DNA of 64,000 nucleotides from Streptomyces sp. NBC_00704. Lineage in GTDB: Bacteria > Actinomycetota > Actinomycetes > Streptomycetales > Streptomycetaceae. The DNA is taken from NCBI RefSeq assembly GCF_036226605.1, contig NZ_CP109000.1, positions 4,646,501 through 4,710,500 on the forward strand. The letters run 5' to 3'. Made by a program: the position numbers and the translations under genes. Position 1 is the stretch's first letter, and each line of letters opens with the position of its first letter. Under the pieces are notes generated by a model that saw only the letters and a list, made by a program, of their open reading frames with translations, was not told the DNA's origin and searched no databases. Shown in pieces: positions 1 to 64,000 of this stretch.

Positions 1-1524
1 CAGGCCCAGCGCGCGCTCCGCCGGGGCCAGTTCCAGCTCCGGGTGGGCGACCGGACGGGCCTCGCCGGCCTTGCGCAGGATGGACTGGATCCGCGCGTAC
101 GCGTACTGGAGGTACACGGACGTGTCGCCGTTCAGCGAGACCATCTGGTCCAGGTCGAACTTGTAGTCCCGCACCGCGGACGTCGACAGGTCGGCGTACT
201 TCACCGCGCCGATGCCCACGTACCTGCCGTTCTCCTCGATCTCCCGCTCGGACAGGCCGACCTTCTCCGCCTTGTCCCGGACCACGGCCGTCGCCCGGTC
301 CACCGCCTCGTCGAGGAGGTCGACCAGCTTGACGGTCTCGCCCTCACGGGTCTTGAACGGCTTGCCGTCCTTGCCGAGGACCGTGCCGAAGGCCAACTGG
401 TGCGCCTTCACCCGGTCGTTCAGCCAGCCCGCCCGGCGCGCCGTCTCGAAGACCATCTTGAAGTGCAGCGACTGCCGGGCGTCGACGACGTAGATGAGCG
501 AGTCCGCCTTGAGGCCGAAGACGCGGTCGCGGATCGCCGAGAGGTCCGTCGCCGCGTAGCCGTAGCCGCCGTCGGACTTCTGCACGATCAGCGGGACCGG
601 GTTGCCGTCCGGGCCCTTGACGTCGTCGAAGAACACGCACAGCGCGCCCTCCGAGCGGACCGCGACGCCCGACTCCTCCAGCAGCCGGCAGGTCTCCGCC
701 AGCATGTCGTTGTACCCGGACTCGCCGACGATGTCCGCGTCCCGGATCTCCATGTCCAGCTTCTCGAACACGGAGAAGAAGTAGATCTTCGACTCGTCGA
801 CGAACTTCTGCCAGATGGCGAGGGTGTGCGGTTCGCCCGCCTGGAGGTCGACCACCCGGCGGCGGGCCCGGGTCTTGAACTCCTCGTCCGCGTCGAACAG
901 CTTGCGCGCGTCCTTGTAGAGGCGGTCCAGGTTGGACATCGCCTCCTCGCCGCTGACCCGGGAGTCCTTGTGGTCCAGCTCGTGCGGGTGCTCGTCCAGG
1001 TACTGGATGAGCATGCCGAACTGGGTGCCCCAGTCGCCGATGTGGTGGCGGCGGACCACGCTCTCGCCGGTGAACTCCAGCATCCGCACCGTCGCGTCGC
1101 CGATGACCGCCGACCGCAGGTGGCCGACGTGCATCTCCTTCGCCACGTTCGGCTGGGCGTAGTCGACGACCGTCGTGCCCGGCCGCGGGGACGTGGGCAC
1201 GCCCAGCCGGTCGGCGTCCGCGTAGCGCGCCGCGAGGTTCTCGGTGATCGCCCGGTCGGTGACCGTGACGTTCAGGAAGCCGGGGCCCGAGACCTCGATC
1301 TCCTTGATCACGTCACCGCTCACCACGTTCGCCACGACCCGCGTCGCCAGCTCCCGCGGGTTCGCCTTCGCCTTCTTGGCCAGCGCGAGGATGCCGTTGG
1401 CCTGGAAGTCGGCCCGGTCGCTTCGTCGCAGCAGCGGGTCCGCGGCGGCCTCCGGCAGGGTGGCGGAGATCGCGGACGACAGGTGCTGCTCGACGGAGTG
1501 GCTGAGGGACGTGACCGAGGCCAT
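1..1524 (-). CDS. argS: Arginyl-tRNA synthetase, partial (C-terminus outside window)
   Basis: Class I synthetase that charges tRNA-Arg in the cytoplasm. The visible 508 residues start at an ATG read leftwards ([13 protein letters not shown]). An N-terminal add-on domain is followed by the HIGH signature ([17 protein letters not shown], near residue 130) and a KMSKS-like loop (GKDGKPFKT, near residue 386); the ArgRS core runs to the window edge, so the DALR anticodon-binding domain is missing only because the window ends. It is divergent from lysS, with 148 bases between them holding both promoters. A GAGGAG lies rather far (about 15 bases) from the ATG, but no closer in-frame start exists. 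Identification is secure. Confidence 0.96.
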
Positions 1525-1567
1525 AGGAGTGGGTGCCGTTCTCCTCGTGGGTGGGATGGGCAGGACC

Positions 1568-1573
1568 AGTATC
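1568..1573 (-). promoter_or_regulatory. Candidate -10 of the argS promoter
   Basis: GATACT read on the minus strand, 44 bases upstream of the argS ATG, matches the actinomycete vegetative -10 (TANNNT type). No convincing -35 is visible. Prediction by eye only. Confidence 0.4.
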
Positions 1574-1616
1574 CCATGGGGGGTAAAGCGGTTTTCCCGG
1601 GCGCGGGGCCGTCTGG

Positions 1617-1622
1617 GACAAT
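1617..1622 (+). promoter_or_regulatory. Candidate -10 of the lysS promoter
   Basis: GACAAT lies about 50 bases before the lysS GTG, facing away from argS. It would give a short leader containing the AAGAGGA ribosome-binding site at 1656-1662. The -35 is not evident. Confidence 0.35.
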
Positions 1623-1672
1623 GGAGCGCACTTCAAACCCGCAAGCCTTCACAACAAGAGGACGTGCCGATC

Positions 1673-3403
1673 GTGGGGCAGAGCACCGAGACCACCGACT
1701 GGGTCTCCCGTTTCGCCGATGAGGTCATCGAGGAGTCGGAACGCCGGGCCCCGGGCAAACCTGTGGTCGTCGCGTCCGGGCTCTCCCCCTCCGGCCCCAT
1801 CCACCTCGGCAACCTGCGCGAGGTCATGACCCCGCACCTCGTCGCCGACGAGATCCGCCGCCGCGGCCGCCAGGTCCGCCACCTGATCTCCTGGGACGAC
1901 TACGACCGCTACCGCAAGGTGCCGCTCGGCATCGACGGCGTCGACGGGTCCTGGGCCGAGCACATCGGCAAGCCGCTGACGTCCGTCCCGGCCCCGCACG
2001 GCTCGGCGTACCCGAACTGGGCCGAGCACTTCAAGGCCGCGATGGTCGAGTCGCTGGCCGAGCTGGGCGTGGAGTTCGACGGGATCAGCCAGACCGCGCA
2101 GTACACCTCCGGCGTCTACCGCGAGCAGATCCTGCACGCCGTCCGGCACCGCGGCGACATCGACGCGATCCTCGACCAGTACCGCACCAAGAAGGCCCCG
2201 GCGAAGAAGCAGCAGAAGCCCCTCGACGAGGCCGAGCTGGAGGCCGCCGAGGGCTCGGGCGCGGCCGCCGAGGACGACGGCTCCTCCGGCACCGCCGGCT
2301 ACTTCCCGTACAAGCCCTACTGCGGCAACTGCGAGAAGGACCTCACCACGGTCACCTCGTACGTCGACGACACCACCGAGCTGTCCTACACCTGCACCGC
2401 GTGCGGCTTCGCCGAGACCGTCCGGCTGAACGAGTTCAACCGCGGCAAGCTGGTCTGGAAGGTCGACTGGCCGATGCGCTGGGCGTACGAGGGCGTCGTC
2501 TTCGAGCCGTCCGGCGTGGACCACTCGTCCCCCGGCTCCAGCTTCCAGGTCGGCGGGCAGATCGTCGGCATCTTCGGCGGCAAGCAGCCCATCGGGCCGA
2601 TGTACGCCTTCGTCGGCATCAGCGGCATGGCGAAGATGTCCTCCTCCAAGGGCGGGGTGCCCACCCCCGGCGACGCGCTGAAGATCATGGAGCCGCAGAT
2701 CCTGCGCTGGCTCTACGCCCGCCGCCGTCCCAACCAGTCCTTCAAGATCGCCTTCGACCAGGAGATCCAGCGGCTCTACGACGAGTGGGACAAGCTGGAC
2801 GCCAAGGTCGCCGACGGCAGCGCCCTCCCGGCCGACGTCGCCGCGCACTCCCGCGCCGTGGGCACGGCCGGCGGCGACCTCCCGCGCACCCCACGGCCGC
2901 TGCCGTACCGCACCCTCGCCTCCGTCGCCGACATCACCGCCGGGCAGGCCGAACAGGCGCTGCGCATCCTCGGCGACCTCGACCCCGGCAACCCGATCAC
3001 CACGCTGGACGAGGCCCGGCCCCGGTACGACAAGGCCGAGGCCTGGATCAACAACCACGTCCCCGCCGACCAGCGCACCGTCGTGCGCGAGGAGCCGGAC
3101 GCCGAACTGCTGAAGTCCCTCGACGAGGCCTCCCGGCAGTCCCTGCGCCTGCTGCTCGACGGACTCGCCGAGCACTGGTCGCTCGACGGGCTGACGCACC
3201 TCGTCTACGGCGTGCCCAAGGTGCAGGCGGGATTCTCCGCCGACGCCACGCCCAAGGAGCTGCCGCCGGAGATCAAGACCGCCCAGCGGACGTTCTTCGC
3301 CCTGCTCTACCACCTGCTCGTCGGCCGCGACACCGGCCCGCGCCTGCCCACGCTGCTGCTCGCCGTGGGACAGGACCGGGTACGGGCCCTGCTCGGGGAG
3401 TAG
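1673..3403 (+). CDS. lysS: Lysyl-tRNA synthetase, class I type
   Basis: A 576-residue class I (archaeal-type) LysRS, the form used by many actinomycetes, charging tRNA-Lys. The HIGH-equivalent is GPIHLGNLREV near residue 43 and the KMSKS-equivalent is AKMSSSKGG near residue 320; two cysteine pairs (CGNCEKD and CTACGF, residues about 220-245) look like the zinc ribbon. The C-terminal half is the helical anticodon-binding region. The GTG at 1673 was chosen because AAGAGGA ends 10 bases upstream; an in-frame GTG at 1664 has only a one-base spacer. It ends in a strong hairpin. A shorter paralogue-like protein without the anticodon domain sits at 33901-35022. Confidence 0.95.
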   Translation: MGQSTETTDWVSRFADEVIEESERRAPGKPVVVASGLSPSGPIHLGNLREVMTPHLVADEIRRRGRQVRHLISWDDYDRYRKVPLGIDGVDGSWAEHIGKPLTSVPAPHGSAYPNWAEHFKAAMVESLAELGVEFDGISQTAQYTSGVYREQILHAVRHRGDIDAILDQYRTKKAPAKKQQKPLDEAELEAAEGSGAAAEDDGSSGTAGYFPYKPYCGNCEKDLTTVTSYVDDTTELSYTCTACGFAETVRLNEFNRGKLVWKVDWPMRWAYEGVVFEPSGVDHSSPGSSFQVGGQIVGIFGGKQPIGPMYAFVGISGMAKMSSSKGGVPTPGDALKIMEPQILRWLYARRRPNQSFKIAFDQEIQRLYDEWDKLDAKVADGSALPADVAAHSRAVGTAGGDLPRTPRPLPYRTLASVADITAGQAEQALRILGDLDPGNPITTLDEARPRYDKAEAWINNHVPADQRTVVREEPDAELLKSLDEASRQSLRLLLDGLAEHWSLDGLTHLVYGVPKVQAGFSADATPKELPPEIKTAQRTFFALLYHLLVGRDTGPRLPTLLLAVGQDRVRALLGE

Positions 3404-3419
3404 ACGGGACGAACGGAAA

Positions 3420-3468
3420 GGGGCCCCCGCACCGACCACCAGGACACGAGGTCTGGTGCGGGGGCCCC
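3420..3468. terminator. Bidirectional terminator hairpin after lysS
   Basis: A 14-bp perfect inverted repeat (GGGGCCCCCGCACC / GGTGCGGGGGCCCC) with a 21-base loop, between the convergent lysS and DUF2637 genes. It is followed by TTT on the plus strand. Confidence 0.85.
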
Positions 3469-3471
3469 TTT

Positions 3472-3508
3472 CACGCGCCTGCTTCACGCGCCTGCTTCAC
3501 GCGCCTGC
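3472..3508. repeat. Three copies of a 13-bp tandem repeat
   Basis: CACGCGCCTGCTT is repeated twice exactly and once nearly exactly, directly after the lysS terminator and before the end of the convergent gene. Probably a replication-slippage product; no function is evident. Confidence 0.8.
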
Positions 3509-3521
3509 GTGCCGAGAGGTG

Positions 3522-4868
3522 CTAGGCGATGTGGTCGTCCTGCAGTTCCGCCGTGTGGCGGTTGGTGAAGCGGTTGACCATCCGGTCGGCCTCACGCTGC
3601 GGGAGGATCACACCCCACGTCGCCTCCACGTCGTTCCTCAGCTGACCCGAGGTGGGGTAGCTGCCGTCGATCGACTTCTTGAAGACCAGGTAGTAGTCGT
3701 CCTCGGTCGGCTCCGGGCTGCCGCCGCCCTCGCCCAGCTCACGGCTGCGCCCCGGCACCACCGGGATGGGGAACGAACCGGTCTCCTCCGGCGACGGCTC
3801 CTGCGCCGGGGGCTCCTCCTGGTACTGGTCCGCGTACTGCTCGGCCTGCTGCTGCTCCTCGTACCACTGGGCGTACTGCTCCGAGGGGTCGTAGGTGGGG
3901 TCGTAGCCGCCCTGGTACTGGACCTCGTGCGGCGACTGGAACCACGGGTTCTGGTCGTCCTCCGGGGGCTCGGGCTGCTGGGCCTGCGGGACCTGCTGCG
4001 CCGGCCGCATCCCCTGCTGCCCGTGTTGCCCCTGCTGGCCCTGGCCCTGAAGCCGGGGCTGCCGTTCCTGCCCGCGCACCGGAGCCGCCGCCAGCTCCTG
4101 CATCTCCTGCTGGGGCGCCAGGGCCGGCCCCTGCGACCGGTCCTGGGCCTGCATCGGCATGGGCGGCAGCAGGGCCGGTTCTATGCCCGCCGCCGCCAGA
4201 CCCGCCGGGGCCGTCTCCGCCAGCGGGACCCCGTAACGGGCCAGCCGCAGCGGCATCAGCGACTCCACCGGAGCCTTGCGACGCCACGCCCGGCCGAACC
4301 GCGAACGCAGCCTCGCCTGGTAGACGAGACGTTCCTGCTCCAGCTTGATCACCTGGTCGTACGAGCGCAGCTCCCACAGCTTCATCCGCCGCCACAGCAG
4401 GAAGGTGGGCACCGGCGAGAGCAGCCAGCGCGTGATGCGCACGCCCTCCATGTGCTTGTCCGCCGTGATGTCGGCGATCCGGCCGATCGCGTGCCGGGCC
4501 GCCTCGACGGCCACCACGAACAGGATCGGGATCACCGCGTGCATGCCCGTGCCCAGCGGGTCCGGCCAGGCCGCCGCGCCGTTGAAGGCGATCGTCGCGG
4601 CCGTCAGCAGCCACGCCGTCTGCCGCAGCAGCGGGAAGGGGATGCGGATCCACGTCAGCAGCAGGTCCAGGGCCAGCAGGACGCAGATGCCCGCGTCGAT
4701 GCCGATCGGGAACACATAGGAGAAGTTCCCGAAGCCCTTCTCGATGGCCAGCTCCCGGACGGCCGCGTACGAACCGGCGAAGCCGATGCCGGCGATGATC
4801 ACGGCGCCGGTCACGACCACGCCGATGAGAACGCGGTGCGTCCGGGTCAGCTGTATTCGCTCGGCCAC
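3522..4868 (-). CDS. DUF2637 domain membrane protein (SpdB-like)
   Basis: A 448-residue protein. Residues about 10-160 contain four to five hydrophobic segments of the DUF2637 type, a family that also occurs as Spd plasmid-spread proteins in Streptomyces. A long cytoplasmic tail rich in Gln, Pro and Glu (about 215-380) follows, then a conserved-looking C-terminal segment (PTSGQLRNDVEATWGVILPQ) that may be a winged helix. The GTG at 4868 (VAERIQLTRTH) is preceded by GGGGAG at 5-base spacing, which favours it over an upstream ATG at 4904. The function is unknown; the plasmid-spread link is family knowledge, not shown for this chromosomal copy. Confidence 0.8.
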   Translation of the reverse strand: MAERIQLTRTHRVLIGVVVTGAVIIAGIGFAGSYAAVRELAIEKGFGNFSYVFPIGIDAGICVLLALDLLLTWIRIPFPLLRQTAWLLTAATIAFNGAAAWPDPLGTGMHAVIPILFVVAVEAARHAIGRIADITADKHMEGVRITRWLLSPVPTFLLWRRMKLWELRSYDQVIKLEQERLVYQARLRSRFGRAWRRKAPVESLMPLRLARYGVPLAETAPAGLAAAGIEPALLPPMPMQAQDRSQGPALAPQQEMQELAAAPVRGQERQPRLQGQGQQGQHGQQGMRPAQQVPQAQQPEPPEDDQNPWFQSPHEVQYQGGYDPTYDPSEQYAQWYEEQQQAEQYADQYQEEPPAQEPSPEETGSFPIPVVPGRSRELGEGGGSPEPTEDDYYLVFKKSIDGSYPTSGQLRNDVEATWGVILPQREADRMVNRFTNRHTAELQDDHIA

Positions 4869-4944
4869 CCGTACTCCCCTCCCCTTGCGTGTTCTTGCGC
4901 GCAACAGGGTGGCACATGTGTGCGGCTCACGCTGTGCCGGACCG

Positions 4945-5925
4945 TCAGCTCTTCGCGGACGCGGACGCCTTCGGAGCCGCCGCGGCCGCCTTGGACGCCG
5001 ACGCCGACGGCGCGGGCGAGGTGGACGCCGACGCCGTGGCGGACGGCTTCGCCCTGCCCGTCGGCGCGGGGGACTTCGAGGGGGCCGTGCCGGAGCCGGA
5101 GTCCGAACCGCCGCCGTCGCCCGAGCCGTTGGCGGACCGCACCGCGGCCACCGTCTCCTTGGCGGCCTTCTCCGCGGCCTTCGTCAGAGCGTCCGCGGTG
5201 GGCGTTTTGTCGCCCGCCAGACCGGCGCCGTTGTAGTCCAGCGTGACCACCACGTTCTCCACGCGCGCGACGACCGTCTGCTGCCGGAACGCGCCTTCCG
5301 CCTTCTTCAGGTCGTAGCGGACCAGCGTCGCCTCGTCGCCCGTGTCGGCGGCCGGCGTCGCCTTCGTGTTCTTCGCGCCGGTCACCGCCTGCGCGTCCTT
5401 GACCTGCTTCGCGTAGTACGTCTTCGCCTGCGACTCGCCGTCGCCCGTGGCCGCGTCCGACTCGAACCGCAGCAACGACACGTTCAGCCAGCGGAACTGC
5501 GACCCCTTCACCCCGTTGTTGACCAGGCTCGACCACGAGCAGCTCGCCCGCTCGCCCGTGTCGCTCGACGTGCCCTTCTTGCCGGAGGCCTTCGGCACCA
5601 GCTCGGTCAGCGTCTTCTTCGACATCACCGCGCAGGGCTCCGGCAGCGTCTTGTACGCGGCCGCCCGCACGGTCGGCGTCGCGCTCGCCGCCGGGTCCGT
5701 GCCCGAGCCGCCGGTGGCGGCCGCGTCCTGCGCCTTGTCACCGGAGCCGGAGTCGGAGCCGGAGTCCGAGGAGCAGCCCGCGGCGATCAGCATCACCGGG
5801 ACGGCGACCGCCGCGGCGAGGAGGCGGTTCAGGCCCCCGGCACGCCTCGCTCGTTCGTCACGCTGCTCACGCTGGTCAAACTGGCCGTCTCGCTGGGCTC
5901 GTCGCTGCATGGTTCCTTCACTCAT
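4945..5925 (-). CDS. DUF3558 family lipoprotein
   Basis: Secreted lipoprotein of about 326 residues. An N-terminal basic stretch and hydrophobic segment end in the lipobox LIAAGC, so the mature protein should be lipid-anchored outside the membrane. The middle matches the DUF3558 pattern (TLPEPCAVMSKKTLTELVP, two conserved cysteines, SWSSL). The ends are low complexity: Ser/Gly/Asp after the lipobox and Ser/Pro/Ala at the C-terminus. The start is uncertain: ATG 5925 is used here, but ATG 5910 has a GAAGGA immediately upstream. It lies beside a second DUF3558 protein (6044-6910) in the same direction. The molecular role is unknown. Confidence 0.82.
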   Translation of the reverse strand: MSEGTMQRRAQRDGQFDQREQRDERARRAGGLNRLLAAAVAVPVMLIAAGCSSDSGSDSGSGDKAQDAAATGGSGTDPAASATPTVRAAAYKTLPEPCAVMSKKTLTELVPKASGKKGTSSDTGERASCSWSSLVNNGVKGSQFRWLNVSLLRFESDAATGDGESQAKTYYAKQVKDAQAVTGAKNTKATPAADTGDEATLVRYDLKKAEGAFRQQTVVARVENVVVTLDYNGAGLAGDKTPTADALTKAAEKAAKETVAAVRSANGSGDGGGSDSGSGTAPSKSPAPTGRAKPSATASASTSPAPSASASKAAAAAPKASASAKS

Positions 5926-6043
5926 GACGCTCGTGGTTCCTGCGGTCGGATCGGGTCCGAGGGGCCACGGTACGCGGTGAAGAAGCTGTGCGGTTCCGCT
6001 TCCAGGCCTTCGCGGACCGGGCACGGAAGGGGCCGAAGTGGCC

Positions 6044-6910
6044 TCAGGAAGACAGGGAGTCGACCAGTTGCGCGGCCAGTTTCCGGGCCTTGTCCTGCAT
6101 TTCCTCGCTGTCCGGCGTCACGCCGACGGTCGCCGGCTGCTCCTCGTACTGGATGGTCACGATGACGTTGGACGTGCGGAACGCCACAGTCACCGTCCGC
6201 TGCTTGGCCGTCGAGCCGGAGCTGCCGAGCGCGTCGTCGACGAACGCCTCGTCGCCCAGGTCGTCCAGGAGCCGGGGTTGCAGATCGGCCGGCGTCACGG
6301 TCGAGGAGGCCGAGGGCGAGGCGGAGGCGGAGGGCTTTCCCGCGGCCGCGCGGGAGGACGAGGCCGACGCGGAGGGGGCGCCCGACGGCCCGGACGACGC
6401 ACCCGCGCCCGCCGCGGAGGCGGCGGCGCCGCTCGCGGATCCGCTCGGCGACACGGCCGGCGCCGGCAGGTCGGCCGCCGTCACCTTCCGGGCGAACAGC
6501 GCCTCGGCCTGCGAGTCGTCGCTGACCGCGTTGTCGTAGGAGACGACCCGCTCGAAGTCGAGGAGGAGATGGTCGGTGGCGTCCGCGGACTCCACCTTCC
6601 AGCGGCAGCCCACCTTGCGGTCCGTGTCGTAGGTCAGCGTCGCCTCGCCCGCGTAGGCCGCCTCGCGCTGCGGCTCGTCGGGGAGCTGCTTGACGCCCGG
6701 CAGGAGCGAGTCGAGCGTGGACCGGCTCACCACGCCGCACGCCTCCGGCAGCGTGGTGTACCGGCCCGGCTGGGCGGCCGCCGAGGTCGTGCCGGCCTCG
6801 CCCGGATTGGCGTCGTCCGTCGAACCGCCGTCGTCCGAACCGCCGGTGCAGCCGGCCACCAGCGCGGCGAGGAGCGCCACGACGCCGGGTACGTACGCCT
6901 TCCGCTGCAC
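6044..6910 (-). CDS. DUF3558 family lipoprotein, paralogue of its neighbour
   Basis: A 288-residue lipoprotein starting MQRKAYVPGVVALL with lipobox LVAGC near residue 21. It shares with the next gene the layout TLPEACGVVSRSTLDSLLPG, a later C-R-W motif (VGCRWKVES) and a Ser/Ala-rich linker (about residues 145-205). A C-terminal segment resembles the DUF3558 tail (TVAFRTSNVIVTIQYEE). It is divergent from the RtcB gene, with 204 bases between. The pair looks like a duplication that has diverged. No function can be assigned from sequence. Confidence 0.82.
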   Translation of the reverse strand: MQRKAYVPGVVALLAALVAGCTGGSDDGGSTDDANPGEAGTTSAAAQPGRYTTLPEACGVVSRSTLDSLLPGVKQLPDEPQREAAYAGEATLTYDTDRKVGCRWKVESADATDHLLLDFERVVSYDNAVSDDSQAEALFARKVTAADLPAPAVSPSGSASGAAASAAGAGASSGPSGAPSASASSSRAAAGKPSASASPSASSTVTPADLQPRLLDDLGDEAFVDDALGSSGSTAKQRTVTVAFRTSNVIVTIQYEEQPATVGVTPDSEEMQDKARKLAAQLVDSLSS

Positions 6911-7114
6911 GGTCGGCTCCTCTCGACGGTCACTTGGGGATCTTCGGGCCGGTGTCCGCGCTGGTTATTCGCTTGCCGGACGGGGGCGGCCCCCGCAGAC
7001 AATGTGTATCGCACGCGACACCGAGGACGCCGGTCCGTCGTCCCTTTTCGACTGCCTTGGCGCCGGTTTTGCGGCTTGAAACTTCTGTAGGGTTTTCGGG
7101 GGAATGAGGACGTT

Positions 7115-8308
7115 ATGTCGTACGTGGAGATGCCGGGTGCGAAGGTACCCATCCGCATGTGGGCCGATCCGGGGTCGGTCGAGGAGGGCGCGCTCCAGCA
7201 GCTGCGCAACGTGGCGACCCTGCCGTGGATCAAGGGTCTCGCGGTCATGCCGGACGTCCACTACGGCAAGGGCGCGACCGTCGGCTCGGTCATCGCGATG
7301 CACGGTGCGGTCTGCCCGGCGGCGGTGGGGGTCGACATCGGGTGCGGGATGTCCGCGGTGAAGACGTCGCTGACCGCGAACGACCTGCCCGGCGACCTGT
7401 CCCGGCTGCGCTCGAAGATCGAGCAGGCGATCCCGGTGGGCCGGGGCATGCACGACACCCCGGTCGAACCGGGCCGCTTCCACAGTCTGGCCACCGGGGG
7501 CTGGGACGACTTCTGGGGGCGGTTCGACGGGATCGCCGAAGCGGTCAAGTTCCGTGCGGAACGCGCCGCAAAGCAAATGGGAACGCTCGGATCAGGAAAT
7601 CACTTCGTCGAAGTGTGCACGGACACGACCGGTTCTGTGTGGTTGATGCTGCATTCCGGTTCTCGCAACATCGGCAAGGAACTCGCCGAGTTCCACATCG
7701 GGGTGGCGCAGAAGCTGCCGCACAACCAGGGTCTGGTCGACCGCGACCTCGCCGTCTTCGTCGCGGACACCCCGCAGATGGCGGCCTACCGCAACGACCT
7801 GTTCTGGGCGCAGGAGTACGCCCGGTACAACCGCACGCTGATGATGGCGCTCCTGAAGGACGTGGTCCGCAAGGAGTTCAGGAAGGCGAAGCCGGCCTTC
7901 GAGCAGGAGATCAGCGCGCACCACAACTACGTGGCCGAGGAGCGCTACGACGGGATGGACCTGCTCGTCACCCGCAAGGGCGCGATCCGGGCGGGCTCCG
8001 GCGAGTACGGCATCATCCCGGGGTCGATGGGGACGGGCTCGTACATCGTGAAGGGCCTCGGCAACGAGAAGTCGTTCAACTCGGCCTCGCACGGCGCGGG
8101 TCGGCGCATGAGCCGCACCGCCGCCAAGCGTCGCTTCTCGACGAAGGACCTGGAGGACCAGACACGGGGTGTCGAGTGCCGTAAGGACTCCGGTGTGGTC
8201 GACGAGATCCCCGGCGCCTACAAGAACATCGACCAGGTGATGGACCAGCAGCGGGATCTCGTGCAGGTCGTGGCGAAGCTGAAGCAGGTCGTCTGCGTGA
8301 AGGGCTGA
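7115..8308 (+). CDS. rtcB: RtcB family RNA-splicing ligase
   Basis: A 397-residue GTP- and manganese-dependent ligase that joins 2',3'-cyclic phosphate (or 3'-phosphate) and 5'-OH RNA ends. The family motifs are all present: VDIGCGMSAV with the metal-binding cysteine near residue 76, GTLGSGNHFVEV, HSGSRNIGK, SAHHNYV, GSMGTGSYIV, and SHGAGRRMSR carrying the histidine that becomes guanylylated (near residue 326). Length matches the shorter bacterial RtcB class. ATG 7115 follows GAGG at a short spacing. No archease or RtcA partner is adjacent. The gene ends at a strong hairpin shared with the convergent phosphatase gene. The likely role is repair of cleaved tRNA or rRNA, an inference from the family. 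Confidence 0.93.
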   Translation: MSYVEMPGAKVPIRMWADPGSVEEGALQQLRNVATLPWIKGLAVMPDVHYGKGATVGSVIAMHGAVCPAAVGVDIGCGMSAVKTSLTANDLPGDLSRLRSKIEQAIPVGRGMHDTPVEPGRFHSLATGGWDDFWGRFDGIAEAVKFRAERAAKQMGTLGSGNHFVEVCTDTTGSVWLMLHSGSRNIGKELAEFHIGVAQKLPHNQGLVDRDLAVFVADTPQMAAYRNDLFWAQEYARYNRTLMMALLKDVVRKEFRKAKPAFEQEISAHHNYVAEERYDGMDLLVTRKGAIRAGSGEYGIIPGSMGTGSYIVKGLGNEKSFNSASHGAGRRMSRTAAKRRFSTKDLEDQTRGVECRKDSGVVDEIPGAYKNIDQVMDQQRDLVQVVAKLKQVVCVKG

Positions 8309-8338
8309 GGGGCTGACGGGCCGAAGAGCTGACGGGGC

Positions 8339-8368
8339 GGCGCGCCCCCGGGGGACCGGGGGCGCGCC
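8339..8368. terminator. Bidirectional terminator between rtcB and the phosphatase gene
   Basis: A 12-bp perfect inverted repeat (GGCGCGCCCCCG / CGGGGGCGCGCC) with a 6-base loop lies between two convergent stop codons. Confidence 0.8.
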
Positions 8369-8380
8369 CGCGCGGTGTCG

Positions 8381-9637
8381 TCAGCCGAGCCGTTTCTCCA
8401 GCAGGGTGACCGCGTAGGGGCTGCCCTGGCCGCCCTGCTTGGCGCGTTGTTCGCCGACGACCGTGTAGCCCGCCGCCTCGTAGTAGCCGCGCAGGCGGGG
8501 GTTGGAGGAGAGGCAGTCCAGGCGGGCGTAGGGGCGGCCGGCGGCGGCGACGCGGGACTCGGCGTGTGCCAGCATCCTGCGGCCCGTGCCGGGCGGGGCG
8601 GTGTGGGGGGCCGTCATCAGGCGGTGGATGTAGCCGGCGTCCGGCGGGCGGGGTCCCCAGGCCGCCGGGTCGTCCCACCACAGTTCGAAGGCGCCGGCCG
8701 GCGTCGTGCCCGTGTACGTCAGCCAGACCTCTCCCTCGCGCATCCGGTCCACGAAGTGGGCCTCGTCCTTCTCGCCGGGCCGCCACTGGTCGATGCCGCG
8801 GGCCAGCTGCCACAGGGCGGCCGTGTCGCGCAGCCGGACCAGGAGCGGGGCGTCCTCGGGGGCGGCTCTGCGGTGGACCGGGTCGGGCCAGGCGGTCGGG
8901 AGGGGTTCCAGGAGCCGGTCGCGCAGGGCGGCGGACAGGGCCTCCGCGTCGAGGCCCAGGGTGTGCGTCACGTACGCCTCGACGGAGCCGTGGCGGTCGC
9001 GCAGGGCCTGGAGGAACAGGCGCATCACGGCCTCGGGGGCGCGGCCGAAGCCCGGCCACAGGGGGGTGCGGCCGTCGTTGCGGGCCCGCCAGTCGTCCAG
9101 CAGGGCGCGGCTCGCCAGTTCGGTCAGGGTGTAGTCCTCGACGATCGTCTCGTCCGGGACGCCGAGGAGGGCGAGGACCAGGGCGGCGAGCTGGCCGGTG
9201 CGGTCCTTGCCGGAGGCGCAGTGGAACACCAGGCCGTCCCGCGCCTCGGCCACCAGACGCAGCGCCGCCGCGATCTCCTCGACGCCGTCCTCGGCCACTT
9301 CCAGGTAGCGGGCGCAGAGGAAGGGGCCGGGGTCCACGTCGGGTGCCGCGGCGGCCTGGTCGTAGGGGCGGTGCTCGATGCTGAGGTTGTGGTAGGCGAA
9401 GGAGTCGTGCCGCGGGACGCGGCCCGCGGCCTCCGCCTCCCAGGGATGACGCAGGTCGACGACCGTGCCGATGCCCAGCGCGAGGAAGCGGTCCCAGTCG
9501 GGGGTGCCCGGCCGGAGCCTGCCGAGGGAGTCCGAGCGGAACAGCAGGCCCGGCCGGACCCGGAGCCCGGCTGCGGCCGGGTATCCCCCCAGGTCGCGGA
9601 AGTTGCGCAGGCTCTCGAACGGTATGTGTCTGTCCAC
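8381..9637 (-). CDS. Tyrosine/serine phosphatase fused to GNAT acetyltransferase
   Basis: A two-domain protein of about 418 residues. Residues 1-245 form a Y_phosphatase3-type phosphatase: the N-terminal FESLRNFRDLGGYP and the P-loop HCASGKDRTG (near 138-147) with the nucleophilic cysteine and the arginine. Residues about 255-418 form an acyltransferase of the GNAT fold, with PPGTGRRMLAHAESRVA matching the acetyl-CoA loop and LRGYYEAAGYTVVGE the C-terminal strand. GTG 9637 is chosen because a TAGGGT -10 ends 7 bases upstream, as for a leaderless message; GTG 9658 is in frame but has neither a site nor spacing. It is convergent with rtcB. Substrates of both domains are unknown. Confidence 0.85.
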   Translation of the reverse strand: MDRHIPFESLRNFRDLGGYPAAAGLRVRPGLLFRSDSLGRLRPGTPDWDRFLALGIGTVVDLRHPWEAEAAGRVPRHDSFAYHNLSIEHRPYDQAAAAPDVDPGPFLCARYLEVAEDGVEEIAAALRLVAEARDGLVFHCASGKDRTGQLAALVLALLGVPDETIVEDYTLTELASRALLDDWRARNDGRTPLWPGFGRAPEAVMRLFLQALRDRHGSVEAYVTHTLGLDAEALSAALRDRLLEPLPTAWPDPVHRRAAPEDAPLLVRLRDTAALWQLARGIDQWRPGEKDEAHFVDRMREGEVWLTYTGTTPAGAFELWWDDPAAWGPRPPDAGYIHRLMTAPHTAPPGTGRRMLAHAESRVAAAGRPYARLDCLSSNPRLRGYYEAAGYTVVGEQRAKQGGQGSPYAVTLLEKRLG

Positions 9638-9644
9638 GAGCAGG

Positions 9645-9650
9645 ACCCTA
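9645..9650 (-). promoter_or_regulatory. -10 element of a probable leaderless transcript
   Basis: TAGGGT on the minus strand, seven bases before GTG 9637. The spacing places the transcription start on or next to the start codon and supports that start. Confidence 0.4.
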
Positions 9651-9863
9651 GAGGACACGACCGGGACCTTGGCGGAGGGGAGGCGAGGGGAGGGGAGGGA
9701 GAGGGGGCGGCGGGAGGGGGCGGGGCGCGGGCGGTGGGAACCGGGCGGGCCGTCGCGCTGTCTTCAGCTGAGCGGTCGGCCTCGCTCGAACGGCGGTGCG
9801 AGGACCGGACGCGGGGACACGGGCAAGGGGACACGAGGACACGGAAGCAACGGGGGGTCTGCG

Positions 9864-10160
9864 ATGAATGGTGGGCGTGGAGGGGTCAGGGTGGCTGTCT
9901 GGAGCGCGGGGCTGGTGCTGCTGGCCGTCGGCGCGCTGGCCGGCTGTTCCGACGAGTACAACGACGAGCGGGGCAAGGGGGACGCCCCCGTGCAGGGCAA
10001 GGCGGGGGACGACACGCCCGCCGAGGTGTTCAACATGCCCGACGGGTTCGGGAACCTGGCCACCAAGTGCGTCGGGCACGGGTTCCGGGCGTATGTGACG
10101 ACCAATGCGACGGGCCCGTCCAATGTGCAGATAGTCGCGGACAAGTCGTGCGGCGGCTGA
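9864..10160 (+). CDS. Small lipoprotein, first of a tandem pair
   Basis: A 98-residue protein with a signal peptide ending in the lipobox ALAGC (residues about 25-29), followed by a polar domain. The segments DERGKGDAPVQG, GDDTPAEVFNMPDGFGNLA and TKCVG recur almost word for word in the next gene. Two cysteines (TKCVG and SCGG) could pair outside the cell. ATG 9864 has no obvious ribosome-binding site; the upstream 200 bases are a G-rich spacer. I do not recognise a function. It looks like an actinomycete surface lipoprotein of unknown role. Confidence 0.75.
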   Translation: MNGGRGGVRVAVWSAGLVLLAVGALAGCSDEYNDERGKGDAPVQGKAGDDTPAEVFNMPDGFGNLATKCVGHGFRAYVTTNATGPSNVQIVADKSCGG

Positions 10161-10462
10161 CGGCGGCCGGCGTCGTGCTCGCCCTCGCCGTCCTGCTCTG
10201 CGGCTGTTCGCAGCGGTACTACGACGAGCGGGGGAAGGCCGACGCCCCGGTCGCGGGGCGCAGGGGGGACGACACGCCGGCCGAGGTGTACGACTTCCCC
10301 GACGGGTTCGGCAACCTCGCCACGAAGTGCGTCGGGCCGGGGAAGCGGGGCTACGCGACGACGCGGAACGTCCACGTGGAGGACGACGGAGGCGACGGCG
10401 AGGTCGTGATCATCCCGGCGAACGCGGTCGTCGTCGACGATCCGGACTGCAAGGGACCGTAG
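10148..10462 (+). CDS. Small lipoprotein, second of a tandem pair
   Basis: A 104-residue protein starting at GTG 10148, which overlaps the end of the preceding gene by 13 bases, implying coupled translation. The signal peptide VRRLTAAGVVLALAVLLCGC ends in lipobox LLCGC. The mature part repeats the first protein's plan (DERGKADAPV, GDDTPAEV, PDGFGNLATKCVG) and then diverges into an acidic tail (VEDDGGDGEVV) ending DDPDC. It is a clear local duplication. The role is unknown. A small hairpin follows before the convergent SDR gene. Confidence 0.72.
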   Translation: MRRLTAAGVVLALAVLLCGCSQRYYDERGKADAPVAGRRGDDTPAEVYDFPDGFGNLATKCVGPGKRGYATTRNVHVEDDGGDGEVVIIPANAVVVDDPDCKGP

Positions 10463-10465
10463 CCG

Positions 10466-10482
10466 GACCGCCTCCTGCGGTC
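10466..10482. terminator. Small hairpin after the lipoprotein pair
   Basis: GACCGC-CTCCT-GCGGTC, a perfect 6-bp stem just behind the stop at 10462 and ahead of the convergent SDR gene. No T run, so only a weak terminator candidate. Confidence 0.4.
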
Positions 10483-10531
10483 AGCCGCCTCCCCACTGCC
10501 GTCGCCGCCGTACTCCGGCGCCCGCGGCCCC

Positions 10532-11308
10532 TCAGCGTTCCCGGTGGACCTTGGTGTTCGACGCCTGGGCGCGGGGGCGCAGGACGAGGAGGTCGACGTT
10601 GACGTGGCTGGGGCGGGTGACGGCCCAGACGATGGTCTCGGCGACGTCGGAGGCGGTGAGGGGTTCGGCGACGCCTTCGTAGACCTTGGCCGCCCGCTCC
10701 TCGTCGCCGCCGAAGCGGGTGAGGGCGAACTCCTCCGTCCTGACCATGCCGGGGGCGATCTCGACGACCCGGACCGGGCGGCCGACGATCTCCAGGCGGA
10801 GCGTCTCGGCCAGGACGTGCGCGCCGTGCTTGGCGGCGACATAACCCCCGCCGCCCTCGTACGTGCCGTGGCCCGCGGTGGAGGAGACGACGACCACGAC
10901 GCCGTCGCCGCTCGCGTCGAGCTTGGGCAGGAGGGCCTGGGTGACGTTGAGGGTGCCGAGGACGTTCGTCTCGTACATGGTGCGCCAGTCGGCGGGGTCG
11001 CCGGTGGCGACGGGGTCGGCGCCGAGCGCGCCGCCCGCGTTGTTCACCAGCACGCCGATCGTCTTGAAGGCCGTCGCGAACTCGTCGACCGCGGCCCGGT
11101 CGGTGACGTCCAGCTGGTAGGCGGCCGCCGAGCCGCCGGCCTGCGTGATCTCCTCGGCGAGGGCCTCGACGCGGTCCTTGCGGCGGGCCGTCAGGACGAC
11201 CCGGTAACCGGCCGCGGCGAGCTGCCGGGCGGTCGCGGCCCCGATCCCGCTGCTCGCACCGGTGACGACGGCGATGCGGGAGGCGGCGGACGGTGCGGCG
11301 GTGGCCAT
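10532..11308 (-). CDS. SDR family NAD(P)-dependent oxidoreductase
   Basis: A 258-residue classical short-chain dehydrogenase/reductase. The Rossmann glycine motif TGASSGIG is near residue 17, NNAGG near 90, the catalytic serine in VVVSSTAG and the YxxxK pair in GYVAAKHG near residue 155. RRKDR after the second strand suggests NADP(H) preference. The fold is closest to YdfG/serine-dehydrogenase-like SDRs, but the substrate cannot be read from sequence. ATG 11308 is preceded by GAGGAG at a 6-base spacing. It stands alone, convergent with the lipoprotein pair and divergent from a secreted protein gene. Confidence 0.9.
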   Translation of the reverse strand: MATAAPSAASRIAVVTGASSGIGAATARQLAAAGYRVVLTARRKDRVEALAEEITQAGGSAAAYQLDVTDRAAVDEFATAFKTIGVLVNNAGGALGADPVATGDPADWRTMYETNVLGTLNVTQALLPKLDASGDGVVVVVSSTAGHGTYEGGGGYVAAKHGAHVLAETLRLEIVGRPVRVVEIAPGMVRTEEFALTRFGGDEERAAKVYEGVAEPLTASDVAETIVWAVTRPSHVNVDLLVLRPRAQASNTKVHRER

Positions 11309-11539
11309 GTGCTGCTCCTCGGACGGGGCGGGTCGGTGCCGTCAGGATAGGCGGGCCCGACGGCGGTCCGGCCGGCGGTCTCGCCCTGTGGGCGCGGAGC
11401 CGGGCGAGGGGACGGGGCCTCGGTGGCGTCCGCGGTCTCCTCGGCGGCTGTCACCTGATGGAGGGCGCTCGGGACGCGGTGGCCGTGGGATACATCCCCT
11501 GCACGGGGGCCTGGCGGTTACTGACCGAGGAGTGATGGC

Positions 11540-12025
11540 ATGCGGGGATCGCGGGGACGGCGGGGTTTCGCGGTGTGGGGCGGCGCGCTGCTGGCGGCGG
11601 GGGCGGTGGTCTCGCCGGCGCGGGCCGCGGGGGAGCCGCCCGAGGCCGATCTGGCCTATCACGGGTCGGCCGTGCTGGCGGGCGGCCGGGTCGACGTGCT
11701 GCTGACTCCGCGCAACCACGGGCCGGGGGACGTCCCCGACTCGACCGTGCGGCTGCGGTGGTCGGCGCCGTTGGCGGCGGGGGCGCAGCGGCTCGCGGCC
11801 GGATGTGCGCGGACGGGGCGGCAGGAGGTGGTGTGCCGGACGGGAGCGCTGGCCGCCGACGGTCCGGGGGAGCGGATCGCGCTGGGGGTGCGGCTGCGGG
11901 GGCGGCCGGCCGAGGTGACGATGGACGTGGACACGGTGTGGGGCGGCGGGGCGGTGGACCGCAACCGGTCCAACGACCGGCGGCAGGTGCTGGTGCTGGA
12001 CACCGGGGACGCCTACGCCTTCTGA
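11540..12025 (+). CDS. Secreted protein of unknown function
   Basis: A 161-residue exported protein. Arginine-rich start (MRGSRGRRGFAVWGG), a hydrophobic core and an AxA-type cleavage site (SPARAAG, residues about 25-31). The mature part looks like a single beta-sandwich domain (LAYHGSAVLAGGRVDVLL, NHGPGDVPDSTVRLRWSAP), similar in feel to DUF11/CARD-B extracellular domains, with two cysteines (GCART, VVCRTG) that could form a disulfide. The upstream sequence holds the site GAGGAGTG close to the ATG. It is followed 67 bases later by the MarR gene. Function not known. Confidence 0.75.
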   Translation: MRGSRGRRGFAVWGGALLAAGAVVSPARAAGEPPEADLAYHGSAVLAGGRVDVLLTPRNHGPGDVPDSTVRLRWSAPLAAGAQRLAAGCARTGRQEVVCRTGALAADGPGERIALGVRLRGRPAEVTMDVDTVWGGGAVDRNRSNDRRQVLVLDTGDAYAF

Positions 12026-12092
12026 CCGTCGTCCCGTGCGTGCGTCGTACGATGCGCGGACGGCGTCGGCAAAGGCGCCATGAAGGGGTGCG

Positions 12093-12566
12093 ATGTCCGG
12101 GAACGCGCGGTCGCGGCTGCTGGACGAGCTGTCCGTGGTCTCCCGCCGGTACATGGCCGCCTACGCCCTGTTCAACCAGGCGCTCGCGGACCGTCTCGGG
12201 CTGCATCCCACGGACCTGCAATGTCTGAACTTGCTGGTTCTGGAGCACGGGCCGGTGACGACGGGCCGGGTCGCCGAGCTGACGGGGCTGACCACCGGGT
12301 CGGCGACCCGTCTGGTGGACCGGCTGGAGAAGGCGGGCTACGTGGTCCGGGAGCGGGACGCGCGGGACCGGCGGCGGGTGCTGGTGGCGACGGTGCCGGA
12401 GCGGACCGCGGAGTTCACGCGGATGTGGGAGCGGCTGGGCGGCGACTGGATGCCGCTCTTCGAGGATCTCGCGGACGCCGAACTCGCCGTGATCGTCCGG
12501 CACATGCGGCGGACGGTGGAGTTCGGCGCGGAGCACATCGTGCGGTTGCGGAAGGGCCGGGTCTAG
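12093..12566 (+). CDS. MarR family transcriptional regulator
   Basis: A 157-residue winged-helix regulator. The DNA-binding part runs about residues 35-100: TDLQCLNLLVLEHGPVTTGR, then the recognition helix GLTTGSATRLVDRLEKAGYV and the wing RERDARDRRRVLVA. The N- and C-terminal helices would dimerise. GAAGGGG lies close upstream of ATG 12093. The stop is only six bases before the next start, so it is very likely cotranscribed with the permease and TIGR03943 genes and may control them. The ligand is unknown; there is no obvious metal-binding cysteine cluster. Confidence 0.88.
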   Translation: MSGNARSRLLDELSVVSRRYMAAYALFNQALADRLGLHPTDLQCLNLLVLEHGPVTTGRVAELTGLTTGSATRLVDRLEKAGYVVRERDARDRRRVLVATVPERTAEFTRMWERLGGDWMPLFEDLADAELAVIVRHMRRTVEFGAEHIVRLRKGRV

Positions 12567-12572
12567 CGGCGG

Positions 12573-13646
12573 ATGCGGGACACGGAGATAACGGAGATAT
12601 CGGAGCCACGCCCGTCCGCGGTGGCGGACGGGGTGACGGTCGCGGGCGCGGTGGCGGGCGAGCGGGTGCGGGGCGCCGGTGGGCCGGGCGGGCTGCCGCG
12701 GCACTGGCCGCTGGTGCTGCTGGGCGCGGCGCTGGTGCCGGGAGCGGTGCTGGTGCTCGTCGGGCGGACGCTGGAGGAGCCCGCGGTCCAGGCGTGGCGG
12801 ACGGTGTGTCTGGCGGTGACGGTGCAGGCGCTGCCGTTCCTGTTGCTGGGCACGGCGCTGTCGGGGGCGATCAACGCGTTCGTGCCGGCGAGCGTCTTCA
12901 GCCGGCTGCTGCCGAGGCGGGCGGCGCTGGCGGTGCCGGTGGCGGGGATGGCCGGGGTGGTGCTGCCGGGGTGCGAGTGCGCGTCGGTGCCGGTGGCGAG
13001 CAGTCTGATCGGGCGCGGGGTGACCCCGGCGGCGGCGTTCGCGTTCCTGCTGTCCGCGCCCGCCGTGAACCCTGTGGTGCTGACGGCGACCGCGGTGGCG
13101 TTTCCGGGCAGTCCTGAGATGGTGCTGGCCCGGCTCGCGGCCTCGCTGGTGACGGCGGCGGCGATGGGCTGGCTGTGGCTGTGGCTGGGCCGGGAGGAGT
13201 GGCTGCGCCCGGCGGTGCGGCACTCCGGGCACCGTCCGGGGCACAGCCGCCGGACGGAGTTCCGGCGCGGCTTCCAGCACGACTTCCTGCACGCCGGGGG
13301 CTTCCTGGTGGTGGGGGCGATGGCGGCGGCGACCTTCAACGTGGCGGTGCCGAGGTCGGTGCTGGACACGTTCTCCGGTTCGCCGTGGCTGTCGGTGCTG
13401 TTCCTGGCGGCCCTGGCGATCGTGCTGGCCGTGTGCAGCGAGGCGGACGCGTTCGTGGCGGCGTCGCTCAGCGGGTTCTCGCCGGTGGCGCGGCTGGCGT
13501 TCATGGTGGTGGGCCCGATGGTCGACCTGAAGCTGATCGCGTTGCAGGCGGGGACGTTCGGGCGGGCCTTCGCGGTGCGCTTCTCGGCGGCCACGGCGGT
13601 GGTCGCGGTGGTGTGCAGCGCGGTGGTCGGAGGGGTGCTGCTGTGA
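12573..13646 (+). CDS. Permease of the DUF318/YraQ (ArsP-like) family
   Basis: An integral membrane protein of 357 residues with about eight to ten hydrophobic segments. The family hallmarks are a first half with LPFLLLGTALSGAI and the buried motif VLPGCECASVPVASSLI, and the second-half counterpart AVCSEADAFVAAS; in related proteins the cysteines lie in the membrane core. The family includes the ArsP organoarsenical exporters, but most members have no proven substrate. It shares a 4-base overlap (13643-13646) with the TIGR03943 gene, its usual partner. A role in transport of a metal or metalloid species is an inference. Confidence 0.88.
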   Translation: MRDTEITEISEPRPSAVADGVTVAGAVAGERVRGAGGPGGLPRHWPLVLLGAALVPGAVLVLVGRTLEEPAVQAWRTVCLAVTVQALPFLLLGTALSGAINAFVPASVFSRLLPRRAALAVPVAGMAGVVLPGCECASVPVASSLIGRGVTPAAAFAFLLSAPAVNPVVLTATAVAFPGSPEMVLARLAASLVTAAAMGWLWLWLGREEWLRPAVRHSGHRPGHSRRTEFRRGFQHDFLHAGGFLVVGAMAAATFNVAVPRSVLDTFSGSPWLSVLFLAALAIVLAVCSEADAFVAASLSGFSPVARLAFMVVGPMVDLKLIALQAGTFGRAFAVRFSAATAVVAVVCSAVVGGVLL

Positions 13647-14527
13647 GGCGGTTCGCGCAGGTGGGGCTGCTGGCGCTGGCGGGGCTGGGACTGCTGCGCA
13701 CCTCGCTCCTCACGGACGAGTACCTGCGGTTCGTGAAGGAGGGCATGCGGCCGCTGCTGATCGTCTCGGGGGTACTGCTGATCGGCCTGGCGGCGGCGGA
13801 GGCCCGGCCCGGCCGTCGCCACGGCGGCGACGCGCACGCCCACGGCGACGACCACGGCAGCCCCGGCTCGGGGTCCGGCTCGGGCTCCGGCTCGGGGGAC
13901 GATCACGATCCCGGCCCCGCCGGCGCGCACGGCCGTGCCGACGGCCACGCCGACGGCGACGGTGACGGCCGGAAGGCGGGGGACGGCGACGGGGGCCACG
14001 GGCACGGGCACGACCACTCCCGGGTGCCTCGGGTGGCGTGGCTGCTGTTCCTTCCCGTGCTCAGCCTGCTGTTCTACGCGCCGCCCGCCCTCGGCTCGTA
14101 CACCGCGTCGAGGGAGCCCGCCAAGGCCGTCGCCGTGCAGGAGGACGACTTCGATCCGTTGCCGCGGGAGACGCCGCTGCCGATCACGCTCACCGGGTTC
14201 ACCCAGCGCGTGCAGCAGGACCGTTCGCGGGCGATCCGGGGGCGCACGCTGCGGATGACCGGGTTCGTGACGTCCGCCGGCGGGGGCGGCTGGTACCTCA
14301 CCCGGATCGTCATCAGCTGCTGCGCGGCGGACTCGACCACGCTGAAGGTGCGGGTGTACGGGGTGGCGGCGCCGGAGACCGACACCTGGGTGACCGTCGA
14401 CGGGACCTGGCATCCGGGCGGGACGCTGGGGACGCCGTCGGCGGCGGTGGCGGTGGACGCGCGCGCGGTGACGGCGGTGGCCAAGCCGTCCAACGCGTAC
14501 ATGGACGCCGTCCCGCTCACCGGCTGA
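13643..14527 (+). CDS. TIGR03943 family permease partner, histidine-rich loop
   Basis: A 294-residue partner of DUF318 permeases. Two N-terminal transmembrane segments (residues about 5-55) are followed by a long loop (about 55-130) very rich in His, Asp and Gly (DAHAHGDDHG, GHGHGHDHS), a third membrane segment (VAWLLFLPVLSLLFYAP) and an extracellular domain with the conserved ISCCAADS motif. The GTG start overlaps the permease stop. The histidine loop could bind divalent metal ions; it is much longer than needed to link the membrane helices. The family's function is unproven. Confidence 0.85.
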   Translation: MRRFAQVGLLALAGLGLLRTSLLTDEYLRFVKEGMRPLLIVSGVLLIGLAAAEARPGRRHGGDAHAHGDDHGSPGSGSGSGSGSGDDHDPGPAGAHGRADGHADGDGDGRKAGDGDGGHGHGHDHSRVPRVAWLLFLPVLSLLFYAPPALGSYTASREPAKAVAVQEDDFDPLPRETPLPITLTGFTQRVQQDRSRAIRGRTLRMTGFVTSAGGGGWYLTRIVISCCAADSTTLKVRVYGVAAPETDTWVTVDGTWHPGGTLGTPSAAVAVDARAVTAVAKPSNAYMDAVPLTG

Positions 14528-14579
14528 GCGGCGTCCCGGCGCGGGTGCGGAACACCGGAATACGGGTGGCGGGGTGGCT

Positions 14580-14606
14580 GTTGGACCGTATAGTTTAACG
14601 GTCAAC
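14580..14606. promoter_or_regulatory. Inverted repeat upstream of the LLM oxidoreductase
   Basis: GTTGGACCGT at 14580-14589 and ACGGTCAAC at 14598-14606 form an imperfect palindrome (one extra G) around ATAGTTTA, ending 21 bases before the start codon. It overlaps the region where the promoter should lie, so it is a candidate operator. Confidence 0.5.
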
Positions 14607-14627
14607 AACTTTGGAGGGTGAGCGACC

Positions 14628-15797
14628 ATGCAGTTCGGGATCTTCACGGTGGGCGACGTCACGCCGGACCCGACGACGGGCCGTACGCCGACCGAGCGCG
14701 AGCGGATCAAGGCCATGGTCGCCATCGCGCTGAAGGCCGAGGAGGTCGGCCTCGACGTCTTCGCCACCGGCGAGCACCACAACCCGCCGTTCGTGCCCTC
14801 GTCCCCGACGACGATGCTCGGCTACATCGCCGCCCGGACGGAGAAACTGGTCCTCTCCACCTCCACCACCCTGATCACCACCAACGACCCGGTGAAGATC
14901 GCGGAGGACTTCGCGATGCTCCAGCACCTGGCCGACGGACGCGTGGACCTCATGATGGGACGCGGCAACACCGGCCCGGTCTACCCCTGGTTCGGGCAGG
15001 ACATCCGCGAGGGCATCAACCTCGCCATCGAGAACTACGCCCTGCTGCGCAGGCTGTGGCGCGAGGACGTCGTCGACTGGGAGGGCACGTTCCGCACGCC
15101 CCTCCAGGGCTTCACCTCCACACCCCGCCCGCTGGACGACGTGCCGCCGTTCGTCTGGCACGGCTCCATCCGCTCGCCCGAGATCGCCGAGCAGGCCGCC
15201 TTCTACGGCGACGGGTTCTTCCACAACAACATCTTCTGGCCCGCCGACCACACCCGGCGGATGGTCGAGCTGTACCGGGCCCGGTACGCGCACTACGGGC
15301 ACGGCACGCCCGAGCAGGCGATCGTCGGCCTCGGCGGCCAGGTGTTCATGCGGAAGAACTCGCAGGACGCGGTGCGCGAGTTCCGGCCGTACTTCGACAA
15401 CGCGCCGGTCTACGGTCACGGGCCGTCCCTGGAGGACTTCACCGACCAGACCCCGCTGACCGTCGGCACGCCGGAGCAGGTGATCGAGAAGACGCTGAAG
15501 TTCCGCGAGTACGCGGGCGACTACCAGCGCCAGCTCTTCCTGCTCGACCACGCGGGACTGCCGCTGAAGACCGTGCTGGAGCAGCTCGACCTGCTCGGCG
15601 AGGAGGTCGTCCCGGTGCTGCGCAGGGAGTTCGCCGCGGGCCGGCCGGCCGGCGTGCCGGACGCGCCCACCCACCCGTCGCTGCTCGCGCGCAAGGAAGC
15701 CCAGGACAAGACGCGGGACGAGGTGCAGGACGAGGCCCAGGACCAGGACCAGGCCCCGGAGAAGGCTGCTCAGGAGAAGAAGGAGGCCGTGGCATGA
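14628..15797 (+). CDS. LLM class flavin-dependent oxidoreductase (CE1758-type)
   Basis: A 389-residue bacterial-luciferase-like monooxygenase, a TIM barrel using reduced flavin and oxygen. Recognisable stretches are MQFGIFTVGD, the EHH motif in ATGEHHNPP, LLM-type RVDLMMGRGNTGPVYPWFG and the late VGTPEQVIEK. The C-terminus adds a charged, probably disordered tail rich in Gln, Asp and Lys (residues about 350-389). GGAGGG lies 9 bases before ATG 14628. It overlaps the following FMN reductase gene by four bases; such pairs are described as the LLM-duo family, in which the reductase feeds reduced FMN to the oxygenase. Substrate unknown. Confidence 0.88.
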   Translation: MQFGIFTVGDVTPDPTTGRTPTERERIKAMVAIALKAEEVGLDVFATGEHHNPPFVPSSPTTMLGYIAARTEKLVLSTSTTLITTNDPVKIAEDFAMLQHLADGRVDLMMGRGNTGPVYPWFGQDIREGINLAIENYALLRRLWREDVVDWEGTFRTPLQGFTSTPRPLDDVPPFVWHGSIRSPEIAEQAAFYGDGFFHNNIFWPADHTRRMVELYRARYAHYGHGTPEQAIVGLGGQVFMRKNSQDAVREFRPYFDNAPVYGHGPSLEDFTDQTPLTVGTPEQVIEKTLKFREYAGDYQRQLFLLDHAGLPLKTVLEQLDLLGEEVVPVLRREFAAGRPAGVPDAPTHPSLLARKEAQDKTRDEVQDEAQDQDQAPEKAAQEKKEAVA

Positions 15798-16477
15798 GGC
15801 TCGTCGTCGTCTCGGCGGGGCTGAGCGTCCCGTCGTCGACCCGGCTGCTGGCCGACCGGCTCACCCAGGCGGTGCGGCGGCGCGCGCCCGTCGACGTCCG
15901 GGTCGTGGAACTGCGCGACCTCGCGGTCGAGATCGCGCACCACCTCACCAACGGCTTCCCGGCCGGGAAGCTGGCCGCCGCGCTGGACGCCGTCGCGGCG
16001 GCGGACGGCCTGGTCGTCGTGACGCCGGTGTTCTCCGCCTCCTACAGCGGCCTGTTCAAGTCGTTCTTCGACGTGATGGACCAGGAGGCGCTGGCCGGCA
16101 AGCCGGTGCTGATCGCCGCGACCGGCGGCAGCGCCCGCCATTCGCTCGTGCTGGAGCACGCGCTGCGGCCGCTCTTCTCCTACCTGCGCGCCGTGGTCGT
16201 CCCGACCGCCGTGTACGCGGCCTCGGAGGACTGGGGCGCGCAGGGCCTGCCCGAGCGGATCGAGCGGGCGGCGGGGGAGCTGGTCCCGCTGATGACCGCC
16301 CTGTCCGCGGCGCCCGCGGCGACGTCCGCCCCGGAGCAGTCGGAGCAGACGGGGCAGACGGCGGCCGGACCGCAGGAGGAGCCGGGGCGGGCGGTGGCCG
16401 GACCGGAGAAGAACGGCACGGGCGGGTTCACGGTGGTGCCGTTCGCCGAACAGCTGGCGGCGCTGTCCGCACGGTGA
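15794..16477 (+). CDS. NAD(P)H-dependent FMN reductase, LLM partner (CE1759-type)
   Basis: A 227-residue flavodoxin-fold reductase. The N-terminal MRLVVVSAGLSVPSSTRLLA holds the phosphate-binding loop, TPVFSASYSGLFKSFFD is the flavin contact region, and AATGGSARHSLV a third loop. It should reduce FMN with NAD(P)H for the oxygenase encoded just upstream, with which it overlaps (ATGA). The C-terminal 60 residues are a low-complexity Ala/Glu/Gln linker and a short conserved end (FTVVPFAEQLAAL). A perfect 13-bp terminator hairpin follows. Confidence 0.87.
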   Translation: MRLVVVSAGLSVPSSTRLLADRLTQAVRRRAPVDVRVVELRDLAVEIAHHLTNGFPAGKLAAALDAVAAADGLVVVTPVFSASYSGLFKSFFDVMDQEALAGKPVLIAATGGSARHSLVLEHALRPLFSYLRAVVVPTAVYAASEDWGAQGLPERIERAAGELVPLMTALSAAPAATSAPEQSEQTGQTAAGPQEEPGRAVAGPEKNGTGGFTVVPFAEQLAALSAR

Positions 16478-16539
16478 CCACCGGCCGCCGGGCGGGCGCG
16501 GGCGACCCGCCGGGCGGACGGGTGAGAGCCGAGTAAGAA

Positions 16540-16568
16540 GGGGAGGCGGGGAACGTCCCCGCCTCCCC
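16540..16568. terminator. Terminator hairpin after the LLM/FMN reductase operon
   Basis: A perfect 13-bp stem (GGGGAGGCGGGGA / TCCCCGCCTCCCC) with the 3-base loop ACG, 62 bases behind the reductase stop. Confidence 0.85.
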
Positions 16569-16586
16569 GGCCGCCCGGGACCAGGG

Positions 16587-16592
16587 CAGACT
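16587..16592 (+). promoter_or_regulatory. -10 element of a probable leaderless response-regulator transcript
   Basis: CAGACT ends six bases before GTG 16599; no ribosome-binding site lies between. The spacing matches leaderless starts seen elsewhere in this window. Confidence 0.35.
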
Positions 16593-16598
16593 GGGCGG

Positions 16599-17315
16599 GT
16601 GCCTCCCACCGTTCTGCTCGCCGAAGACGACCGCGCCATCCGCCACGCCCTGGAACGCGCCCTGGCCCTGGAGGGCTACCGGGTCACCGCGGTCGCCGAC
16701 GGGGTCGAGGCGCTGGCGCAGGCCCACCGGAACCCGCCGGACATCCTCGTCCTCGACGTCATGATGCCCGGGATCGACGGACTCCAGGTCTGCCGCGTGC
16801 TGCGCGCCGAGGGCGACCGCACCCCCATCCTGATGCTGACCGCACTGGTGGAGACCGCCGACCGGATCGCGGGACTGGACGCGGGCGCCGACGACTACGT
16901 CGTCAAACCCTTCGACGTCGAGGAGGTCTTCGCCCGGCTGCGGGCGCTGCTGCGCCGCACCGGCGCCGAGACCGTGCCGCCCGCCCCGCCGGAGCCGCCG
17001 CGGCCGTCGCCCGAGCGCTACGTCGAGGCGGCCGGACTGCGGATGGACCCGCAGGCGCGGCGGGCGTGGCGTAGCGGGCGGGAGCTGGAGCTGACCCGGA
17101 CCGAGTTCGAGCTGCTCGAACTGCTGGTGCGCAACGCCGGGATCGTGCTGGACCACTCCACGATCTACGACCGCATCTGGGGCTACGACTTCGGTCCCGG
17201 TTCCAAGAACCTCGCCGTCTACGTCGGCTATCTGCGCCGCAAGCTCGACCAGCCGGGAGCCCCGCAGCTGATCCACACCGTGCGCGGGGTGGGTTACGTG
17301 CTGCGGGAGGACTGA
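16599..17315 (+). CDS. OmpR-type DNA-binding response regulator
   Basis: A 238-residue response regulator. The receiver domain (1-120) has the acidic pair AEDDR, the phosphoryl-accepting aspartate in ILVLDVMMPG (near residue 53), the threonine in MLTALVE and the lysine in YVVKPFD. After a proline-rich linker (about 125-140) comes a winged-helix DNA-binding domain ending in the typical VYVGYLRRKLDQPG and HTVRGVGYVLRED. The GTG start without an SD site fits a leaderless transcript. The sensor kinase begins 12 bases after the stop, so the two form one operon. The stimulus is unknown. Confidence 0.92.
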   Translation: MPPTVLLAEDDRAIRHALERALALEGYRVTAVADGVEALAQAHRNPPDILVLDVMMPGIDGLQVCRVLRAEGDRTPILMLTALVETADRIAGLDAGADDYVVKPFDVEEVFARLRALLRRTGAETVPPAPPEPPRPSPERYVEAAGLRMDPQARRAWRSGRELELTRTEFELLELLVRNAGIVLDHSTIYDRIWGYDFGPGSKNLAVYVGYLRRKLDQPGAPQLIHTVRGVGYVLRED

Positions 17316-17326
17316 GGGGCGCGGAC

Positions 17327-18835
17327 GTGAGCGGTCTGCGCCGGCTGCGCCGGGCGCTGTCCCGGCCGCGGCCGAAGCTGGTGTCGCTGCGCACCACGTT
17401 CGCGGTGTCCTTCGCGGCCGTGACCGCCGCCGTCACCGTGCTCGTCGGGGTCCTGTCGTACTCGGCGGCCGCCCGGCTGGTGCGGGTCGACCAGGAGTCG
17501 GTGTTCGACGAGGTCGTGCAGGACCTGCGGGACGAGGTGCGCGACCACCGGATGGCGCCGGAGGACTTCTCCTCGTCCGCGCCCGGCCACGACATCGTGC
17601 GGCCGGCCCGCACGGACGTGCAGGTCCTCGGAGCGGACGGTTCGGTCGTGGACAGCGGCAGCCCCGGACTGCCGGTCGTGGCCGCGGACCGCACGGCCGC
17701 GGCCGCGCCGGCGGCCGGCGCGATGACCGTCCACAAGGACGTGGACGTCGGCAGCGACGTCTACCGCATCGCGACGGTCTCGCTGGGCGGCGGCCGGGGC
17801 GCGGTGCAGGTGGCGCAGGAGTTCAGCGACACCGAGGACCTGCTGCGGGCGCTCCAGCAGCGCACCCTGATCCTGATGACGGCCGTCGTGACGGCCGCCG
17901 GTCTGTTCGGCTGGTGGCTGGCCCGGCGCATCACCCACCGGCTGGTCATCCTCACCACCGCCGCCGAGGACGTCGCCCGCACCCGCCGCCTGGGCGTCCA
18001 GGTGCCGGTCACCGGACACGACGAGGTGGGCCGCCTCGGCCGTGCCTTCGACCGCATGCTGGGCCGACTCGCCCAGTCGGAGGAGGACCAGCGGCGGCTC
18101 GTCCAGGACGCGGGCCACGAACTGCGCACCCCGCTGACCTCGCTGCGGACGAACATCTCCCTGCTGCGCCGGATCGACGAACTGCCGCCGGACACCCGCG
18201 ACGAACTGGTCGCCGACCTCACCCAGGAGGCCCGCGAGCTGACCGACCTGGTCAACGAGCTGGTCGATCTCGCGGCCGGCCAGTCGGACGCCGAGCCGCC
18301 GCGCAGGCTGGACCTCGCCGACGTCGCGGAGGAGGTCGCGGGCCTGGCCCGGCGCCGCACCGGGCGGCAGGTCCTGATCCGGGCGAGCGGCGACACCACC
18401 GTCCACGGGCGGCCGGCGATGCTCCAGCGGGCCGTGTCCAACCTGGTGGAGAACGCCACCAAGTTCGACCGCGACGGCCGCGCGCCGGTCGAGATCGCCG
18501 TCACCGGGCCCGCCCGGCCGGGCGTCGTGCGCGTCGAGGTCCGCGACCGGGGGCCCGGCATCGCCGAAGCCGACCTGACCCGCGTCTTCGACCGCTTCTA
18601 CCGGGCCGCCGACGCCCGCTCCCTGCCGGGCTCCGGCCTCGGCCTGTCGATCGTCCGCGAGGTGGCCCTGGCCCACGGGGGAGCGCCGTTCGCCTTCCGC
18701 CGCGCGGGCGGCGGCACGGTGATCGGCTTCACGGCGGGCGGCGGCGGCCTCCCCGACCGCGCGCCGGACGACGACCGCGCCCACGACCACCGCGCCCACG
18801 ACCACCGCGACCACCGCGACCGCCTCCGCCCCTGA
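17327..18835 (+). CDS. Sensor histidine kinase partner of the adjacent regulator
   Basis: A 502-residue membrane kinase. One transmembrane segment at about 25-45, an extracellular domain of some 130 residues, a second at about 180-200, then a HAMP linker. The H-box DAGHELRTPLTSLRTN has the phospho-accepting histidine near residue 264. The ATPase has N box NLVENATKFD, DRGPGIAEAD and GSGLGLSIVRE. The C-terminal tail is a His/Asp/Arg repeat (DDDRAHDHRAHDHRDHRD) not expected for the family. GTG 17327 follows the regulator gene by 12 bases. It should phosphorylate the adjacent OmpR-type protein. Confidence 0.92.
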   Translation: MSGLRRLRRALSRPRPKLVSLRTTFAVSFAAVTAAVTVLVGVLSYSAAARLVRVDQESVFDEVVQDLRDEVRDHRMAPEDFSSSAPGHDIVRPARTDVQVLGADGSVVDSGSPGLPVVAADRTAAAAPAAGAMTVHKDVDVGSDVYRIATVSLGGGRGAVQVAQEFSDTEDLLRALQQRTLILMTAVVTAAGLFGWWLARRITHRLVILTTAAEDVARTRRLGVQVPVTGHDEVGRLGRAFDRMLGRLAQSEEDQRRLVQDAGHELRTPLTSLRTNISLLRRIDELPPDTRDELVADLTQEARELTDLVNELVDLAAGQSDAEPPRRLDLADVAEEVAGLARRRTGRQVLIRASGDTTVHGRPAMLQRAVSNLVENATKFDRDGRAPVEIAVTGPARPGVVRVEVRDRGPGIAEADLTRVFDRFYRAADARSLPGSGLGLSIVREVALAHGGAPFAFRRAGGGTVIGFTAGGGGLPDRAPDDDRAHDHRAHDHRDHRDRLRP

Positions 18836-18918
18836 CGCCCGCCCCCGCCGGCCGAAGGGCCCTCCCATCGCGCTGAGGCAGGGGGCTTGAGGTCGGAAAA
18901 GGGTGGGAATAATACGAG

Positions 18919-21411
18919 ATGCGTGCTTACGCGGGAGAGCGAGATGAGTATGTGAGTGACGCAAATGACGCCGTCAGTGACGCGTCGGACGCCGTCGGCG
19001 AACCGTTCACCGCCCGCGTCACCGTCGACGGACAGGGCGCCGTGACCGGCTGGAACGACGGGGCCGCCCGGCTGCTGGGATACGCCCCTCGGGAGATCCT
19101 CGGGCGTCCGGCGACGACGCTGCTCGCCGACGGGTCCACCGCGGCGGACCTCCGGCCGTCGCCGGGGCTGCCCCGCCGGCAGGGCACGCTCGCCCTGCGC
19201 CACCGCGACGGCCGCCGCCTGGAGGCCAGGGTCCTGGCGCACCGCCGCACGGGGGACCAGGGGGACCGCGGCTGGTTCCTGGTCGCCGCCCCGGCCGCGC
19301 CGCCCCGGCCCGAGGACGACGCCCTGATGCGCTGGGGCTTCCTGCGGTCGCCGTCCTGCGCGACCTCCGTCTACGACACCGACCTGCGGCTGCGCCGCTC
19401 GAACCGGACCGCGCAGGACGCGCTGGGCCTGACCGAGGAGGAGCTGCGCGGGCTGCGGATGACGGACGTCCTGCCCACGCCGCTGTCACAGGAGGTCGAG
19501 CGGCGGATGCGGCAGACCCTGGAGACCGGCGAGCCGCAGTACGTCGAGAACCACGCGCGGGCCCCCGGCGAGCCCCGCGAGCACGCCTGGTCGGTCCACC
19601 TCCACCGGGTCGAGGACGCGGACGGCCGGGTGCTGGGCGTGGCCGCCACCGGGCACGACATGACGGAGCAGCACCGGGCCCGCGAGCGGCTCCAGCTGAT
19701 CGCGGAGGCCAGCTCCCGGATCGGCGGCACCCTCGACGTGACGCGGACGGCGCAAGAGCTGGCGGACGTGGCGGTGCCCGGCCTCGCCGACTTCCTCAGC
19801 GTCGACCTGCTGACCTCGTTCGAGCAGGGGCGTGAGGAGCAGACCGCGACCGGCGGCCCGCTGCTGCTGCGGCGCGTCGCCCACCAGTCGGTGCTGCCGG
19901 GCGCCCCCGAGGCCGTCCTCGCCCTCGGCGACGTGGACGAGTACCCGGCAGGCTCCCCGCCGGCGGAGAGCCTGCGTTCGGGGCGGGCCGTGCGGCGCCG
20001 GATCGACGCGGCCGCGCTGCCGGAATGGGTCGCCGGGGACCCGCTGCGCGTCGCCCGCGTCCACGACTACGGCTTCCACTCGCTGATGGCCGTGCCGCTG
20101 TCGGCGCGCGGCACCACGCTGGGCGTCGTCGTCCTCGCCCGGCACCGGCGCCCGGACCCCTTCCAGGCCGACGACGTCGTCCTCGCCGAGGAACTGGCGG
20201 CCAGGGCGGCGGTCTGCATCGACAACGCCCGGCGCTACACCCGCGAACGCGCGACGTCGGTCGCCCTGCAACGCAGCCTGCTCCCGCAGCGGCTGCCCGA
20301 GCAGTCCGCGGTGGAGGTGGCCTCCCGCTACCTCCCGGCCGACGTGCGGGCCGGGGTGGGCGGCGACTGGTACGACGTCATCCCGCTGTCCGGGGCGAGG
20401 GTCGCGCTCGTCGTCGGCGACGTCGTGGGGCACGGCATCCACGCCTCGGCGACCATGGGACGGCTGCGCACCGCCGTGCGCACCCTCGCCGACATCGACC
20501 TGCCCCCCGACGAACTCCTCACCCACCTCGACGACCTCGTGGGCCTGCTGGCCACCGGCACCGACGCGCTCGGCGACCCGGAGGCGGCCGGAGACGTCGG
20601 GGCGACCTGCCTGTACGCCGTCTACGACCCGCTCGTGCGGCGCTGCACCCTGGCCAGGGCGGGCCACCCGCTGCCCGCGGTCGTGACCCCGGACGGCGAG
20701 GTGGAACTGCTGGCCCTGCCGGCCGGGCCGCCGCTCGGACTGGGCGGGCTGCCCTTCGAGTCGCTGGAGGTCGAACTGCCCGAGGGCAGCCTGCTGGCCC
20801 TCTACACCGACGGCCTGATCGTCTCGCGCTCCCGTGGCGGGAGCGGCGGGGGCGGTGCCGTCGACGTCGACGACGGGACGTCCCGGCTGTGCCGGGCCCT
20901 GGCCGCGCCCGCCGCCTCCCTCGACGCGGTGTGCGACACGGTCCTCGCCGACCTGATCCCCCGGCTGCCCTCCGACGACGTGGCGCTCCTCGTCGCCCGC
21001 ACCCGGGCCCTCGACCCCTCCCGCATCGCCACCTGGGACGTGGCGTCGGACCCCGCCGCGGTCGCCGAAACCCGCAAGCGGGCCGTCGACCAGCTGGAGA
21101 CCTGGGGGCTGACCGACGCCGCCTTCGTCACCGAACTGATCGTCAGCGAGCTGGTCACCAACGCCATCCGGCACGGCCGGCCGCCCGTGCAGCTGCGCCT
21201 CATCCACGACCGCGCGCTCATCTGCGAGGTCTCCGACGGCGGCGGCACGGCCCCCCACATGCGCCGGGCCCGCACCTACGACGAGGGCGGCCGCGGCCTC
21301 CTCCTGGTCGCCCAGCTGAGCCGGCGCTGGGGCACCCGGCCCGGCGCCAAGGGCAAGACGATCTGGGCGGAGCAGACCATCGACGGCCCGCCCGGCGGCT
21401 CCTGGCTCTGA
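18919..21411 (+). CDS. PAS-GAF-SpoIIE phosphatase with anti-sigma-type ATPase domain
   Basis: An 830-residue cytoplasmic multidomain regulator. In order: a first PAS (about 25-125), a second PAS (about 140-250, ending ATGHDMTEQHRA), a GAF domain (260-445), a PP2C/SpoIIE phosphatase (460-690; metal-binding GVGGDWYDVIPL, VVGDVVGHGIHA, LALYTDGLI, PSDDVALLVAR) and a HATPase_c domain (700-820; ELVTNAIRHGRPPVQ, GGRGLLLVA). Streptomyces has many such proteins that dephosphorylate anti-anti-sigma factors; the fused kinase-like domain suggests both switch arms are in one protein. The target is not encoded nearby. Its last four codons fall in a 39-bp duplication. Confidence 0.92.
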   Translation: MRAYAGERDEYVSDANDAVSDASDAVGEPFTARVTVDGQGAVTGWNDGAARLLGYAPREILGRPATTLLADGSTAADLRPSPGLPRRQGTLALRHRDGRRLEARVLAHRRTGDQGDRGWFLVAAPAAPPRPEDDALMRWGFLRSPSCATSVYDTDLRLRRSNRTAQDALGLTEEELRGLRMTDVLPTPLSQEVERRMRQTLETGEPQYVENHARAPGEPREHAWSVHLHRVEDADGRVLGVAATGHDMTEQHRARERLQLIAEASSRIGGTLDVTRTAQELADVAVPGLADFLSVDLLTSFEQGREEQTATGGPLLLRRVAHQSVLPGAPEAVLALGDVDEYPAGSPPAESLRSGRAVRRRIDAAALPEWVAGDPLRVARVHDYGFHSLMAVPLSARGTTLGVVVLARHRRPDPFQADDVVLAEELAARAAVCIDNARRYTRERATSVALQRSLLPQRLPEQSAVEVASRYLPADVRAGVGGDWYDVIPLSGARVALVVGDVVGHGIHASATMGRLRTAVRTLADIDLPPDELLTHLDDLVGLLATGTDALGDPEAAGDVGATCLYAVYDPLVRRCTLARAGHPLPAVVTPDGEVELLALPAGPPLGLGGLPFESLEVELPEGSLLALYTDGLIVSRSRGGSGGGGAVDVDDGTSRLCRALAAPAASLDAVCDTVLADLIPRLPSDDVALLVARTRALDPSRIATWDVASDPAAVAETRKRAVDQLETWGLTDAAFVTELIVSELVTNAIRHGRPPVQLRLIHDRALICEVSDGGGTAPHMRRARTYDEGGRGLLLVAQLSRRWGTRPGAKGKTIWAEQTIDGPPGGSWL

Positions 21412-21474
21412 GCCCCGGCCCACCGACCCGCCCCCGGCTCCTGGCTCTGAGCCCCGGCCCACCGACCCGCCCCC
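21397..21474. repeat. Two tandem copies of a 39-bp unit at a gene end
   Basis: The unit starting GGCTCCTGGCTCTGAGCC occurs at 21397-21435 and again at 21436-21474 with no mismatch. The first copy contains the last four sense codons and the stop of the SpoIIE-type gene; the second repeats them outside the gene. Confidence 0.95.
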
Positions 21475-21597
21475 GCGCACCGGCTCTCGCACCATGACTG
21501 GCACACCATGACTGTCGGGACATCAGCCTGACATGCCGTCGAGGAACGCCAACCCTCGGCGGCACCAGCGCAGTCGACCGCAGTCGAACGGAGCGGC

Positions 21598-21924
21598 TCA
21601 GCCCAGGAGCCGGCGCTTCTGTTCCGCGAACTCGTCCTCCGTGAGCACCCCCTGCTGCCGCAGCTCACCGAGCTGCTTGAGCTGCTCGATCCGCTCGCCG
21701 AGATCGTCCGGCCGCTGCGGGGCCGCCTGCGGCTGCCCGTAGCCCTGCTGCTGTTGTCCGTAGCCCTGTTGCTGTTGCTGCCCATAGGGCTCCGGCGGGG
21801 CTTCCCGGTAACCCTCCTGGGCCGCCCAGCGGCCCTGCTGACGGCGTGACACACGGTTGGAGACGGCGGTCGCCGTACCCGCGACGACCGCGGTGCGGGC
21901 GACTCCGCGAAGAAGACCCGGCAT
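21598..21924 (-). CDS. Small SHOCT-domain protein
   Basis: A 108-residue protein. A short hydrophobic N-terminus (residues about 5-20, GVARTAVVAGTATAV) is followed by a Gln/Tyr/Gly-rich tract (GYGQQQQGYGQPQ) and a C-terminal SHOCT motif (LKQLGELRQQGVLTEDEFAE), a short amphipathic module found at the ends of many unrelated bacterial proteins. ATG 21924 has AAGGGGA upstream at a good spacing and is preferred over ATG 21945. Divergent from the DUF7144-type membrane protein. It may associate with the membrane or oligomerise; no enzymatic role is visible. Confidence 0.82.
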   Translation of the reverse strand: MPGLLRGVARTAVVAGTATAVSNRVSRRQQGRWAAQEGYREAPPEPYGQQQQQGYGQQQQGYGQPQAAPQRPDDLGERIEQLKQLGELRQQGVLTEDEFAEQKRRLLG

Positions 21925-22088
21925 GGCGCATCCCCTTTCGTCCATACGTCATTCCATTGGACCACCGAACCCGGCCCGCCGCGAATTCCGCCCGATCTGC
22001 CGATTACGGCATCTGGTGGCACGCTGGACTTGTGTCCACGACCGGGCGGTCGTCCCGGCGTCGAGGCCCAGTTGAAGGAGCCCGCAAA

Positions 22089-22514
22089 ATGGCCACACAG
22101 AGCACCGGAACGCACCGGACCACCGCCCGCGGAATGGGCGAGGTGTCCGGCTGGACGGTTTTCGCCGCGATCATGATGATGTTCGGCGGCGTTCTGGCGA
22201 TATTCGAGGGAATATCCGCCATCGCGAAGGACGACGTGTTCGTCTCCACCCGCAATTTCACCTTTCAGTGGAGCCTGACCAGCTGGGGCTGGCTGCACCT
22301 CTCGCTCGGCATCGTCGTGCTGCTGGCCGGTATGGCCCTGTTCAGCGGGGCGATGTGGGCCCGCGTCGTCGGTATCACCGTGGCGGGCCTGAACCTGATC
22401 GCCAACTTCGTGTGGCTGCCCTGGTATCCGTTCTGGGCCATCACGCTGATGGTCATCGACGGATTCGTGATCTGGGCCCTGTGCGTCGGCCCCAGAAAGG
22501 AACGCGCCATGTGA
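22089..22514 (+). CDS. Small four-helix membrane protein (DUF7144-like)
   Basis: A 141-residue protein with a polar N-terminus (to about residue 18) and four hydrophobic segments: GWTVFAAIMMMFGGVLAIFE, WGWLHLSLGIVVLLAGMALF, VVGITVAGLNLIANFV and AITLMVIDGFVIWALCV. The pattern is typical of a widespread actinomycete membrane family (DUF7144). GAAGGAG precedes ATG 22089. The gene is followed by a strong terminator, so it is monocistronic. Function not known; homologues are often stress-inducible, but nothing here proves that. Confidence 0.82.
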   Translation: MATQSTGTHRTTARGMGEVSGWTVFAAIMMMFGGVLAIFEGISAIAKDDVFVSTRNFTFQWSLTSWGWLHLSLGIVVLLAGMALFSGAMWARVVGITVAGLNLIANFVWLPWYPFWAITLMVIDGFVIWALCVGPRKERAM

Positions 22515-22548
22515 CCCTCGGCCCTGCGGGAACCGCGCCGCCGTCCGT

Positions 22549-22578
22549 CTCCGGCCGCACCTCCGGGTGCGGCCGGAG
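22549..22578 (+). terminator. Terminator hairpin after the DUF7144-like gene
   Basis: A perfect 13-bp stem (CTCCGGCCGCACC / GGTGCGGCCGGAG) with loop TCCG, 34 bases after the stop codon. Confidence 0.85.
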
Positions 22579-22603
22579 GCGCGGGTCGGTGAATTCCGCG
22601 CGC

Positions 22604-22727
22604 TGAACGCGGCGAACGCCTGAACGCCTGAACGCTGCGAAAGCGGTGAATGCGGTGAACTCGCCGAAAGCGGTGAACTCGCTGAACTCGCTGAATTCGC
22701 TGAACGCGGTGAATTCGGTGAACGCGG
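22604..22727. repeat. Array of fourteen 9-bp degenerate repeats
   Basis: Fourteen consecutive units (twelve of 9 bases, two of 8) follow the pattern (T/C)GAA + A/C/T + (A/G/T)CG(G/C), for example TGAACGCGG, TGAACTCGC, TGAATTCGC, CGAAAGCGG. The array fills most of the non-coding gap between the terminator at 22578 and the lipoprotein gene at 22906. Confidence 0.9.
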
Positions 22728-22905
22728 TGGGCTTCGCTTGTCCCTGGCTTCCTCCGTCGCCCGGCCCTTCGCGTTGCGCGGCTCGTCCTCCGGCGGCGGT
22801 CAGCCGGGCGGTCCCGCTCGGGATGCCGACGGCCGCCGGTCCCGGCAGCCTGGGGCCGAGAGGCCGCGGTTCCGCGCCGGCCCCCGACAGACGAGGACCG
22901 TCGCC

Positions 22906-23289
22906 ATGATCCGTCGCAGTCGAGCCCGCCGAGGCGCGGGAGCCGTCCTCCTCCTGCTTGCCGTCCTGCTTGCCTTCGCCGGTTGCAGCAACGGTTCCGC
23001 CCTCGGCACGATCCAGTACACGGGCCCCGGCGGACGGGTCGTGAGGATCCAGAGCCCCTCCCACGACGGATGCCACCGCCTGCCGGGCGGCGCCCGCAGC
23101 GTGCGCAACTACACCCTCGACGACATCCGGCTGTACGCGAACGAGTCGTGCGTGCTGACGGAGGCCGGTGACGACCAGAGCGGCCGCACCGGCGGGGAGA
23201 GCTTCTATCTGGGGACGCAGTCGTCCGTCGCGTTCACCCCGGGCCAGTCCCTGTGGCGCAGCTACTCCGTCGTCGGCGGAGGCGCCTGA
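22906..23289 (+). CDS. Small secreted lipoprotein of unknown function
   Basis: A 127-residue protein with Arg-rich start (MIRRSRARRGAGAVLLL), hydrophobic core and lipobox AFAGC (residues about 22-26). The mature part contains three cysteines, among them SHDGCHRLPGGARSVRNYT and NESCVLTEAG, which suggests an extracellular, possibly disulfide-bonded beta domain. GAGGACC lies 6-8 bases upstream of ATG 22906. It is convergent with the DUF6325 gene, leaving 22 bases between stops. No family with known function is recognised. Confidence 0.75.
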   Translation: MIRRSRARRGAGAVLLLLAVLLAFAGCSNGSALGTIQYTGPGGRVVRIQSPSHDGCHRLPGGARSVRNYTLDDIRLYANESCVLTEAGDDQSGRTGGESFYLGTQSSVAFTPGQSLWRSYSVVGGGA

Positions 23290-23311
23290 ACCCGCCCGGC
23301 GCGGGGGCCGG

Positions 23312-23812
23312 TCAGCCTGAGGCGGCCTCGGTCGCCTCCAGTGCGGCGAGGAGCGCCTGGACGGGCAGCCGCCCGGACGCGACCAGCTGGGCTCCTCCCC
23401 GGCGCAGGGCGGCGGCGAAGGGCGCGGCCCACAGGTTCTCGTACACCAGCAGCGCCGCGGAGTTGCCGGGTTCGACGGCCGCCGCGGCCGCCTCCAGGTC
23501 GTCGCGGCCCAGCAGGCCGGACCGCGCGCCCTCGAAGACGGCGAGGTCGAGCCGGCCGTCGCCGTTGAGGTCCGCGATCTCCAGGGCGGTCACCGAGCCG
23601 TCGGCGTCCTTCCTGACGAACGTCAGGTCGAGGATCCGGATGATGCCGCGGTCCACGAGGTCGACCAGCAGCGGGAAGCCCTCACCTGTCATCCGGTTGC
23701 CGGGAAACTCCACCACCACGTAGTCGACGGGCCCCATCTCGTCGATCGGCTCGCCCTGCTCGTCCGGCCCGGCCGGCGGTGTCTGCTGCGTCAGGTCGCT
23801 CTGCTCGCTCAC
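23312..23812 (-). CDS. DUF6325 family protein
   Basis: A 166-residue soluble protein. After a Gln/Pro/Glu-rich N-terminus, the conserved core begins GPVDYVVVEFPGNRMTGE and continues with VDLVDRGIIRILDLTFVRKD and SAALLVYENLWAAPFAAALR, which is the DUF6325 pattern (related to DUF1269-type membrane-stress proteins). GTG 23812 is supported by AGAGGTGA five to six bases upstream; longer readings would have to cross a hexamer repeat. Homologues in actinomycetes often sit near general stress genes, but the role is unknown. Confidence 0.82.
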   Translation of the reverse strand: MSEQSDLTQQTPPAGPDEQGEPIDEMGPVDYVVVEFPGNRMTGEGFPLLVDLVDRGIIRILDLTFVRKDADGSVTALEIADLNGDGRLDLAVFEGARSGLLGRDDLEAAAAAVEPGNSAALLVYENLWAAPFAAALRRGGAQLVASGRLPVQALLAALEATEAASG

Positions 23813-23822
23813 GGCTTCACCT

Positions 23823-23872
23823 CTGGTGCTGGTGCTGGTGCTGGTGCGGGTGCGGGTGCTGTGCTGGTGTCG
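23823..23872. repeat. Hexamer repeat tract in the 5' region of the DUF6325 gene
   Basis: CTGGTG is repeated in tandem and degenerates into GCGGGTGCGGGTGCTGTG on the plus strand. On the transcribed (minus) side it is a (CAGCAC)-like tract beginning about 10 bases upstream of GTG 23812, just before its ribosome-binding site. Confidence 0.85.
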
Positions 23873-24006
23873 TTGCTGTCGCGCGGGCCCCCCGACTGCC
23901 ATTGCACCACCGGGCAGGGGGTGCCGCACCCGGTGTCCGCGGTGTCCGTTCACCCGGCCGGACCGCCCGGCTCGCCGGGCCGCCCTCCCGGCGTTCTCCT
24001 CGAGGC

Positions 24007-25341
24007 ATGACTGGCAGCGATGCGCCCCCGCCCCGCCCCGAGGACCCCTACGGCGGCTCCGCCGAGGAGGTCCGGATCGCCCAACAAGCCGGTGAGCTGG
24101 CCGAACTGCACCGGCGGCTGGGCGAGTTGGAGAGCGGACGGCATCCGCACCGGCACTGGTGGCGCGCGCTGGGGTCGACCCTGCTGATCGTGGTGGCGTC
24201 CCTGCTGTCCCTGCTGGCCGTGGTCGCGGTCTGGGCGAACAGCATCGTCCGCGACACCGACCGCTACGTGGCGACCGTGGCGCCGCTGGCCTCCGACCCC
24301 GACGTCCAGCGGGCCGTCACCACCCGCGTCACCGACGTCGTGCTCCGGCAGATCGACGTCGATGCACTGGTCGACGAGCTGAGCCGGGCCGCGTCGCAGC
24401 AGGGCGTGCCGCCGAAGGCCGCGGAGCTGATCAAGAACCTGAGCGGCCCCATCGACAGCGGACTCAAGGAACTGGTGAGCGGCACCGTGATGCGGGTCGT
24501 GTCCGGGCCCGCGTTCGAGAAGATCTGGACGGAAGCCAACCGGCGGGCCCACAGCGCCGTCGTCAAGGCGCTGACCGGCTCGGGCGGCGGCGCCGTGCAG
24601 GTGCGCGACGGCCAGGTCGCCATCGACGTCGCGCCCGTCGTCGCCGAGGTGAAGGAGCGGCTCGTCGACTCCGGACTCGCGGTGGCGGCGAAGGTCCCCG
24701 CCGTGCACACGGACTTCGTCGTGGTGCAGAGCAAGGACATCGGCAAGATCAAGTCGTATCTGAGGGTGCTCCAGATCCTCGGCAGCTGGCTGCCGGTCGT
24801 GGCGGTGCTGATCGCGGCCGCGGGCGTGTTCCTGGCGGTCCACCGGCGGCGGGCGCTCATCGGGGCCGCGATCGGGGTGTTCCTCGCCATGGTGCTGCTG
24901 GGCGTGGTCCTCGCCGTGTTCCGCGCGGTGTACCTCGACCACCTGCCGCCCGGCGCGAACTCGGACGCCGCGGGCGCCGTCTACGACGCGCTGGTGCGGT
25001 TCCTGCGGTCCAGTATCCGGGCGGTGGGGGCGCTGGCCCTGGTCACCGCCCTGGGCGCGTTCCTGGTGGGCCCCTCGCGGCCGGCGGTGTTCGTCCGGCA
25101 CTTCTGCGGCAAGGGGATCGGCGCCGGGCGGGACGTGGCGACTTCGGCGGGGCTGCGACTGGGCCCGGTGGGCGGGTTCGTGCACCGCTTCAAGGGGTGG
25201 ATCGGGGCGGCGATCCTGCTGGTGGCCGCGGTGGTCCTGTTCACCTGGAGCTATCCGACCATGGCGGTCGTGGTGTGGACGGCGGTGATCGTGCTGGCCG
25301 CCTTCGCCCTCCGCGAGTTCCTGGACACCGGCGAGGCATAG
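24007..25341 (+). CDS. Multi-pass membrane protein of unknown function
   Basis: A 444-residue protein. A charged N-terminal stretch with a coiled-coil look (AQQAGELAELHRRLGELES) precedes the first transmembrane helix (about 55-80). A large extracytoplasmic domain (about 80-245: VRDTDRYVATVAPLASDPDV, IDVDALVDEL, VPPKAAELIKN) follows, then four more hydrophobic segments (about 260-285, 290-315, 340-360, 395-435). This layout recurs in actinomycete membrane proteins without assigned function. ATG 24007 has only a GAGG directly in front, so the start is moderately certain. Confidence 0.78.
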   Translation: MTGSDAPPPRPEDPYGGSAEEVRIAQQAGELAELHRRLGELESGRHPHRHWWRALGSTLLIVVASLLSLLAVVAVWANSIVRDTDRYVATVAPLASDPDVQRAVTTRVTDVVLRQIDVDALVDELSRAASQQGVPPKAAELIKNLSGPIDSGLKELVSGTVMRVVSGPAFEKIWTEANRRAHSAVVKALTGSGGGAVQVRDGQVAIDVAPVVAEVKERLVDSGLAVAAKVPAVHTDFVVVQSKDIGKIKSYLRVLQILGSWLPVVAVLIAAAGVFLAVHRRRALIGAAIGVFLAMVLLGVVLAVFRAVYLDHLPPGANSDAAGAVYDALVRFLRSSIRAVGALALVTALGAFLVGPSRPAVFVRHFCGKGIGAGRDVATSAGLRLGPVGGFVHRFKGWIGAAILLVAAVVLFTWSYPTMAVVVWTAVIVLAAFALREFLDTGEA

Positions 25342-25706
25342 GCCTCCGGCCGCGGTCGAAGTCCCCGGTCCCGGCCCGCGGCCGCCGCCGAAGTCAGCCG
25401 CCGAAGCCCCCGTCCGCGGCCGCCGGCCGCGGACGCCGCCCTCGGTCACCGCCGCAGCCCTCGGCCGCCGCGCGAGCCCTTGGTCGCCGTCGAAGTCACC
25501 GGTCGCCGTCGAAGTCGGCCGAAGCGCCCGGCCGCCGCTGAAGCCCCCGTGCGCACGTCGTCCCCCGCGGTCCTGACGCCGCGCGGTCTCACGCCGTGCG
25601 TGCTCACGCCCCGCGGTTTCCCGCCACGCGTACGCGTAGGTGTCCACTCTCGCCCCGCCGGCGCGTGCCGTGCGTGCCGTGCGTACGCAAGCGCTGCCGT
25701 GCGTGC
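25342..25706. other. Non-coding gap of degenerate GC-rich repeats
   Basis: This 365-base interval between two membrane-protein genes shows no reading frame with plausible start, site and composition. It holds imprecise repeats of GCCGCCGAAG-like and CGGTCACCGCCG-like words, including GGTCGCCGTCGAAGTC twice at 25482 and 25501 (period 19), and a run of CTCACGCC words near 25588-25610. Confidence 0.6.
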
Positions 25707-26357
25707 TCAATCGCCGGACGTCAGTTGGTAGATGCTCCGGGCCACCAGGAACAGCCCCACGCCCAGCAGCAGCACGACGAGCGCCTGGTCCTGGTGGGTC
25801 TGGAGCCAGACCCGCAGCCTGCCGAGGCGCAGCCGGGAGGCGTCGGGGGCGAAGGCCGTGTAGACCTCCATCGCCAGCAGGCTGCTGGTGGCCAGCAGGC
25901 AGTAGCCGAACAGGGCCGCGAACGAGGACGCGTGGGAGAGGTCGGCGTCCACCACGGTCGCCGCACCCGCCGCCACGAGCCCCCAGGGCTGGAGCAGCGG
26001 TCCCAGCGCCGCCGCCTCCCACAGCGAGATCCGGTCGAGCCGCGCCATCATCCCGCCCGACGGCCTCGGCCGGGGCCCCCTGCGATGACGGCGCACCCCG
26101 TACCAGACCAGCGCCACGCCGACGGCGAGCTTGACGGCCGTCGAGGCGGTGGAGGGCGCGGACCGGGGGGCCGGGGGTTTCCCGCCGGTCGTCAGGAGCA
26201 CCGCGGCGATGACGGCCACGAAGCAGGCGAGCCAGGCGAGGACGAAGGCCAGGCCCTTCCACAGGCCCCGGCGTGCCGCCAGCACGAGGACGAACGCGGT
26301 CGCCGACAGCGGGAAGACGGCGATCGCGAGGGCGATGACCAGCAGGTCAAGGACCAT
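25707..26357 (-). CDS. GAP family (SfLAP-type) membrane protein
   Basis: A 216-residue protein with about six hydrophobic segments in the LysE-like arrangement: MVLDLLVIALAIAVFPLSA, GLAFVLAWLACFVAVIAAVL, TAVKLAVGVALVWYGVR, a central polar loop, then LLQPWGLVAAGAATVV, LFGYCLLATSSLLAMEVYTA and LVVLLLGVGLFLVARSIY. This matches the GAP family (PF11139), named after a mycobacterial protein involved in sulfolipid export. The ATG at 26357 has no close strong site. It is divergent from the YihY gene. A small-molecule or lipid export role is an inference. Confidence 0.8.
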   Translation of the reverse strand: MVLDLLVIALAIAVFPLSATAFVLVLAARRGLWKGLAFVLAWLACFVAVIAAVLLTTGGKPPAPRSAPSTASTAVKLAVGVALVWYGVRRHRRGPRPRPSGGMMARLDRISLWEAAALGPLLQPWGLVAAGAATVVDADLSHASSFAALFGYCLLATSSLLAMEVYTAFAPDASRLRLGRLRVWLQTHQDQALVVLLLGVGLFLVARSIYQLTSGD

Positions 26358-26568
26358 GGCCGCCCCTGTGGCCGCCTGCGTTCATCTCCTCATCGTCGGC
26401 GGCGGAGCCGGGCCGCACAACCTCACGCGGCGGGCGGGCCCCGGACCGCCCGCGCTCCCGTGCCCCGGCCTCCGTCCGCCTCCCGCCCGCCTCCCGCGCG
26501 TCACCCGTTCGGCCCTCGCCGGGGTTCCGCCACGGGCCGTGGGGGCCCGCTGCGGGCACGCTGGCAGC

Positions 26569-27546
26569 ATGCAGCCTGGCGCAGGCCCCCGACGGGACCG
26601 TCCGGCGTCCGCGTCGCGCCGCGAGCGGTGGCGGGCGCGGGGCGCGGCGGTCGCGGTCCGGGCGCGTGGACTGCGGGCCCGGGCCGAGCGGCGGTTCCCG
26701 GTGATCACGCATCTGATGACGCATCTGATCTCGGTCAACGTGCTGGACTCCGCGACCCGCCTGGCGGCGCAGACGTTCCTCACCGCCGTGCCGCTGCTGT
26801 TCGTGGCCGCGGCGATCGCCCCGCAGGCGCTGCGGGAGCAGTTCGTCGACTCCGTCAGCGACGTCTTCGGCCTGACCGGGGACGCCAAGCAGCAGCTGGA
26901 GCAGGTCTTCGAGGGGGACACGACCGAACTGCGCCAGACCACCGGCGTCGTCAGCGGGCTGATGGTGCTGATCTCGGCCACCGCGTGCAGCCGCGCCATG
27001 CAGCGGCTGTGCCAGCGTGCCTGGGGGCTCCCCAAGGCGGGCGCGCGGTCCCTCGCCTGGCGCTGGGTCGTGTGGCTCCCCGCCTGGCTGGTCATGATCG
27101 CGGTGCAGGGCGTCCTGCGGGACGGCTTCGGCGCCGGGCTGTGGCTGGGCCTGCCGCTGCTGCTGATCGCCGAGACCGGCCTGTGGTGGTGGACGCAGCA
27201 CCTGCTGCTCACCTCGCGCGTGCCGTGGCTGCCGCTGCTGCCGGGCGCGCTCCTCGCCGGCGCCGCCCTGAGCGTCCTCACCTCGGCCGCGCACCTCTAC
27301 GTGCCCAGGGCCCTGGAACACAGCCTCCAGCGGTACGGCTCGCTGGGCGCCGTCTTCACGCTGCTGTCGTGGCTCATCGCGCTGTGCGTGACGATGACGC
27401 TGTGCATCACCGCGGGCGCCGTCTTCGCTCAGGAGCCCGCCGTGGCGCGCCGCCTGGGCGGACCCGGGTCGCCGCCTCCCGCCACCGGCGATACGTTGGA
27501 AGACGGACAGCGGCCGACCGGTCCTCGGCCGCCTCGGGACGCGTGA
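26569..27546 (+). CDS. YihY/BrkB family membrane protein
   Basis: A 325-residue integral membrane protein. After a basic N-terminus (GPRRDRPASASRRERWRARG) come about six hydrophobic segments, starting with LAAQTFLTAVPLLFVAAAIA, which matches the family's first membrane motif. A soluble loop of the family type (VFGLTGDAKQQLEQVFEG) precedes TGVVSGLMVLISATACSRAM and further helices. The C-terminus is a Pro/Gly-rich tail. A CACGCT -10 ends six bases before ATG 26569, fitting a leaderless transcript. The family was once called ribonuclease BN in error; its true function is unproven. Confidence 0.85.
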   Translation: MQPGAGPRRDRPASASRRERWRARGAAVAVRARGLRARAERRFPVITHLMTHLISVNVLDSATRLAAQTFLTAVPLLFVAAAIAPQALREQFVDSVSDVFGLTGDAKQQLEQVFEGDTTELRQTTGVVSGLMVLISATACSRAMQRLCQRAWGLPKAGARSLAWRWVVWLPAWLVMIAVQGVLRDGFGAGLWLGLPLLLIAETGLWWWTQHLLLTSRVPWLPLLPGALLAGAALSVLTSAAHLYVPRALEHSLQRYGSLGAVFTLLSWLIALCVTMTLCITAGAVFAQEPAVARRLGGPGSPPPATGDTLEDGQRPTGPRPPRDA

Positions 27547-27726
27547 ACCCGTCGGCCGCGCTTCAGCCCAACCGGCCACCCGTGAACCCCGCCGGCCGCG
27601 CTCGTGCCCGCCGGCCACTCCTCCATCCGCCGGCCGGGCGCGCGTTCGCCGGCCGCCGCCGCACGGCGCGTCCGCGGCGACGACCGCTCCCCGCGCCCCC
27701 GGCGACCCCATCGCGGAGCGTCTGCC

Positions 27727-29145
27727 ATGAGCGAGAACCACCCCACCGGCCACGAACTGCGCCACCGCACCCCGAGGGAGCGCGCCCGGCGCGGCAAGTC
27801 CGCCCGGTCCGGCGTGCCGAGGTCCGCGCACGCCGAGTTCGCGCCGGCGCCCGGACGCGCCGATCCGGTGGACGTCATCGAGGCGCAGTCGGCGAGGAGG
27901 CTCCCCGACCTCGTGCCGATCCGCTACGCGCGGATGAGCGAGTCGCCCTTCCGCTTCTACCGGGGCGCCGCCGCCATCATGGCCGCGGACCTCGCCGGAA
28001 CGCCCCGCACGGGGATCCGGGTCCAGTGCTGCGGCGACGCGCACCTGCTGAACTTCCGGCTGCTGGCCTCCCCGGAGCGGCGGCTGATGTTCGACATCAA
28101 CGACTTCGACGAGACGCTGCCGGGCCCGTGGGAGTGGGACGTCAAGCGGCTCGCGGCGAGCCTGGTCATCGCGGGCCGCGCCAACGGCTTCAGCGCCAAG
28201 GAGCGGGCCTCGGTGGTGCGCACGGGGGTGCGCTCGTACCGCGAGCGGATGCGGGAGTTCGCCGGCATGGGCAATCTCGCGGTCTGGTACGCCCGCTTCG
28301 AGGCGGACGGACTCCAGGAGGCGTTCGCCCCCCGCCTGGACGCCGACACCCGCCGGCGCTGGGACGCCACCCGCGAGAAGGCCCGCTCGCGCGACACGCT
28401 CCAGGTCTTCGACAAGCTCACCCACGTCGTCGGCGGACAGCGCAGGATCGCCGACGACCCGCCGCTCCTGGTCCGCCTCGAGAGCCTGCTGCCGGAGGCC
28501 GAGAGCGGCGCGCTGGAGACCGAGATCAGCCGTCTCGTCGAGCGGTACGGCCAGTCGCTCCAGTCCGACCGCCGCTTCCTGCTGGAGACCTACCGCGTCG
28601 CCGACGTCGCCCGCAAGGTCGTCGGCGTGGGCAGCGTCGGCACCCGCTGCTGGATCGTGCTGATGCTCGGCAAGGACGGCGAGGACCCGCTGTTCCTCCA
28701 GGCGAAGGAGGCCGACGAGTCCGTGCTGGCCCCCTACGCGGGGGCCTGCCGGTTCCGCACCCAGGGCGAGCGGGTCGTCGCCGGGCAGCGGCTGATGCAG
28801 GCGACCAGCGACATCTTCCTGGGCTGGGAGCGCAGCACGGGCATCGACGGCCGGCGCCGCGACTTCTACGTCCGCCAGCTCAGGGACATGAAGGGCATCG
28901 CCGTGACCGAGAACATGTCGCCGAAACGGATGTCCCTGTTCGCCTGGCTGTGCGGGGCGACCCTGGCCCGTGCCCACGCCCGCTCCGGCGACCGCATCGC
29001 GATCGCCGCCTACCTCGGCGGCGGCGACGTCTTCGACCGGGCCCTCGCGGCCTTCGCCGAGCTGTACGCGGACCAGAACGAGAAGGACCACGCGGCCCTC
29101 CTCGACGCGGTCGGGGCGGGCCGCGTCCCCGCCCGGTCGGCGTGA
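27727..29145 (+). CDS. DUF2252 family protein
   Basis: A 472-residue soluble protein of the DUF2252 family, which shares features with kinase-like phosphotransferases. Typical stretches are RYARMSESPFRFYRGAAAIM, VQCCGDAHLLNFR with the probable catalytic Asp-His, FDINDFDETLPGPWEWDVKR, and MSLFAWLCGATLARAHARSG. The conserved GDAH-N and DINDFDE motifs look like the active-site loops of aminoglycoside-kinase-like enzymes, but no substrate is known. ATG 27727 has only GGAGCG a few bases upstream. It is followed 27 bases later by a GH15 gene in the same direction, so both may be cotranscribed. Confidence 0.87.
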   Translation: MSENHPTGHELRHRTPRERARRGKSARSGVPRSAHAEFAPAPGRADPVDVIEAQSARRLPDLVPIRYARMSESPFRFYRGAAAIMAADLAGTPRTGIRVQCCGDAHLLNFRLLASPERRLMFDINDFDETLPGPWEWDVKRLAASLVIAGRANGFSAKERASVVRTGVRSYRERMREFAGMGNLAVWYARFEADGLQEAFAPRLDADTRRRWDATREKARSRDTLQVFDKLTHVVGGQRRIADDPPLLVRLESLLPEAESGALETEISRLVERYGQSLQSDRRFLLETYRVADVARKVVGVGSVGTRCWIVLMLGKDGEDPLFLQAKEADESVLAPYAGACRFRTQGERVVAGQRLMQATSDIFLGWERSTGIDGRRRDFYVRQLRDMKGIAVTENMSPKRMSLFAWLCGATLARAHARSGDRIAIAAYLGGGDVFDRALAAFAELYADQNEKDHAALLDAVGAGRVPARSA

Positions 29146-29172
29146 GACGACGCCGGCGACCAGAGGGAGACC

Positions 29173-31131
29173 ATGATGGACCGTTACCCGCCCATCGCCG
29201 AGCACGGGCTGATCGGCGACCTCCAGACCGCCGCCCTGGTGACCTCGGAGGGGGTGATCGACTGGTTCGCTGCCCCGCGCTTCGACTCGCCCAGCGTCTT
29301 CGCGTCCCTGCTGGACCACGACGGCGGCGGCCACTTCCTGTTCGCGCCCACCCACGGCGAGATGACGCGCCGTCAGATCTATTACCCGGACAGCGCCGTG
29401 GTGGTGACCCGTTTCCTCTCCCCGGACGGGGTCGGCGAGGTCATCGACCACATGCCCGTCATCCGCGCCCGGACGCCGTCCGACCGGCACACGGTGGTGC
29501 GGATCGTGCGGACCGTGCGCGGCACCGTGCGCTTCGCCCTGGAGTGCCGTCCGCGCTTCGACTACGCCCGCGGCGACCACACCCTCGACCTGACCGGCGC
29601 GACCGGCCGGACCGGAGGAAGCGGAGGGAGCGGAGGGAACGGCGGAAGCGGAGGAGCCGGAGGGGGCAGCGGGGACTTCGGCGGAGGCGGAGGCGGGGAC
29701 GGTGGCGGAGGCGGGGACGGCGGGACGGTGGCGAGCGCGGTCTTCCGCGCCCCGGCCGCGACCGCGTATCTGCAGGCCACGTTCCCGCTGGAGCGGGACG
29801 GGCGCGACGTGCGGGGCACGGTCACCCTGGAGGCCGGCCGGTCGGCGGCCGCCGTCTTCACCGTCTGCGACCCCGACGGCGAGGCCCCGCCCCCGCCGAC
29901 CGCGGACGCGGTCACCGCGCAGATGTGGGACGACATCGACTTCTGGCAGCGCTGGGTGCGCACGTCCCGCTACCGCGGCCGCTGGCCGGACATGGTGAAC
30001 CGCTCGGCCATCACCCTCAAGCTGCTCACCTACGCCCCGACCGGCGCCCCGGTCGCCGCCGCGACGATGGGGCTGCCCGAGCAGGTGGGCGGCGAACGCA
30101 ACTGGGACTACCGCTACACGTGGGTGCGCGACGGCTCGCTGTCGGTGCGGGCCCTGCTGGACCTGGGCTTCGTCGAGGAGGCCGACCAGTTCGTGCACTG
30201 GCTGGGGGAGCGGCTGGCAGACCGCGCGGGCGTGACCGGGGAGCCGCTTCAGATCATGTACCGGGTCGACGGGGACCCTCATCTGACGGAGGAGACCCTC
30301 GACCACTTCGAGGGCTACCGCGGCTCACGTCCGGTGCGCGCCGGCAACGCGGCCACCGGGCAGCTCCAGCTCGACATCTACGGCGAGGCCCTCTACGCCA
30401 TGTCCGAGGGCATCGAGCAGATCGGCCGGCAGGTGGGCTACCACGGCTGGCGGGGCCTGGCCCGCCTGATGGACTGGCTCTCGGACCACTGGGACCGCCC
30501 CGACGAGGGCATCTGGGAGACCCGCGGCGGGCGCAAGGACTTCACCTACAGCCGGGTGATGTGCTGGGCCGCCTTCGACAACTGCGTCAAGCTCGTGGAG
30601 GAGTTCCGGCGGCCGGGCGACACCCAGCGCTGGATCCGGGCCCGCGACGCGATCCTCGAACAGGTCATGGAGCGCGGCTGGAGCGAGGAGAAGCAGGCGC
30701 TGGTCCAGCACTACGGCGGCGACGTCCTGGACGCCTCGCTGCTGCTCGCGCCCCGGGTGGGCTTCATCGCGCCGCGCAGCCCCGGCTGGCTGTCGACGCT
30801 GGACGCCATCGACCGCCGGCTCGTCTCGGACAGCCTCGTCTACCGCTACGACCCGGCCGCCTCCCCCGACGGACTGCGCGGCTCGGAGGGCACGTTCAGC
30901 CTGTGCACCTTCCTGTACGTCGACGCCCTGGCGCGGGCCGACCGTCTCCCGCAGGCCCGCTACACCTTCGAGAAGATGCACACCTACGCCAACCACGTCG
31001 GGCTGTTCGCGGAGGAGATCGGCCCCAGCGGGGAGCAACTGGGCAACTTCCCGCAGGCGTTCACCCATCTGTCGCTCATCATGGCCGCGACGACCCTGGA
31101 CGAGGCCCTCGACCGGCTGGCGGCCCGCTGA
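29173..31131 (+). CDS. Glycoside hydrolase family 15 (glucoamylase/trehalase-like)
   Basis: A 652-residue cytoplasmic enzyme. The N-terminal beta-sandwich begins YPPIAEHGLIGDLQTAALVT and includes GVIDWFAAPRFDSPSVF. The (alpha/alpha)6 catalytic domain has ERNWDYRYTWVRDGSLSVRA and the closing acid/base region EEIGPSGEQLGNFPQAFTHL. This is the actinobacterial GH15 group that includes mycobacterial trehalase, so hydrolysis of trehalose or a short alpha-glucan is likely but not certain. Residues about 143-180 are an extra Gly/Ser tract not expected in the family. GAGGGAGACC precedes the ATG. Its last 53 bases overlap the convergent ClC gene. Confidence 0.9.
   Translation: MMDRYPPIAEHGLIGDLQTAALVTSEGVIDWFAAPRFDSPSVFASLLDHDGGGHFLFAPTHGEMTRRQIYYPDSAVVVTRFLSPDGVGEVIDHMPVIRARTPSDRHTVVRIVRTVRGTVRFALECRPRFDYARGDHTLDLTGATGRTGGSGGSGGNGGSGGAGGGSGDFGGGGGGDGGGGGDGGTVASAVFRAPAATAYLQATFPLERDGRDVRGTVTLEAGRSAAAVFTVCDPDGEAPPPPTADAVTAQMWDDIDFWQRWVRTSRYRGRWPDMVNRSAITLKLLTYAPTGAPVAAATMGLPEQVGGERNWDYRYTWVRDGSLSVRALLDLGFVEEADQFVHWLGERLADRAGVTGEPLQIMYRVDGDPHLTEETLDHFEGYRGSRPVRAGNAATGQLQLDIYGEALYAMSEGIEQIGRQVGYHGWRGLARLMDWLSDHWDRPDEGIWETRGGRKDFTYSRVMCWAAFDNCVKLVEEFRRPGDTQRWIRARDAILEQVMERGWSEEKQALVQHYGGDVLDASLLLAPRVGFIAPRSPGWLSTLDAIDRRLVSDSLVYRYDPAASPDGLRGSEGTFSLCTFLYVDALARADRLPQARYTFEKMHTYANHVGLFAEEIGPSGEQLGNFPQAFTHLSLIMAATTLDEALDRLAAR
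29601..29731. repeat. In-frame Gly/Ser microsatellite-like insertion
   Basis: GGAAGCGGAGGGAGCGGAGG-type triplets, GGNGGN repeated, encode about 40 residues of almost pure Gly with Ser, Asn and Asp inside the N-terminal sandwich domain of the GH15 protein. Confidence 0.85.
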
Positions 31132-32536
31132 CCGCCGGCCCGCTGACCGCAGGCCCGCTCCCCCCAGGGCCGCTCCCCGCAGGCCCGCTCCCCGCAGGGC
31201 CGCCGAACGCCGGGATGCCCGGCCCCTGCGGCAGCAACTGCGTCACCGCGAAGGACACCACCGCCGCGAGCACCACGAGCGCCACCGTGTCCACGTTGCC
31301 CAGCAGCAGCACGACCAGCACCGCGCCGCTGACGGGCAGCCGCAGGGCCGCCGTGACGGCCGCCGCCATCCCGGCCGCCATCGCCGGCACCAGGCCGAAA
31401 CCGGGCAGCGGCGCGAGAAGGGCGCCGGCCGCCCCGCCGAGAAACAGCGCGGGAAACACGGGGCCGCCGCGCAGGCTGCCGAGACAGAGCGCGTAGGCGA
31501 GCCCCTTGAACACCAGCACCGCCACGAGCGCGCCGACCGACCAGGCGGCCGCGTCCCGTGCCAGGGCGGCCAGGGCGCTCTCGCCGGACAGGGCCGCCTC
31601 GGCGGGGGAACGGCCGGTGGAAACGGAGTAGAGGGCGATGCAGCCGGCCGCGCCGAGCGCGCACAGCGTGGTGGTGCGCACCGTCCACGACGTCACGAAA
31701 CCGGCGGTGAACCGTCCGGCCACGAAGATCCAGTGGATCAGGAACGCGAGGGCCACGGCGATCAGCAGCGTCCAGAGGATGTCCGCCCAGTCCAGCGGCG
31801 GCGGCGCGGGCAGCCCGATGTCGAGGCTCCCGGTGTGCAGGCCCGTCCAGCGGACGAACCCGGTGAAGACCAGGTCGCCGACCCCGCTGGCGAGCAGCAC
31901 CGGCAGCATCACCGCGAACAGCTGCGGTCCGCCGACCCCGGCCACCTCCATCAGCAGGACCGCGCCCACCAGCGGATTGCCGAAGAGCGCGGAGATCGCC
32001 GCGGCGGCTCCGGCCGCCCCGAGCAGCGCGGTGCCCGCCTCCGTCCGCGGGGCCCGCACGAACCGCGCGAAGAGCAGGGCCAGTCCGCCGCCCAGGGCGA
32101 TCAGCGGCGCCTCGGGGCCGAGCACGGTGCCGAGCGGCAGTCCGACGAGTGCGGCGACGAGCACTCCGGGCAGCGCCTTCTCATCGGCCCCGCCGGAGTG
32201 CAGTCCGCCCGCGGGGATGTGCCCGCCCCGCCCCGGCAGCCGCGAGACCACCAGCCCCACGACCGCGCCCGCCACCGCCAGCAGGGGGAACCCCCACCAC
32301 CACGGGGCCCGTGTCCACCCCAGGTCCTCGGGCCAGTCCGTCCAGATCAGCCGCTCCAGCTGGTCGAGCGCCACGAGGAACCAGAAGGCGATCAGGGCCA
32401 CGGGAACGCCGATCAGGCCGCAGAACACGAGCGCCTTGAGGTATTCGGGCCGGCGCAGCATCGTCCGCAGCAGATCGGCCTCCGGCGGCTGACTCGCGGC
32501 GGGCGCGGCGGGCGCCTCCGGTCGCGTCCCGGCGAT
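31079..32536 (-). CDS. ClC family chloride channel/antiporter, possible ATC start
   Basis: A ClC-type anion transporter of about 485 residues with 10-12 hydrophobic segments. VLGPEAPLIALGGG corresponds to the GREGP filter motif and keeps the gating glutamate; RGGPVFPALFLGGAAG matches the GxFxP motif. The N-terminal GSGIP is replaced by the HIPAGGLHSGG region. The first in-frame ATG (32461, MLRRPEYLKALVF) has no ribosome-binding site. A strong GAGGAGG lies four bases before an in-frame ATC at 32536, which would add 25 residues (AGTRPEAPAAPAASQPPEAD), so that start is used here; ATG 32461 is the conservative choice. It overlaps the GH15 gene by 53 bases. Confidence 0.8.
   Translation of the reverse strand: MAGTRPEAPAAPAASQPPEADLLRTMLRRPEYLKALVFCGLIGVPVALIAFWFLVALDQLERLIWTDWPEDLGWTRAPWWWGFPLLAVAGAVVGLVVSRLPGRGGHIPAGGLHSGGADEKALPGVLVAALVGLPLGTVLGPEAPLIALGGGLALLFARFVRAPRTEAGTALLGAAGAAAAISALFGNPLVGAVLLMEVAGVGGPQLFAVMLPVLLASGVGDLVFTGFVRWTGLHTGSLDIGLPAPPPLDWADILWTLLIAVALAFLIHWIFVAGRFTAGFVTSWTVRTTTLCALGAAGCIALYSVSTGRSPAEAALSGESALAALARDAAAWSVGALVAVLVFKGLAYALCLGSLRGGPVFPALFLGGAAGALLAPLPGFGLVPAMAAGMAAAVTAALRLPVSGAVLVVLLLGNVDTVALVVLAAVVSFAVTQLLPQGPGIPAFGGPAGSGPAGSGPGGSGPAVSGPAVSGPPAGRGPRPGSSRP
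31134..31203. repeat. 15-bp tandem repeats at the convergent GH15/ClC ends
   Basis: Variants of CCGCTCCCCGCAGGG and CCGCTGACCGCAGGC repeat with a 15-base period directly behind the GH15 stop. On the minus strand the same bases encode the Gly-Pro-Ala-Ser repeats (GPAGSGPAGSGPGGSGPAVS) in the ClC C-terminal tail. Confidence 0.8.
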
Positions 32537-32640
32537 GGGGACCTCCTCGGCTCGTCAGTCCGGCGGCATATCCCCCCGAACCCCGACATTTCGCGACGAG
32601 GCTATCCGCCCGCCCGCCTCCACACGGGGACCGGCGCGGA

Positions 32641-33036
32641 CAGTCAGGGCGCCGCTTCGCGGACGAGTTCCTCGGCAAGTTCCACACGCTTCTCTCGGCT
32701 GAAGGTCATGCCGTGGCAGCCGTGCAGCTCGCAGGATTGAACGAGGAGACCCGGGACGCGGTCAACGTGTGTCTGCAAAGGCGCAAACAGTTTGCCGTGG
32801 ATGCCGAGAGCCGCACCCTCCTCGGGGATGCAGAAGTCCTGTCGGACACCTATCAGCGCGCACGCAAACTCAGTGCCTTCCGTGCGGCGGAGCTTGCCGA
32901 GGAACTGCACATCTCCTTGCCTGACGCGAACAATCGGCTCAAGCGTCTCCTGGAAGCGGGAGCACTCCGGCGTGAACGTTCCGCGGGCCCTGACCGAGGG
33001 GGCAAGGAATTCAGCTACAGCGTGCCTGCCTTCTGA
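32641..33036 (+). pseudogene. Headless STAS-like (DUF4325-type) / winged-helix gene remnant
   Basis: The frame is open and protein-like from about 32641 (GRRFADEFLGKFHTLLSAEG) to the stop at 33036 but has no start with a site; the only nearby starts are internal (GTG 32713). FADEFLGKF resembles the end of DUF4325 STAS-like domains. It is followed by a winged-helix-like part (FRAAELAEELHISLPDANNR, LLEAGALRRERS, EFSYSVPAF). Upstream of 32641 the similarity to coding sequence ends abruptly, so the 5' part has been lost, probably at the island junction. An N-terminally short version from GTG 32713 (107 residues) could still be made. Confidence 0.5.
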
Positions 33037-33115
33037 GGGGCAGCCGGGCCCTCGCCCCACTCGTGAGGGCTCAGTACGCTGCCGGTCCGCCGAGTTCGCC
33101 CGGGCTTCAGCGCTG

Positions 33116-33180
33116 TTGATCTCCAAGCCGTACATGGACGCGTTCGTGTGGGACCGGCCGCCAGCTGTGGCCCGAGGTGC
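33116..33180 (+). pseudogene. Fragment of a second YdcF-family gene
   Basis: A stretch of about 63 bases matches the intact YdcF gene at 37494-37559: 22 identical bases encoding ISKPYM, then after a 2-base length difference the shared AGCTGTGGCCCGAGG. The frame is broken on both sides, so it is a relic. Confidence 0.7.
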
Positions 33181-33271
33181 CACGAGTGGCTTCTGAGCGC
33201 CGGATTCGACATCCTCCTGTCGTCAGGTTCTGAGGATCGATGCAGTTCAGGCGGAGGCGGGAGAGCGGAGC

Positions 33272-33396
33272 TCATTGCGGACGCGGGTGAGTGTTCGCGG
33301 TGCGGCTGTAGCCCTCTGCGTGATCGGGCCATGGCTCGGTGCTGCTGATGAAGCCGGTCGCCGGGTCCAGCCCCTCGGTCCCGTAGAGCGACTCCG
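33272..33396 (-). pseudogene. Unidentified C-terminal coding remnant
   Basis: On the minus strand a short open stretch reads SLYGTEGLDPATGFISSTEP and WPDHAEGYSRTANTHPRPQ before a TGA at 33272. The composition is protein-like, but no start, no site and no upstream continuation are present. I do not recognise the family. Low certainty. Confidence 0.25.
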
Positions 33397-33399
33397 GCT

Positions 33400-33522
33400 C
33401 TGCGGCTGATCGACGACTCCGACGCGGACCATGAGCAGCACATCGTCCTGCCGACGACGCTGGTCCCGCGGACGACCACCGGGCCGCCGCCCGGGACCTC
33501 TGGGGAGCGGGACACCGAGTAG
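33400..33522 (+). pseudogene. C-terminal remnant of a LacI-type regulator
   Basis: Forty codons ending in TAG read LRLIDDSDADHEQHIVLPTT followed by LVPRTTTGPPP. The pattern 'h-VLPT-LV-R-ST-PP' is the usual end of LacI-family repressors. Everything upstream (DNA-binding and most of the ligand domain) is absent. Confidence 0.5.
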
Positions 33523-33550
33523 GACCGCACCTCGTGGAGCGGGCTCCGAG

Positions 33551-33904
33551 TCAGGGGAGAAGGCCGATCCGGATGGCCATGGCGCCAAGGGCTTCCTTCG
33601 CCGGTGGGTAGATGGCCCGGATACGGGCGAGTTGCTCGTCACGGGTGGCGGTGGGGTTGACGTTCGAGGGCCCCTCACCGTCGAGCAAAGCCTCGAAGTT
33701 GGAGTACTCGGTGACCCGTTTGACCGTGACCTCGCAGGTCTCCTCGGTGCCTTTGATGCGGAAGCGGATGGTGTCACCGGCGGCGAGGTCGGCGAGGTGG
33801 GGGTACTTGACTCGTACCTCGATGGTCTTCTCGCCTGATGCGACGAGGTCGAAGTACTGGCGGTAGAGGTTGAGTTCGTGGACGCGGCCGGTGGTGTTGC
33901 TCAT
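33551..33904 (-). CDS. ASCH domain protein
   Basis: A 117-residue single-domain protein. The ASCH (ASC-1 homology) fold is recognisable from HELNLYRQYFDLVASGEKTI, EVRVKYPHLADLAAGDTIRF and the C-terminal AMAIRIGLLP; the GEKTIEVR motif is the family signature around the putative nucleic-acid-binding groove. ASCH proteins are related to PUA domains and bind RNA; one bacterial member is an amidohydrolase on modified nucleosides. ATG 33904 overlaps the stop of the synthetase-like gene (ATGA), so translation is coupled and the two products probably act together, perhaps on tRNA. It is the last gene of the left-facing operon. Confidence 0.85.
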   Translation of the reverse strand: MSNTTGRVHELNLYRQYFDLVASGEKTIEVRVKYPHLADLAAGDTIRFRIKGTEETCEVTVKRVTEYSNFEALLDGEGPSNVNPTATRDEQLARIRAIYPPAKEALGAMAIRIGLLP

Positions 33905-35022
33905 GGGGCGGAAATGCTCCTGGGTGCTGGTGCGGTGATCAGGCGGCCGATCTCGGCTGCGGAGTACGAGCGGAAGAAGTGACGGGGGTCGGACAGCATC
34001 GTCTGGGTCGTGGCCAGCAGTTGGTCCGCGTACTCGGTGACGGTGCCGGGCCATTCCCGGGTGTCGAGCATCCAGCGGGCCGCTTCCTCAGACAAGGGGG
34101 CATGGCCTTCGCGGATGAGCGACTTGGAGAGTTTCGCGCCGGTGTCGGTGACGACCTGTGGGCAGAACAGCCGGGCGGGTAGCTGTGCACGGGTGAGGCC
34201 GACGGCCTGGAGGGCTTCGTCGACCAGGATGGAGCCGAAGACCCAGTCGCCGCCCTTGACCATGACGTACAGGGTTTCCCGGGTCGCCATGCTCGTGAGC
34301 GTGAGTTCCTTGACCAGGTTGCGGTACAGGGTCGCCAGGTCGAGGTAGGCGCTGGTGGTGGGCGTGATGGTGGCTCGGTACGGGCCGTGGTGGAGACAGA
34401 CCGCGGAGACGGCGGCGGTTTCCTGGTCGGTGAGGTGGACCCTGGTGCGTTCAGCGTGCTTCTCGGACCAGCCACAGCCGTGTTGGGGGCACGGAACTCG
34501 GAGGTGTGGGGTGCCGGTGGAGGGGGCCAGCCACCAGCGGGCTGCGTCGATGCGGGGGAGGAGCCGTAGCCAGGTTCGGCGGAAGTATTCGCCGGCTTGC
34601 TGCTGGGTGTAGGTCTCGACATGGTGGGGGATGCCCAGGCGCCGGGTCAGGGCCGTGAACAGGGGTTGGTATAGCGCGGTGACGAGGTCGGTCAGGGCCT
34701 TCTCGCCGAGTGCTTGGGCGTAGGCGCGCTGGTAACGATGTCCGCTGGCTGGGTCTGTGGCCAGTTCGTACGGGGCGTTGTCGAGGGCGCTGAAGACGAC
34801 CGCGCTGGGGATGCCGAATCGATCGCGAAGGCGGGCGGCCATGGCGAAGGCGAGGGACTGGACGAGCGAGGTGCCGATGTGCGGGGCACCGTTGATCTGG
34901 GTGCCGACAACCAGCACGATCCGCTCGGGCGGGGTGGCCAGGATGCGTGGGGTCAGGACGTCCTCTGTGCGGAGAAGTGCGTTGGCGAGGACGGTGTTCG
35001 GTGAGACGGGGTGGCTAGTCAC
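33901..35022 (-). CDS. Class I aminoacyl-tRNA-synthetase-like protein lacking anticodon domain
   Basis: A 373-residue protein resembling the catalytic half of class I LysRS. VGTQINGAPHIGTSLVQSL (near residue 40) is the HIGH region, VVFSALDNAPYE aligns with the LysRS segment holding DDYDRYRKVP, CPQHGCGWSEKH suggests a zinc site, and VTDTGAKLSKSLIREG (near residue 300) is the KMSKS loop. The helical anticodon-binding domain of the 576-residue LysRS at 1673-3403 is missing. It should form an aminoacyl-adenylate, but the acceptor may be other than a cognate tRNA. The GTG start follows AAGGGGAC. It overlaps the ASCH gene by four bases. The amino acid used is unknown. Confidence 0.75.
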   Translation of the reverse strand: MTSHPVSPNTVLANALLRTEDVLTPRILATPPERIVLVVGTQINGAPHIGTSLVQSLAFAMAARLRDRFGIPSAVVFSALDNAPYELATDPASGHRYQRAYAQALGEKALTDLVTALYQPLFTALTRRLGIPHHVETYTQQQAGEYFRRTWLRLLPRIDAARWWLAPSTGTPHLRVPCPQHGCGWSEKHAERTRVHLTDQETAAVSAVCLHHGPYRATITPTTSAYLDLATLYRNLVKELTLTSMATRETLYVMVKGGDWVFGSILVDEALQAVGLTRAQLPARLFCPQVVTDTGAKLSKSLIREGHAPLSEEAARWMLDTREWPGTVTEYADQLLATTQTMLSDPRHFFRSYSAAEIGRLITAPAPRSISAP

Positions 35023-35090
35023 GGATGTCCCCTTGCGGTCGGGTCGGATGAAAGGCGCCGCTGCCAGGTGTGGGGCGGGGCCGCGGGGCT

Positions 35091-35522
35091 TCAGAGGCAG
35101 GCGTCGGAGCGGCGTTTCGCGTTGTCAGCGGTGACGTACGGGTGCTGGAGCGCCATCCGGAGGGTTTCGGCGTCCGTGAGGGTGTCGTCGTCGGGAAGTT
35201 CGCACCAGCCGCCGTACCAGTCGGCGATCACCTCCCAGCCGGGTGCGACGAGCCAGCTGTTGGTGGAGAGATGCCGTACGGGCAGGCCGTTCCAGCAGTC
35301 GGCGGTGCCAGGCTCGATGGCGTAGTAGAGGCGCTCGTTGGGTCCGTCATAGAGCACCGGGCCGATCGTGGCGCCGGTTGCCCGCAGGAGGACCAAGGCC
35401 AGTAGGCCCGTCTCGGCAGAGGTTCGCACGAGGTCCCAGCCGTCGCCGACCTTCAGCAGGCGCAGGCCGGGCACGTCGCTGACCCTGGGGGCGCTGCGCA
35501 GCGCGTCACGCACGGATGTCAT
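35091..35522 (-). CDS. Small protein of unknown function (possible prim-pol-like fragment)
   Basis: A 143-residue protein. Readable features are DVPGLRLLKVGDGWDLVRTS, a hydrophobic stretch LLALVLLRATGATIGPVLYD, then LYYAIEPGTADCWNGLPVRH and a Trp-rich end (VAPGWEVIADWYGGWCELPD). EPGTADxW followed by a loop resembles short Streptomyces proteins related to the N-part of bifunctional primase/polymerases, but the acidic catalytic triad is not evident, so this is only a tentative similarity. ATG 35522 overlaps the stop of the resolvase-like gene (ATGA). A 68-base gap separates it from the synthetase-like gene, in the same operon. Confidence 0.65.
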   Translation of the reverse strand: MTSVRDALRSAPRVSDVPGLRLLKVGDGWDLVRTSAETGLLALVLLRATGATIGPVLYDGPNERLYYAIEPGTADCWNGLPVRHLSTNSWLVAPGWEVIADWYGGWCELPDDDTLTDAETLRMALQHPYVTADNAKRRSDACL

Positions 35523-35980
35523 GTGTCCGCCCGTCGCTGGAGGTTGGAGCTGGAGCCGCAGGCCGGTGCAGCCCCCGTCATCGGCTTGGAGGTACGGACC
35601 ACGATCAGGCGTGCACCCGCCGCTGTTATCCGTCGCCTTCGCTCGGCACTGAGGTCCTTGGGCCCGAGGTGGTTCAGCGCGGGGATCACGGCACCGTATG
35701 TGTCGGGCAGTTCGAGGGCGTCGACGAGTCCGACGAAGGCCGGCGAGCGGATGGCTGCCGTGGTGTCGCGGTCGACGAAGACGCCGCAGAGGGCGAGTTC
35801 ATGTCGTCGGCAGTACTCGGTGAGGCAGCTGACAAGTGCGCTGTGACGGGCCGGGCTGCTGGTTGCATGGCGCAAGTAGCCGAAGACCTGAGGGAAGGCT
35901 ACGGGGCGGCGTTCCGTGATGAGTTCCATGAGCACAGCGTCGGCTGCCGTGAACGGCCTTGAAATGACCTGCTGTTGCAC
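35519..35980 (-). CDS. Stand-alone resolvase-like (serine recombinase N-terminal) protein
   Basis: A 153-residue protein. QVFGYLRHATSSPARHSALV and LTEYCRRHELALCGVFVDRD, AAIRSPAFVGLVDALELPDT and AVIPALNHLGPKDLSAERRR follow the order of beta strands and helices in the catalytic domain of serine recombinases (GYxRxSS, C.E.G, vf.D...R.p...l...l). The DNA-binding tail is absent and the usual arginine cluster is incomplete, so recombinase activity is doubtful; it may be a regulatory relative. It is the first gene of the left-facing operon; GTG 35980 sits inside an 11-bp direct repeat and has only GGAA directly upstream. Confidence 0.6.
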   Translation of the reverse strand: MQQQVISRPFTAADAVLMELITERRPVAFPQVFGYLRHATSSPARHSALVSCLTEYCRRHELALCGVFVDRDTTAAIRSPAFVGLVDALELPDTYGAVIPALNHLGPKDLSAERRRRITAAGARLIVVRTSKPMTGAAPACGSSSNLQRRADT

Positions 35981-35995
35981 TTCCGTTGCACTTCC
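35974..35995. promoter_or_regulatory. Tandem 11-bp direct repeat between the divergent island operons
   Basis: GTTGCACTTCC occurs twice head to tail, at 35974-35984 and 35985-35995. The repeat straddles the start codon of the left operon and lies 54 bases before the regulator gene. It is a candidate operator for the adjacent XRE protein. Confidence 0.45.
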
Positions 35996-36048
35996 CGCCC
36001 CACGTCGTCACCGAGAGTGCTTCCATACGTGACGGAGGGAGGTAATCC

Positions 36049-37092
36049 GTGGTCAACGTGCAGCAGTGGACAGGCCAGGAGGCGAGAGCCCTTCGCGCCG
36101 CCCTGCGTATGAGCACCCGTGCCTTCGCCGAGCACCTCGGTGTGGCTCTGCGCACAGTGGCCAAGTGGGAGAGCTTCGGTACCGGGACTCAGCCCCGTCC
36201 CGACACACAGGCGATCCTCGACACCGCGCTCGCACGGGCGGACACCGCGGCCCAGGCCCGGTTCGAAGCGCTGTTGTTCCCCGCACGGAAGGCCGTGAGA
36301 CCGGCGGATTACGAGACCTGGACCGACGACATCGAGCGCGCCGTGGTCTGTGTCAGCCGCCAGGACTTTCCATTCGCCTCGACCTTGCTGAATCGGTGGC
36401 TGGTCAGCCAAGGCCCCCACGACCTCGACGACAAGGGCCTATACCTGTACGGGCGTTCGCTCGTCCTGCTCGGCGATGTGCAACGGGACCAAGGCGCGAT
36501 CCTCGGCCCACTGTCCGCTCGCCAGTCCTACCTCACCGCGCGCGGCATGTTCTCCGAGCTCGACATCCCGCGCAGGGTGGCCCAGATCGAGCTGTCCCTC
36601 GCTGTCGTACGGGAGATGTCAGGCCAGCTCGATGCCGCCGCTCATCGATACGAGCAGCTCGCCGCAGACGAACGCCTCAGTCGACGCGACCGGGCCAGGG
36701 CCCGGCTGTGGATCGGCACGGCCCTGAGCAAGGAAGGCAACAACGGCTACGCCACGGAAGTCATGATGGCGGCCACCCGCGAGTTCGAGGAACTCGGCGA
36801 GCCTGAGGACTGGTCCGTGGCGCATCAGAAGCTGGCCCTCGCGCATCGCGGTGTCGGTGACCTGACACAGGCCCTGCACTACATCGACATCGCGCGTACC
36901 ACCGGCACGGTCGACTCCCCGATGCAGCGGGTGCGGCTGGACACCGCCTACGGGCACATCCTTCTGTCGGACGCTGCGACCCGGAATGATGGGCTGTCCG
37001 TCCTCGATCAGGTGGCGCAGGTGGCTCGGCAGTACGGGCTGAGCCACCAACTGCGCAGCATCGAGGGCATCCGAAGGGGCCAGCAGGGATGA
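36049..37092 (+). CDS. XRE-type regulator with TPR-like sensor region
   Basis: A 347-residue regulator. The N-terminal helix-turn-helix (about 8-65) reads EARALRAALRMSTRAFAEHL and GVALRTVAKWESFGTGTQPR. The remaining 270 residues are alpha-helical with TPR-like repeats (AQIELSLAVVREMSGQLDAA, AHQKLALAHRGVGDLTQALH), a layout seen in Streptomyces signal-sensing regulators. GTG 36049 has a strong GGAGGGAGG site. The stop overlaps the YdcF start (ATGA), so regulator and YdcF are made from one message. It is divergent from the synthetase-like operon and probably controls both sides through the intervening repeat. Confidence 0.87.
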   Translation: MVNVQQWTGQEARALRAALRMSTRAFAEHLGVALRTVAKWESFGTGTQPRPDTQAILDTALARADTAAQARFEALLFPARKAVRPADYETWTDDIERAVVCVSRQDFPFASTLLNRWLVSQGPHDLDDKGLYLYGRSLVLLGDVQRDQGAILGPLSARQSYLTARGMFSELDIPRRVAQIELSLAVVREMSGQLDAAAHRYEQLAADERLSRRDRARARLWIGTALSKEGNNGYATEVMMAATREFEELGEPEDWSVAHQKLALAHRGVGDLTQALHYIDIARTTGTVDSPMQRVRLDTAYGHILLSDAATRNDGLSVLDQVAQVARQYGLSHQLRSIEGIRRGQQG

Positions 37093-37778
37093 GCCAGGGA
37101 GTGCCAGTGCCGCAGCACGAGCAGCGCCAGATCACCGACGAGCAGTTCCACGACGCGACGTTGATCTGGAACTACCACCAAATGGGCCACGAGCAGCGGC
37201 CCTGCTCGGCGGCGATCGGCCTCGGCAGCCACGACCTGGGCGTGGCCACCACAGCCGCCGACCTCTACCGTGCCGGCCTCTTCCCGGTCGTGGTCTTCAG
37301 CGGCGGCAACAGCCCCACCACCCGCGCCCGCTTCCCGCGCGGCGAGGCCGTCCACTATCGCGAGCATGCCCTGAGTCTGGGCGTTCCGGACGAAGCGATC
37401 CTGGTCGAGCCGAAGGCGGCCAACACCGGCCAGAACATCACCTTCTCCCGTGAGCTGCTGGCCGAGGCCGGCATCGCTGTCGAGTCGCTGCTGCTGATCT
37501 CCAAGCCGTACATGGAGCGCCGTTCGTACGCGACTTGCCGCAAGCTGTGGCCCGAGGCAGAGGTCGTCTGTGCCTCAGAGCCGCTGGAACTGGACGACTA
37601 CATCAAGTCCATCGGCGACGAGAAGCTCGTCGTCGACATGCTTGTCGGGGACCTGCAACGGGTGATCGAGTACCCGAATCTCGGCTTTGCCGTCGAGCAG
37701 CACGTACCGGGGGACGTATATGACGCGTACGAGCGCCTCCTGGGCGCCGGCTTCGACAGCCGTCTCATCACCACCTGA
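37089..37778 (+). CDS. YdcF/DUF218 family protein
   Basis: A 229-residue soluble member of the DUF218 (ElyC/SanA/YdcF) family. The fold is recognisable from PCSAAIGLGSHDLGVATTAA, YRAGLFPVVVFSGGNSPTTR, LVEPKAANTGQNITFSRELL and LLISKPYMERRSYATCRKLW. It lacks the N-terminal membrane anchor of ElyC, so it is cytoplasmic like E. coli YdcF, which binds S-adenosylmethionine; the catalytic role is unknown. It is translationally coupled to the XRE gene and followed by the WbqC gene. A relic of a second copy lies at 33116-33180. Confidence 0.88.
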   Translation: MSQGVPVPQHEQRQITDEQFHDATLIWNYHQMGHEQRPCSAAIGLGSHDLGVATTAADLYRAGLFPVVVFSGGNSPTTRARFPRGEAVHYREHALSLGVPDEAILVEPKAANTGQNITFSRELLAEAGIAVESLLLISKPYMERRSYATCRKLWPEAEVVCASEPLELDDYIKSIGDEKLVVDMLVGDLQRVIEYPNLGFAVEQHVPGDVYDAYERLLGAGFDSRLITT

Positions 37779-37806
37779 GCTACCCCATGTCAGCTCGTCG
37801 GGCGGG

Positions 37807-38520
37807 GTGTGCGCGATCCACCAGCCGAACCTGTTCCCACGGCTGTCCACGTTGGCGAAGCTCTTCGCCGCCGACCGGTGGATCGTCCTGACCGACGTGC
37901 AATTCGCCCGGCGCGATTTCCAGCACCGCGCCCGATTGGCCGCCTTGGACGATCCTGGTCGGCAGCAGTGGCTCACGCTCCCGACGCACCTTCCACACGG
38001 ACGTCCGACGCTGATCAGCCAGGCGCGGCTTGTTGACCCCTGCCGTTCGCGCCGGAAGGTCGAACTGCTCGTGCGCCAGTATTACGGCGGTAGCCGCCAC
38101 TGGGGTGCCGTGTGTGAAGTCCTGGAGGCGGTCCTGGACACATTCGACACCTCAGAATGCGTGGCAGGCGTCGCGAAAACATCGACGATTGCCCTGCTCA
38201 CGGCTCTCGGCTGGTCGGGGGAAGTGCTGGACAGCAGCGAGATTCCGAGCCGCCAAAACCGGTCCGAGCGCCTTGCCGACCTCGCCGCCGCCACCGGCAG
38301 CACCCACTATCTGTGCGGATCCGGTGGCTCGCGTTACCTCGATGTGGGTCCGTTCGATGCCAACGGCATCCCCGTGCTGCCTTTCCACATCCCTGTGGAT
38401 GCGGATGACCCGCTCTGGCAGTGGAACCGATGTACCAGCAGCCTCTGGGCCCTGAGCAAGATCGGGCCCGGGGCGCTGGCGAACCGACTGGCTGCCCGAC
38501 CAGGAGCCGCGTTCCCTTGA
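37807..38520 (+). CDS. WbqC family protein
   Basis: A 237-residue protein of the WbqC family. The signature starts CAIHQPNLFPRLSTLAKLFA and continues DRWIVLTDVQFARRDFQHRA, SRQNRSERLADLAAATGSTH and YLCGSGGSRYLD. WbqC-like proteins occur in O-antigen and other glycan or amino-sugar clusters and may be acyl or glycyl transferases, but no reaction is established. GTG 37807 begins exactly at the conserved IHQPN block; its GGCGGG abuts the codon, so an upstream ATG at 37720, overlapping YdcF, is possible. It is the third gene of the operon. Confidence 0.82.
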   Translation: MCAIHQPNLFPRLSTLAKLFAADRWIVLTDVQFARRDFQHRARLAALDDPGRQQWLTLPTHLPHGRPTLISQARLVDPCRSRRKVELLVRQYYGGSRHWGAVCEVLEAVLDTFDTSECVAGVAKTSTIALLTALGWSGEVLDSSEIPSRQNRSERLADLAAATGSTHYLCGSGGSRYLDVGPFDANGIPVLPFHIPVDADDPLWQWNRCTSSLWALSKIGPGALANRLAARPGAAFP

Positions 38521-38972
38521 AACCTGGGAGTGACTGAGCCGCTACTGCACGAGGCGGTAGAACGGGGCGCTGTTCCTGGACGTCGAGCAGTTCTCGGACG
38601 CGCTTGGTCGTCCAGGCCAACTCGTGCGCCAACGCACCCACTGACAGGTCTGCTCCGTGGCGCTGTCCACCTGGTGGAACTGGTGTATCGAAGGCCGCTG
38701 TTTCGGTGCGGGTGGGGTGCTTCCGGTCGTGGCGGAGTTACGAGATCGCGCACTCGGTGTTCCCCACTAGCGACGCCGACACCGATGCGACCCTGGCGCG
38801 CGCGAGGCGACTGCCTGCACCTCGACGCCATCGCCGACCTCGCGGTTCTCTGGATGAGGATCACCCGCCAGGAGCCCAAGGCTCTTGACGGGCTCGCGAA
38901 ACTCATCAGGTGCGCCCGGCCCGACCGGCGGCGGGCTATGAGGGCTGACTGGGCCGAGCGACTGACCGGCGG
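38521..38972. other. Decayed sequence between WbqC and the integrase tail
   Basis: No intact gene. Short protein-like fragments occur: on the minus strand near 38538-38646 a piece reading GALAHELAWTTKRVRELLDV (winged-helix-like), and on the plus strand near 38810-38915 DAIADLAVLWMRITRQEPKA. Neither has a start, a site or a continuing frame. Confidence 0.5.
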
Positions 38973-39088
38973 GAATCCGAGTACGCCGGCCACTCGGACC
39001 CGACTTCACGCTGCGGACGTACACGCACCCGCTGTCGTCCAGCGACACGCGGACCCGCAAGACGATCGACGACGCCTTCAGGCAGTAG
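38973..39088 (+). pseudogene. Frameshifted C-terminal remnant of a tyrosine integrase
   Basis: SEYAGHSDPT is followed, after a one-base loss near 39004, by FTLRTYTHPLSSSDTRTRKT and IDDAFRQ then TAG. The order 'GHSDP-FTLRTYTH' carries the catalytic His and Tyr of actinobacterial phage and ICE integrases. Nothing upstream continues it, so this is the relic of the element's integrase. Confidence 0.7.
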
Positions 39089-39179
39089 CCAGCACCAGAA
39101 GCCCAGGGTGTATCAGGGCCTCCGCTGCACCAATGTGCCCTCGATGTGCCCCGGCCGCCTGACGCCCCCTCCCCGCCAC

Positions 39180-39209
39180 CAAAAAGGGCGAGGCCCGAAG
39201 ACCCCGCCC
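39180..39209 (-). terminator. Rho-independent terminator of the small operon 39230-39882
   Basis: On the minus strand GGGCGGGG, an 8-base loop and CCTCGCCC (one mismatch) are followed by a run of six T, about 20 bases after the stop at 39230. One of the few hairpins in this window with a T tract. Confidence 0.8.
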
Positions 39210-39229
39210 GCCCCTCACGCAACCCCAGC

Positions 39230-39661
39230 TCAGGGCCACACCAAGCAATAAGGCTGGTGCCCCGCCTCGTGCAGCCGGTGCGAGAAGTCCTGCCATTCGT
39301 GCAGGAGTTGGTACACGTTGAAGGCGTCGCGGGGGCCGCCGCGGTCGGGGACCGTGGACCAGATGAACGCCGCCGCGCCGACCGCCTCCTCGCCGATGTC
39401 GCGCAGGGGGTCGACGACCGTCATGGGGAGCTTCACGACGGCGTAGTCGGGGTGGAGGACGACCAGCTCCAGCGGGGGCACCTTGTGGAGGGGGACGCCT
39501 TCGATGCCGGTCAGCACCATCGCGGCCATCGTCTCCGGCTTGATCTTGGTGAACATGCCGTTCATGCCCAGCTCGTCGCCGCCGAGTTCCTCGGGGCGCA
39601 TCGAGATCGGGACGCGGGCCGCCGTGGCGCCGTCGGGCGCGCCGAAGTACTTGTACGTCAC
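39230..39661 (-). CDS. Conserved protein of unknown function upstream of hemL
   Basis: A 143-residue soluble protein: KYFGAPDGATAARVPISMRP, EELGGDELGMNGMFTKIKPE, VPPLELVVLHPDYAVVKLPM and FNVYQLLHEWQDFSHRLHEA. I recognise it as a type of conserved streptomycete protein but know no function. The GTG at 39661 overlaps the stop of the 74-codon upstream gene by four bases (GTGA), which fixes the start and argues against a longer reading into 39874. It is transcribed away from hemL and ends in a T-tract terminator. Confidence 0.75.
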   Translation of the reverse strand: MTYKYFGAPDGATAARVPISMRPEELGGDELGMNGMFTKIKPETMAAMVLTGIEGVPLHKVPPLELVVLHPDYAVVKLPMTVVDPLRDIGEEAVGAAAFIWSTVPDRGGPRDAFNVYQLLHEWQDFSHRLHEAGHQPYCLVWP

Positions 39662-39882
39662 CCCCACCCGACCACCGTTCCCGCTCCCCGCCCCAAGGCG
39701 GTCGACCCGCTGGTCGACTCGCCGGTCGACCCGCTCGGGTTCACTCGGTACACCCTGTGCCTGCGTCTGCCGTGCTTCGCTGACTTCCTCCGCGTCGCGC
39801 CGGTGCCTTCCCCGCCGGGCACGTCGAGGACCCAGGTCGTCAGTCCCCTCGCCCAGTCCGCCACCGCGATGCATATCTCCAC
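39658..39882 (-). CDS. 74-residue protein, first gene of the small operon
   Basis: A small basic protein that starts [20 protein letters not shown] (hydrophobic and tryptophan-rich) and continues [20 protein letters not shown] to a Ser/Gly/Thr tail. The GTG at 39882 lies 14 bases past a CTAGAAAAGC stretch on the minus strand that could be a promoter. The stop overlaps the next GTG (GTGA), so the pair is translationally coupled. No family is recognised; the coupling is the main support that it is real. Confidence 0.6.
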
Positions 39883-40257
39883 CCGACTGCTTTTCTAGGA
39901 CGCGTGGCCCCCGCCGCGCAACCCGATCATCGTGTCAGTGACCTCCCCCACGGCCGCTCGCCGAAACGTGCGGTGAAACACCTGTCCGCAGGATCTTCGC
40001 AGCCCCTCGACACACGGTCGGAGAGAGCTACGTCTGTCAGGCCCGTTCCGACTCAGTTTCGCAGATGGCGGAGGGGCCGGCGGCGCGGGCGGCGGAGCGG
40101 GCGCGCGGCGGGCGGCGGGAAGGGACTGGCCGTCCGGTCAGTAGGGGCGGGACGCCCCGCACGGCCCCCGTGGGTCGCGGGGGGCGCTGGCCTACCCTGG
40201 GAGGTCACTGGCAACCGGAGTCCAGCAAGTCGGAAAAGGTCGGAGAAGCCGCAGGTC
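39883..40257. other. Long 5' region of hemL without a gene
   Basis: About 375 bases separate the small operon from hemL. An open frame continues upstream of the hemL ATG but has Arg/Gly-rich antisense-like composition and no suitable start. GGTCGGAGAAG lies 7-18 bases before the ATG. No Rex- or haem-type palindrome was found here by eye. Confidence 0.5.
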
Positions 40258-41577
40258 ATGAGCGAACTGCCCTATTCATACGATGCGCCCCTCTCGCAGG
40301 CGTTGTTCGACCGTGCGTCCGTCGTCACGCCGGGCGGGGTGAACTCGCCGGTGCGCGCGTTCCGCGCCGTGGGCGGAACGCCCCGGTTCATGGTGTCCGG
40401 CGCCGGCCCGTATCTGACGGACGCCGACGGGCGGGAGTACGTCGATCTCGTCTGCTCCTGGGGGCCCATGATCCTGGGCCACTCGCACCCCGAGGTCATC
40501 GCGGCCGTGCAGGAAGCCGTCTCGCGCGGCACGTCCTTCGGCACGCCCGGCGAGGGCGAGGTCGCGCTCGCCGAGGAGATCGTGGCCCGGGTGGAGCCGG
40601 TGGAGCAGGTGCGGCTGGTGTCCAGCGGCACCGAGGCCACCATGTCCGCGATCCGGCTCGCCCGCGGCTTCACCCGGCGCTCCAAGGTGATCAAGTTCGC
40701 CGGCTGCTACCACGGGCACGTCGACTCGCTGCTCGCCGCCGCCGGGTCCGGCGTCGCCACCTTCGCGCTGCCCGACACCCCCGGTGTCACGGGCGCCCAG
40801 GCCGGCGACACCATCGTCCTGCCGTACAACGACCTGGAGGCCGTGCACGAGGCCTTCCACCGGCATCCGGGCGAGATCGCCTGTGTGATCACCGAGGCCT
40901 CGCCGGGCAACATGGGCGTCGTGCCGCCGATGCCCGGCTTCAACCAGGGCCTCAAGGACGCGTGCGCGACCAACGGCGCGCTGTTCATCTCGGACGAGGT
41001 CATGACCGGGTTCCGGACCTCGCGGGCGGGCTGGTTCGGGATCGACGGGGTGCGGCCGGACCTCATGACGTTCGGGAAGGTCATGGGCGGCGGCTTCCCC
41101 GCGGCCGCGTTCGGCGGGCGCGCCGACGTGATGGCGCACCTCGCGCCCGCCGGGCCCGTCTACCAGGCCGGCACGCTCTCGGGGAACCCGGTCGCGACGG
41201 CCGCCGGTCTCGCCCAGCTCCGGCTCCTCGACGACGCGGCGTACGCCACGGTGGACGCCGTGTCCGAGCAGATCCAGGCGCTGGTGTCGGGCGCGCTGGC
41301 CAAGGAGGGCGTGGCGCACACGCTCCAGAGCGCCTCCAACATGTTCTCCGTCTTCTTCACGGACCGGCCGGTGCGCGACTACGACGACGCCAGGGCGCAG
41401 GAGTCGTTCCGCTACACCGCCTTCTTCCACTCGCTGCTGGCGGACGGCGTCTATCTGCCGCCGTCGTCCTTCGAGTCCTGGTTCGTGTCCACGGCCCACG
41501 ACGACGCGGCCGTCCAGAGAATCGCCGACGCCCTTCCGGCGGCGGCCCGAGCGGCTGCGGAGGCCACCGCCCGATGA
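40258..41577 (+). CDS. hemL: Glutamate-1-semialdehyde 2,1-aminomutase
   Basis: A 439-residue PLP enzyme that converts glutamate-1-semialdehyde to 5-aminolevulinate in the C5 haem pathway. [71 protein letters not shown] and the PLP lysine in [17 protein letters not shown] (near residue 274) are all as expected, as is the length. ATG 40258 begins the normal N-terminus ([17 protein letters not shown]). It overlaps the phosphoglycerate-mutase-like gene by four bases, and the cytochrome c maturation genes lie just downstream, tying haem synthesis to its use. Confidence 0.96.
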
Positions 41578-42287
41578 GCACCTTCGACAAGAACGACGCC
41601 GGCCGGGACGTCACCGTCGTCCACCTCATGCGGCACGGCGAGGTGCACAACCCGGACGGGGTCCTCTACGGCCGTCTCGACGGCTACCACCTGTCCGACC
41701 TGGGCCGGCGGATGGCCGACCGGGTGGCCGAGCACCTCGCCTCCCGTGACGTCACGCACGTCGTCGCCTCCCCGCTGGAGCGGGCGCAGGAGACGGCCAC
41801 CCCGATCGCCAAGGCGCACGGCCTGGACCTGGGCACGGACGCCCGGCTGATCGAGGCGGAGAACGTCTTCCAGGGCAAGACGTTCGGCGTGGGCGACGGG
41901 GCGCTGCGCAGGCCGGAGAACTGGAAGCACCTCGTCAACCCGCTGCGGCCGTCCTGGGGCGAGCCGTACATCGACCAGGTCGTGCGGATGATGGGCGCGC
42001 TGGACGCGGCCAGGGACGCGGCCCGCGGCCACGAGGCGGTCCTCGTCAGCCACCAGCTGCCGATCTGGACCGTGCGGTCCTACGTCGAGCGGCGGCGGCT
42101 GTGGCACGACCCGCGCAAGCGGCAGTGCACGCTCGCGTCGCTGACGACGTTCACGTACCGGGGCGACCGGATCGTGTCCGTGGGGTACACCGAGCCCGCC
42201 ATCGACCTGGTGCCCGCTCACCTCCGCGCCGGCGCGAAGCCGGTGAAGGGTCGGGCCCCCGGCGGCGGCAAGGCGTTCGGGGCGTAG
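41574..42287 (+). CDS. Histidine phosphatase family protein
   Basis: A 237-residue phosphoglycerate-mutase-like phosphatase. The catalytic RHG motif is in [20 protein letters not shown] (near residue 20), with [20 protein letters not shown] supplying the second arginine and [15 protein letters not shown] the second histidine. It is probably a phosphatase rather than a glycolytic mutase; the substrate is unknown. The ATG overlaps the hemL stop (ATGA), a conserved pairing in streptomycetes, so a link to the haem pathway is possible. Confidence 0.9.
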
Positions 42288-42446
42288 GCTCCGCTCACCC
42301 AGTCATGACCGAAACCGGATGACCGATCAGTGGCCTGAATCGACCGCTCTGTTACGGAATCCGGACGTATTGGCGGAACCTCCTCGTTCGTCATGTCCTC
42401 TGAATGGGTGACGTGCCCACCAGAGAACGTGACGAACGGGGTTGCC

Positions 42447-43796
42447 ATGCGCGCCATCACCCGAAGGGGAGCACTCGGACTCGGCGCCGGTGCCGCCGCT
42501 GCCGCAGGACTCGTGGGCTGCGGCGGCCTCACGGGTTCGGACGAGCCGTCCGGGAAGGGCGGTTCCGGCCACGGCAAGGACTCCTCCGGCAGCCCGAAGC
42601 CGAAGGCGTCCGCCCGCCCGATAGGCGACGGCTCGACGTCGTTCACCGGCAAGCAGCCCCACCAGCCCGCCAAGCCCGTGCCGCTGGAGGCCGGTCAGGA
42701 GCCGCCCCAGTTCGTCGTCTTCTCCTGGGACGGCGCGGGCGAGGTCGGCAACGGGCTCTTCCCGCGCTTCCTCGACCTCGCCAAGGAGCACGGCGCGAGC
42801 ATGACGTTCTTCCTCTCCGGGCTGTACCTGCTGCCCGAGTCGAAGAAGCGGCTCTACGACCCGCCGAACAACCCGCGCGGCGCCTCCGACATCGGTTACC
42901 TCTCCGACGACCACGTGAAGGCCACGCTCGCGAACGTGCGCCGCGCCTGGCTCGAGGGCCACGAGATAGGCACCCACTTCAACGGGCACTTCTGCGGCGA
43001 GGGGCACGGCTCGGTCGGCAAGTGGACGCCCGCGCAGTGGCGCAGCGAGATAGACCAGGCGAAGAAGTTCGTGAAGGAGTGGCGGACCAACACCGGCTGG
43101 ACCGACCTGCCCTCGCTGCCCTTCGACTACGACAAGGAACTCGTCGGCGGCCGCACGCCCTGTCTGCTGGGCCAGGACAACCTGCTGACCACCGCCCGCA
43201 CGCTCGGCTGGCGCTACGACGCCTCCTCGCCCGGCGGCAACCAGGTCTGGCCCAAGAAGAAGCAGGGCATATGGGACCTGCCGCTCCAGGCCATACCGTT
43301 CCCCGGGCACAGCTTCCAGGTGCTGTCCATGGACTACAACATCCTCGCCAACCAGTCGATCAACTCGACCAAGGCGCCCGCCCACAACTACCCGGGCTGG
43401 CGGAAGCAGGCCTCCCAGGCGTACATACAGGGATTCAAGCGGGCATACGAGTCGAACCGGGCGCCGTTCTTCATAGGCAACCACTTCGAGCAGTGGAACG
43501 GCGGCATCTACATGGACGCCGTCGAGGAGGCCTTCAAGCACATCGCGCGCGAGAAGGAGAAGGGCGCCGACGTGCGGCTGGTCTCCTTCCGGCAGTTCGT
43601 GGACTGGATCGACGTCCAGAAGCCGGAGATCCTCGACAAGCTGCGCACCCTGGAGGTCGGACAGCAGCCGGCCGGCGGCTGGAAGACGTTCCTCGCCGCG
43701 GGCTCCGCCACCGCCGGCACGTCCGCGGGCGCCACCGCCGGCAGCACCGGCAGCACGGGCGGCGCCGGCGCGAGCGCGTCCCCGAGCGCCGCCTGA
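42447..43796 (+). CDS. Polysaccharide-deacetylase-like secreted lipoprotein
   Basis: A 449-residue exported protein. The signal MRAITRRGALGLGAGAAAAA carries a twin-arginine pair and ends in the lipobox GLVGC, so a Tat-exported lipoprotein is likely. After a Gly/Ser linker, the body from residue about 85 begins FVVFSWDGAGEVGNGLFPRF and MTFFLSGLYLLPESKKRLYD, which follows the NodB-type fold (aspartates near the start, EIGTHFNGHFCGEGHG as the metal-binding histidine region). The second Asp and exact zinc set differ from chitin deacetylases. The C-terminus is an Ala/Gly/Ser/Thr tail. Probable cell-wall glycan hydrolysis is an inference. Confidence 0.82.
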   Translation: MRAITRRGALGLGAGAAAAAGLVGCGGLTGSDEPSGKGGSGHGKDSSGSPKPKASARPIGDGSTSFTGKQPHQPAKPVPLEAGQEPPQFVVFSWDGAGEVGNGLFPRFLDLAKEHGASMTFFLSGLYLLPESKKRLYDPPNNPRGASDIGYLSDDHVKATLANVRRAWLEGHEIGTHFNGHFCGEGHGSVGKWTPAQWRSEIDQAKKFVKEWRTNTGWTDLPSLPFDYDKELVGGRTPCLLGQDNLLTTARTLGWRYDASSPGGNQVWPKKKQGIWDLPLQAIPFPGHSFQVLSMDYNILANQSINSTKAPAHNYPGWRKQASQAYIQGFKRAYESNRAPFFIGNHFEQWNGGIYMDAVEEAFKHIAREKEKGADVRLVSFRQFVDWIDVQKPEILDKLRTLEVGQQPAGGWKTFLAAGSATAGTSAGATAGSTGSTGGAGASASPSAA

Positions 43797-43807
43797 AATG
43801 CGGTTCT

Positions 43808-43823
43808 CCCCCCGAAAGGGGGG
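43808..43823. terminator. GAAA-tetraloop hairpin after the deacetylase-like gene
   Basis: CCCCCC-GAAA-GGGGGG, a perfect 6-bp stem closed by a stable GAAA tetraloop, 11 bases after the stop. Probably terminates the upstream gene and isolates the resA operon. Confidence 0.75.
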
Positions 43824-43847
43824 CGGGCAAGATCCCCAGAACGGGCA

Positions 43848-43863
43848 TGCGAAACTTTTCACA
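43848..43863. promoter_or_regulatory. Candidate Rex operator at the resA start
   Basis: TGCGAAACTTTTCACA matches the Rex consensus TGTGAA-N4-TTCACA at 11 of the 12 fixed positions. It overlaps the first base of the resA ATG. Rex is the NADH/NAD+ sensor that represses respiratory genes in Streptomyces; binding here is inferred. Confidence 0.55.
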
Positions 43864-44495
43864 TGAGTGCCGCCAGCCGCGCCCTTACGCGCTCGTCCGC
43901 CCGGTTCCGCCCGCGCCGTGCCGCCCTGACCACGGCGGCCGGCGGGGCCGTCGCCGCACTGCTGCTCTCCGCCTGCACCTCTGGAGGCGCCTCCGGGGGC
44001 GGCGGTGACACCAACTTCGTGATGGGCAAGGACGGCATCTCCACCGTCGAGCCGGGCAAGCGGGACGAGGCCCCCGACCTGTCCGGCAAGACCGTCGCCG
44101 GCGGACAGCTCGACCTCAGGAGCTACCGGGGCAAGATCGTCGTCCTCAACGTGTGGGGATCCTGGTGCTCCCCGTGCCGGGCCGAGGCGCCGGGCTTCCA
44201 GAAGGTCTCCGCCGACCTCAAGGGCCGGGGCGTGCAGTTCGTCGGCATCAACACCCTCGACACCAGCAACAAGAACGCCCTGGCCTTCGAGAAGCACCAG
44301 GGCATCACCTACCCCAGCCTGTCCGACCCCAAGGGCAAGCTGCTGCTGCGGTTCAAGAAGGGCACGCTCAGCCTCCAGGCCATCCCCTCCACGTTGGTCA
44401 TAGACCGCAAGGGCAAGATCGCCGCCCGCTCGCTGGCCGCGCTCAGCGAGGAGAAGCTGCGCTCGATGATCTCCCCCGTCCTCGCGGAGAAGTGA
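43863..44495 (+). CDS. resA: Thioredoxin-like lipoprotein, ResA/TlpA family
   Basis: A 210-residue extracytoplasmic thiol-disulfide reductase. The signal ends in lipobox LLSAC (near residue 38), so it is anchored on the outer face of the membrane. The thioredoxin fold starts at about 70 (GKTVAGGQLDLRSYRGKIVV) with the active site VWGSWCSPCRAEAPGF (near residue 100) and the cis-proline in LQAIPSTLVIDRKG. In System II it reduces apocytochrome c cysteines before haem attachment. It is the first gene of a four-gene operon (ccdA starts after one base). Confidence 0.92.
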   Translation: MSAASRALTRSSARFRPRRAALTTAAGGAVAALLLSACTSGGASGGGGDTNFVMGKDGISTVEPGKRDEAPDLSGKTVAGGQLDLRSYRGKIVVLNVWGSWCSPCRAEAPGFQKVSADLKGRGVQFVGINTLDTSNKNALAFEKHQGITYPSLSDPKGKLLLRFKKGTLSLQAIPSTLVIDRKGKIAARSLAALSEEKLRSMISPVLAEK

Positions 44496-44496
44496 C

Positions 44497-45267
44497 GTGA
44501 GCGCTCTCACCACGCTCGCCGCCACCGGCTACAACGACACCGTCCTCAACGGCGCGTTGCTGGTCGCGCTCCCCGTCGCCCTCCTCGGCGGTCTCGTCTC
44601 CTTCTTCTCGCCCTGCGTTTTGCCGCTCGTCCCCGGCTACCTCTCGTACGTCACCGGCGTCGCCGGAACCGACCTCGCCGACGCCCGCCGCGGGCGGATG
44701 GTCGCCGGAGCCTCGCTCTTCGTCCTCGGCTTCACCGCCGTGTTCGTCTCCAGCGGGGCCCTGTTCGGCTACTTCGGCGACACCCTGCGGGCCAACCAGG
44801 ACATGCTGTCCAAGGTGCTCGGCGTCCTCATGATCGCCATGGGCGCGTTCTTCATGGGCCTGATGCCCTGGATGACCCAGCGCGAGTTCCGCATCCACAA
44901 GCGGCCCGTGACCGGCCTCGTCGGCGCCCCCGTGCTGGGCGCCCTGTTCGGCATCGGCTGGGTGCCGTGCATCGGCCCCACCCTCGCCTCCGTGCTGGCC
45001 CTCTCCTCCCAGCAGGGCAGCGCCGGCCGCGGCGCCCTGCTGACCGTCGCCTACTGCGCCGGCCTCGGCGTGCCGTTCGTCCTCGCCGCCGTCGCCTTCC
45101 GCAAGGCGCTCGGCGCCTTCGGCTGGATCAAGCGGCACTATGTCTGGGTGCTGCGGATCGGCGGCACCATGATGATCCTGACCGGCGTCATGCTGCTGAC
45201 CGGAGCGTGGGATCGTCTCGTGCAGGACGTGCAGTCCTGGTCCGCCGGTTTCGATGTGGGGATCTGA
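44497..45267 (+). CDS. ccdA: CcdA-type cytochrome c biogenesis membrane protein
   Basis: A 256-residue protein with six membrane segments, belonging to the DsbD/CcdA family that carries electrons across the membrane. The two redox cysteines lie in GLVSFFSPCVLPLVPGYL and LFGIGWVPCIGPTLAS, as in CcdA. Electrons should pass from cytoplasmic thioredoxin to ResA. GTG 44497 starts one base after the resA stop, and resB begins 3 bases after the end, indicating one tightly packed operon. Confidence 0.93.
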   Translation: MSALTTLAATGYNDTVLNGALLVALPVALLGGLVSFFSPCVLPLVPGYLSYVTGVAGTDLADARRGRMVAGASLFVLGFTAVFVSSGALFGYFGDTLRANQDMLSKVLGVLMIAMGAFFMGLMPWMTQREFRIHKRPVTGLVGAPVLGALFGIGWVPCIGPTLASVLALSSQQGSAGRGALLTVAYCAGLGVPFVLAAVAFRKALGAFGWIKRHYVWVLRIGGTMMILTGVMLLTGAWDRLVQDVQSWSAGFDVGI

Positions 45268-45270
45268 TCC

Positions 45271-46983
45271 ATGAGCAAGACCACGCCCACCGGGCCGGCC
45301 GAGGCCCCCGCCTCCGACGAGCAGGAACTCGGCGCGGCCGGCTCCCAGCTGTCCACGGCCCCCGCCGACACCCTCGCGAGCACCCCCGGCCTCGGTGTGA
45401 TCGGCTGGGCCCGCTGGTTCTGGCGGCAGCTGACCTCCATGCGGGTCGCGCTGCTGCTCCTGCTGCTGCTGGCGCTCGGCGCGATCCCCGGCTCGCTCAT
45501 CCCGCAGACCGGCACCGACGAGACCAAGGTCGCCGACTTCCGCGCGGTCCACGGCACCCTCGCCCCGGTCTACGACAAGCTCGGCCTCTTCCACGTGTAC
45601 AGCTCGGTGTGGTTCTCCGCGGTCTACATCCTGCTGTTCGTCTCCCTCATCGGCTGCATCGTGCCCCGCACCTGGCAGTTCGTCGGCCAGCTGCGCAGCC
45701 GCCCGCCCCGCGCGCCGGGGCGCCTGACCCGGCTGCCCGCCTACACCACCTGGCGCACCGAGGCCGAGCCCGAGCAGGTCCGCGAGGCCGCGCTCGCCCT
45801 GCTGAGGAAGCGCCGCTTCCGCGCCCACGTCGCCGGGGACGCCGTCGCCGCCGAGAAGGGCTACACCCGTGAGGTCGGCAACCTCGCCTTCCACATCGCG
45901 CTGATCGTGATGCTGGTCGCCTTCGCCTGGGGCCAGCTCTTCAAGGCCGAGGGCAACAAGCTGGTCGTCGAGGGCGACGGGTTCTCCAACACCCTCACCC
46001 AGTACAACGACTTCAAGTCCGGCAGCCTCTTCGACACCGACGACCTGAACCCGTTCAGCTTCACCCTGGACAAGTTCACCGGCACCTACGAGACGTCCGG
46101 CCCCAACACCGGCACCCCGCGCACCTACCAGGCCGCCCTCACCTACAGCGTGGGCGCCTACGGCAAGGACCGGAAGGCCGTCGTCAAGGTCAACCACCCG
46201 CTGGAGATCGCCGACTCGAAGGTCTACCTCACCGCCCACGGCTACGCGCCCGTCATCACCGTCCGCGACGGCAGGGGCGAGGTCGTGTACAGCGACGCCG
46301 TGCCGCTGCTGCCGCTCGACTCCAACGTCACCTCCACTGGCGTCGTCAGGGTCCTCGACGGCTACCGCGACGCCAAGGGCGTCACCGAGCAGCTCGGCAT
46401 CTCGGCGTTCTTCCTGCCGACCTACACCAAGGGCATGGAGACGGCCTCGACGTTCCCGGCCCTCGGCAACCCGGTGCTGAACCTGACGCCGTACCACGGC
46501 GACCTCGGCGTCGACGCGGGCATCCCGAAGAGCGTCTACCAGATCGACAAGACCCACATGAAGGCCTTCAAGGACGCCAAGGGCGCGCAGCTGAGGGACA
46601 ACCTCAGGCCCGGCGAGACCATGACCCTGCCCGGCGGGGCCGGCACGGTCACCTACGAGGGCACCAGGCAGTGGGCGAACTTCCAGGTCACCCAGCAGCC
46701 CGCGAGCGGCTGGGCGCTCACCGGCGCACTCGTCGCGATCTTCGGTTTGGCCGGCTCCCTGTTCCTCCAGCGCCGCCGCGTGTGGGTGCGCGCGGTGAAG
46801 GGCTCCGACGGGGTGACCGTCGTCGAGATGGCCGGCCTCGGCCGCAGCGAGTCCGCCAAGGTGCCCGAGGAGCTCGGCGACCTCGCCGGGATCCTGTACG
46901 ACCAGGCTCCCGGGGCCCCCGACCCCGGTCCCACGGATTCCCCCGACTCCCAAGCCGTACCTGCCGAAGGGGCTGAGAAATGA
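45271..46983 (+). CDS. resB: ResB family cytochrome c biogenesis protein
   Basis: A 570-residue membrane protein, ResB/Ccs1, the periplasmic-domain partner in the System II haem ligase. Membrane segments appear at about 50-75 (LLLLLLLALGAIPGSLIPQ), 110-130 (WFSAVYILLFVSLIGCIVP), 205-225 (AFHIALIVMLVAFAWGQLF) and near 490 (ALTGALVAIFGLAGSLFLQR), with a large extracytoplasmic domain between the last two. The C-terminus is a short Pro-rich tail. Its stop overlaps the ccsB start (ATGA). Together they transport or hold haem for attachment to CXXCH. Confidence 0.93.
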   Translation: MSKTTPTGPAEAPASDEQELGAAGSQLSTAPADTLASTPGLGVIGWARWFWRQLTSMRVALLLLLLLALGAIPGSLIPQTGTDETKVADFRAVHGTLAPVYDKLGLFHVYSSVWFSAVYILLFVSLIGCIVPRTWQFVGQLRSRPPRAPGRLTRLPAYTTWRTEAEPEQVREAALALLRKRRFRAHVAGDAVAAEKGYTREVGNLAFHIALIVMLVAFAWGQLFKAEGNKLVVEGDGFSNTLTQYNDFKSGSLFDTDDLNPFSFTLDKFTGTYETSGPNTGTPRTYQAALTYSVGAYGKDRKAVVKVNHPLEIADSKVYLTAHGYAPVITVRDGRGEVVYSDAVPLLPLDSNVTSTGVVRVLDGYRDAKGVTEQLGISAFFLPTYTKGMETASTFPALGNPVLNLTPYHGDLGVDAGIPKSVYQIDKTHMKAFKDAKGAQLRDNLRPGETMTLPGGAGTVTYEGTRQWANFQVTQQPASGWALTGALVAIFGLAGSLFLQRRRVWVRAVKGSDGVTVVEMAGLGRSESAKVPEELGDLAGILYDQAPGAPDPGPTDSPDSQAVPAEGAEK

Positions 46984-48083
46984 CTCTCGCCGCCGCAACA
47001 GAGCTGGCCACCGCCACCAACGAGCATCTCGCGAGCATCAGCAACACGCTGATCTACTCCGCGATGGCCGTCTACACCCTGGCCTTCTTCGCGTACATCG
47101 CCGAATGGCTCTTCGGCAGCCGCAGCAAGGTCGGCCGCACCGCCGCCGCGCTCACCGCCGGGACGAAGGCGGGCGGCGGCGCGGGTCCGGCCGTCACCGT
47201 CAGGCAGAACGGCGGGACGGCCGTCCTGGAGCGGCCGCAGGTCGTCGTGCGTTCCACGGCGGGCGCGCGGGACGTGCCGGACGGGCCCGGCGCGCACGGC
47301 GGCGACGAGCAGGGCGACATGTACGGCCGGATCGCCGTCTCGCTCACGGTCCTCGCGTTCCTCGTCGAACTCGTGGGCGTGGTCGCCCGCGCGGCCTCGG
47401 TGCAGCGCGCGCCGTGGGGCAACATGTACGAGTTCAACATCACGTTCTCCACGGTGGCCGTCGCCGTCTACCTCGGGCTGCTGGCGCTGCGCAAGAACGT
47501 GCGCTGGCTCGGCCTGTTCCTGATCACCACGGTCCTGCTGGACCTCGGCCTCGCGGTGACGGTCCTCTACACGGCGAGCGACCAGCTCGTCCCCGCCCTG
47601 CACTCGTACTGGCTGTACATCCACGTCTCCACCGCGATCTTCTGCGGCGCGGTCTTCTACGTCGGCGCGGTCGCCACGATCCTGTACCTGTTCAAGGACG
47701 CCTACGAGAACAAGCTCGCGACCGGCGGCAAGCCGGGCACGTTCGCCCACTCGGTCCTGGACCGGCTGCCCGCCTCCGCCTCCCTCGACAAGTTCGCCTA
47801 CCGCGTCAACGCGGCCGTCTTCCCGCTGTGGACGTTCACGATCATCGCGGGCGCGATCTGGGCGGGCGACGCGTGGGGCCGCTACTGGGGCTGGGACCCC
47901 AAGGAGACCTGGTCCTTCATCACCTGGGTCGCCTACGCCGGCTACCTGCACGCCCGCGCCACGGCCGGCTGGAAGGGCCGCAAGGCCGCCTACCTGGCCC
48001 TGGTCGCCTTCGGCTGCTGGCTGTTCAACTACTACGGCGTCAACATCTTCGTCACGGGCAAGCACTCGTACGCGGGAGTCTGA
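46980..48083 (+). CDS. ccsB: CcsA/CcsB-type haem ligase subunit
   Basis: A 367-residue membrane protein of the CcsA/ResC family. Eight or more hydrophobic segments, with the conserved tryptophan-rich WWD-like motif in GDAWGRYWGWDPKETWSFIT (haem-binding loop, near residue 300) and histidines in YSYWLYIHVSTAIF-type helices. An Ala/Gly-rich cytoplasmic loop at about 55-105 is longer than in Bacillus. The ATG overlaps the resB stop. With ResB it presents haem outside the membrane for ligation. A perfect 18-bp terminator closes the operon. Confidence 0.93.
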   Translation: MTLAAATELATATNEHLASISNTLIYSAMAVYTLAFFAYIAEWLFGSRSKVGRTAAALTAGTKAGGGAGPAVTVRQNGGTAVLERPQVVVRSTAGARDVPDGPGAHGGDEQGDMYGRIAVSLTVLAFLVELVGVVARAASVQRAPWGNMYEFNITFSTVAVAVYLGLLALRKNVRWLGLFLITTVLLDLGLAVTVLYTASDQLVPALHSYWLYIHVSTAIFCGAVFYVGAVATILYLFKDAYENKLATGGKPGTFAHSVLDRLPASASLDKFAYRVNAAVFPLWTFTIIAGAIWAGDAWGRYWGWDPKETWSFITWVAYAGYLHARATAGWKGRKAAYLALVAFGCWLFNYYGVNIFVTGKHSYAGV

Positions 48084-48116
48084 GCCGCGCACGGCCCCGT
48101 ACGACAAGCTCGGCGA

Positions 48117-48168
48117 CGAAGGCCGGTTCCCGTGATCCAGCGCCCTGGACCACGGGAACCGGCCTTCG
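48117..48168. terminator. Terminator of the resA-ccdA-resB-ccsB operon
   Basis: A perfect 18-bp inverted repeat (CGAAGGCCGGTTCCCGTG / CACGGGAACCGGCCTTCG) with a 16-base loop, 33 bases after the ccsB stop. Confidence 0.88.
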
Positions 48169-48295
48169 CCGTACGGCCGCCCGCCACGGAACTCCCCCGG
48201 CCGGGCACACCACCCCGCCTCCGCCCCGCCTCCGCCCGCCTCTCCCTCCCGACCGCTCCCGCCACCGCCATCGCCACCGCCCGGAGTTCCGCACC

Positions 48296-49129
48296 ATGAC
48301 CGACCGCCGGCTGCGCACCGTCGATCTCGCCCGGGTCGCGGGGCTGTCCACGCAGCAGATCCGCAACTACGAGGAGACGGGCGTGCTGCCCGCGGCGGGG
48401 CGGACGGAGTCCGGATACCGGGTGTTCGGGGAGGTGCACCGGCAGGCGCTGCCCGCGTACCGGGCGCTGGTGCGGGGGTACGGGCCGGTGACGGCGGCGC
48501 GGATCATGCGGACCGTGCACGCGGGGGACGTCCCGGCCGCGCTCGCCCTCGTCGACGAGGCCCATGCCGGGCTGCACGAGGAACGGACCGCTCTGCACGC
48601 CACCGGCCGCGCCCTGGAGGAGACGGCCCACCGGGCCCCCGAGGCCGTCGGGACGGGAGCGGCGGGCCGGCTGCGGATCGGGGAGGCGGCCCGGCTGCTC
48701 GGCGTGCGGACCTCGGCGCTGCGGGTGTGGGAGACGGCCGGGCTGGTCGCGCCGCCGCGCGAGCGCGGGACGCGGTACCGGCTCTACGGGCCGTCCGACG
48801 TGCGGGACGCGCGGATCGTGCACAGCCTGCGCCGGGCCGGATACCCCTTCGCGCAGATCCGGCCGGTGCTCGCGGAGCTGCGCCGGGAGGGCGGCAGCAC
48901 GGCGGAGCTGCGGTCCGCGCTGGCGGCCCGCGCGCGGACGCTGACGGCCCGCACCCGCGCGATGCTCGCGGGAGCGGGCCGGCTGCACGCCTACCTGGAC
49001 TGCCTGGACCGCCTGTACGGCCAGAACGACCAGGACGGCCTGGGGGACCAGAACGACCAGGACGCCGTCAGCGCAGTCGGGACGACGACAGGATCGACAG
49101 CAGGTGCGCCGGGACCATCAGCCACGTGA
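48296..49129 (+). CDS. MerR-type regulator with two MerR DNA-binding domains
   Basis: A 277-residue protein with two MerR helix-turn-helix modules. The first (about 5-75) reads LRTVDLARVAGLSTQQIRNY, TGVLPAAGRTESGYRVF. The second (about 125-195) reads LRIGEAARLLGVRTSALRVW, ETAGLVAPPRERGTRYRLYG, SDVRDARIVHSLRRAGYPFA. A helical part and a Gln/Asp tail follow. A single polypeptide with two MerR heads may bind as a monomer or recognise an extended site. GGAG lies eight bases before ATG 48296. The last 62 bases overlap the convergent phosphatidyltransferase gene. Effector unknown. Confidence 0.85.
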   Translation: MTDRRLRTVDLARVAGLSTQQIRNYEETGVLPAAGRTESGYRVFGEVHRQALPAYRALVRGYGPVTAARIMRTVHAGDVPAALALVDEAHAGLHEERTALHATGRALEETAHRAPEAVGTGAAGRLRIGEAARLLGVRTSALRVWETAGLVAPPRERGTRYRLYGPSDVRDARIVHSLRRAGYPFAQIRPVLAELRREGGSTAELRSALAARARTLTARTRAMLAGAGRLHAYLDCLDRLYGQNDQDGLGDQNDQDAVSAVGTTTGSTAGAPGPSAT

Positions 49130-49853
49130 CGACGGCGATCGCGGCCAGCGCCCAGCGGGTCGGGCCGACGGAGCCGGTGGCCGCGTCGGCGAACGCCACG
49201 GCGAGGAGGACCAGGGACGCCTCGATGCCGTTGGTCACCCGGTGGATCCTGAACGCGGCGGCCAGCCGGCGCACCGACGCGACACCCTGCGAACGCGGCG
49301 CGGCCGCCTCGTCGTCGGCGACCGCGAGCCCCCGCCGGGCGCGTGCCACGTCCACCAGGTCGGTCGACGCCTTCAGCAGCACCACGCCCAGGGCGGTCGC
49401 CAGCCCCAGGGACACCCAGCCGTTGAACCCCGCCCAGCCGCCGAGCCCGGACTCGGCCGCACGGAAGCCGAAGCCGGTCATCAGCGCCGCGTCGGCGAGA
49501 TACGCGCCGAGCCGGTCCACGTAGATGCCGGACGCGCTGTTCTGGCCCTTCCAGCGGGCGACCTCGCCGTCCACGCAGTCGAAGAGCAGGAAGAGCTGCA
49601 TGAGGAGAGCGGCCAGGACGGCCCCGGCCAGGCCCGGGATCAGCAGCGCCGCCCCGGACAGCACCCCGCACACCACCATCGTCCAGGTCAGCTGGTCCGG
49701 GGTGACCCGGGTGCGCACCAGCTGGCGGGTGAACCGCAGGGAGACCCGGCGCATGTACAGCCGGCCCGCCCAGTGTTCGCCGTTGCGGCTCGCCAGCTTG
49801 GCCTGCGGCTGGCAGACCTCCCGCAGCTCCTCCAGTACCGGAGCAGCAACCAT
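49068..49853 (-). CDS. CDP-alcohol phosphatidyltransferase family protein
   Basis: A 261-residue integral membrane enzyme of the CDP-OH-P family. About six hydrophobic segments follow a soluble N-terminal part (LEELREVCQPQAKLASRNGE). The signature lies in LLFDCVDGEVARWKGQNSAS and GIYVDRLGAYLADAALM: DG-x2-AR-x8-G-x3-D-x3 is present, but the fifth position, normally Asp, is Ala (DRLGA). It should transfer a phosphoalcohol from CDP-linked lipid or alcohol; the acceptor is unknown. GGAGGAA precedes the ATG by six bases. It is convergent and overlapping with the MerR gene. Confidence 0.85.
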   Translation of the reverse strand: MVAAPVLEELREVCQPQAKLASRNGEHWAGRLYMRRVSLRFTRQLVRTRVTPDQLTWTMVVCGVLSGAALLIPGLAGAVLAALLMQLFLLFDCVDGEVARWKGQNSASGIYVDRLGAYLADAALMTGFGFRAAESGLGGWAGFNGWVSLGLATALGVVLLKASTDLVDVARARRGLAVADDEAAAPRSQGVASVRRLAAAFRIHRVTNGIEASLVLLAVAFADAATGSVGPTRWALAAIAVVTWLMVPAHLLSILSSSRLR

Positions 49854-50009
49854 GAACGTTCCTCCCACGAGCCCGAGTTGATCGGGCAAGGCTACCGATC
49901 GCCCGGGTGGCCGCCGCGGCGGGGCGGTGGGGCCCGCGCCGGGGGCGGCGGCGGCCCCGGCCGGGTGGTCCGCGTTGCCTCGGACCGCTCGTCGCACCAG
50001 CATGAGGAC

Positions 50010-50468
50010 ATGGACCTTCTGGACCGGGCGACGGCACGGACCTGGCTCGCCACCGCCGTCGCCGAGGCGCGGGCCGGTCTCGCCGAGGGCGGCATCCCGG
50101 TCGGCGCGGCCCTGTACGGCGCGGACGGCACGCTCCTGGGCCGCGGCCGCAACCGGCGCGTGCAGGACGGCGATCCCTCCGTGCACGCGGAGACGGCCGC
50201 GTTCCGCGCGGCGGGCCGGCAGCGCTCGTACCACGGCACGACGATGGTCACGACGCTCTCGCCGTGCTGGTACTGCTCGGGCCTGGTGCGCCAGTTCGGG
50301 ATCTCGCGGGTGGTCGTCGGGGAGGCGGTCACGTTCCACGGCGGCCACGACTGGCTGGCCGGGCACGGTGTGCAGATCGTGCTCCTGGACGACGCCGGAT
50401 GCGCCGCGATGATGCGCGGGTTCATCGAGAGCAACCCCGCGCTCTGGAACGAGGACATCGGCGTCTGA
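50010..50468 (+). CDS. Cytosine-deaminase-like nucleoside deaminase
   Basis: A 152-residue zinc deaminase. The zinc ligands and catalytic acid are in DPSVHAETAAFRAAGRQ and LSPCWYCSGLVRQFGI (HAE and PCxxC). The C-terminal ESNPALWNEDIGV strongly resembles the end of yeast-type cytosine deaminase (FCY1), pointing to free cytosine or a similar base rather than tRNA as substrate. ATG 50010 is preceded by GAGG at close spacing; ATG 50002 is out of frame. It is followed by a terminator shared with the convergent hydrolase gene. Confidence 0.87.
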   Translation: MDLLDRATARTWLATAVAEARAGLAEGGIPVGAALYGADGTLLGRGRNRRVQDGDPSVHAETAAFRAAGRQRSYHGTTMVTTLSPCWYCSGLVRQFGISRVVVGEAVTFHGGHDWLAGHGVQIVLLDDAGCAAMMRGFIESNPALWNEDIGV

Positions 50469-50519
50469 CCGGCCGCCGCCCCGTCGGGGAACGCCCCCCT
50501 CGCCTCCCCGCGGCCTGTC

Positions 50520-50573
50520 GGCCGGGCCCGTCCGGTGGCGGCCGTGGTGCCGCCGCCGGACGGACCCGGCCCC
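50520..50573. terminator. Bidirectional terminator between deaminase and hydrolase genes
   Basis: GCCGGGCCCGTCCGGTGGCGG and CCGCCGCCGGACGGACCCGGC form an almost perfect inverted repeat (two or three mismatches) with a short loop, between convergent stops. Confidence 0.75.
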
Positions 50574-50576
50574 GCG

Positions 50577-51317
50577 TCAGCCCTTCAGGTGGCGGGTGAG
50601 GAACCGGGCCGCCGCCTCGCCCGCGTGCTGCGGGACGCCGGTGTGCCCGCCCATGTTGGCGTTCAGCGTCTTCTCCTTGGAGCCGAAGGCGTCGAACAGG
50701 TCCAGTGCGGACTGCCGGTCGTTGCCCTCGTCGTCCCACTGCAGCAGGACGTGCAGCGGGACGGTGACCTGCCGGGCCTCCTCGAACATGGTCCGGGGCA
50801 CGTAGCTCCCGGCGAAGAGGACCGCGGCCGAGACCCGCGGCTCGACCAGGGCCAGCCGGACGCCGATGGAGATGATTCCGCCCGAGTAGCCGACCGGGCC
50901 GTCGATCCCGGGCAGCGCGAGGAGGGCGTCCATGAGGGCCCGCCATTCCGGGACCGCCCTGTCGACCAGCGGGAGGACGAGCCGGTCGACGATGTCGTCG
51001 GAGACCGGCTCGCCGGCCTCCAGCGCACGCCGCATGTCCGCGCGGGCCTGCTCGACGTCGGCGGAGCGGGGCCGCGCACCGCTGCCGGGGAGCTCGACGG
51101 TGGCCGAGGCGAAGCCGTCCGCCGCGGAGTGCCGGGCCCGGGCCGCCAGCCGGGGACGCATCCGGTCCAGTCCGCCCGGGTGTCCGAGCAGGATCAGCGG
51201 CACCGGTGCGGAGGGGGAGGCGGACGCGGGCGTCCAGAGGACACCGGGGATGTCGCCGAGGGTGAAGTCGCGTTCGAGGACGCCGTCGTCGAGACGCTGT
51301 TCAGAGGTGAAACGCAT
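50577..51317 (-). CDS. Alpha/beta hydrolase (dienelactone-hydrolase-like)
   Basis: A 246-residue soluble hydrolase. The oxyanion region is LILLGHPGGLDRMRP, the nucleophile elbow is GPVGYSGGIISIGVRLAL (Ser near residue 148), the acid in LLQWDDEGNDRQ and the histidine in MGGHTGVPQHAGE. The family includes dienelactone hydrolases and esterases; the substrate is unknown. AAAGG lies 7 bases before ATG 51317. Forty-five bases upstream ends a 17-codon reading frame with its own strong site, which may act as a leader for this gene. Confidence 0.85.
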   Translation of the reverse strand: MRFTSEQRLDDGVLERDFTLGDIPGVLWTPASASPSAPVPLILLGHPGGLDRMRPRLAARARHSAADGFASATVELPGSGARPRSADVEQARADMRRALEAGEPVSDDIVDRLVLPLVDRAVPEWRALMDALLALPGIDGPVGYSGGIISIGVRLALVEPRVSAAVLFAGSYVPRTMFEEARQVTVPLHVLLQWDDEGNDRQSALDLFDAFGSKEKTLNANMGGHTGVPQHAGEAAARFLTRHLKG

Positions 51318-51362
51318 GGTCGTGCCTTTCGGGAGAGCTGGTGAACGGCGCTCCCGGACGAC

Positions 51363-51416
51363 CTATCGCCCGACCGTGACCCCGGAGGAGAGCACCCATG
51401 TCGTCGCTGTGTTCAC
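51363..51416 (-). CDS. 17-residue upstream ORF (possible leader peptide)
   Basis: A GTG preceded by AGGAGG at an 8-base spacing opens a frame of VNTATTWVLSSGVTVGR and a TAG, 45 bases ahead of the hydrolase gene in the same direction. The ribosome-binding site is among the strongest in the region, which argues that it is translated. No attenuator hairpin is obvious. It could be an upstream regulatory ORF or a small protein. Confidence 0.5.
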   Translation of the reverse strand: MNTATTWVLSSGVTVGR

Positions 51417-51672
51417 GGGTACCACCTCCTCTTTCTCTCGCACGGCCTCCGGAAAGATAGCAGCGGCCGCCGTGGCCCGCCACGGGATTTCCGAGGCCGC
51501 CGTGGGGGGCCTGCGTCGCGCGGACCGGGTCACCGTGCGGCGGGCACCGCGTAGTCGGCGACGGTCCGGCGGTATCGGGCGCGCCCGGTCTCCCGGGTGT
51601 GCCCGCAAGGTGACCGACGGCCGCGAGCCGCACAGGGCGGCGGGGACCGCGGAGCGACCGCGGTCGCCCTGC

Positions 51673-52071
51673 TCAGCCCTCCTTCGGCTCCTCGCCCGAC
51701 TCGCGGCGCTTCAGTTCGTCCTCGCGGCGGCGCAGGTCGGCCTCCCAGTCCTTGAGGAGCTTCTCCTCGTTCCTGGCCTTCTCGTCCTTCAGGGACTTGA
51801 GGAACTCGGGGTTGTCGTCCGGGGCGACGAACTCCGTGCGGTGGTTGCGGTGCCACTGCGACGGCGTGGAGCCGCCCGCCGGCGCGTGCCGTGTCCTGCC
51901 GGCCACCAGCCAGGCGATCGGGCCGACCAGCACCTCGCCGAAGAGCAGGATGATGATGACCCAGACGACCTTCGGCAGCCCGCGCACCTCCTCCTCGGGG
52001 GTGTTCAGGCAGTCGATGAAGGCGTAGATCCACAGCGCCAGGACCAGCAGGAACGGCAGATACCTGAGCAT
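51673..52071 (-). CDS. PLDc_N domain membrane protein
   Basis: A 132-residue protein. Two N-terminal hydrophobic segments (MLRYLPFLLVLALWIYAFID and PKVVWVIIILLFGEVLVGPI) form the PLDc_N module, as at the start of cardiolipin synthases, followed by the conserved WLVAGR. The rest is a charged, coiled-coil-like cytoplasmic tail (LKSLKDEKARNEEKLLKDWE). The phospholipase domain is absent. The gene lies divergent from the menaquinone decarboxylase gene, a conserved streptomycete neighbourhood. Function not known. Confidence 0.85.
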   Translation of the reverse strand: MLRYLPFLLVLALWIYAFIDCLNTPEEEVRGLPKVVWVIIILLFGEVLVGPIAWLVAGRTRHAPAGGSTPSQWHRNHRTEFVAPDDNPEFLKSLKDEKARNEEKLLKDWEADLRRREDELKRRESGEEPKEG

Positions 52072-52225
52072 GGTGGCGGGTTCTCCCAGAACGCGGTGAG
52101 GGGGCGGGGCGGGCCCCGGTGACGGGGTCAGGGTAGCGGGTGGCCGCCGTGCCGTTCCGGGGGACGACCCACGGACCTCCGGCCGGAAGGCAGGGGCGGG
52201 CGTCGGGGGAGAGCGGGCCCTCGGC

Positions 52226-52231
52226 GATACT
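52226..52231 (+). promoter_or_regulatory. -10 of a probable leaderless menaquinone-gene transcript
   Basis: GATACT ends seven bases before ATG 52239, with no ribosome-binding site between. The spacing puts transcription start at the start codon. Confidence 0.45.
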
Positions 52232-52238
52232 GGGACAC

Positions 52239-53696
52239 ATGGCTTACGACGATCTTCGTTCCCTGCTCAGGGCACTGGAACGCGAAGGCGACCTCAAGCG
52301 CGTCAAGGCCGAGGTCGATCCGTATCTGGAGGTCGGGGAGATCGTCGACCGGGTCCAGAAGTCCGGCGGCCCCGCGTTGCTCTTCGAGAACGTGAAGGGG
52401 TCGAGCATGCCCCTCGCGATGAACGTGTTCGGCACCGACCGGCGGCTGCTGAAGGCCCTCGGCCTGAAGTCGTACGCGGAGATCAGCGACAAGATCGGCG
52501 GCCTGCTGCGGCCCGAGCTGCCGCAGGGCTTCGTCGGCGTGCGCGAGGCGTTCGGCAAGCTCGGGGCGATGACGCACGTGCCGCCGAAGAAGGTGAAGGC
52601 CCAGGACGCGCCCGTCCAGGAGGTCGTGCTGCACGGCGACGACGTCGACCTGGACGCCCTGCCCGCCCTCTTCACCTGGCCGCAGGACGGCGGCTCCTTC
52701 TTCAACCTGGGCCTGACGCACACCAAGGACCCGGAGAGCGGGATCCGCAACCTCGGGCTCTACCGGCTCCAGCGCCACGACAAGCGCACGATCGGCATGC
52801 ACTGGCAGATCCACAAGGACAGCCGCAACCACTACCAGGTCGCCGCCCGCAAGGGCGAGAAGCTGCCCGTGGCGATCGCCTTCGGCTGCCCGCCCGCCGT
52901 GACCTACGCCTCCACCGCGCCGCTGCCCGGCGACATCGACGAGTACCTGTTCGCCGGGTTCCTCGCGGGCAAGCGCATCGAGATGGTCGACTGCAAGACC
53001 GTCCCGCTTCAGGTGCCGGCGCAGGCCGAGGTCGTCATCGAGGGCTGGCTGGAGCCCGGCGAGATGCTCCCGGAAGGGCCCTTCGGGGACCACACCGGCT
53101 TCTACACCCCGCAGGAGCCGTTCCCCGCCCTGACCATCGACTGCGTGACGATGCGCAAGCGGCCGCTGCTCCAGTCGATCGTGGTCGGCCGGCCGCCGAC
53201 CGAGGACGGTCCGCTGGGGCGGGCCACGGAGCGGTTCTTCCTGCCCCTGCTCAAGATCATCGTCCCGGACATCGTGGACTACCACCTGCCCGAGGCGGGC
53301 GGTTTCCACAACTGCGCGATCGTCTCGATCGACAAGAAGTACCCCAAGCACGCGCAGAAGGTCATGCACGCGGTCTGGGGCGCGCACATGATGTCGCTGA
53401 CCAAGCTGATCGTGGTCGTCGACGCCGACTGCGACGTCCACGACCTGCACGAGGTGGCCTGGCGGGCGCTCGGCAACACCGACTACGCCCGCGACCTGTC
53501 CATCGTCGAAGGGCCCGTCGACCATCTCGACCACGCCTCCTACCAGCAGTTCTGGGGCGGCAAGGCGGGCATCGACGCGACGCGCAAATGGCCCGAGGAG
53601 GGGTACACGCGCGACGGCGGCTGGCCCGAGATGGTCCTGTCCGACCCGGAGACGGCGGCCACGGTGGACCGCCGCTGGAAGGAGTACGGACTGTGA
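52239..53696 (+). CDS. UbiD-family menaquinone biosynthesis decarboxylase
   Basis: A 485-residue prenylated-FMN decarboxylase of the UbiD family, removing a carboxylate late in the futalosine menaquinone route. Key stretches are LLFENVKGSSMPLAMNVFGT, IGMHWQIHKDSRNH, EMLPEGPFGDHTGFYTPQEP (the catalytic Glu region near residue 280), TVPLQVPAQAEVVIEGWLEP and IVPDIVDYHLPEAGGFHNCA. ATG 52239 is supported by the N-terminal MAYDDLRSLLRALEREGDLK and by a -10 seven bases upstream. It overlaps the MqnP gene by four bases, and its flavin cofactor maker is encoded just after that. Confidence 0.93.
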   Translation: MAYDDLRSLLRALEREGDLKRVKAEVDPYLEVGEIVDRVQKSGGPALLFENVKGSSMPLAMNVFGTDRRLLKALGLKSYAEISDKIGGLLRPELPQGFVGVREAFGKLGAMTHVPPKKVKAQDAPVQEVVLHGDDVDLDALPALFTWPQDGGSFFNLGLTHTKDPESGIRNLGLYRLQRHDKRTIGMHWQIHKDSRNHYQVAARKGEKLPVAIAFGCPPAVTYASTAPLPGDIDEYLFAGFLAGKRIEMVDCKTVPLQVPAQAEVVIEGWLEPGEMLPEGPFGDHTGFYTPQEPFPALTIDCVTMRKRPLLQSIVVGRPPTEDGPLGRATERFFLPLLKIIVPDIVDYHLPEAGGFHNCAIVSIDKKYPKHAQKVMHAVWGAHMMSLTKLIVVVDADCDVHDLHEVAWRALGNTDYARDLSIVEGPVDHLDHASYQQFWGGKAGIDATRKWPEEGYTRDGGWPEMVLSDPETAATVDRRWKEYGL

Positions 53697-54598
53697 GCTC
53701 CGCATCCGCAGCGCTCCCGCGGCAGCCGGGACGCACGAAGGCGTTCCTGCGCCTGGTGATGATCGAGCACTCGGTCTTCGCGCTGCCCTTCGCCTACATC
53801 GCCGCCCTCACGGCGATGTTCGAGCTGGACGGCAACATCCACTGGGGCCGACTGCTGCTGGTCACCGTCTGCATGGTGGGCCTGCGCACGTTCGCCATGG
53901 CGGTCAACCGGATCATCGACCGCGAGATCGACGCCCGCAATCCGCGCACCGCGCACCGCGAGCTGGTCACGGGCGCGATGTCGGTGAAGCACGCCTGGAC
54001 CGGCGCGCTCGTCGCCGTCGCCGTCTTCCTCGGCTCGGCGGCCCTGCTCAACCCGCTCTGCCTGGCGCTCGCCCCCATCGCCGTCGTCCCGATGGTCGTC
54101 TACCCCTACGGCAAGCGGTTCACGAACTTCCCGCAGGCCATCCTGGGGCTGGCCCAGGCGATGGGCCCGATCGGCGGCTGGCTGGCGATCACCGGCGAGT
54201 GGTCCTGGGACGCGGTGATCCTCGGTCTCGCCGTCGGCGTCTGGATCGGCGGCTTCGACCTGATCTACGCCTGCCAGGACGTCGACACCGACCGGGAGAC
54301 CGGCGTCCTGTCGGTCCCGGCCCGGTTCGGCATCCCGGCGGCGATCCGGGGCGCGCGCGTCTGCCACGCCGTGACGACCGCGCTGCTCGTCTGGTACGCG
54401 CTGGCGACCGGCGCGGGCGCGTTCTTCTGGCTGGGGCTGGTGATCGTCGCGGGCGCGTTCGTGTACGAGCACACGATCGTCCGCCCGCACGACCTGTCCC
54501 GCCTGAACAGGGCGTTCTTCTCCGTCAACGGGTTCATCGGGATCGCCCTGTTCGTGTGCGCCCTGCTGGATCTCCTGGTTCGAGGTCTGACCGTCTGA
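53693..54598 (+). CDS. mqnP: UbiA-type menaquinone prenyltransferase MqnP
   Basis: A 301-residue integral membrane prenyltransferase of the UbiA superfamily, attaching the polyprenyl chain in futalosine-pathway menaquinone synthesis. The first aspartate motif NRIIDREIDARNPRTAHREL (near residue 75) and the second CQDVDTDRETGVLSVPARFG are intact, with about eight or nine membrane helices. GTG 53693 overlaps the decarboxylase stop (GTGA). The neighbouring UbiD- and UbiX-type genes and mqnE support this assignment over ubiquinone or haem O prenyltransferases. Confidence 0.93.
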   Translation: MSSASAALPRQPGRTKAFLRLVMIEHSVFALPFAYIAALTAMFELDGNIHWGRLLLVTVCMVGLRTFAMAVNRIIDREIDARNPRTAHRELVTGAMSVKHAWTGALVAVAVFLGSAALLNPLCLALAPIAVVPMVVYPYGKRFTNFPQAILGLAQAMGPIGGWLAITGEWSWDAVILGLAVGVWIGGFDLIYACQDVDTDRETGVLSVPARFGIPAAIRGARVCHAVTTALLVWYALATGAGAFFWLGLVIVAGAFVYEHTIVRPHDLSRLNRAFFSVNGFIGIALFVCALLDLLVRGLTV

Positions 54599-54741
54599 CC
54601 TTCCGAGCGTGCGGACGGCCGGTGGCGCTCGGCCGACCCGCGAGGGCCGCCGACCGTTCCGCCCGCCCCTCCCGCCGTCGATCCGGACGCGGCCACGCCG
54701 GCCCGCACCCGGCCAGTCCTGAAGACCTTTCCGCCCACCGG

Positions 54742-54747
54742 TACGCT
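54742..54747 (+). promoter_or_regulatory. -10 of a probable leaderless transcript of the UbiX-type gene
   Basis: TACGCT ends six bases before GTG 54754. It supports that start over GTG 54778, which has AGGAG 11 bases upstream. Confidence 0.4.
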
Positions 54748-54753
54748 CAAGGT

Positions 54754-55440
54754 GTGAACGCAGGAGAAACGCAGCGCGTGCCTTGGATCGTGGGGGTGTC
54801 CGGGGCGTCCGGTACGCCCTATGCCGCCGCCGTGCTGCGGGCGCTGCTCGCCGGGGGCGAGAGCGTCGACCTGGTGGTCAGCCGGGCCTCGCGGCTCACG
54901 CTGCTCGACGAGACGGGGATCTCCTTCCGGGACGCGCACTGGCGTGACGACCTGCGGGAATGGCTCGGGCGTGGGGCGGACGGCAAGCCGGACGCGTTCG
55001 ACGTCGACGTCAGCGGCGACCGGGTGCGGCACTGGGCGGCGGGGGACCTCGCCGCCGGCCCGTCCTCGGGCTCGTATCCCGTGCGGGGGATGCTGATCGT
55101 GCCCGCCTCGACCGCCTGCGTCGCCGGAGTCGCCCTCGGGTTGTCGAAGGACCTGCTCCAGCGGGCCGCGAGCGTCACGCTCAAGGAACGGCGGCCGCTG
55201 GTCGTGGCCGTCCGGGAGACCCCGCTGAACGGGCAGACCCTGCGCCATCTCGTCGCGCTGGACGACGCCGGCGCGCACGTCGTGCCCGCGTCCCCCGCCT
55301 TCTACGCGGGCGCCACGCACATCCAGGACCTGGTCGACTTCGTCGCCGGGCGCGTACTCGACGCGGCGGGGGCCGCGCACGGGCTCTATCGCCGGTGGGA
55401 CGGCGAACTGGGCGGCGCGGCCGGAACCCGGGCCCCGTGA
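54754..55440 (+). CDS. UbiX-family flavin prenyltransferase
   Basis: A 228-residue flavoprotein of the UbiX family that makes prenylated FMN for the UbiD-type decarboxylase encoded upstream. WIVGVSGASGTPYAAAVLRA is the flavin phosphate loop, VPASTACVAGVALGLSKDLL and RPLVVAVRETPLNGQTLRHL are the conserved dimer-interface and phosphate motifs. The start is uncertain: GTG 54754 fits a leaderless transcript, GTG 54778 (VPWIVGVSGASGTP) has a Shine-Dalgarno sequence. It is followed after 67 bases by an Lrp-type regulator. Confidence 0.9.
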   Translation: MNAGETQRVPWIVGVSGASGTPYAAAVLRALLAGGESVDLVVSRASRLTLLDETGISFRDAHWRDDLREWLGRGADGKPDAFDVDVSGDRVRHWAAGDLAAGPSSGSYPVRGMLIVPASTACVAGVALGLSKDLLQRAASVTLKERRPLVVAVRETPLNGQTLRHLVALDDAGAHVVPASPAFYAGATHIQDLVDFVAGRVLDAAGAAHGLYRRWDGELGGAAGTRAP

Positions 55441-55507
55441 ACACCGTCTGAGCACGTCGCAGTACCTCTCATCTTTCAGGAACACTGACCGGAAGGCTTC
55501 GATTCGC

Positions 55508-55963
55508 ATGGACGCGGTGGACAGGCAGCTCATCCAGGCCCTGAGGGAGAACGGCCGGGCCTCCTACGCGGAGCTGGGACGCCTCGTCGGTCTGTCGGGA
55601 CCCAGCGTCACCGACCGCATCAACCGGCTGGAGGCGGCCGGCGTCATCACCGGCTACCGCGCCACGGTGAACGCCGCGCAGCTGGGCCTCGGCGTCATCG
55701 CCCTCATCGGCATCTCCCTCTCCGACGCCGCCGACCACGAGGACGTGGCGGCCCGGCTGAAGGACCTCAGCGAGATCGAGGACTGCTGGTTCATCGCCGG
55801 CGACGACTCGTTCATGCTCAAGGTGCGGGCCACGGACGTCGACGGTCTGGAGCGGATCATCCGCCGGCTCAGCGGCACCAAGGGCGTCTCCCGGACCCGT
55901 ACCACCATCGTGCTCTCCACCAAGTGGGAGAACCGCGTCGGGGAGCTGCCGGAAGAGGTGTAG
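55508..55963 (+). CDS. Lrp/AsnC family transcriptional regulator
   Basis: A 151-residue regulator. The helix-turn-helix (about 1-50) reads MDAVDRQLIQALRENGRASY, ELGRLVGLSGPSVTDRINRL; the RAM ligand-binding domain follows (VIALIGISLSDAADHEDVAA, FIAGDDSFMLKVRATDVDGL). GGAAGG lies 11 bases upstream. It sits inside the menaquinone cluster between the UbiX-type gene and mqnE, so control of these genes is likely, though no operator is evident. The effector may be an amino acid such as those feeding chorismate metabolism; this is an inference. Confidence 0.92.
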   Translation: MDAVDRQLIQALRENGRASYAELGRLVGLSGPSVTDRINRLEAAGVITGYRATVNAAQLGLGVIALIGISLSDAADHEDVAARLKDLSEIEDCWFIAGDDSFMLKVRATDVDGLERIIRRLSGTKGVSRTRTTIVLSTKWENRVGELPEEV

Positions 55964-56043
55964 CCGCGGGGACGTACGGTTGGTCGGGTGGTCAGCAGAG
56001 CCGTCGGGAAGCCGTCGGCAGGTCGTCGGTGAAAGGTGAGGGC

Positions 56044-57207
56044 ATGGACGTCGGGCTCAAGCGCGAGCTGGAGGAGAAGGTCAGGGCCGGTGAGCGGCTG
56101 ACCCGTGAGGACGGCGTCGCGCTGTACGAGTCGGACGACCTGGCGTGGCTGGGCGGGCTCGCGCACGAGGTGCGCACCCGCAAGAACGGCGACGTCGTGC
56201 ACTTCAACGTCAACCGTCACCTCAACATGACGAACGTGTGCACCGCGTCGTGCGCCTACTGCTCGTTCCAGCGCAAGCCGGGCGAGAAGGACGCGTACAC
56301 GATGCGCATCGAGGAGGCGGTGAAGCTCGCCAAGGCGATGGAGGGCGAGAACCTCACCGAGCTGCACATCGTCAACGGCCTGCACCCGAACCTGCCGTGG
56401 CGCTACTACCCGCGCTCACTGCGGGAGTTGAAGGCCGCCCTGCCGAACGTCTCGCTCAAGGCGTTCACGGCGACGGAGATCCACCACTTCGAGACGATCA
56501 GCGGGCTCACGGCCTCCGAGATCCTGGACGAGCTGATCGACGCGGGCCTGGAGTCGCTCACCGGCGGCGGCGCGGAGATCTTCGACTGGGAGGTCCGCCA
56601 GCACATCGTGGACCACCGCACCCACTGGGAGGACTGGTCCCGCATCCACCGCCTGGCGCACGAGAAGGGTCTCAAGACCCCGGCGACCATGCTGTACGGC
56701 CACATCGAGGAGCCCCGCCACCGCGTCGACCACGTCCTGCGGCTGCGCGAGCTCCAGGACGAGACGGGCGGCTTCCAGGTCTTCATTCCGCTGCGCTACC
56801 AGCACGACTTCGTGGACATGAAGGACGGCAAGGTCCGCAACCGGCTCCAGGCGCGCACCCAGATGGCGACCGGCGCGGAGGCGCTGAAGACGTTCGCCGT
56901 CTCGCGGCTGCTCTTCGACAACGTCCCGCACGTGAAGGTGTTCTGGGTGATGCACGGCGTCCAGACCGCGCAGCTGGCGCTCCAGCACGGTGCGGACGAC
57001 ATGGACGGCTCGGTCGTCGAGTACAAGATCACGCACGACGCCGACAACTACGGCACGCCGAACAAGCTCACCCGCGAGGACCTGCTGGACCTCATCCGGG
57101 ACGCCGGGTTCCGCCCCGTGGAGCGCAACACCCGCTACGAGATCATCCGCGAGTACGACGGCCCCGACCCGGCCCGCCGGGAGTCGCCGCAGCCCATGCG
57201 GGTCTGA
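56044..57207 (+). CDS. mqnE: Aminofutalosine synthase MqnE (radical SAM)
   Basis: A 387-residue radical SAM enzyme that joins the MqnA product with the adenosyl radical to give aminodeoxyfutalosine. The 4Fe-4S motif is in TNVCTASCAYCSFQRKPGE (CxxxCxxC, near residues 66-73), followed by ELHIVNGLHPNLPWRYYPR and HHFETISGLTASEILDELID. The length and motifs fit MqnE rather than MqnC. GGTGAGGGC precedes ATG 56044. It completes, with the preceding genes, most of the late futalosine set in one stretch; MqnA, MqnC and MqnD are not in this window. Confidence 0.94.
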   Translation: MDVGLKRELEEKVRAGERLTREDGVALYESDDLAWLGGLAHEVRTRKNGDVVHFNVNRHLNMTNVCTASCAYCSFQRKPGEKDAYTMRIEEAVKLAKAMEGENLTELHIVNGLHPNLPWRYYPRSLRELKAALPNVSLKAFTATEIHHFETISGLTASEILDELIDAGLESLTGGGAEIFDWEVRQHIVDHRTHWEDWSRIHRLAHEKGLKTPATMLYGHIEEPRHRVDHVLRLRELQDETGGFQVFIPLRYQHDFVDMKDGKVRNRLQARTQMATGAEALKTFAVSRLLFDNVPHVKVFWVMHGVQTAQLALQHGADDMDGSVVEYKITHDADNYGTPNKLTREDLLDLIRDAGFRPVERNTRYEIIREYDGPDPARRESPQPMRV

Positions 57208-57230
57208 CGGCGGTACGGCGCACGACGCCG

Positions 57231-57268
57231 CCGCGCGCCCCGGCCGGTGACGGCCGTACGGCGCGCGG
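57231..57268. terminator. Terminator hairpin after mqnE
   Basis: CCGCGCGCC / GGCGCGCGG at 57231-57239 and 57260-57268, with a smaller nested hairpin (CGGCCGGTGACGGCCG) inside the loop. Confidence 0.65.
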
Positions 57269-57317
57269 CCCTTCCGCCCCCCGCCACTCCGGCCGCTCCG
57301 GCCACTTCCGTAAGGGC

Positions 57318-57323
57318 TACCAT
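57318..57323 (+). promoter_or_regulatory. -10 of a probable leaderless GNAT transcript
   Basis: TACCAT ends six bases before GTG 57330, with no Shine-Dalgarno sequence in between. Confidence 0.4.
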
Positions 57324-57329
57324 CGCCCG

Positions 57330-57854
57330 GTGCCCCTTACCTTCACGCTCGATCCCGCCGTCGGCCCCGCCCTGCGCGACGGCGTCCTCGACCTGTGGAC
57401 GGACGTCTCCAACGCGGGCGGAGCCGTCGGCTTCGTCCCGCCCGTCGACCGCGAGACGGTCCGCCCGGAGCTGCTCCGGCACCTCGCGGCGATGGCCGAG
57501 GGCCGCCACCGGCTGCTCGTCGGACGGGACGCGGCCGGCGAGGTGGCCGCGACGGCCTTCTTCTCCTTCAACACGCACCGGCTTCAGAAGCACTGGGTCT
57601 GGCTCTACACCGTGATGGTGCACCCCCGCCACCAGGGCCGGGGCCACGGCCGCGACCTGCTGGCGGCCGCCGCCGACGCGGCCCGGGGCTTCGAGGGCAT
57701 CGACGCGATCCGCCTCACCTGCCGCGGCGGACTCGGCCTGGAGGACTTCTACGCCTCCTGCGGCTACAAGGAGGTCGGCCGCATCCCGGGAGCCATCCGG
57801 GTCGCCCCGGGCGACGACCGCGACGACGTCGTCATGCTGCTCCCGCTGCGCTGA
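57330..57854 (+). CDS. GNAT family N-acetyltransferase
   Basis: A 174-residue GNAT enzyme. The acetyl-CoA loop is in VMVHPRHQGRGHGRDLLAAA (near residue 100), followed by IDAIRLTCRGGLGLEDFYAS and CGYKEVGRIPGAIRV. The N-terminal part (PLTFTLDPAVGPALRDGVLD) is typical of a small-molecule or aminoglycoside-type acetyltransferase, but the acceptor is not identifiable. A GTG start with a -10 only six bases upstream indicates a leaderless message. It stands alone between mqnE and a DUF4229 gene. Confidence 0.9.
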   Translation: MPLTFTLDPAVGPALRDGVLDLWTDVSNAGGAVGFVPPVDRETVRPELLRHLAAMAEGRHRLLVGRDAAGEVAATAFFSFNTHRLQKHWVWLYTVMVHPRHQGRGHGRDLLAAAADAARGFEGIDAIRLTCRGGLGLEDFYASCGYKEVGRIPGAIRVAPGDDRDDVVMLLPLR

Positions 57855-57968
57855 CGGCGACGGGGCGGCGGGGGGCCGCGGGGGCGGCTGCGGGAACGGC
57901 GGTCCGGCGTGCTTCACTGGATGACGGCCCCTTGGAATCGCCTGTTTTGATCGGAAGAGTGGATTGAC

Positions 57969-58277
57969 ATGCTCCGCTACACACTGATGCGCCTCGGTGT
58001 CTTCGCCGGCTGCTTCGTGGTCGTCTGGGGCCTCGTCTACTCGGGTGTCGTCCCGCGCGGCCTCGGCGACTCCAACCTCATGTGGATCCTGCTGCTGTCG
58101 CTGGTGATCTCCGCGCCGATCAGCTTCGTGGTGCTGCGCAAGGAGCGCGACCGCGCCTCGGTGACCGTCGTGCGGCGGGTGGACCGCATGAAGGCCAACC
58201 TGGAGGCCAACCGCTCCCAGGAGGACGCCACGGCCGACGACGCCGCCGCCTCCCAGGGCCGCACGCAGACCTCCTGA
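57969..58277 (+). CDS. DUF4229 family membrane protein
   Basis: A 102-residue protein with two transmembrane segments (LMRLGVFAGCFVVVWGLVYS and NLMWILLLSLVISAPISFVV) and a charged cytoplasmic tail (RKERDRASVTVVRRVDRMKA) ending in a Gln/Ser/Thr stretch. This is the DUF4229 pattern, restricted to actinobacteria. No convincing Shine-Dalgarno sequence is present; the ATG begins the usual N-terminus (MLRYTLMRL). Function unknown. It is followed by the TetR gene in the same direction. Confidence 0.85.
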   Translation: MLRYTLMRLGVFAGCFVVVWGLVYSGVVPRGLGDSNLMWILLLSLVISAPISFVVLRKERDRASVTVVRRVDRMKANLEANRSQEDATADDAAASQGRTQTS

Positions 58278-58336
58278 CGCCCCGCGCGGGTCCGGTCCCC
58301 TCCGTCGCCGCAGGACCGGGCGCGTCCCGCCCTGGC

Positions 58337-58342
58337 TACGCT
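58337..58342 (+). promoter_or_regulatory. -10 of a probable leaderless tetR transcript
   Basis: TACGCT ends six bases before ATG 58349; no ribosome-binding site intervenes. Confidence 0.45.
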
Positions 58343-58348
58343 GTGCCC

Positions 58349-58993
58349 ATGGGTGCCGTGAAGACCAAGCGGATGCCGCGTGCGGTCCGTGAGCAGCAGA
58401 TGCTGGACGCCGCCGTGGAGACCTTCGGGCGCCGGGGGTACATGGCCGCGTCGATGGACGAGATCGCCGAACTCGCGGGCGTGTCCAAGCCGTTGGTGTA
58501 CCTGTACCTGAACTCCAAGGAAGACCTCTTCACCGCCTGCATCCGGCGCGAGGCCAAGGCGCTCGTCGAGGCCGTCCGGGCCGGCGTCCGCACGGACCTG
58601 CCCGCCGACCGCCAACTCTGGGAAGGACTGCGGGCGTTCTTCGCGCACACCGCGCGGCACCCGCACGCCTGGTCCGTCCTGCACCTCCAGGCCCGCACCC
58701 ACGGCGATCCCTTCGCCGCCGAGGTCGCGGCGATGCGCGAGGAGATCGTCGCCTTCGTCACCCAGCTCATCGCGGTCGCGGCCCGCGAGGCCCACCGCAA
58801 CCCCGACCTCCCCGAACGCGAGGTCGCCGGCCTCGCCGAGGCCTTGGTCGGCGCGGCCGAGTCCCTCGCCGCCTGGGCCAACGCCACGCCGGGCGTCACC
58901 TCCCACCAGGCGGCCGCCACCCTGATGAACTTCGCCTGGTCAGGCCTGGGCGACCTGATGAACGACCGGCCCTGGACCCCGCCGGCGGACTGA
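58349..58993 (+). CDS. TetR family transcriptional regulator
   Basis: A 214-residue repressor. The DNA-binding domain (about 10-60) reads RAVREQQMLDAAVETFGRRG, MAASMDEIAELAGVSKPLVY and LYLNSKEDLFTACIRREAKA. The ligand domain has an Arg-rich start (RRAKALVEAVRAGV-like helices) and ends NFAWSGLGDLMNDRPWTP. Its nearest targets are the MaoC/FabG4-like operon and the thiolase gene, which face each other across a perfect palindrome at 61370-61385; a fatty-acyl-CoA ligand is therefore plausible. That it binds there is inferred from proximity only. Confidence 0.9.
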   Translation: MGAVKTKRMPRAVREQQMLDAAVETFGRRGYMAASMDEIAELAGVSKPLVYLYLNSKEDLFTACIRREAKALVEAVRAGVRTDLPADRQLWEGLRAFFAHTARHPHAWSVLHLQARTHGDPFAAEVAAMREEIVAFVTQLIAVAAREAHRNPDLPEREVAGLAEALVGAAESLAAWANATPGVTSHQAAATLMNFAWSGLGDLMNDRPWTPPAD

Positions 58994-59030
58994 GCGGGAC
59001 CGCCGGGCCCGGGCGCGGGCGAGGGAGTCC

Positions 59031-59981
59031 TCAGGCGTCGCGGGCCGTCGCCGTGAACGGGGGCCTGTCGCCGCCGAGCGCGTCCACCCGGCCGCTCACG
59101 TGGAGGCGGCCCGTGTCTCCCGGACCGCGCAGTTCGAAGCGGCTGCCGTCCGCCGCGAAGACGACCGTGCCCGGCAGCAGCACCGGGGCCCGGAAGTCCG
59201 CGCGCACGCGTACCGCAGGGGGCGCGCCGTGGGCGGCGAGGCAGCGGGCCACGGTCCACATGCCGTGGGCGATGGCCCGGGGGAAGCCGAAGAGGCGGGC
59301 GGTGAGCGGGTGCAGGTGGATCGGGTTGCGGTCGCCGGACGCCGAGCCGTAACGCCGTCCGACGTCGGCGGCGAGCCGCCACTCGTCGAGCACGGGGAGC
59401 GGGCCGGTCCCGTCCTGACGGGCGGCGGGGGGCCCGGCGTCGGTGCGGTGGCGGGAGAGGTAGGTGCTCGTCGACGTCCAGACGGGGGCGGCGGGTTGCG
59501 GTCCGGTGTTCGTGCCGTGGGCCGCGGTCGTGGCGTGGTCGGCGGCGGCTCTCAGCTCGGTGACGACGACCGCCTCCGTCCCCTTGCGGTGGGGGGCCAA
59601 CCGATCGACGTGGACGGTGAGTTCGTAGGTCCCGGTGGCCGGGAGCGCGCTACGGCGGGTGATCTCGATCGACGTGTGGACGAGGCCGAGCAGCGGGAGC
59701 GGGAAGTCCCGCGCGCCCATGAGCCGCATGGCCAGGGGGAAGCCGAGGACGTGCGGATAGGTGAGCGGCAGCGCGTCCTCGCCGGTCGGGAAGGCGCAGA
59801 CCCGCTCGTAGGCGGCGAGCCGGGCCAGGTCGACGCGCAGTGCGGGCACCACGAGACGGTCGCCGGCGCGGGGGAGCAGCGCACCGGGGCGGGGCCGCTT
59901 GAACGGGGAGCGCACGGCCCCGAGGGCGAGGATCGGGCCGAGCGGCGGGGGCCCCGACAGCGTGGTCACGGTGCCGGTCAC
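59031..59981 (-). CDS. MaoC-like hydratase/dehydratase
   Basis: A 316-residue double hot-dog protein of the MaoC family. The C-terminal hydratase motif is YGSASGDRNPIHLHPLTARL followed by FGFPRAIAHGMWTVARCLAA, with the catalytic Asp/His pair; the N-terminal half is a hot-dog without that motif (VVPALRVDLARLAAYERVCA). This matches mycobacterial HtdX-type (3R)-hydroxyacyl-thioester dehydratases, which pair with FabG4. GTG 59981 overlaps the FabG-like stop by one base. Acts probably on long-chain or modified acyl thioesters. Confidence 0.88.
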   Translation of the reverse strand: MTGTVTTLSGPPPLGPILALGAVRSPFKRPRPGALLPRAGDRLVVPALRVDLARLAAYERVCAFPTGEDALPLTYPHVLGFPLAMRLMGARDFPLPLLGLVHTSIEITRRSALPATGTYELTVHVDRLAPHRKGTEAVVVTELRAAADHATTAAHGTNTGPQPAAPVWTSTSTYLSRHRTDAGPPAARQDGTGPLPVLDEWRLAADVGRRYGSASGDRNPIHLHPLTARLFGFPRAIAHGMWTVARCLAAHGAPPAVRVRADFRAPVLLPGTVVFAADGSRFELRGPGDTGRLHVSGRVDALGGDRPPFTATARDA

Positions 59982-61327
59982 TACGCCCCCAGCAGGCTCT
60001 GGCCGCAGACCCGCACGACCTGGCCGTTCACCGCGCCGGAGGCGGGGTGGGCGAGCCAGGCGGTCGTCTCGGCGACGTCGACGGGCAGTCCGCCCTGGGC
60101 GAGGGAGTTCATCCGGCGGCCCGCCTCGCGGATGAACAGCGGCACCGCGGCCGTCATCCTCGTCTCGATGAAGCCCGGGGCAACCGCGTTCACCGTGATC
60201 CCGTGCTCGGCGAGCGCGCGCGGCGCGAGCGCGCGGACCAGACCGGCCACGCCCGCCTTGCTCGCGCCGTAGTTCGTCTGCCCGGCGTTGCCGGCGAGCC
60301 CGGCGATGGAGGCCGTGGCCACGATCCGGCCGCCCCGGCGCAATGTCCCCTTGTCGAGCAGCGCGTCCGTGGTGCGCAGCACGCTCGCCAGGTTGACGTC
60401 CAGCACCGAACTCCAGCGCTCGGCGGGCATGTTGACCAGCCGCCGGTCCCGGGTGACGCCGGCGTTGTGGATCAGCACGTCGAGTCCGCCGGGGAGTTCG
60501 GCGGCGATCCGTTCGCCCGCGTCGGCGGCGGTGATGTCGAGGGCGAGCGCGGTCCCGCCGAGCTGTCCGGCGACCCGCCGGGCGTCGTCGTGCGCCTGCG
60601 GCACGTCGAGCACGACGACATGGGCCCCGTCGCGGGCCAGTGTCCGGGCGACCGCCTCGCCGATGCCGCGCGCGCCGCCGGTGACGAGCGCGGTGCGCCC
60701 GGCCAGCGGCAGCGACGGGTCGGCGGGGGCCGCGGAGCCGTCGGCCGTCGCCGCGATCACCTGGCCGCTGACGTAGGCGGACCGGGGGGACAGGAGGAAG
60801 CCCAGGGTGGATTCGGCGGCGTCGGCGTCGGACAGCCGCAGCAGGTTCACCGTCCTGCCGCGTCCGATCTCCTTGCCGAGGGAGCGCACGAACCCTTCCA
60901 GGGCCTGCTGCGCGGCCGCCCGGTGGTGGTCGCCGCCGGTTTCCAGGGGGGAGCCGAGCACCACGATCCGGCCGCTCTCCGCGACCGAGCGCACGACCGG
61001 GTGCAGCGCCGCGTGGACCTCGGCGAGCGTGTCGACGTCGCGCACGCCGGTGGCGTCGAGGACGACGGCCGCGAGGGCGGCGTCCGCGGGGCGTCCGGCG
61101 GCGGCCGGGGCGGTGGCGGGGTCGGCGAGGGGGAGGCCGGTGCGGGCGAGGACCGGCGCGAGGCCGCGGAGCCCGGACCCGCCGGCCGTAAGGTGAAGCA
61201 AGCCGCCGGGGAGACAGGGCTGTTCGGGCGACCAGCGCCGGAGCGCCGCCGGCTGGGGGAGGCCCAGCCGCCGGGTGAGGAACCGGCCGGGGGCGGTGGC
61301 GGTGAGGCTCAGATAGCGGTCGGCCAT
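59981..61327 (-). CDS. FabG4-like long-chain 3-oxoacyl reductase
   Basis: A 448-residue two-domain SDR protein like mycobacterial FabG4. The N-terminal part (about 1-210) is a degenerate Rossmann domain (PEQPCLPGGLLHLTAGGSGL, AESGRIVVLGSPLETGGDH). The C-terminal catalytic SDR starts at about 220 (TALVTGGARGIGEAVARTLA) with NAGVTRDRRLVNMPAERWSS and the YxxxK in TNYGASKAGVAGLVRALAPR. It should reduce 3-oxoacyl-CoA or -ACP. ATG 61327 is preferred over GTG 61345, though its site is weak. It is divergent from the thiolase gene across a palindrome and coupled to the MaoC gene. Confidence 0.9.
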   Translation of the reverse strand: MADRYLSLTATAPGRFLTRRLGLPQPAALRRWSPEQPCLPGGLLHLTAGGSGLRGLAPVLARTGLPLADPATAPAAAGRPADAALAAVVLDATGVRDVDTLAEVHAALHPVVRSVAESGRIVVLGSPLETGGDHHRAAAQQALEGFVRSLGKEIGRGRTVNLLRLSDADAAESTLGFLLSPRSAYVSGQVIAATADGSAAPADPSLPLAGRTALVTGGARGIGEAVARTLARDGAHVVVLDVPQAHDDARRVAGQLGGTALALDITAADAGERIAAELPGGLDVLIHNAGVTRDRRLVNMPAERWSSVLDVNLASVLRTTDALLDKGTLRRGGRIVATASIAGLAGNAGQTNYGASKAGVAGLVRALAPRALAEHGITVNAVAPGFIETRMTAAVPLFIREAGRRMNSLAQGGLPVDVAETTAWLAHPASGAVNGQVVRVCGQSLLGA

Positions 61328-61369
61328 GTTCGTCTCGTCTCCCACGGGCTTGACGCACAGGATATTTTA

Positions 61370-61385
61370 CTTACTCCGGAGTAAG
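61370..61385. promoter_or_regulatory. Perfect 16-bp palindrome between FabG4-like and thiolase genes
   Basis: CTTACTCCGGAGTAAG is a perfect palindrome in the divergent promoter region, 43 bases from the FabG4-like start and 45 from the thiolase start. The TANNCT... and AGTA halves suit a TetR-type repressor; the TetR gene lies 2.4 kb away. Confidence 0.65.
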
Positions 61386-61429
61386 GTTACCGCGGGTAAG
61401 TCTAGGTCAAAGGTGAGGAGCAGGTCGAG

Positions 61430-62764
61430 ATGAGTACCTCGGAGCCGTCGAAGGTGACCTACCTGAGAGGGGCCCGCAAGAGCCCCCTGGAGCCCCCGCG
61501 CGCCCGCCGCGTCGCGATCGTCGGCGGCTCCCGCATCCCCTTCGCCCGCTCCGACGGCCCCTACGCCACCGCCTCCAACCAGGACATGCTGACGGCGGCC
61601 GTGAACGGGCTCGTGAACCGGTACGCGCTCGACGTGCCCGGCGTGGTGGGCGAGTTCGTCGCCGGGGCCGTCCTCAAGCACAGCCGGGACTTCAACCTGG
61701 CCCGCGAGACCGTCCTCGGCTCGAAGCTCGACTCCCGCACCCCCGCCTACGACGTCCAGCAGGCCTGCGGCACCGGCCTCCAGGCCGTGATCGCCGCCGC
61801 CAACAAGATCGCCCTCGGCCAGACCGACTCCGCCGTCGCGGGCGGCGCGGACACCGCGAGCGACGCCCCCCTCGGCGTCAACGACGCACTGCGCCGCATC
61901 CTCCTGGAGGCCCGTCGGGCGAAGTCGACCGGAGACCGCCTCAAGGCGCTGGCCCGCATCCGCCCCTCCCACCTGGTCCCCGAGATCCCGCGCAACGCCG
62001 AACCGCGCACCGGCCTGTCCATGGGCGAGCACGCGGCGGTCACCGCCCGCGTCTGGGGCGTCGGCCGCGAGGCCCAGGACGAACTGGCGGCCACCAGCCA
62101 CCAGCGGCTCGCCGCCGCGTACGAGCGGGGCTTCTTCGACGACTTGGTGGTCCCCTTCCGTGACCTGACCCGCGACCAGAACCTGCGCCCCGACTCCACC
62201 GCCGCGAAACTGGCCCGTCTGAAGCCGGTGTTCGGCGTCGACGGCCCCGAGCCCACCATGACGGCGGGCAACTCCACCCCGCTGACGGACGGCTCGGCGG
62301 TCGTCCTGCTCGCCTCCGAGGAGTGGGCCGAGGCCCGCGGCCTGGAGCCGCTCGCCTACCTGACCGCCTACGAGACGGCGGCCGTGGACTTCGTGCGCGG
62401 CGACGCGGCCGGAGGCGAGGACGGCCTGCTCATGGCCCCCGCGTACGCGGTCCCGCGCATGCTGGAGCGGACCGGCCTGGGCATCGAGGACTTCGACCTG
62501 GTCGAGGTGCACGAGGCGTTCGCCTCCCAGGTGCTGGCCACCCTCGCGGCCTGGGAGAAGCAGGGGCTCACCCCGGTCGACCGGGACAAGCTGAACGTGA
62601 CCGGCTCCTCCCTCGCCACCGGCCACCCCTTCGCGGCCACCGGAGCCCGCATCACGGCGACCCTCGCCACACTCCTCGCCGAGCGGGGCGGCCCCGCACG
62701 CGGGCTGATCTCGATCTGCGCGGCCGGCGGACAGGGCGTCACCGCCATCCTCGAACGAACGTGA
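61430..62764 (+). CDS. Acetyl-CoA C-acyltransferase (FadI-like thiolase)
   Basis: A 444-residue degradative-type thiolase. The nucleophilic cysteine is in VQQACGTGLQAVIAAANKIA (near residue 113), the histidine in VEVHEAFASQVLATLAAWEK and the second cysteine in LISICAAGGQGVTAILERT; GTGLQA and NSTPLTDGSAVVLLA are family-typical. The length and GSxxAxGHPFAATGAR motif (ATGHPFAATGARITATLATL) fit FadI/FadA5 enzymes of beta-oxidation. GGTGAGGAG precedes the ATG. It is divergent from the reductase/MaoC pair and upstream of an acyl-CoA ligase, forming one lipid locus. Confidence 0.92.
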   Translation: MSTSEPSKVTYLRGARKSPLEPPRARRVAIVGGSRIPFARSDGPYATASNQDMLTAAVNGLVNRYALDVPGVVGEFVAGAVLKHSRDFNLARETVLGSKLDSRTPAYDVQQACGTGLQAVIAAANKIALGQTDSAVAGGADTASDAPLGVNDALRRILLEARRAKSTGDRLKALARIRPSHLVPEIPRNAEPRTGLSMGEHAAVTARVWGVGREAQDELAATSHQRLAAAYERGFFDDLVVPFRDLTRDQNLRPDSTAAKLARLKPVFGVDGPEPTMTAGNSTPLTDGSAVVLLASEEWAEARGLEPLAYLTAYETAAVDFVRGDAAGGEDGLLMAPAYAVPRMLERTGLGIEDFDLVEVHEAFASQVLATLAAWEKQGLTPVDRDKLNVTGSSLATGHPFAATGARITATLATLLAERGGPARGLISICAAGGQGVTAILERT

Positions 62765-62974
62765 GCACCCCTCATATGACCCCCGAGGTTGCACAGCCCC
62801 GACCCCGGAACATCCCCGAACACGCACATGCCTTACACCTACGAGCCGTACGATCCCGTACCTGACCGGGGGCAACCCCTTTCATGGCGGGCATCCCGGT
62901 TGAACGCGTGGGTGCGCCGAGCACGTACGTCATGCAGCAAGCAGTTTCGTCGCTGCACGCCCAGGGAGCCGCCC

Positions 62975-64000
62975 GTGTCCACCCCCTCCTCCGTCGCCGG
63001 CCCGGCCCACGCCGACCACGACGCTCCCCCCGTCCCCGTCGCGCCCGAGACCCGCCGGCTGGACGGCGCGGTGCGGGAGGCCTCCGTCCCGGCCCTGGCG
63101 CGCCCGGTGACCTACGGCTCGCTCGCCGACCTCCCCTACGACAACGCGGCCGCCGCCCCCGACGCCGTGGTCCTCAGCCGCAAGGGGCCGGACGGCGACT
63201 GGACGGACATCACGGCGGAACGCTTCGCCGCCCAGGTCCACGCGGTGGCCAGGGGACTGATAGCGGAGGGGCTGGTCCCCGGCGACCGGCTCGCCATCAT
63301 GGCCCGCACCACCTACGAGTGGACGCTGCTCGACTTCGCGGCCTGGGCGGCCGGCCTGGTCACCGTCCCGATCTACCCGACGTCCTCGACGTTCCAGACC
63401 CGCTGGATCCTCCAGGACTCCGGCGCGGTCGCGCTGGTCACCGAGACGGCCGGCCAGGCCGCCGCCCTGGGCCCCGAACTCGACCGGCTGCCCGACCTGC
63501 ACCACCTGTGGGTGATGGACAAGGGCCACGTGGACCGGCTGATCGACGCGGGCGAGCGCGTCCCGGACGCCGAGGTCGAGATCCGCCGGGGCATGCTCGT
63601 CCCCGACACGCTCGCCACCCTCATCTACACCTCCGGCACCACCGGCCGCCCCAAGGGCTGCGCGCTCACCCACGGCAACTTCTTCGCCGAGGTCGACAAC
63701 GCGATCGAACTCCTCTACCCGGTCTTCCGGTCCAAGGACGACGAACTCTCCGTCCTGCTCTTCCTCCCCATGTCCCACGTCTTCGGCCGGATGGTCGCGA
63801 TCGCCTGCGTACGGGCCCGCGTCCGCCTCGGCCACGCCCCCAGCATCAAGTCCGAGGACCTCCTGCCGGACCTCGCGGCCTTCAGACCCACCTGCCTCCT
63901 GGCCATCCCCTACATGCTGGAGAAGGTCTTCAACACGGCCCGCGCCAAGGCGGAGGCGAGCGGCCGGGTGGCGTCCTTCGACCGCGCGGCCGGCGTGGCC
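62975..64000 (+). CDS. Long-chain acyl-CoA ligase, partial (C-terminus outside window)
   Basis: The first 342 residues of an AMP-binding adenylate-forming enzyme. After a Pro/Ala-rich start, DAVVLSRKGPDGDWTDITAE opens the family core; the nucleotide loop is TLIYTSGTTGRPKGCALTHG (near residue 215), followed by DELSVLLFLPMSHVFGRMVA. This is the AMP-dependent long-chain fatty-acyl-CoA synthetase group. GTG 62975 has AGGGAG eight bases upstream. The gene continues past the window end. Together with the thiolase and the reductase/hydratase pair it suggests a fatty-acid activation and degradation or modification locus. Confidence 0.9.
   Translation, partial: MSTPSSVAGPAHADHDAPPVPVAPETRRLDGAVREASVPALARPVTYGSLADLPYDNAAAAPDAVVLSRKGPDGDWTDITAERFAAQVHAVARGLIAEGLVPGDRLAIMARTTYEWTLLDFAAWAAGLVTVPIYPTSSTFQTRWILQDSGAVALVTETAGQAAALGPELDRLPDLHHLWVMDKGHVDRLIDAGERVPDAEVEIRRGMLVPDTLATLIYTSGTTGRPKGCALTHGNFFAEVDNAIELLYPVFRSKDDELSVLLFLPMSHVFGRMVAIACVRARVRLGHAPSIKSEDLLPDLAAFRPTCLLAIPYMLEKVFNTARAKAEASGRVASFDRAAGVA

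Follow-up and report, generated by a model that had tools for sequence, protein, structure and literature searches.

The stretch of Streptomyces sp. NBC_00704 analyzed here (64,000 nucleotides; hereafter, the window) carries a genuine gene island that sits within the probable remains of an integrative element and consists of two separable modules, not one indivisible system. Module A comprises a synthetase-like gene (SYN) and an ASCH gene, while module B is formed by RES and SMALL on one strand and by XRE, YdcF and WbqC on the other. Our best explanation, which we consider probable, is that the slot beside RES-SMALL in this remnant holds SYN-ASCH as a cargo with a ligase-type mechanism, switched by XRE.

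The earlier note on this DNA had described a decayed island with preserved operons, and this picture could be confirmed. Seven intact open reading frames (ORFs) are arranged in two divergent operons with 4-base overlaps between ASCH and SYN (33901-33904), RES and SMALL (35519-35522) and XRE and YdcF (37089-37092). The G+C content amounts to 67-68% across 33001-39000 versus 69-75% in the flanking 1-kb steps. At the left edge, 32713-33036 (+) contains a headless STAS-like (DUF4325-like) and winged-helix remnant that shares 95% identity with the C-terminal portion of a longer ORF (178 aa) in a related locus, L156; Pfam matches this longer ORF to winged-helix families and, weakly, to DUF4325. In PADLOC, the winged-helix fragment hit SoFic (E 9e-4), which had suggested a Fic tail at this site, an idea that was dropped because the L156 protein combines STAS-like and winged-helix parts. 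The adjacent YdcF relic at 33112-33177 (+) is a partial repeat of the YdcF gene, i.e., two direct repeats (D2 and D4) of 37490-37557 with 27 bases at 96% and 37 at 84%, and matches other loci at 83-87% on the DNA level. At the right edge, the presumed LacI tail at 38558-38653 (-) proved to be the tail of an XRE/peptidase-M78 gene, as judged from 87% identity to residues 354-385 at the C-terminus of a 389-aa protein of L135 that contains PF06114 and HTH_3. The integrase tail was identified correctly: 38999-39142 (+) shows a 50% match to residues 346-407, the end of the 409-aa tyrosine integrase (PF00589) of L036. An attachment-type repeat remains in a single copy at 39232-39304, in the 3' end of a gene encoding 145 aa (39230-39667, -); in L035 a second copy (90%, 73 bases) occurs at a distance of ~10 kb, and L156 has another (76%, 162 columns). 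No tRNA gene within the window accounts for an attachment site. Relatives of the island resemble the integrative and mobilizable elements of Streptomyces in carrying integrase, relaxase and MobC-type genes and repeat pairs, with a complete integrase in L036 and repeat pairs in L035 and L156, whereas the copy in the window is reduced to gene tails and one repeat.

Both operons have been under selection, as had been proposed. Median dN/dS values against nine relatives were 0.08 for YdcF, 0.12 for XRE, 0.20 for SYN, 0.21 for ASCH, 0.23 for WbqC, 0.34 for RES and 0.37 for SMALL, a pattern of purifying selection on all seven genes that holds between species and may differ within the window's own lineage. 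Frameshifts in the copies of relatives, which the earlier note had set against its own reading, are present but few: L034 has a split RES, L103 an interrupted WbqC and L101 a broken SYN.

The halves of the island mostly occur apart. We counted co-occurrence within 10 kb in 199 Streptomyces genomes, using 25 of 36 rows for SYN (excluding short or weak fragments and any second piece of the same gene), the 34 strongest of 55 for ASCH, 39 of 42 for XRE (second pieces left out), 59 of ~122 for YdcF (the 53 strongest plus six more located close to counted genes), 43 of 49 for WbqC, all 31 for RES and the 10 strongest for SMALL. Because only part of the rows was counted, values with YdcF, SMALL or ASCH as column are lower bounds. 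SYN lies near 4 of the 39 XRE places (weak SYN fragments left out) and an island-type XRE near 4 of the 25 SYN places; the neighborhood check suggested earlier thus found each half independently of the other. At 17/25 SYN places only ASCH is present, and two lack ASCH. The boundary is also visible in the DNA, where similarity to six SYN-less relatives stops at 35098-35158, the 3' end of SMALL, and in 11 SYN loci runs on to 33536-33572. Across 396 genomes of the phylum, a profile search for SYN was positive in two, including the one that contains the window, and neighborhood counts outside Streptomyces were therefore not feasible.

In relatives, the slot at the 3' end of SMALL is occupied by a JmjC-AKR-APH, a radical SAM or an AdoHcyase-like-NUDIX cassette. 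The radical SAM cassette comes with a GNAT or a phosphotransferase-like gene and, in two loci, with an ORF for a 55-56-aa peptide. The AdoHcyase-like-NUDIX and JmjC-AKR-APH cassettes also adjoin a second platform, XRE-methyltransferase. Cassettes were named from a Pfam scan of one member per cluster, except for the phosphotransferase-like cluster (k35), which was named by eye and had no Pfam match. The 20 SYN-less module-B loci were hand-picked from the XRE places, and the cargo of six of them was not classed. For the type II regulator, each of the six closest relatives lies beside SYN, so its platform does not appear to be freely exchanged at short range. A literature search on the cargo of Streptomyces mobilizable elements returned almost nothing.

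The genes of module B recur together. XRE (36049-37092, +) encodes a 347-aa regulator with a helix-turn-helix and a TPR-like part (HTH_31 at E 0.0013 and a weak TPR_2, both below cut-off), and homologs at E 1e-30 or better are found in 38 of the 199 genomes. The 229-aa YdcF/DUF218 protein (37089-37778, +; PF02698, 64.9 bits) is encoded near 39/39 XRE places and the WbqC-like protein (37807-38520, +; 237 aa from a GTG start; PF08889, 94.4 bits) near 33/39, in agreement with the coupling claimed earlier. Searching the literature for 'WbqC' with 'Streptomyces' yielded no link between them. RES (35519-35935, -; 138 aa, the longest ORF starting at 35980) is found within 10 kb of 29/39 XRE places. 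Its resolvase-like character is tentative: the window protein has no PF00239 match, and one of 15 family members reaches E 0.011. Serine resolvases carry their catalytic serine after Y-x-R; by eye, the RES family reads YLRHVT, FLRLVR and the like, with no serine at the expected place. SMALL (35091-35522, -; 143 aa) has no match in Pfam, NCBIfam, PADLOC or PHROG; its 10 strongest homologs all adjoin XRE, and weaker relatives are common elsewhere. PDB searches with the RES and XRE profiles gave nothing usable. The earlier note had placed strong sites around XRE. Scans for sigma-70 promoter-like sites and for terminators came back empty, and in their place we found a conserved tandem repeat of GTTGCACTTCC at 35974-35995, a putative operator of the divergent promoter. 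This repeat, GTTGCACTTCCGTTGCACTTCC, is unique in the genome when up to two mismatches are allowed; the exact pattern is conserved in position in 10 further genomes or loci, with variants in more distant ones.

SYN (33901-35022, -) encodes a 373-aa protein that resembles the catalytic core of class I lysyl-tRNA synthetase (LysRS), judging from its motifs, its predicted fold and its membership of PHROG 35625. It carries the motifs H48-x-G50-T51 (HxGT) and K297-L-S-K300-S301 (KLSKS) together with C178, C183, C209 and H212. H48-x-G50-T51 and K297-x-x-K300-S301 are invariant in 38 homologs and also in 13 sequences that include distant relatives, which keep these key residues at 21-24% identity. 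As PDB searches with SYN and with a profile gave chance matches only, structure prediction was needed. The AF2 model (pLDDT 88.9) matched class I synthetases and their kin among the folds listed, the best solved one being class I LysRS (1irx; Z 19.3, rmsd 3.5 over 292 residues). SYN shares with this enzyme the catalytic core, the HxG and KxxKS motifs and, as read from the alignment, a Zn-type Cys/His cluster. It differs in being shorter (its alignment covers residues 3..337 of the 507 in 1irx) and without a C-terminal anticodon-binding domain, in having no PF01921 match in the Pfam scan, and in its pairing with ASCH. At the sequence level, SYN resembles class I LysRS only weakly (hhalign probability 22%, E 0.001), and a Macrococcus relative of SYN scores 21.9 against PF01921, below the cut-off of 27. 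No Pfam, NCBIfam or PADLOC model names SYN. SYN and ASCH are direct members of PHROG 35625 'tRNA synthetase' (E 3e-180) and PHROG 19935 'RNA-binding protein' (E 4e-42), respectively, and genes of the phage Picard are labeled likewise; these names are labels only. Further class I synthetase-type folds among the matches were BshC in second place (Z 17.2 over 283 residues) and MshC (Z 13.5). Both are amino-acid ligases for low-molecular-weight thiols and use this type of fold on a small-molecule acceptor; SYN differs from them in its ASCH partner, and no thiol genes were seen among its annotated neighbors. The glutamyl-queuosine tRNA-Asp synthetase (4a91), which aminoacylates a base, has a truncated class I core like SYN but is a much weaker fold match (Z 12.2) and is not known to have an ASCH partner.

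ASCH (33551-33904, -; 117 aa) is an ASCH (PUA-like) protein (PF04266, 44.4 bits against a cut-off of 21.2). The coupling of the synthetase-like gene to ASCH noted earlier is pronounced. We compared 81 SYN loci, comprising the window and, of 131 confirmed stretches retrieved with SYN peptide patterns, the 80 best ones; several span less than 19 kb. The two genes are adjacent in 71 of the 81 loci, in 69 of these with a 4-base overlap, and fused in seven. We conclude that SYN and ASCH belong together, with ASCH as a near-constant partner. At 11 of 34 ASCH places no counted SYN lies within 10 kb; one of these has 73% identity (G175), and most are below 60%. The island protein shares the ASCH fold with PH0355, YqfB and ZmASCH, and the ASCH domain of the fusion matches PH0355 (2z0t) at Z 18.6 and 29% identity. 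Against the YqfB model NF003443, ASCH reaches 13.7 bits, below the cut-off of 93. YqfB is an N4-acetylcytidine amidohydrolase with a Thr-Lys-Glu triad, in which Lys21 and Arg26 flank the nucleophile Thr24 (PMC6972931). Lys26, Glu29 and Arg31 are invariant in 10 ASCH rows and, if the NF003443 match contains no gap ahead of residue 31, have the same spacing. By this spacing, the invariant Glu29 would stand at the position of the nucleophile, so ASCH is unlikely to share the chemistry of YqfB. A small Macrococcus gene 3' of SYN looked ASCH-like by eye but had no Pfam support. A literature search found no work joining 'ASCH domain' with 'aminoacyl-tRNA synthetase'.

SYN-ASCH travels on mobile DNA. 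Its carriers include the phages Picard and Mojorita, 13 plasmid records and 12 viral contigs; in the temperate phage Picard it lies beside the integrase, and mobility-type clusters occur in 26 of the 81 SYN loci (window and best 80 of 131). An ABC-transporter set, read by eye, is found at varying distance in up to 13 SYN loci and is probably a chromosomal neighbor.

Taken together, these data suggest the following course. An integrative element, ~10 kb in relatives, would once have occupied the 3' end of the 145-aa gene and left the present remnant. Its module B would be a regulated unit, with XRE-YdcF-WbqC on one strand and RES-SMALL on the other, sharing one tandem-repeat operator; downstream of RES-SMALL would lie a cargo slot, filled by SYN-ASCH in this clade. 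Most likely, SYN activates an amino acid and hands it to a nucleotide-like acceptor held by ASCH. The intact motifs and the fold would allow SYN to make an aminoacyl-adenylate from an amino acid and ATP, and the aminoacyl group may then pass to an acceptor bound by ASCH, which would be nucleotide- or nucleoside-like and either a soluble molecule or RNA. The conserved repeat suggests that XRE switches the operon via the shared divergent promoter. Of the RNA- or aminoacyl-linked modification under a sensor proposed earlier, the amino-acid-activating flavor is retained, but not the single seven-gene unit.

One integrated seven-gene system, with XRE as the signal sensor and one modified product made or read jointly by the synthetase-like protein, ASCH, YdcF and WbqC, appears improbable to us. 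Twelve loci do hold the seven genes in identical order, with 51-97% protein identity to the window; dN/dS is below 1 throughout, the regulator and cargo operons have a divergent intergenic region in common, and the union, kept through dS 0.3-0.9 for most genes, may mean real co-operation. However, the claim that all seven form one functional unit finds no support, as each half lacks the other in most genomes, with other cassettes in the same slot of module B and other regulators beside SYN-ASCH; the split RES and the interrupted WbqC also speak against it. The twelve seven-gene SYN rows form one clade in a quick SYN tree with SH-aLRT support only (76/81 loci gave a SYN row, 66 with platform label), and module A having joined module B once fits this pattern. 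Since a single origin fits, the union counts once. Some co-operation between the modules may nevertheless exist, because the union has persisted in at least 12 strains. Far less credible still is a spare lysyl-tRNA synthetase conferring resistance to a LysRS inhibitor. Class I LysRS is the closest fold, and the viral fold matches include a lysine--tRNA ligase (375 aa) of Halogranum tailed virus 1, but SYN has no anticodon domain, its structural alignments show 10-13% identity, and a complete class I LysRS is already encoded in this genome, at 1673-3400 of the window.

Two further explanations concern the role of the pair itself. Synthesis of a small peptide or nucleoside product, an antibiotic or signal, by SYN-ASCH or by distant relatives of it, with SYN acting as a BshC-/MshC-like ligase, is a serious but doubtful alternative. 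The BshC and MshC folds point this way, as do the plasmid-borne Macrococcus relatives downstream of two ATP-grasp genes and an MFS gene, the Pantoea relative among methyltransferase, LOG-type, Ham1-type and DMT-exporter genes, and the slot shared with the radical SAM cassette and its peptide ORF. These relatives are, however, only 21-24% identical, the small Macrococcus gene after SYN has no ASCH support (hhalign 0.2%), and no transporter is tied to SYN-ASCH in Streptomyces. It is unlikely that the pair serves mobile elements in defense or counter-defense, e.g., by protecting or altering tRNA during phage infection. Its carriage by Picard, by plasmids and by integrative elements would suit such a role, as would a type ISP restriction-modification gene 3' of ASCH in L035, with a homolog in L036, and the match of the radical SAM protein of the alternative cassette to PADLOC viperin models (E 2.5e-15), which any radical SAM protein may show. 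Predicted toxin-antitoxin and restriction contexts with ASCH/PUA domains are described in PMC7641849. On the other hand, PADLOC gave no convincing match for SYN, ASCH, the fusion or an AAA_28 neighbor (best E 0.029 for window proteins P0001-P0007; none at 0.01 for the fusion and the AAA_28 neighbor), no nuclease or toxin is among that part of the recurring neighbor clusters which was scanned and annotated, and the exchange is with metabolic-type cassettes. No defense or toxin fold stands near the top of the fold matches, which by itself leaves room for a defense role.

Beyond the cargo reading preferred here, we tentatively raise a wider one, to which we give somewhat less than even confidence: Streptomyces and its phages, plasmids and integrative elements may share combinatorial two-part systems, in which a regulator and effector set (XRE-YdcF-WbqC or XRE-methyltransferase) is joined through one divergent promoter to interchangeable chemistry cassettes (SYN-ASCH, JmjC-AKR-APH, AdoHcyase-like-NUDIX, or radical SAM with a GNAT or phosphotransferase-like gene), SYN-ASCH being a new kind of amino-acid ligase made of a stripped class I core and an ASCH acceptor-binding domain. 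The exchange of cassettes between the two regulator platforms represents a natural experiment on the roles of YdcF, WbqC and the methyltransferase. A family that retains a synthetase core, moves with phages and plasmids and is almost always paired with, or at times fused to, ASCH suggests amino-acid chemistry beyond ordinary translation.

Seven intact genes lie between 33551 and 38520 of the window, in a host genome of 8.2 Mb, and are arranged as divergent operons. On the minus strand, RES (138 aa, starting at 35935) and SMALL (143 aa, 3' end at 35091) stand with SYN (373 aa), a protein with a class I lysyl-tRNA synthetase (LysRS)-like core, and ASCH (117 aa). The plus strand carries the regulator gene XRE (347 aa), YdcF (229 aa) and WbqC (237 aa, starting with GTG at 37807). 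Three gene pairs overlap by 4 bases, and the divergent promoter region contains a conserved tandem repeat that has no second site in the genome when up to 2 mismatches are allowed. Pfam names ASCH, YdcF (DUF218) and WbqC, gives only sub-threshold HTH matches for XRE and returned nothing usable for SYN, SMALL or RES; NCBIfam yielded no further match over its cut-off for the island proteins. SYN belongs to PHROG 35625, labelled 'tRNA synthetase', and ASCH to PHROG 19935, labelled 'RNA-binding protein'.

To see which genes travel together, each island protein was searched in 199 Streptomyces genomes and its neighbours were counted within 10 kb. We counted 39 of 42 XRE rows, 25 of 36 SYN rows and the 34 strongest of 55 ASCH rows, leaving out second pieces of one gene and weak SYN fragments and representing SMALL by its 10 strongest rows. 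The 39 XRE places had YdcF nearby in 39 cases, WbqC in 33, RES in 29 and SMALL in at least 10; SYN, with weak fragments omitted, was found at 4 of them. ASCH lay near at least 23 of the 25 SYN places (17 with ASCH alone, 4 with the whole set and 2 with ASCH and YdcF), and the other 2 had none of the counted partners within 10 kb. SYN matches, fragments included, occurred in 29 of the 199 Streptomyces genomes; of 396 genomes sampled from the phylum, 2 had such a match, one being the window's own. The same boundary is visible in the DNA. Similarity between the window and 11 SYN-bearing loci runs from 33536-33572 to 38468-38508, while that to six SYN-less loci (L131-L136) starts only at 35098-35158, just at the end of SMALL; in the more distant SYN-less loci L137 and L138 the match begins further in. 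The behaviour of SYN-ASCH is thus that of a cassette lying 3' of SMALL. The earlier note had described a decayed island with preserved operons, which stands in the main, and had read its seven genes as one functional unit, which the 4 of 39 XRE places and the 17 of 25 SYN places with ASCH alone speak against. We conclude that the island consists of two modules, SYN-ASCH and RES-SMALL/XRE-YdcF-WbqC.

The pairing of SYN with ASCH has evidence on both sides. Against it stand 11 of the 34 strongest ASCH places (of 55), mostly relatives below 60% identity, which have no counted SYN nearby. In its favour, ASCH is the next same-strand gene after SYN in 71 of 81 loci (the window and the best 80 of 131 confirmed stretches found by SYN peptide patterns), with a 4-base overlap in 69 of these 71. 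Seven loci (L062, L104, L105, L106, L108, L109 and L110) encode both as one ORF; six of the fusions follow a P-loop gene of one cluster or type, which is AAA_28 in the two scanned. In L107 the two genes lie side by side, L101 has a broken SYN ahead of ASCH, and L093 ends inside SYN. SYN and ASCH belong together. The window's genome, which has one SYN only, holds a second ASCH gene (G000:C1:887288-887605, 42% identity). SYN paralogues of 42-45% identity (L021:1480-2631 and L022:1483-2670) had no ASCH near them in the 4-kb locus and adjoin two genes that by eye resemble a methyltransferase and a dioxygenase.

The AF2 model of SYN (pLDDT 88.9) superposes on class I LysRS 1irx with a Z of 19.3 over 292 residues, ahead of BshC (17.2), CysRS (~14) and MshC (13.5). 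This alignment ends at residue 337 of 507; the anticodon part is thus absent. H48, G50 and T51 (HxGT) and K297, L298, S299, K300 and S301 (KLSKS) are invariant or nearly so among 38 homologues, and the key residues are kept in Macrococcus and Pantoea plasmid relatives at 21-24% identity. The Macrococcus relative aligns to SYN along almost its whole length (hhalign 99.6%) and matches PF01921 below the cut-off (E 9e-5). By hhalign, the HxGT region of SYN falls, weakly (22%, E 0.001), on the HxGT of the class I LysRS that the genome itself encodes. A full class I LysRS gene (PF01921, 391 bits) lies at 1673-3400 (+) of the window, 30 kb from SYN. The fusion model (pLDDT 88.8, pTM 0.87) has the same core, and its ASCH domain resembles PH0355 (Z 18.6). 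Judged by spacing, and taking the match to be free of gaps before residue 31, ASCH would carry Glu29 where YqfB has its nucleophile Thr24, with Lys and Arg kept.

The place downstream of RES-SMALL also accepts other cargo. Among 20 hand-chosen SYN-less loci of this module it holds JmjC-AKR-APH (3), radical SAM (5), AdoHcyase-like-NUDIX (6) or unclassed genes (6). A peptide ORF of 55-56 aa accompanies the radical SAM gene in 2 of the 5 radical SAM loci (L149:9027-9197 and its match in L132), possibly a modified-peptide precursor. The radical SAM protein matches PADLOC viperin models (E 2.5e-15), as any protein of that superfamily may. The commonest setting of SYN-ASCH, in 30 of 66 labelled tree rows, is divergent from an XRE-methyltransferase pair, whose XRE (451 aa) showed no likeness to the window's XRE by BLASTP. 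The six closest members of this second platform (at least 74%) all stand beside SYN; in more distant ones the same divergent position holds AdoHcyase-like-NUDIX (L163) or JmjC-AKR-APH (L166, L167), and L164/L165 have a metallo-beta-lactamase-type gene set. The HATPase-type and small-protein genes before its cargo are homologous to counterparts in distant loci of the window's platform (E 5e-40 and 3e-27). Some XRE-type cluster occurs in 64 of the 81 SYN loci, again the window and the best 80 of 131. An ABC-transporter set, read by eye, turns up at differing distances in up to 13 loci and probably belongs to the chromosomal surroundings. Other neighbours were an HD-domain gene (YfbR-like; L089 scanned) paired, upstream of SYN, with a different HTH-type regulator (L086, L088, L089), a recurring pair k25/k26 (210-251 and 354-375 aa) downstream of ASCH (L031, L032, L054) and a type ISP restriction-modification gene directly 3' of ASCH (L035:11683-15147 by Pfam; L036:11684-15151 as its homologue).

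A quick tree of SYN groups all 12 rows with the seven-gene set into a single clade (SH-aLRT 95) that lies among methyltransferase-type rows. All platform labels on it are explained by 9 changes, compared with 33 on average after shuffling, which fits a single entry of the cassette into the window's platform followed by persistence. Between the window and L031, dS is 0.13 for SYN and 0.70 for XRE, a sign of later recombination. Two relatives have broken genes: RES is in two pieces in L034, and WbqC is disrupted in L103. SYN was found on 13 plasmid records (12 covering at least 80% of it) and 12 viral contigs, among them one that may be identical to phage Picard; phage carriers of SYN-ASCH include Picard and Mojorita, and the Picard map places the two genes with the endolysin side on one flank and the integrase on the other. 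Relaxase, MobC-type, integrase or DUF3631 clusters, scanned by one member each, occur in 26 of the 81 loci (window plus best 80 of 131). The island's edges are probably what is left of a decayed integrative element. The left one keeps the C-terminal part of a STAS-like and winged-helix protein (178 aa in L156) and a 66-base YdcF relic, and at the right an XRE/peptidase-M78 gene and a tyrosine integrase gene persist as tails. Attachment-type repeats flank the relatives L035 and L156: the segment 39232-39304, which lies at the 3' end of a gene for 145 aa, recurs there at a distance of ~10 kb, with 90% identity over 73 bases in L035 and 76% over 162 columns in L156. No further copy occurs within the window, and the left end of its element is thus lost.

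Mechanistically, SYN would adenylate an amino acid, which might then be handed to an acceptor that ASCH binds. In other proteins, domains of the ASCH type bind RNA or modified bases (PMC7641849, PMC5615036), which favours a nucleotide-like acceptor. The ATP-grasp genes and transporter, or LOG- and Ham1-type genes, beside distant SYN relatives would favour a soluble one. On the Macrococcus plasmid locus L127 (3076-8048), two ATP-grasp genes, the SYN relative and a small gene form a row that recurs in L128 and adjoins an MFS transporter and an Rgg-like XRE regulator; this set is reminiscent of a small-molecule or signalling system. In L126 (Pantoea plasmid, 7192-10972), the SYN relative stands amid methyltransferase, LOG-type, DMT exporter and Ham1-type genes. 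SYN-ASCH is a conserved mobile pair of proteins in which the class I motifs are intact and an anticodon domain is absent. SYN represents a class I synthetase-like family, without a Pfam or NCBIfam name, that has an ASCH partner and is borne as an exchangeable cassette.
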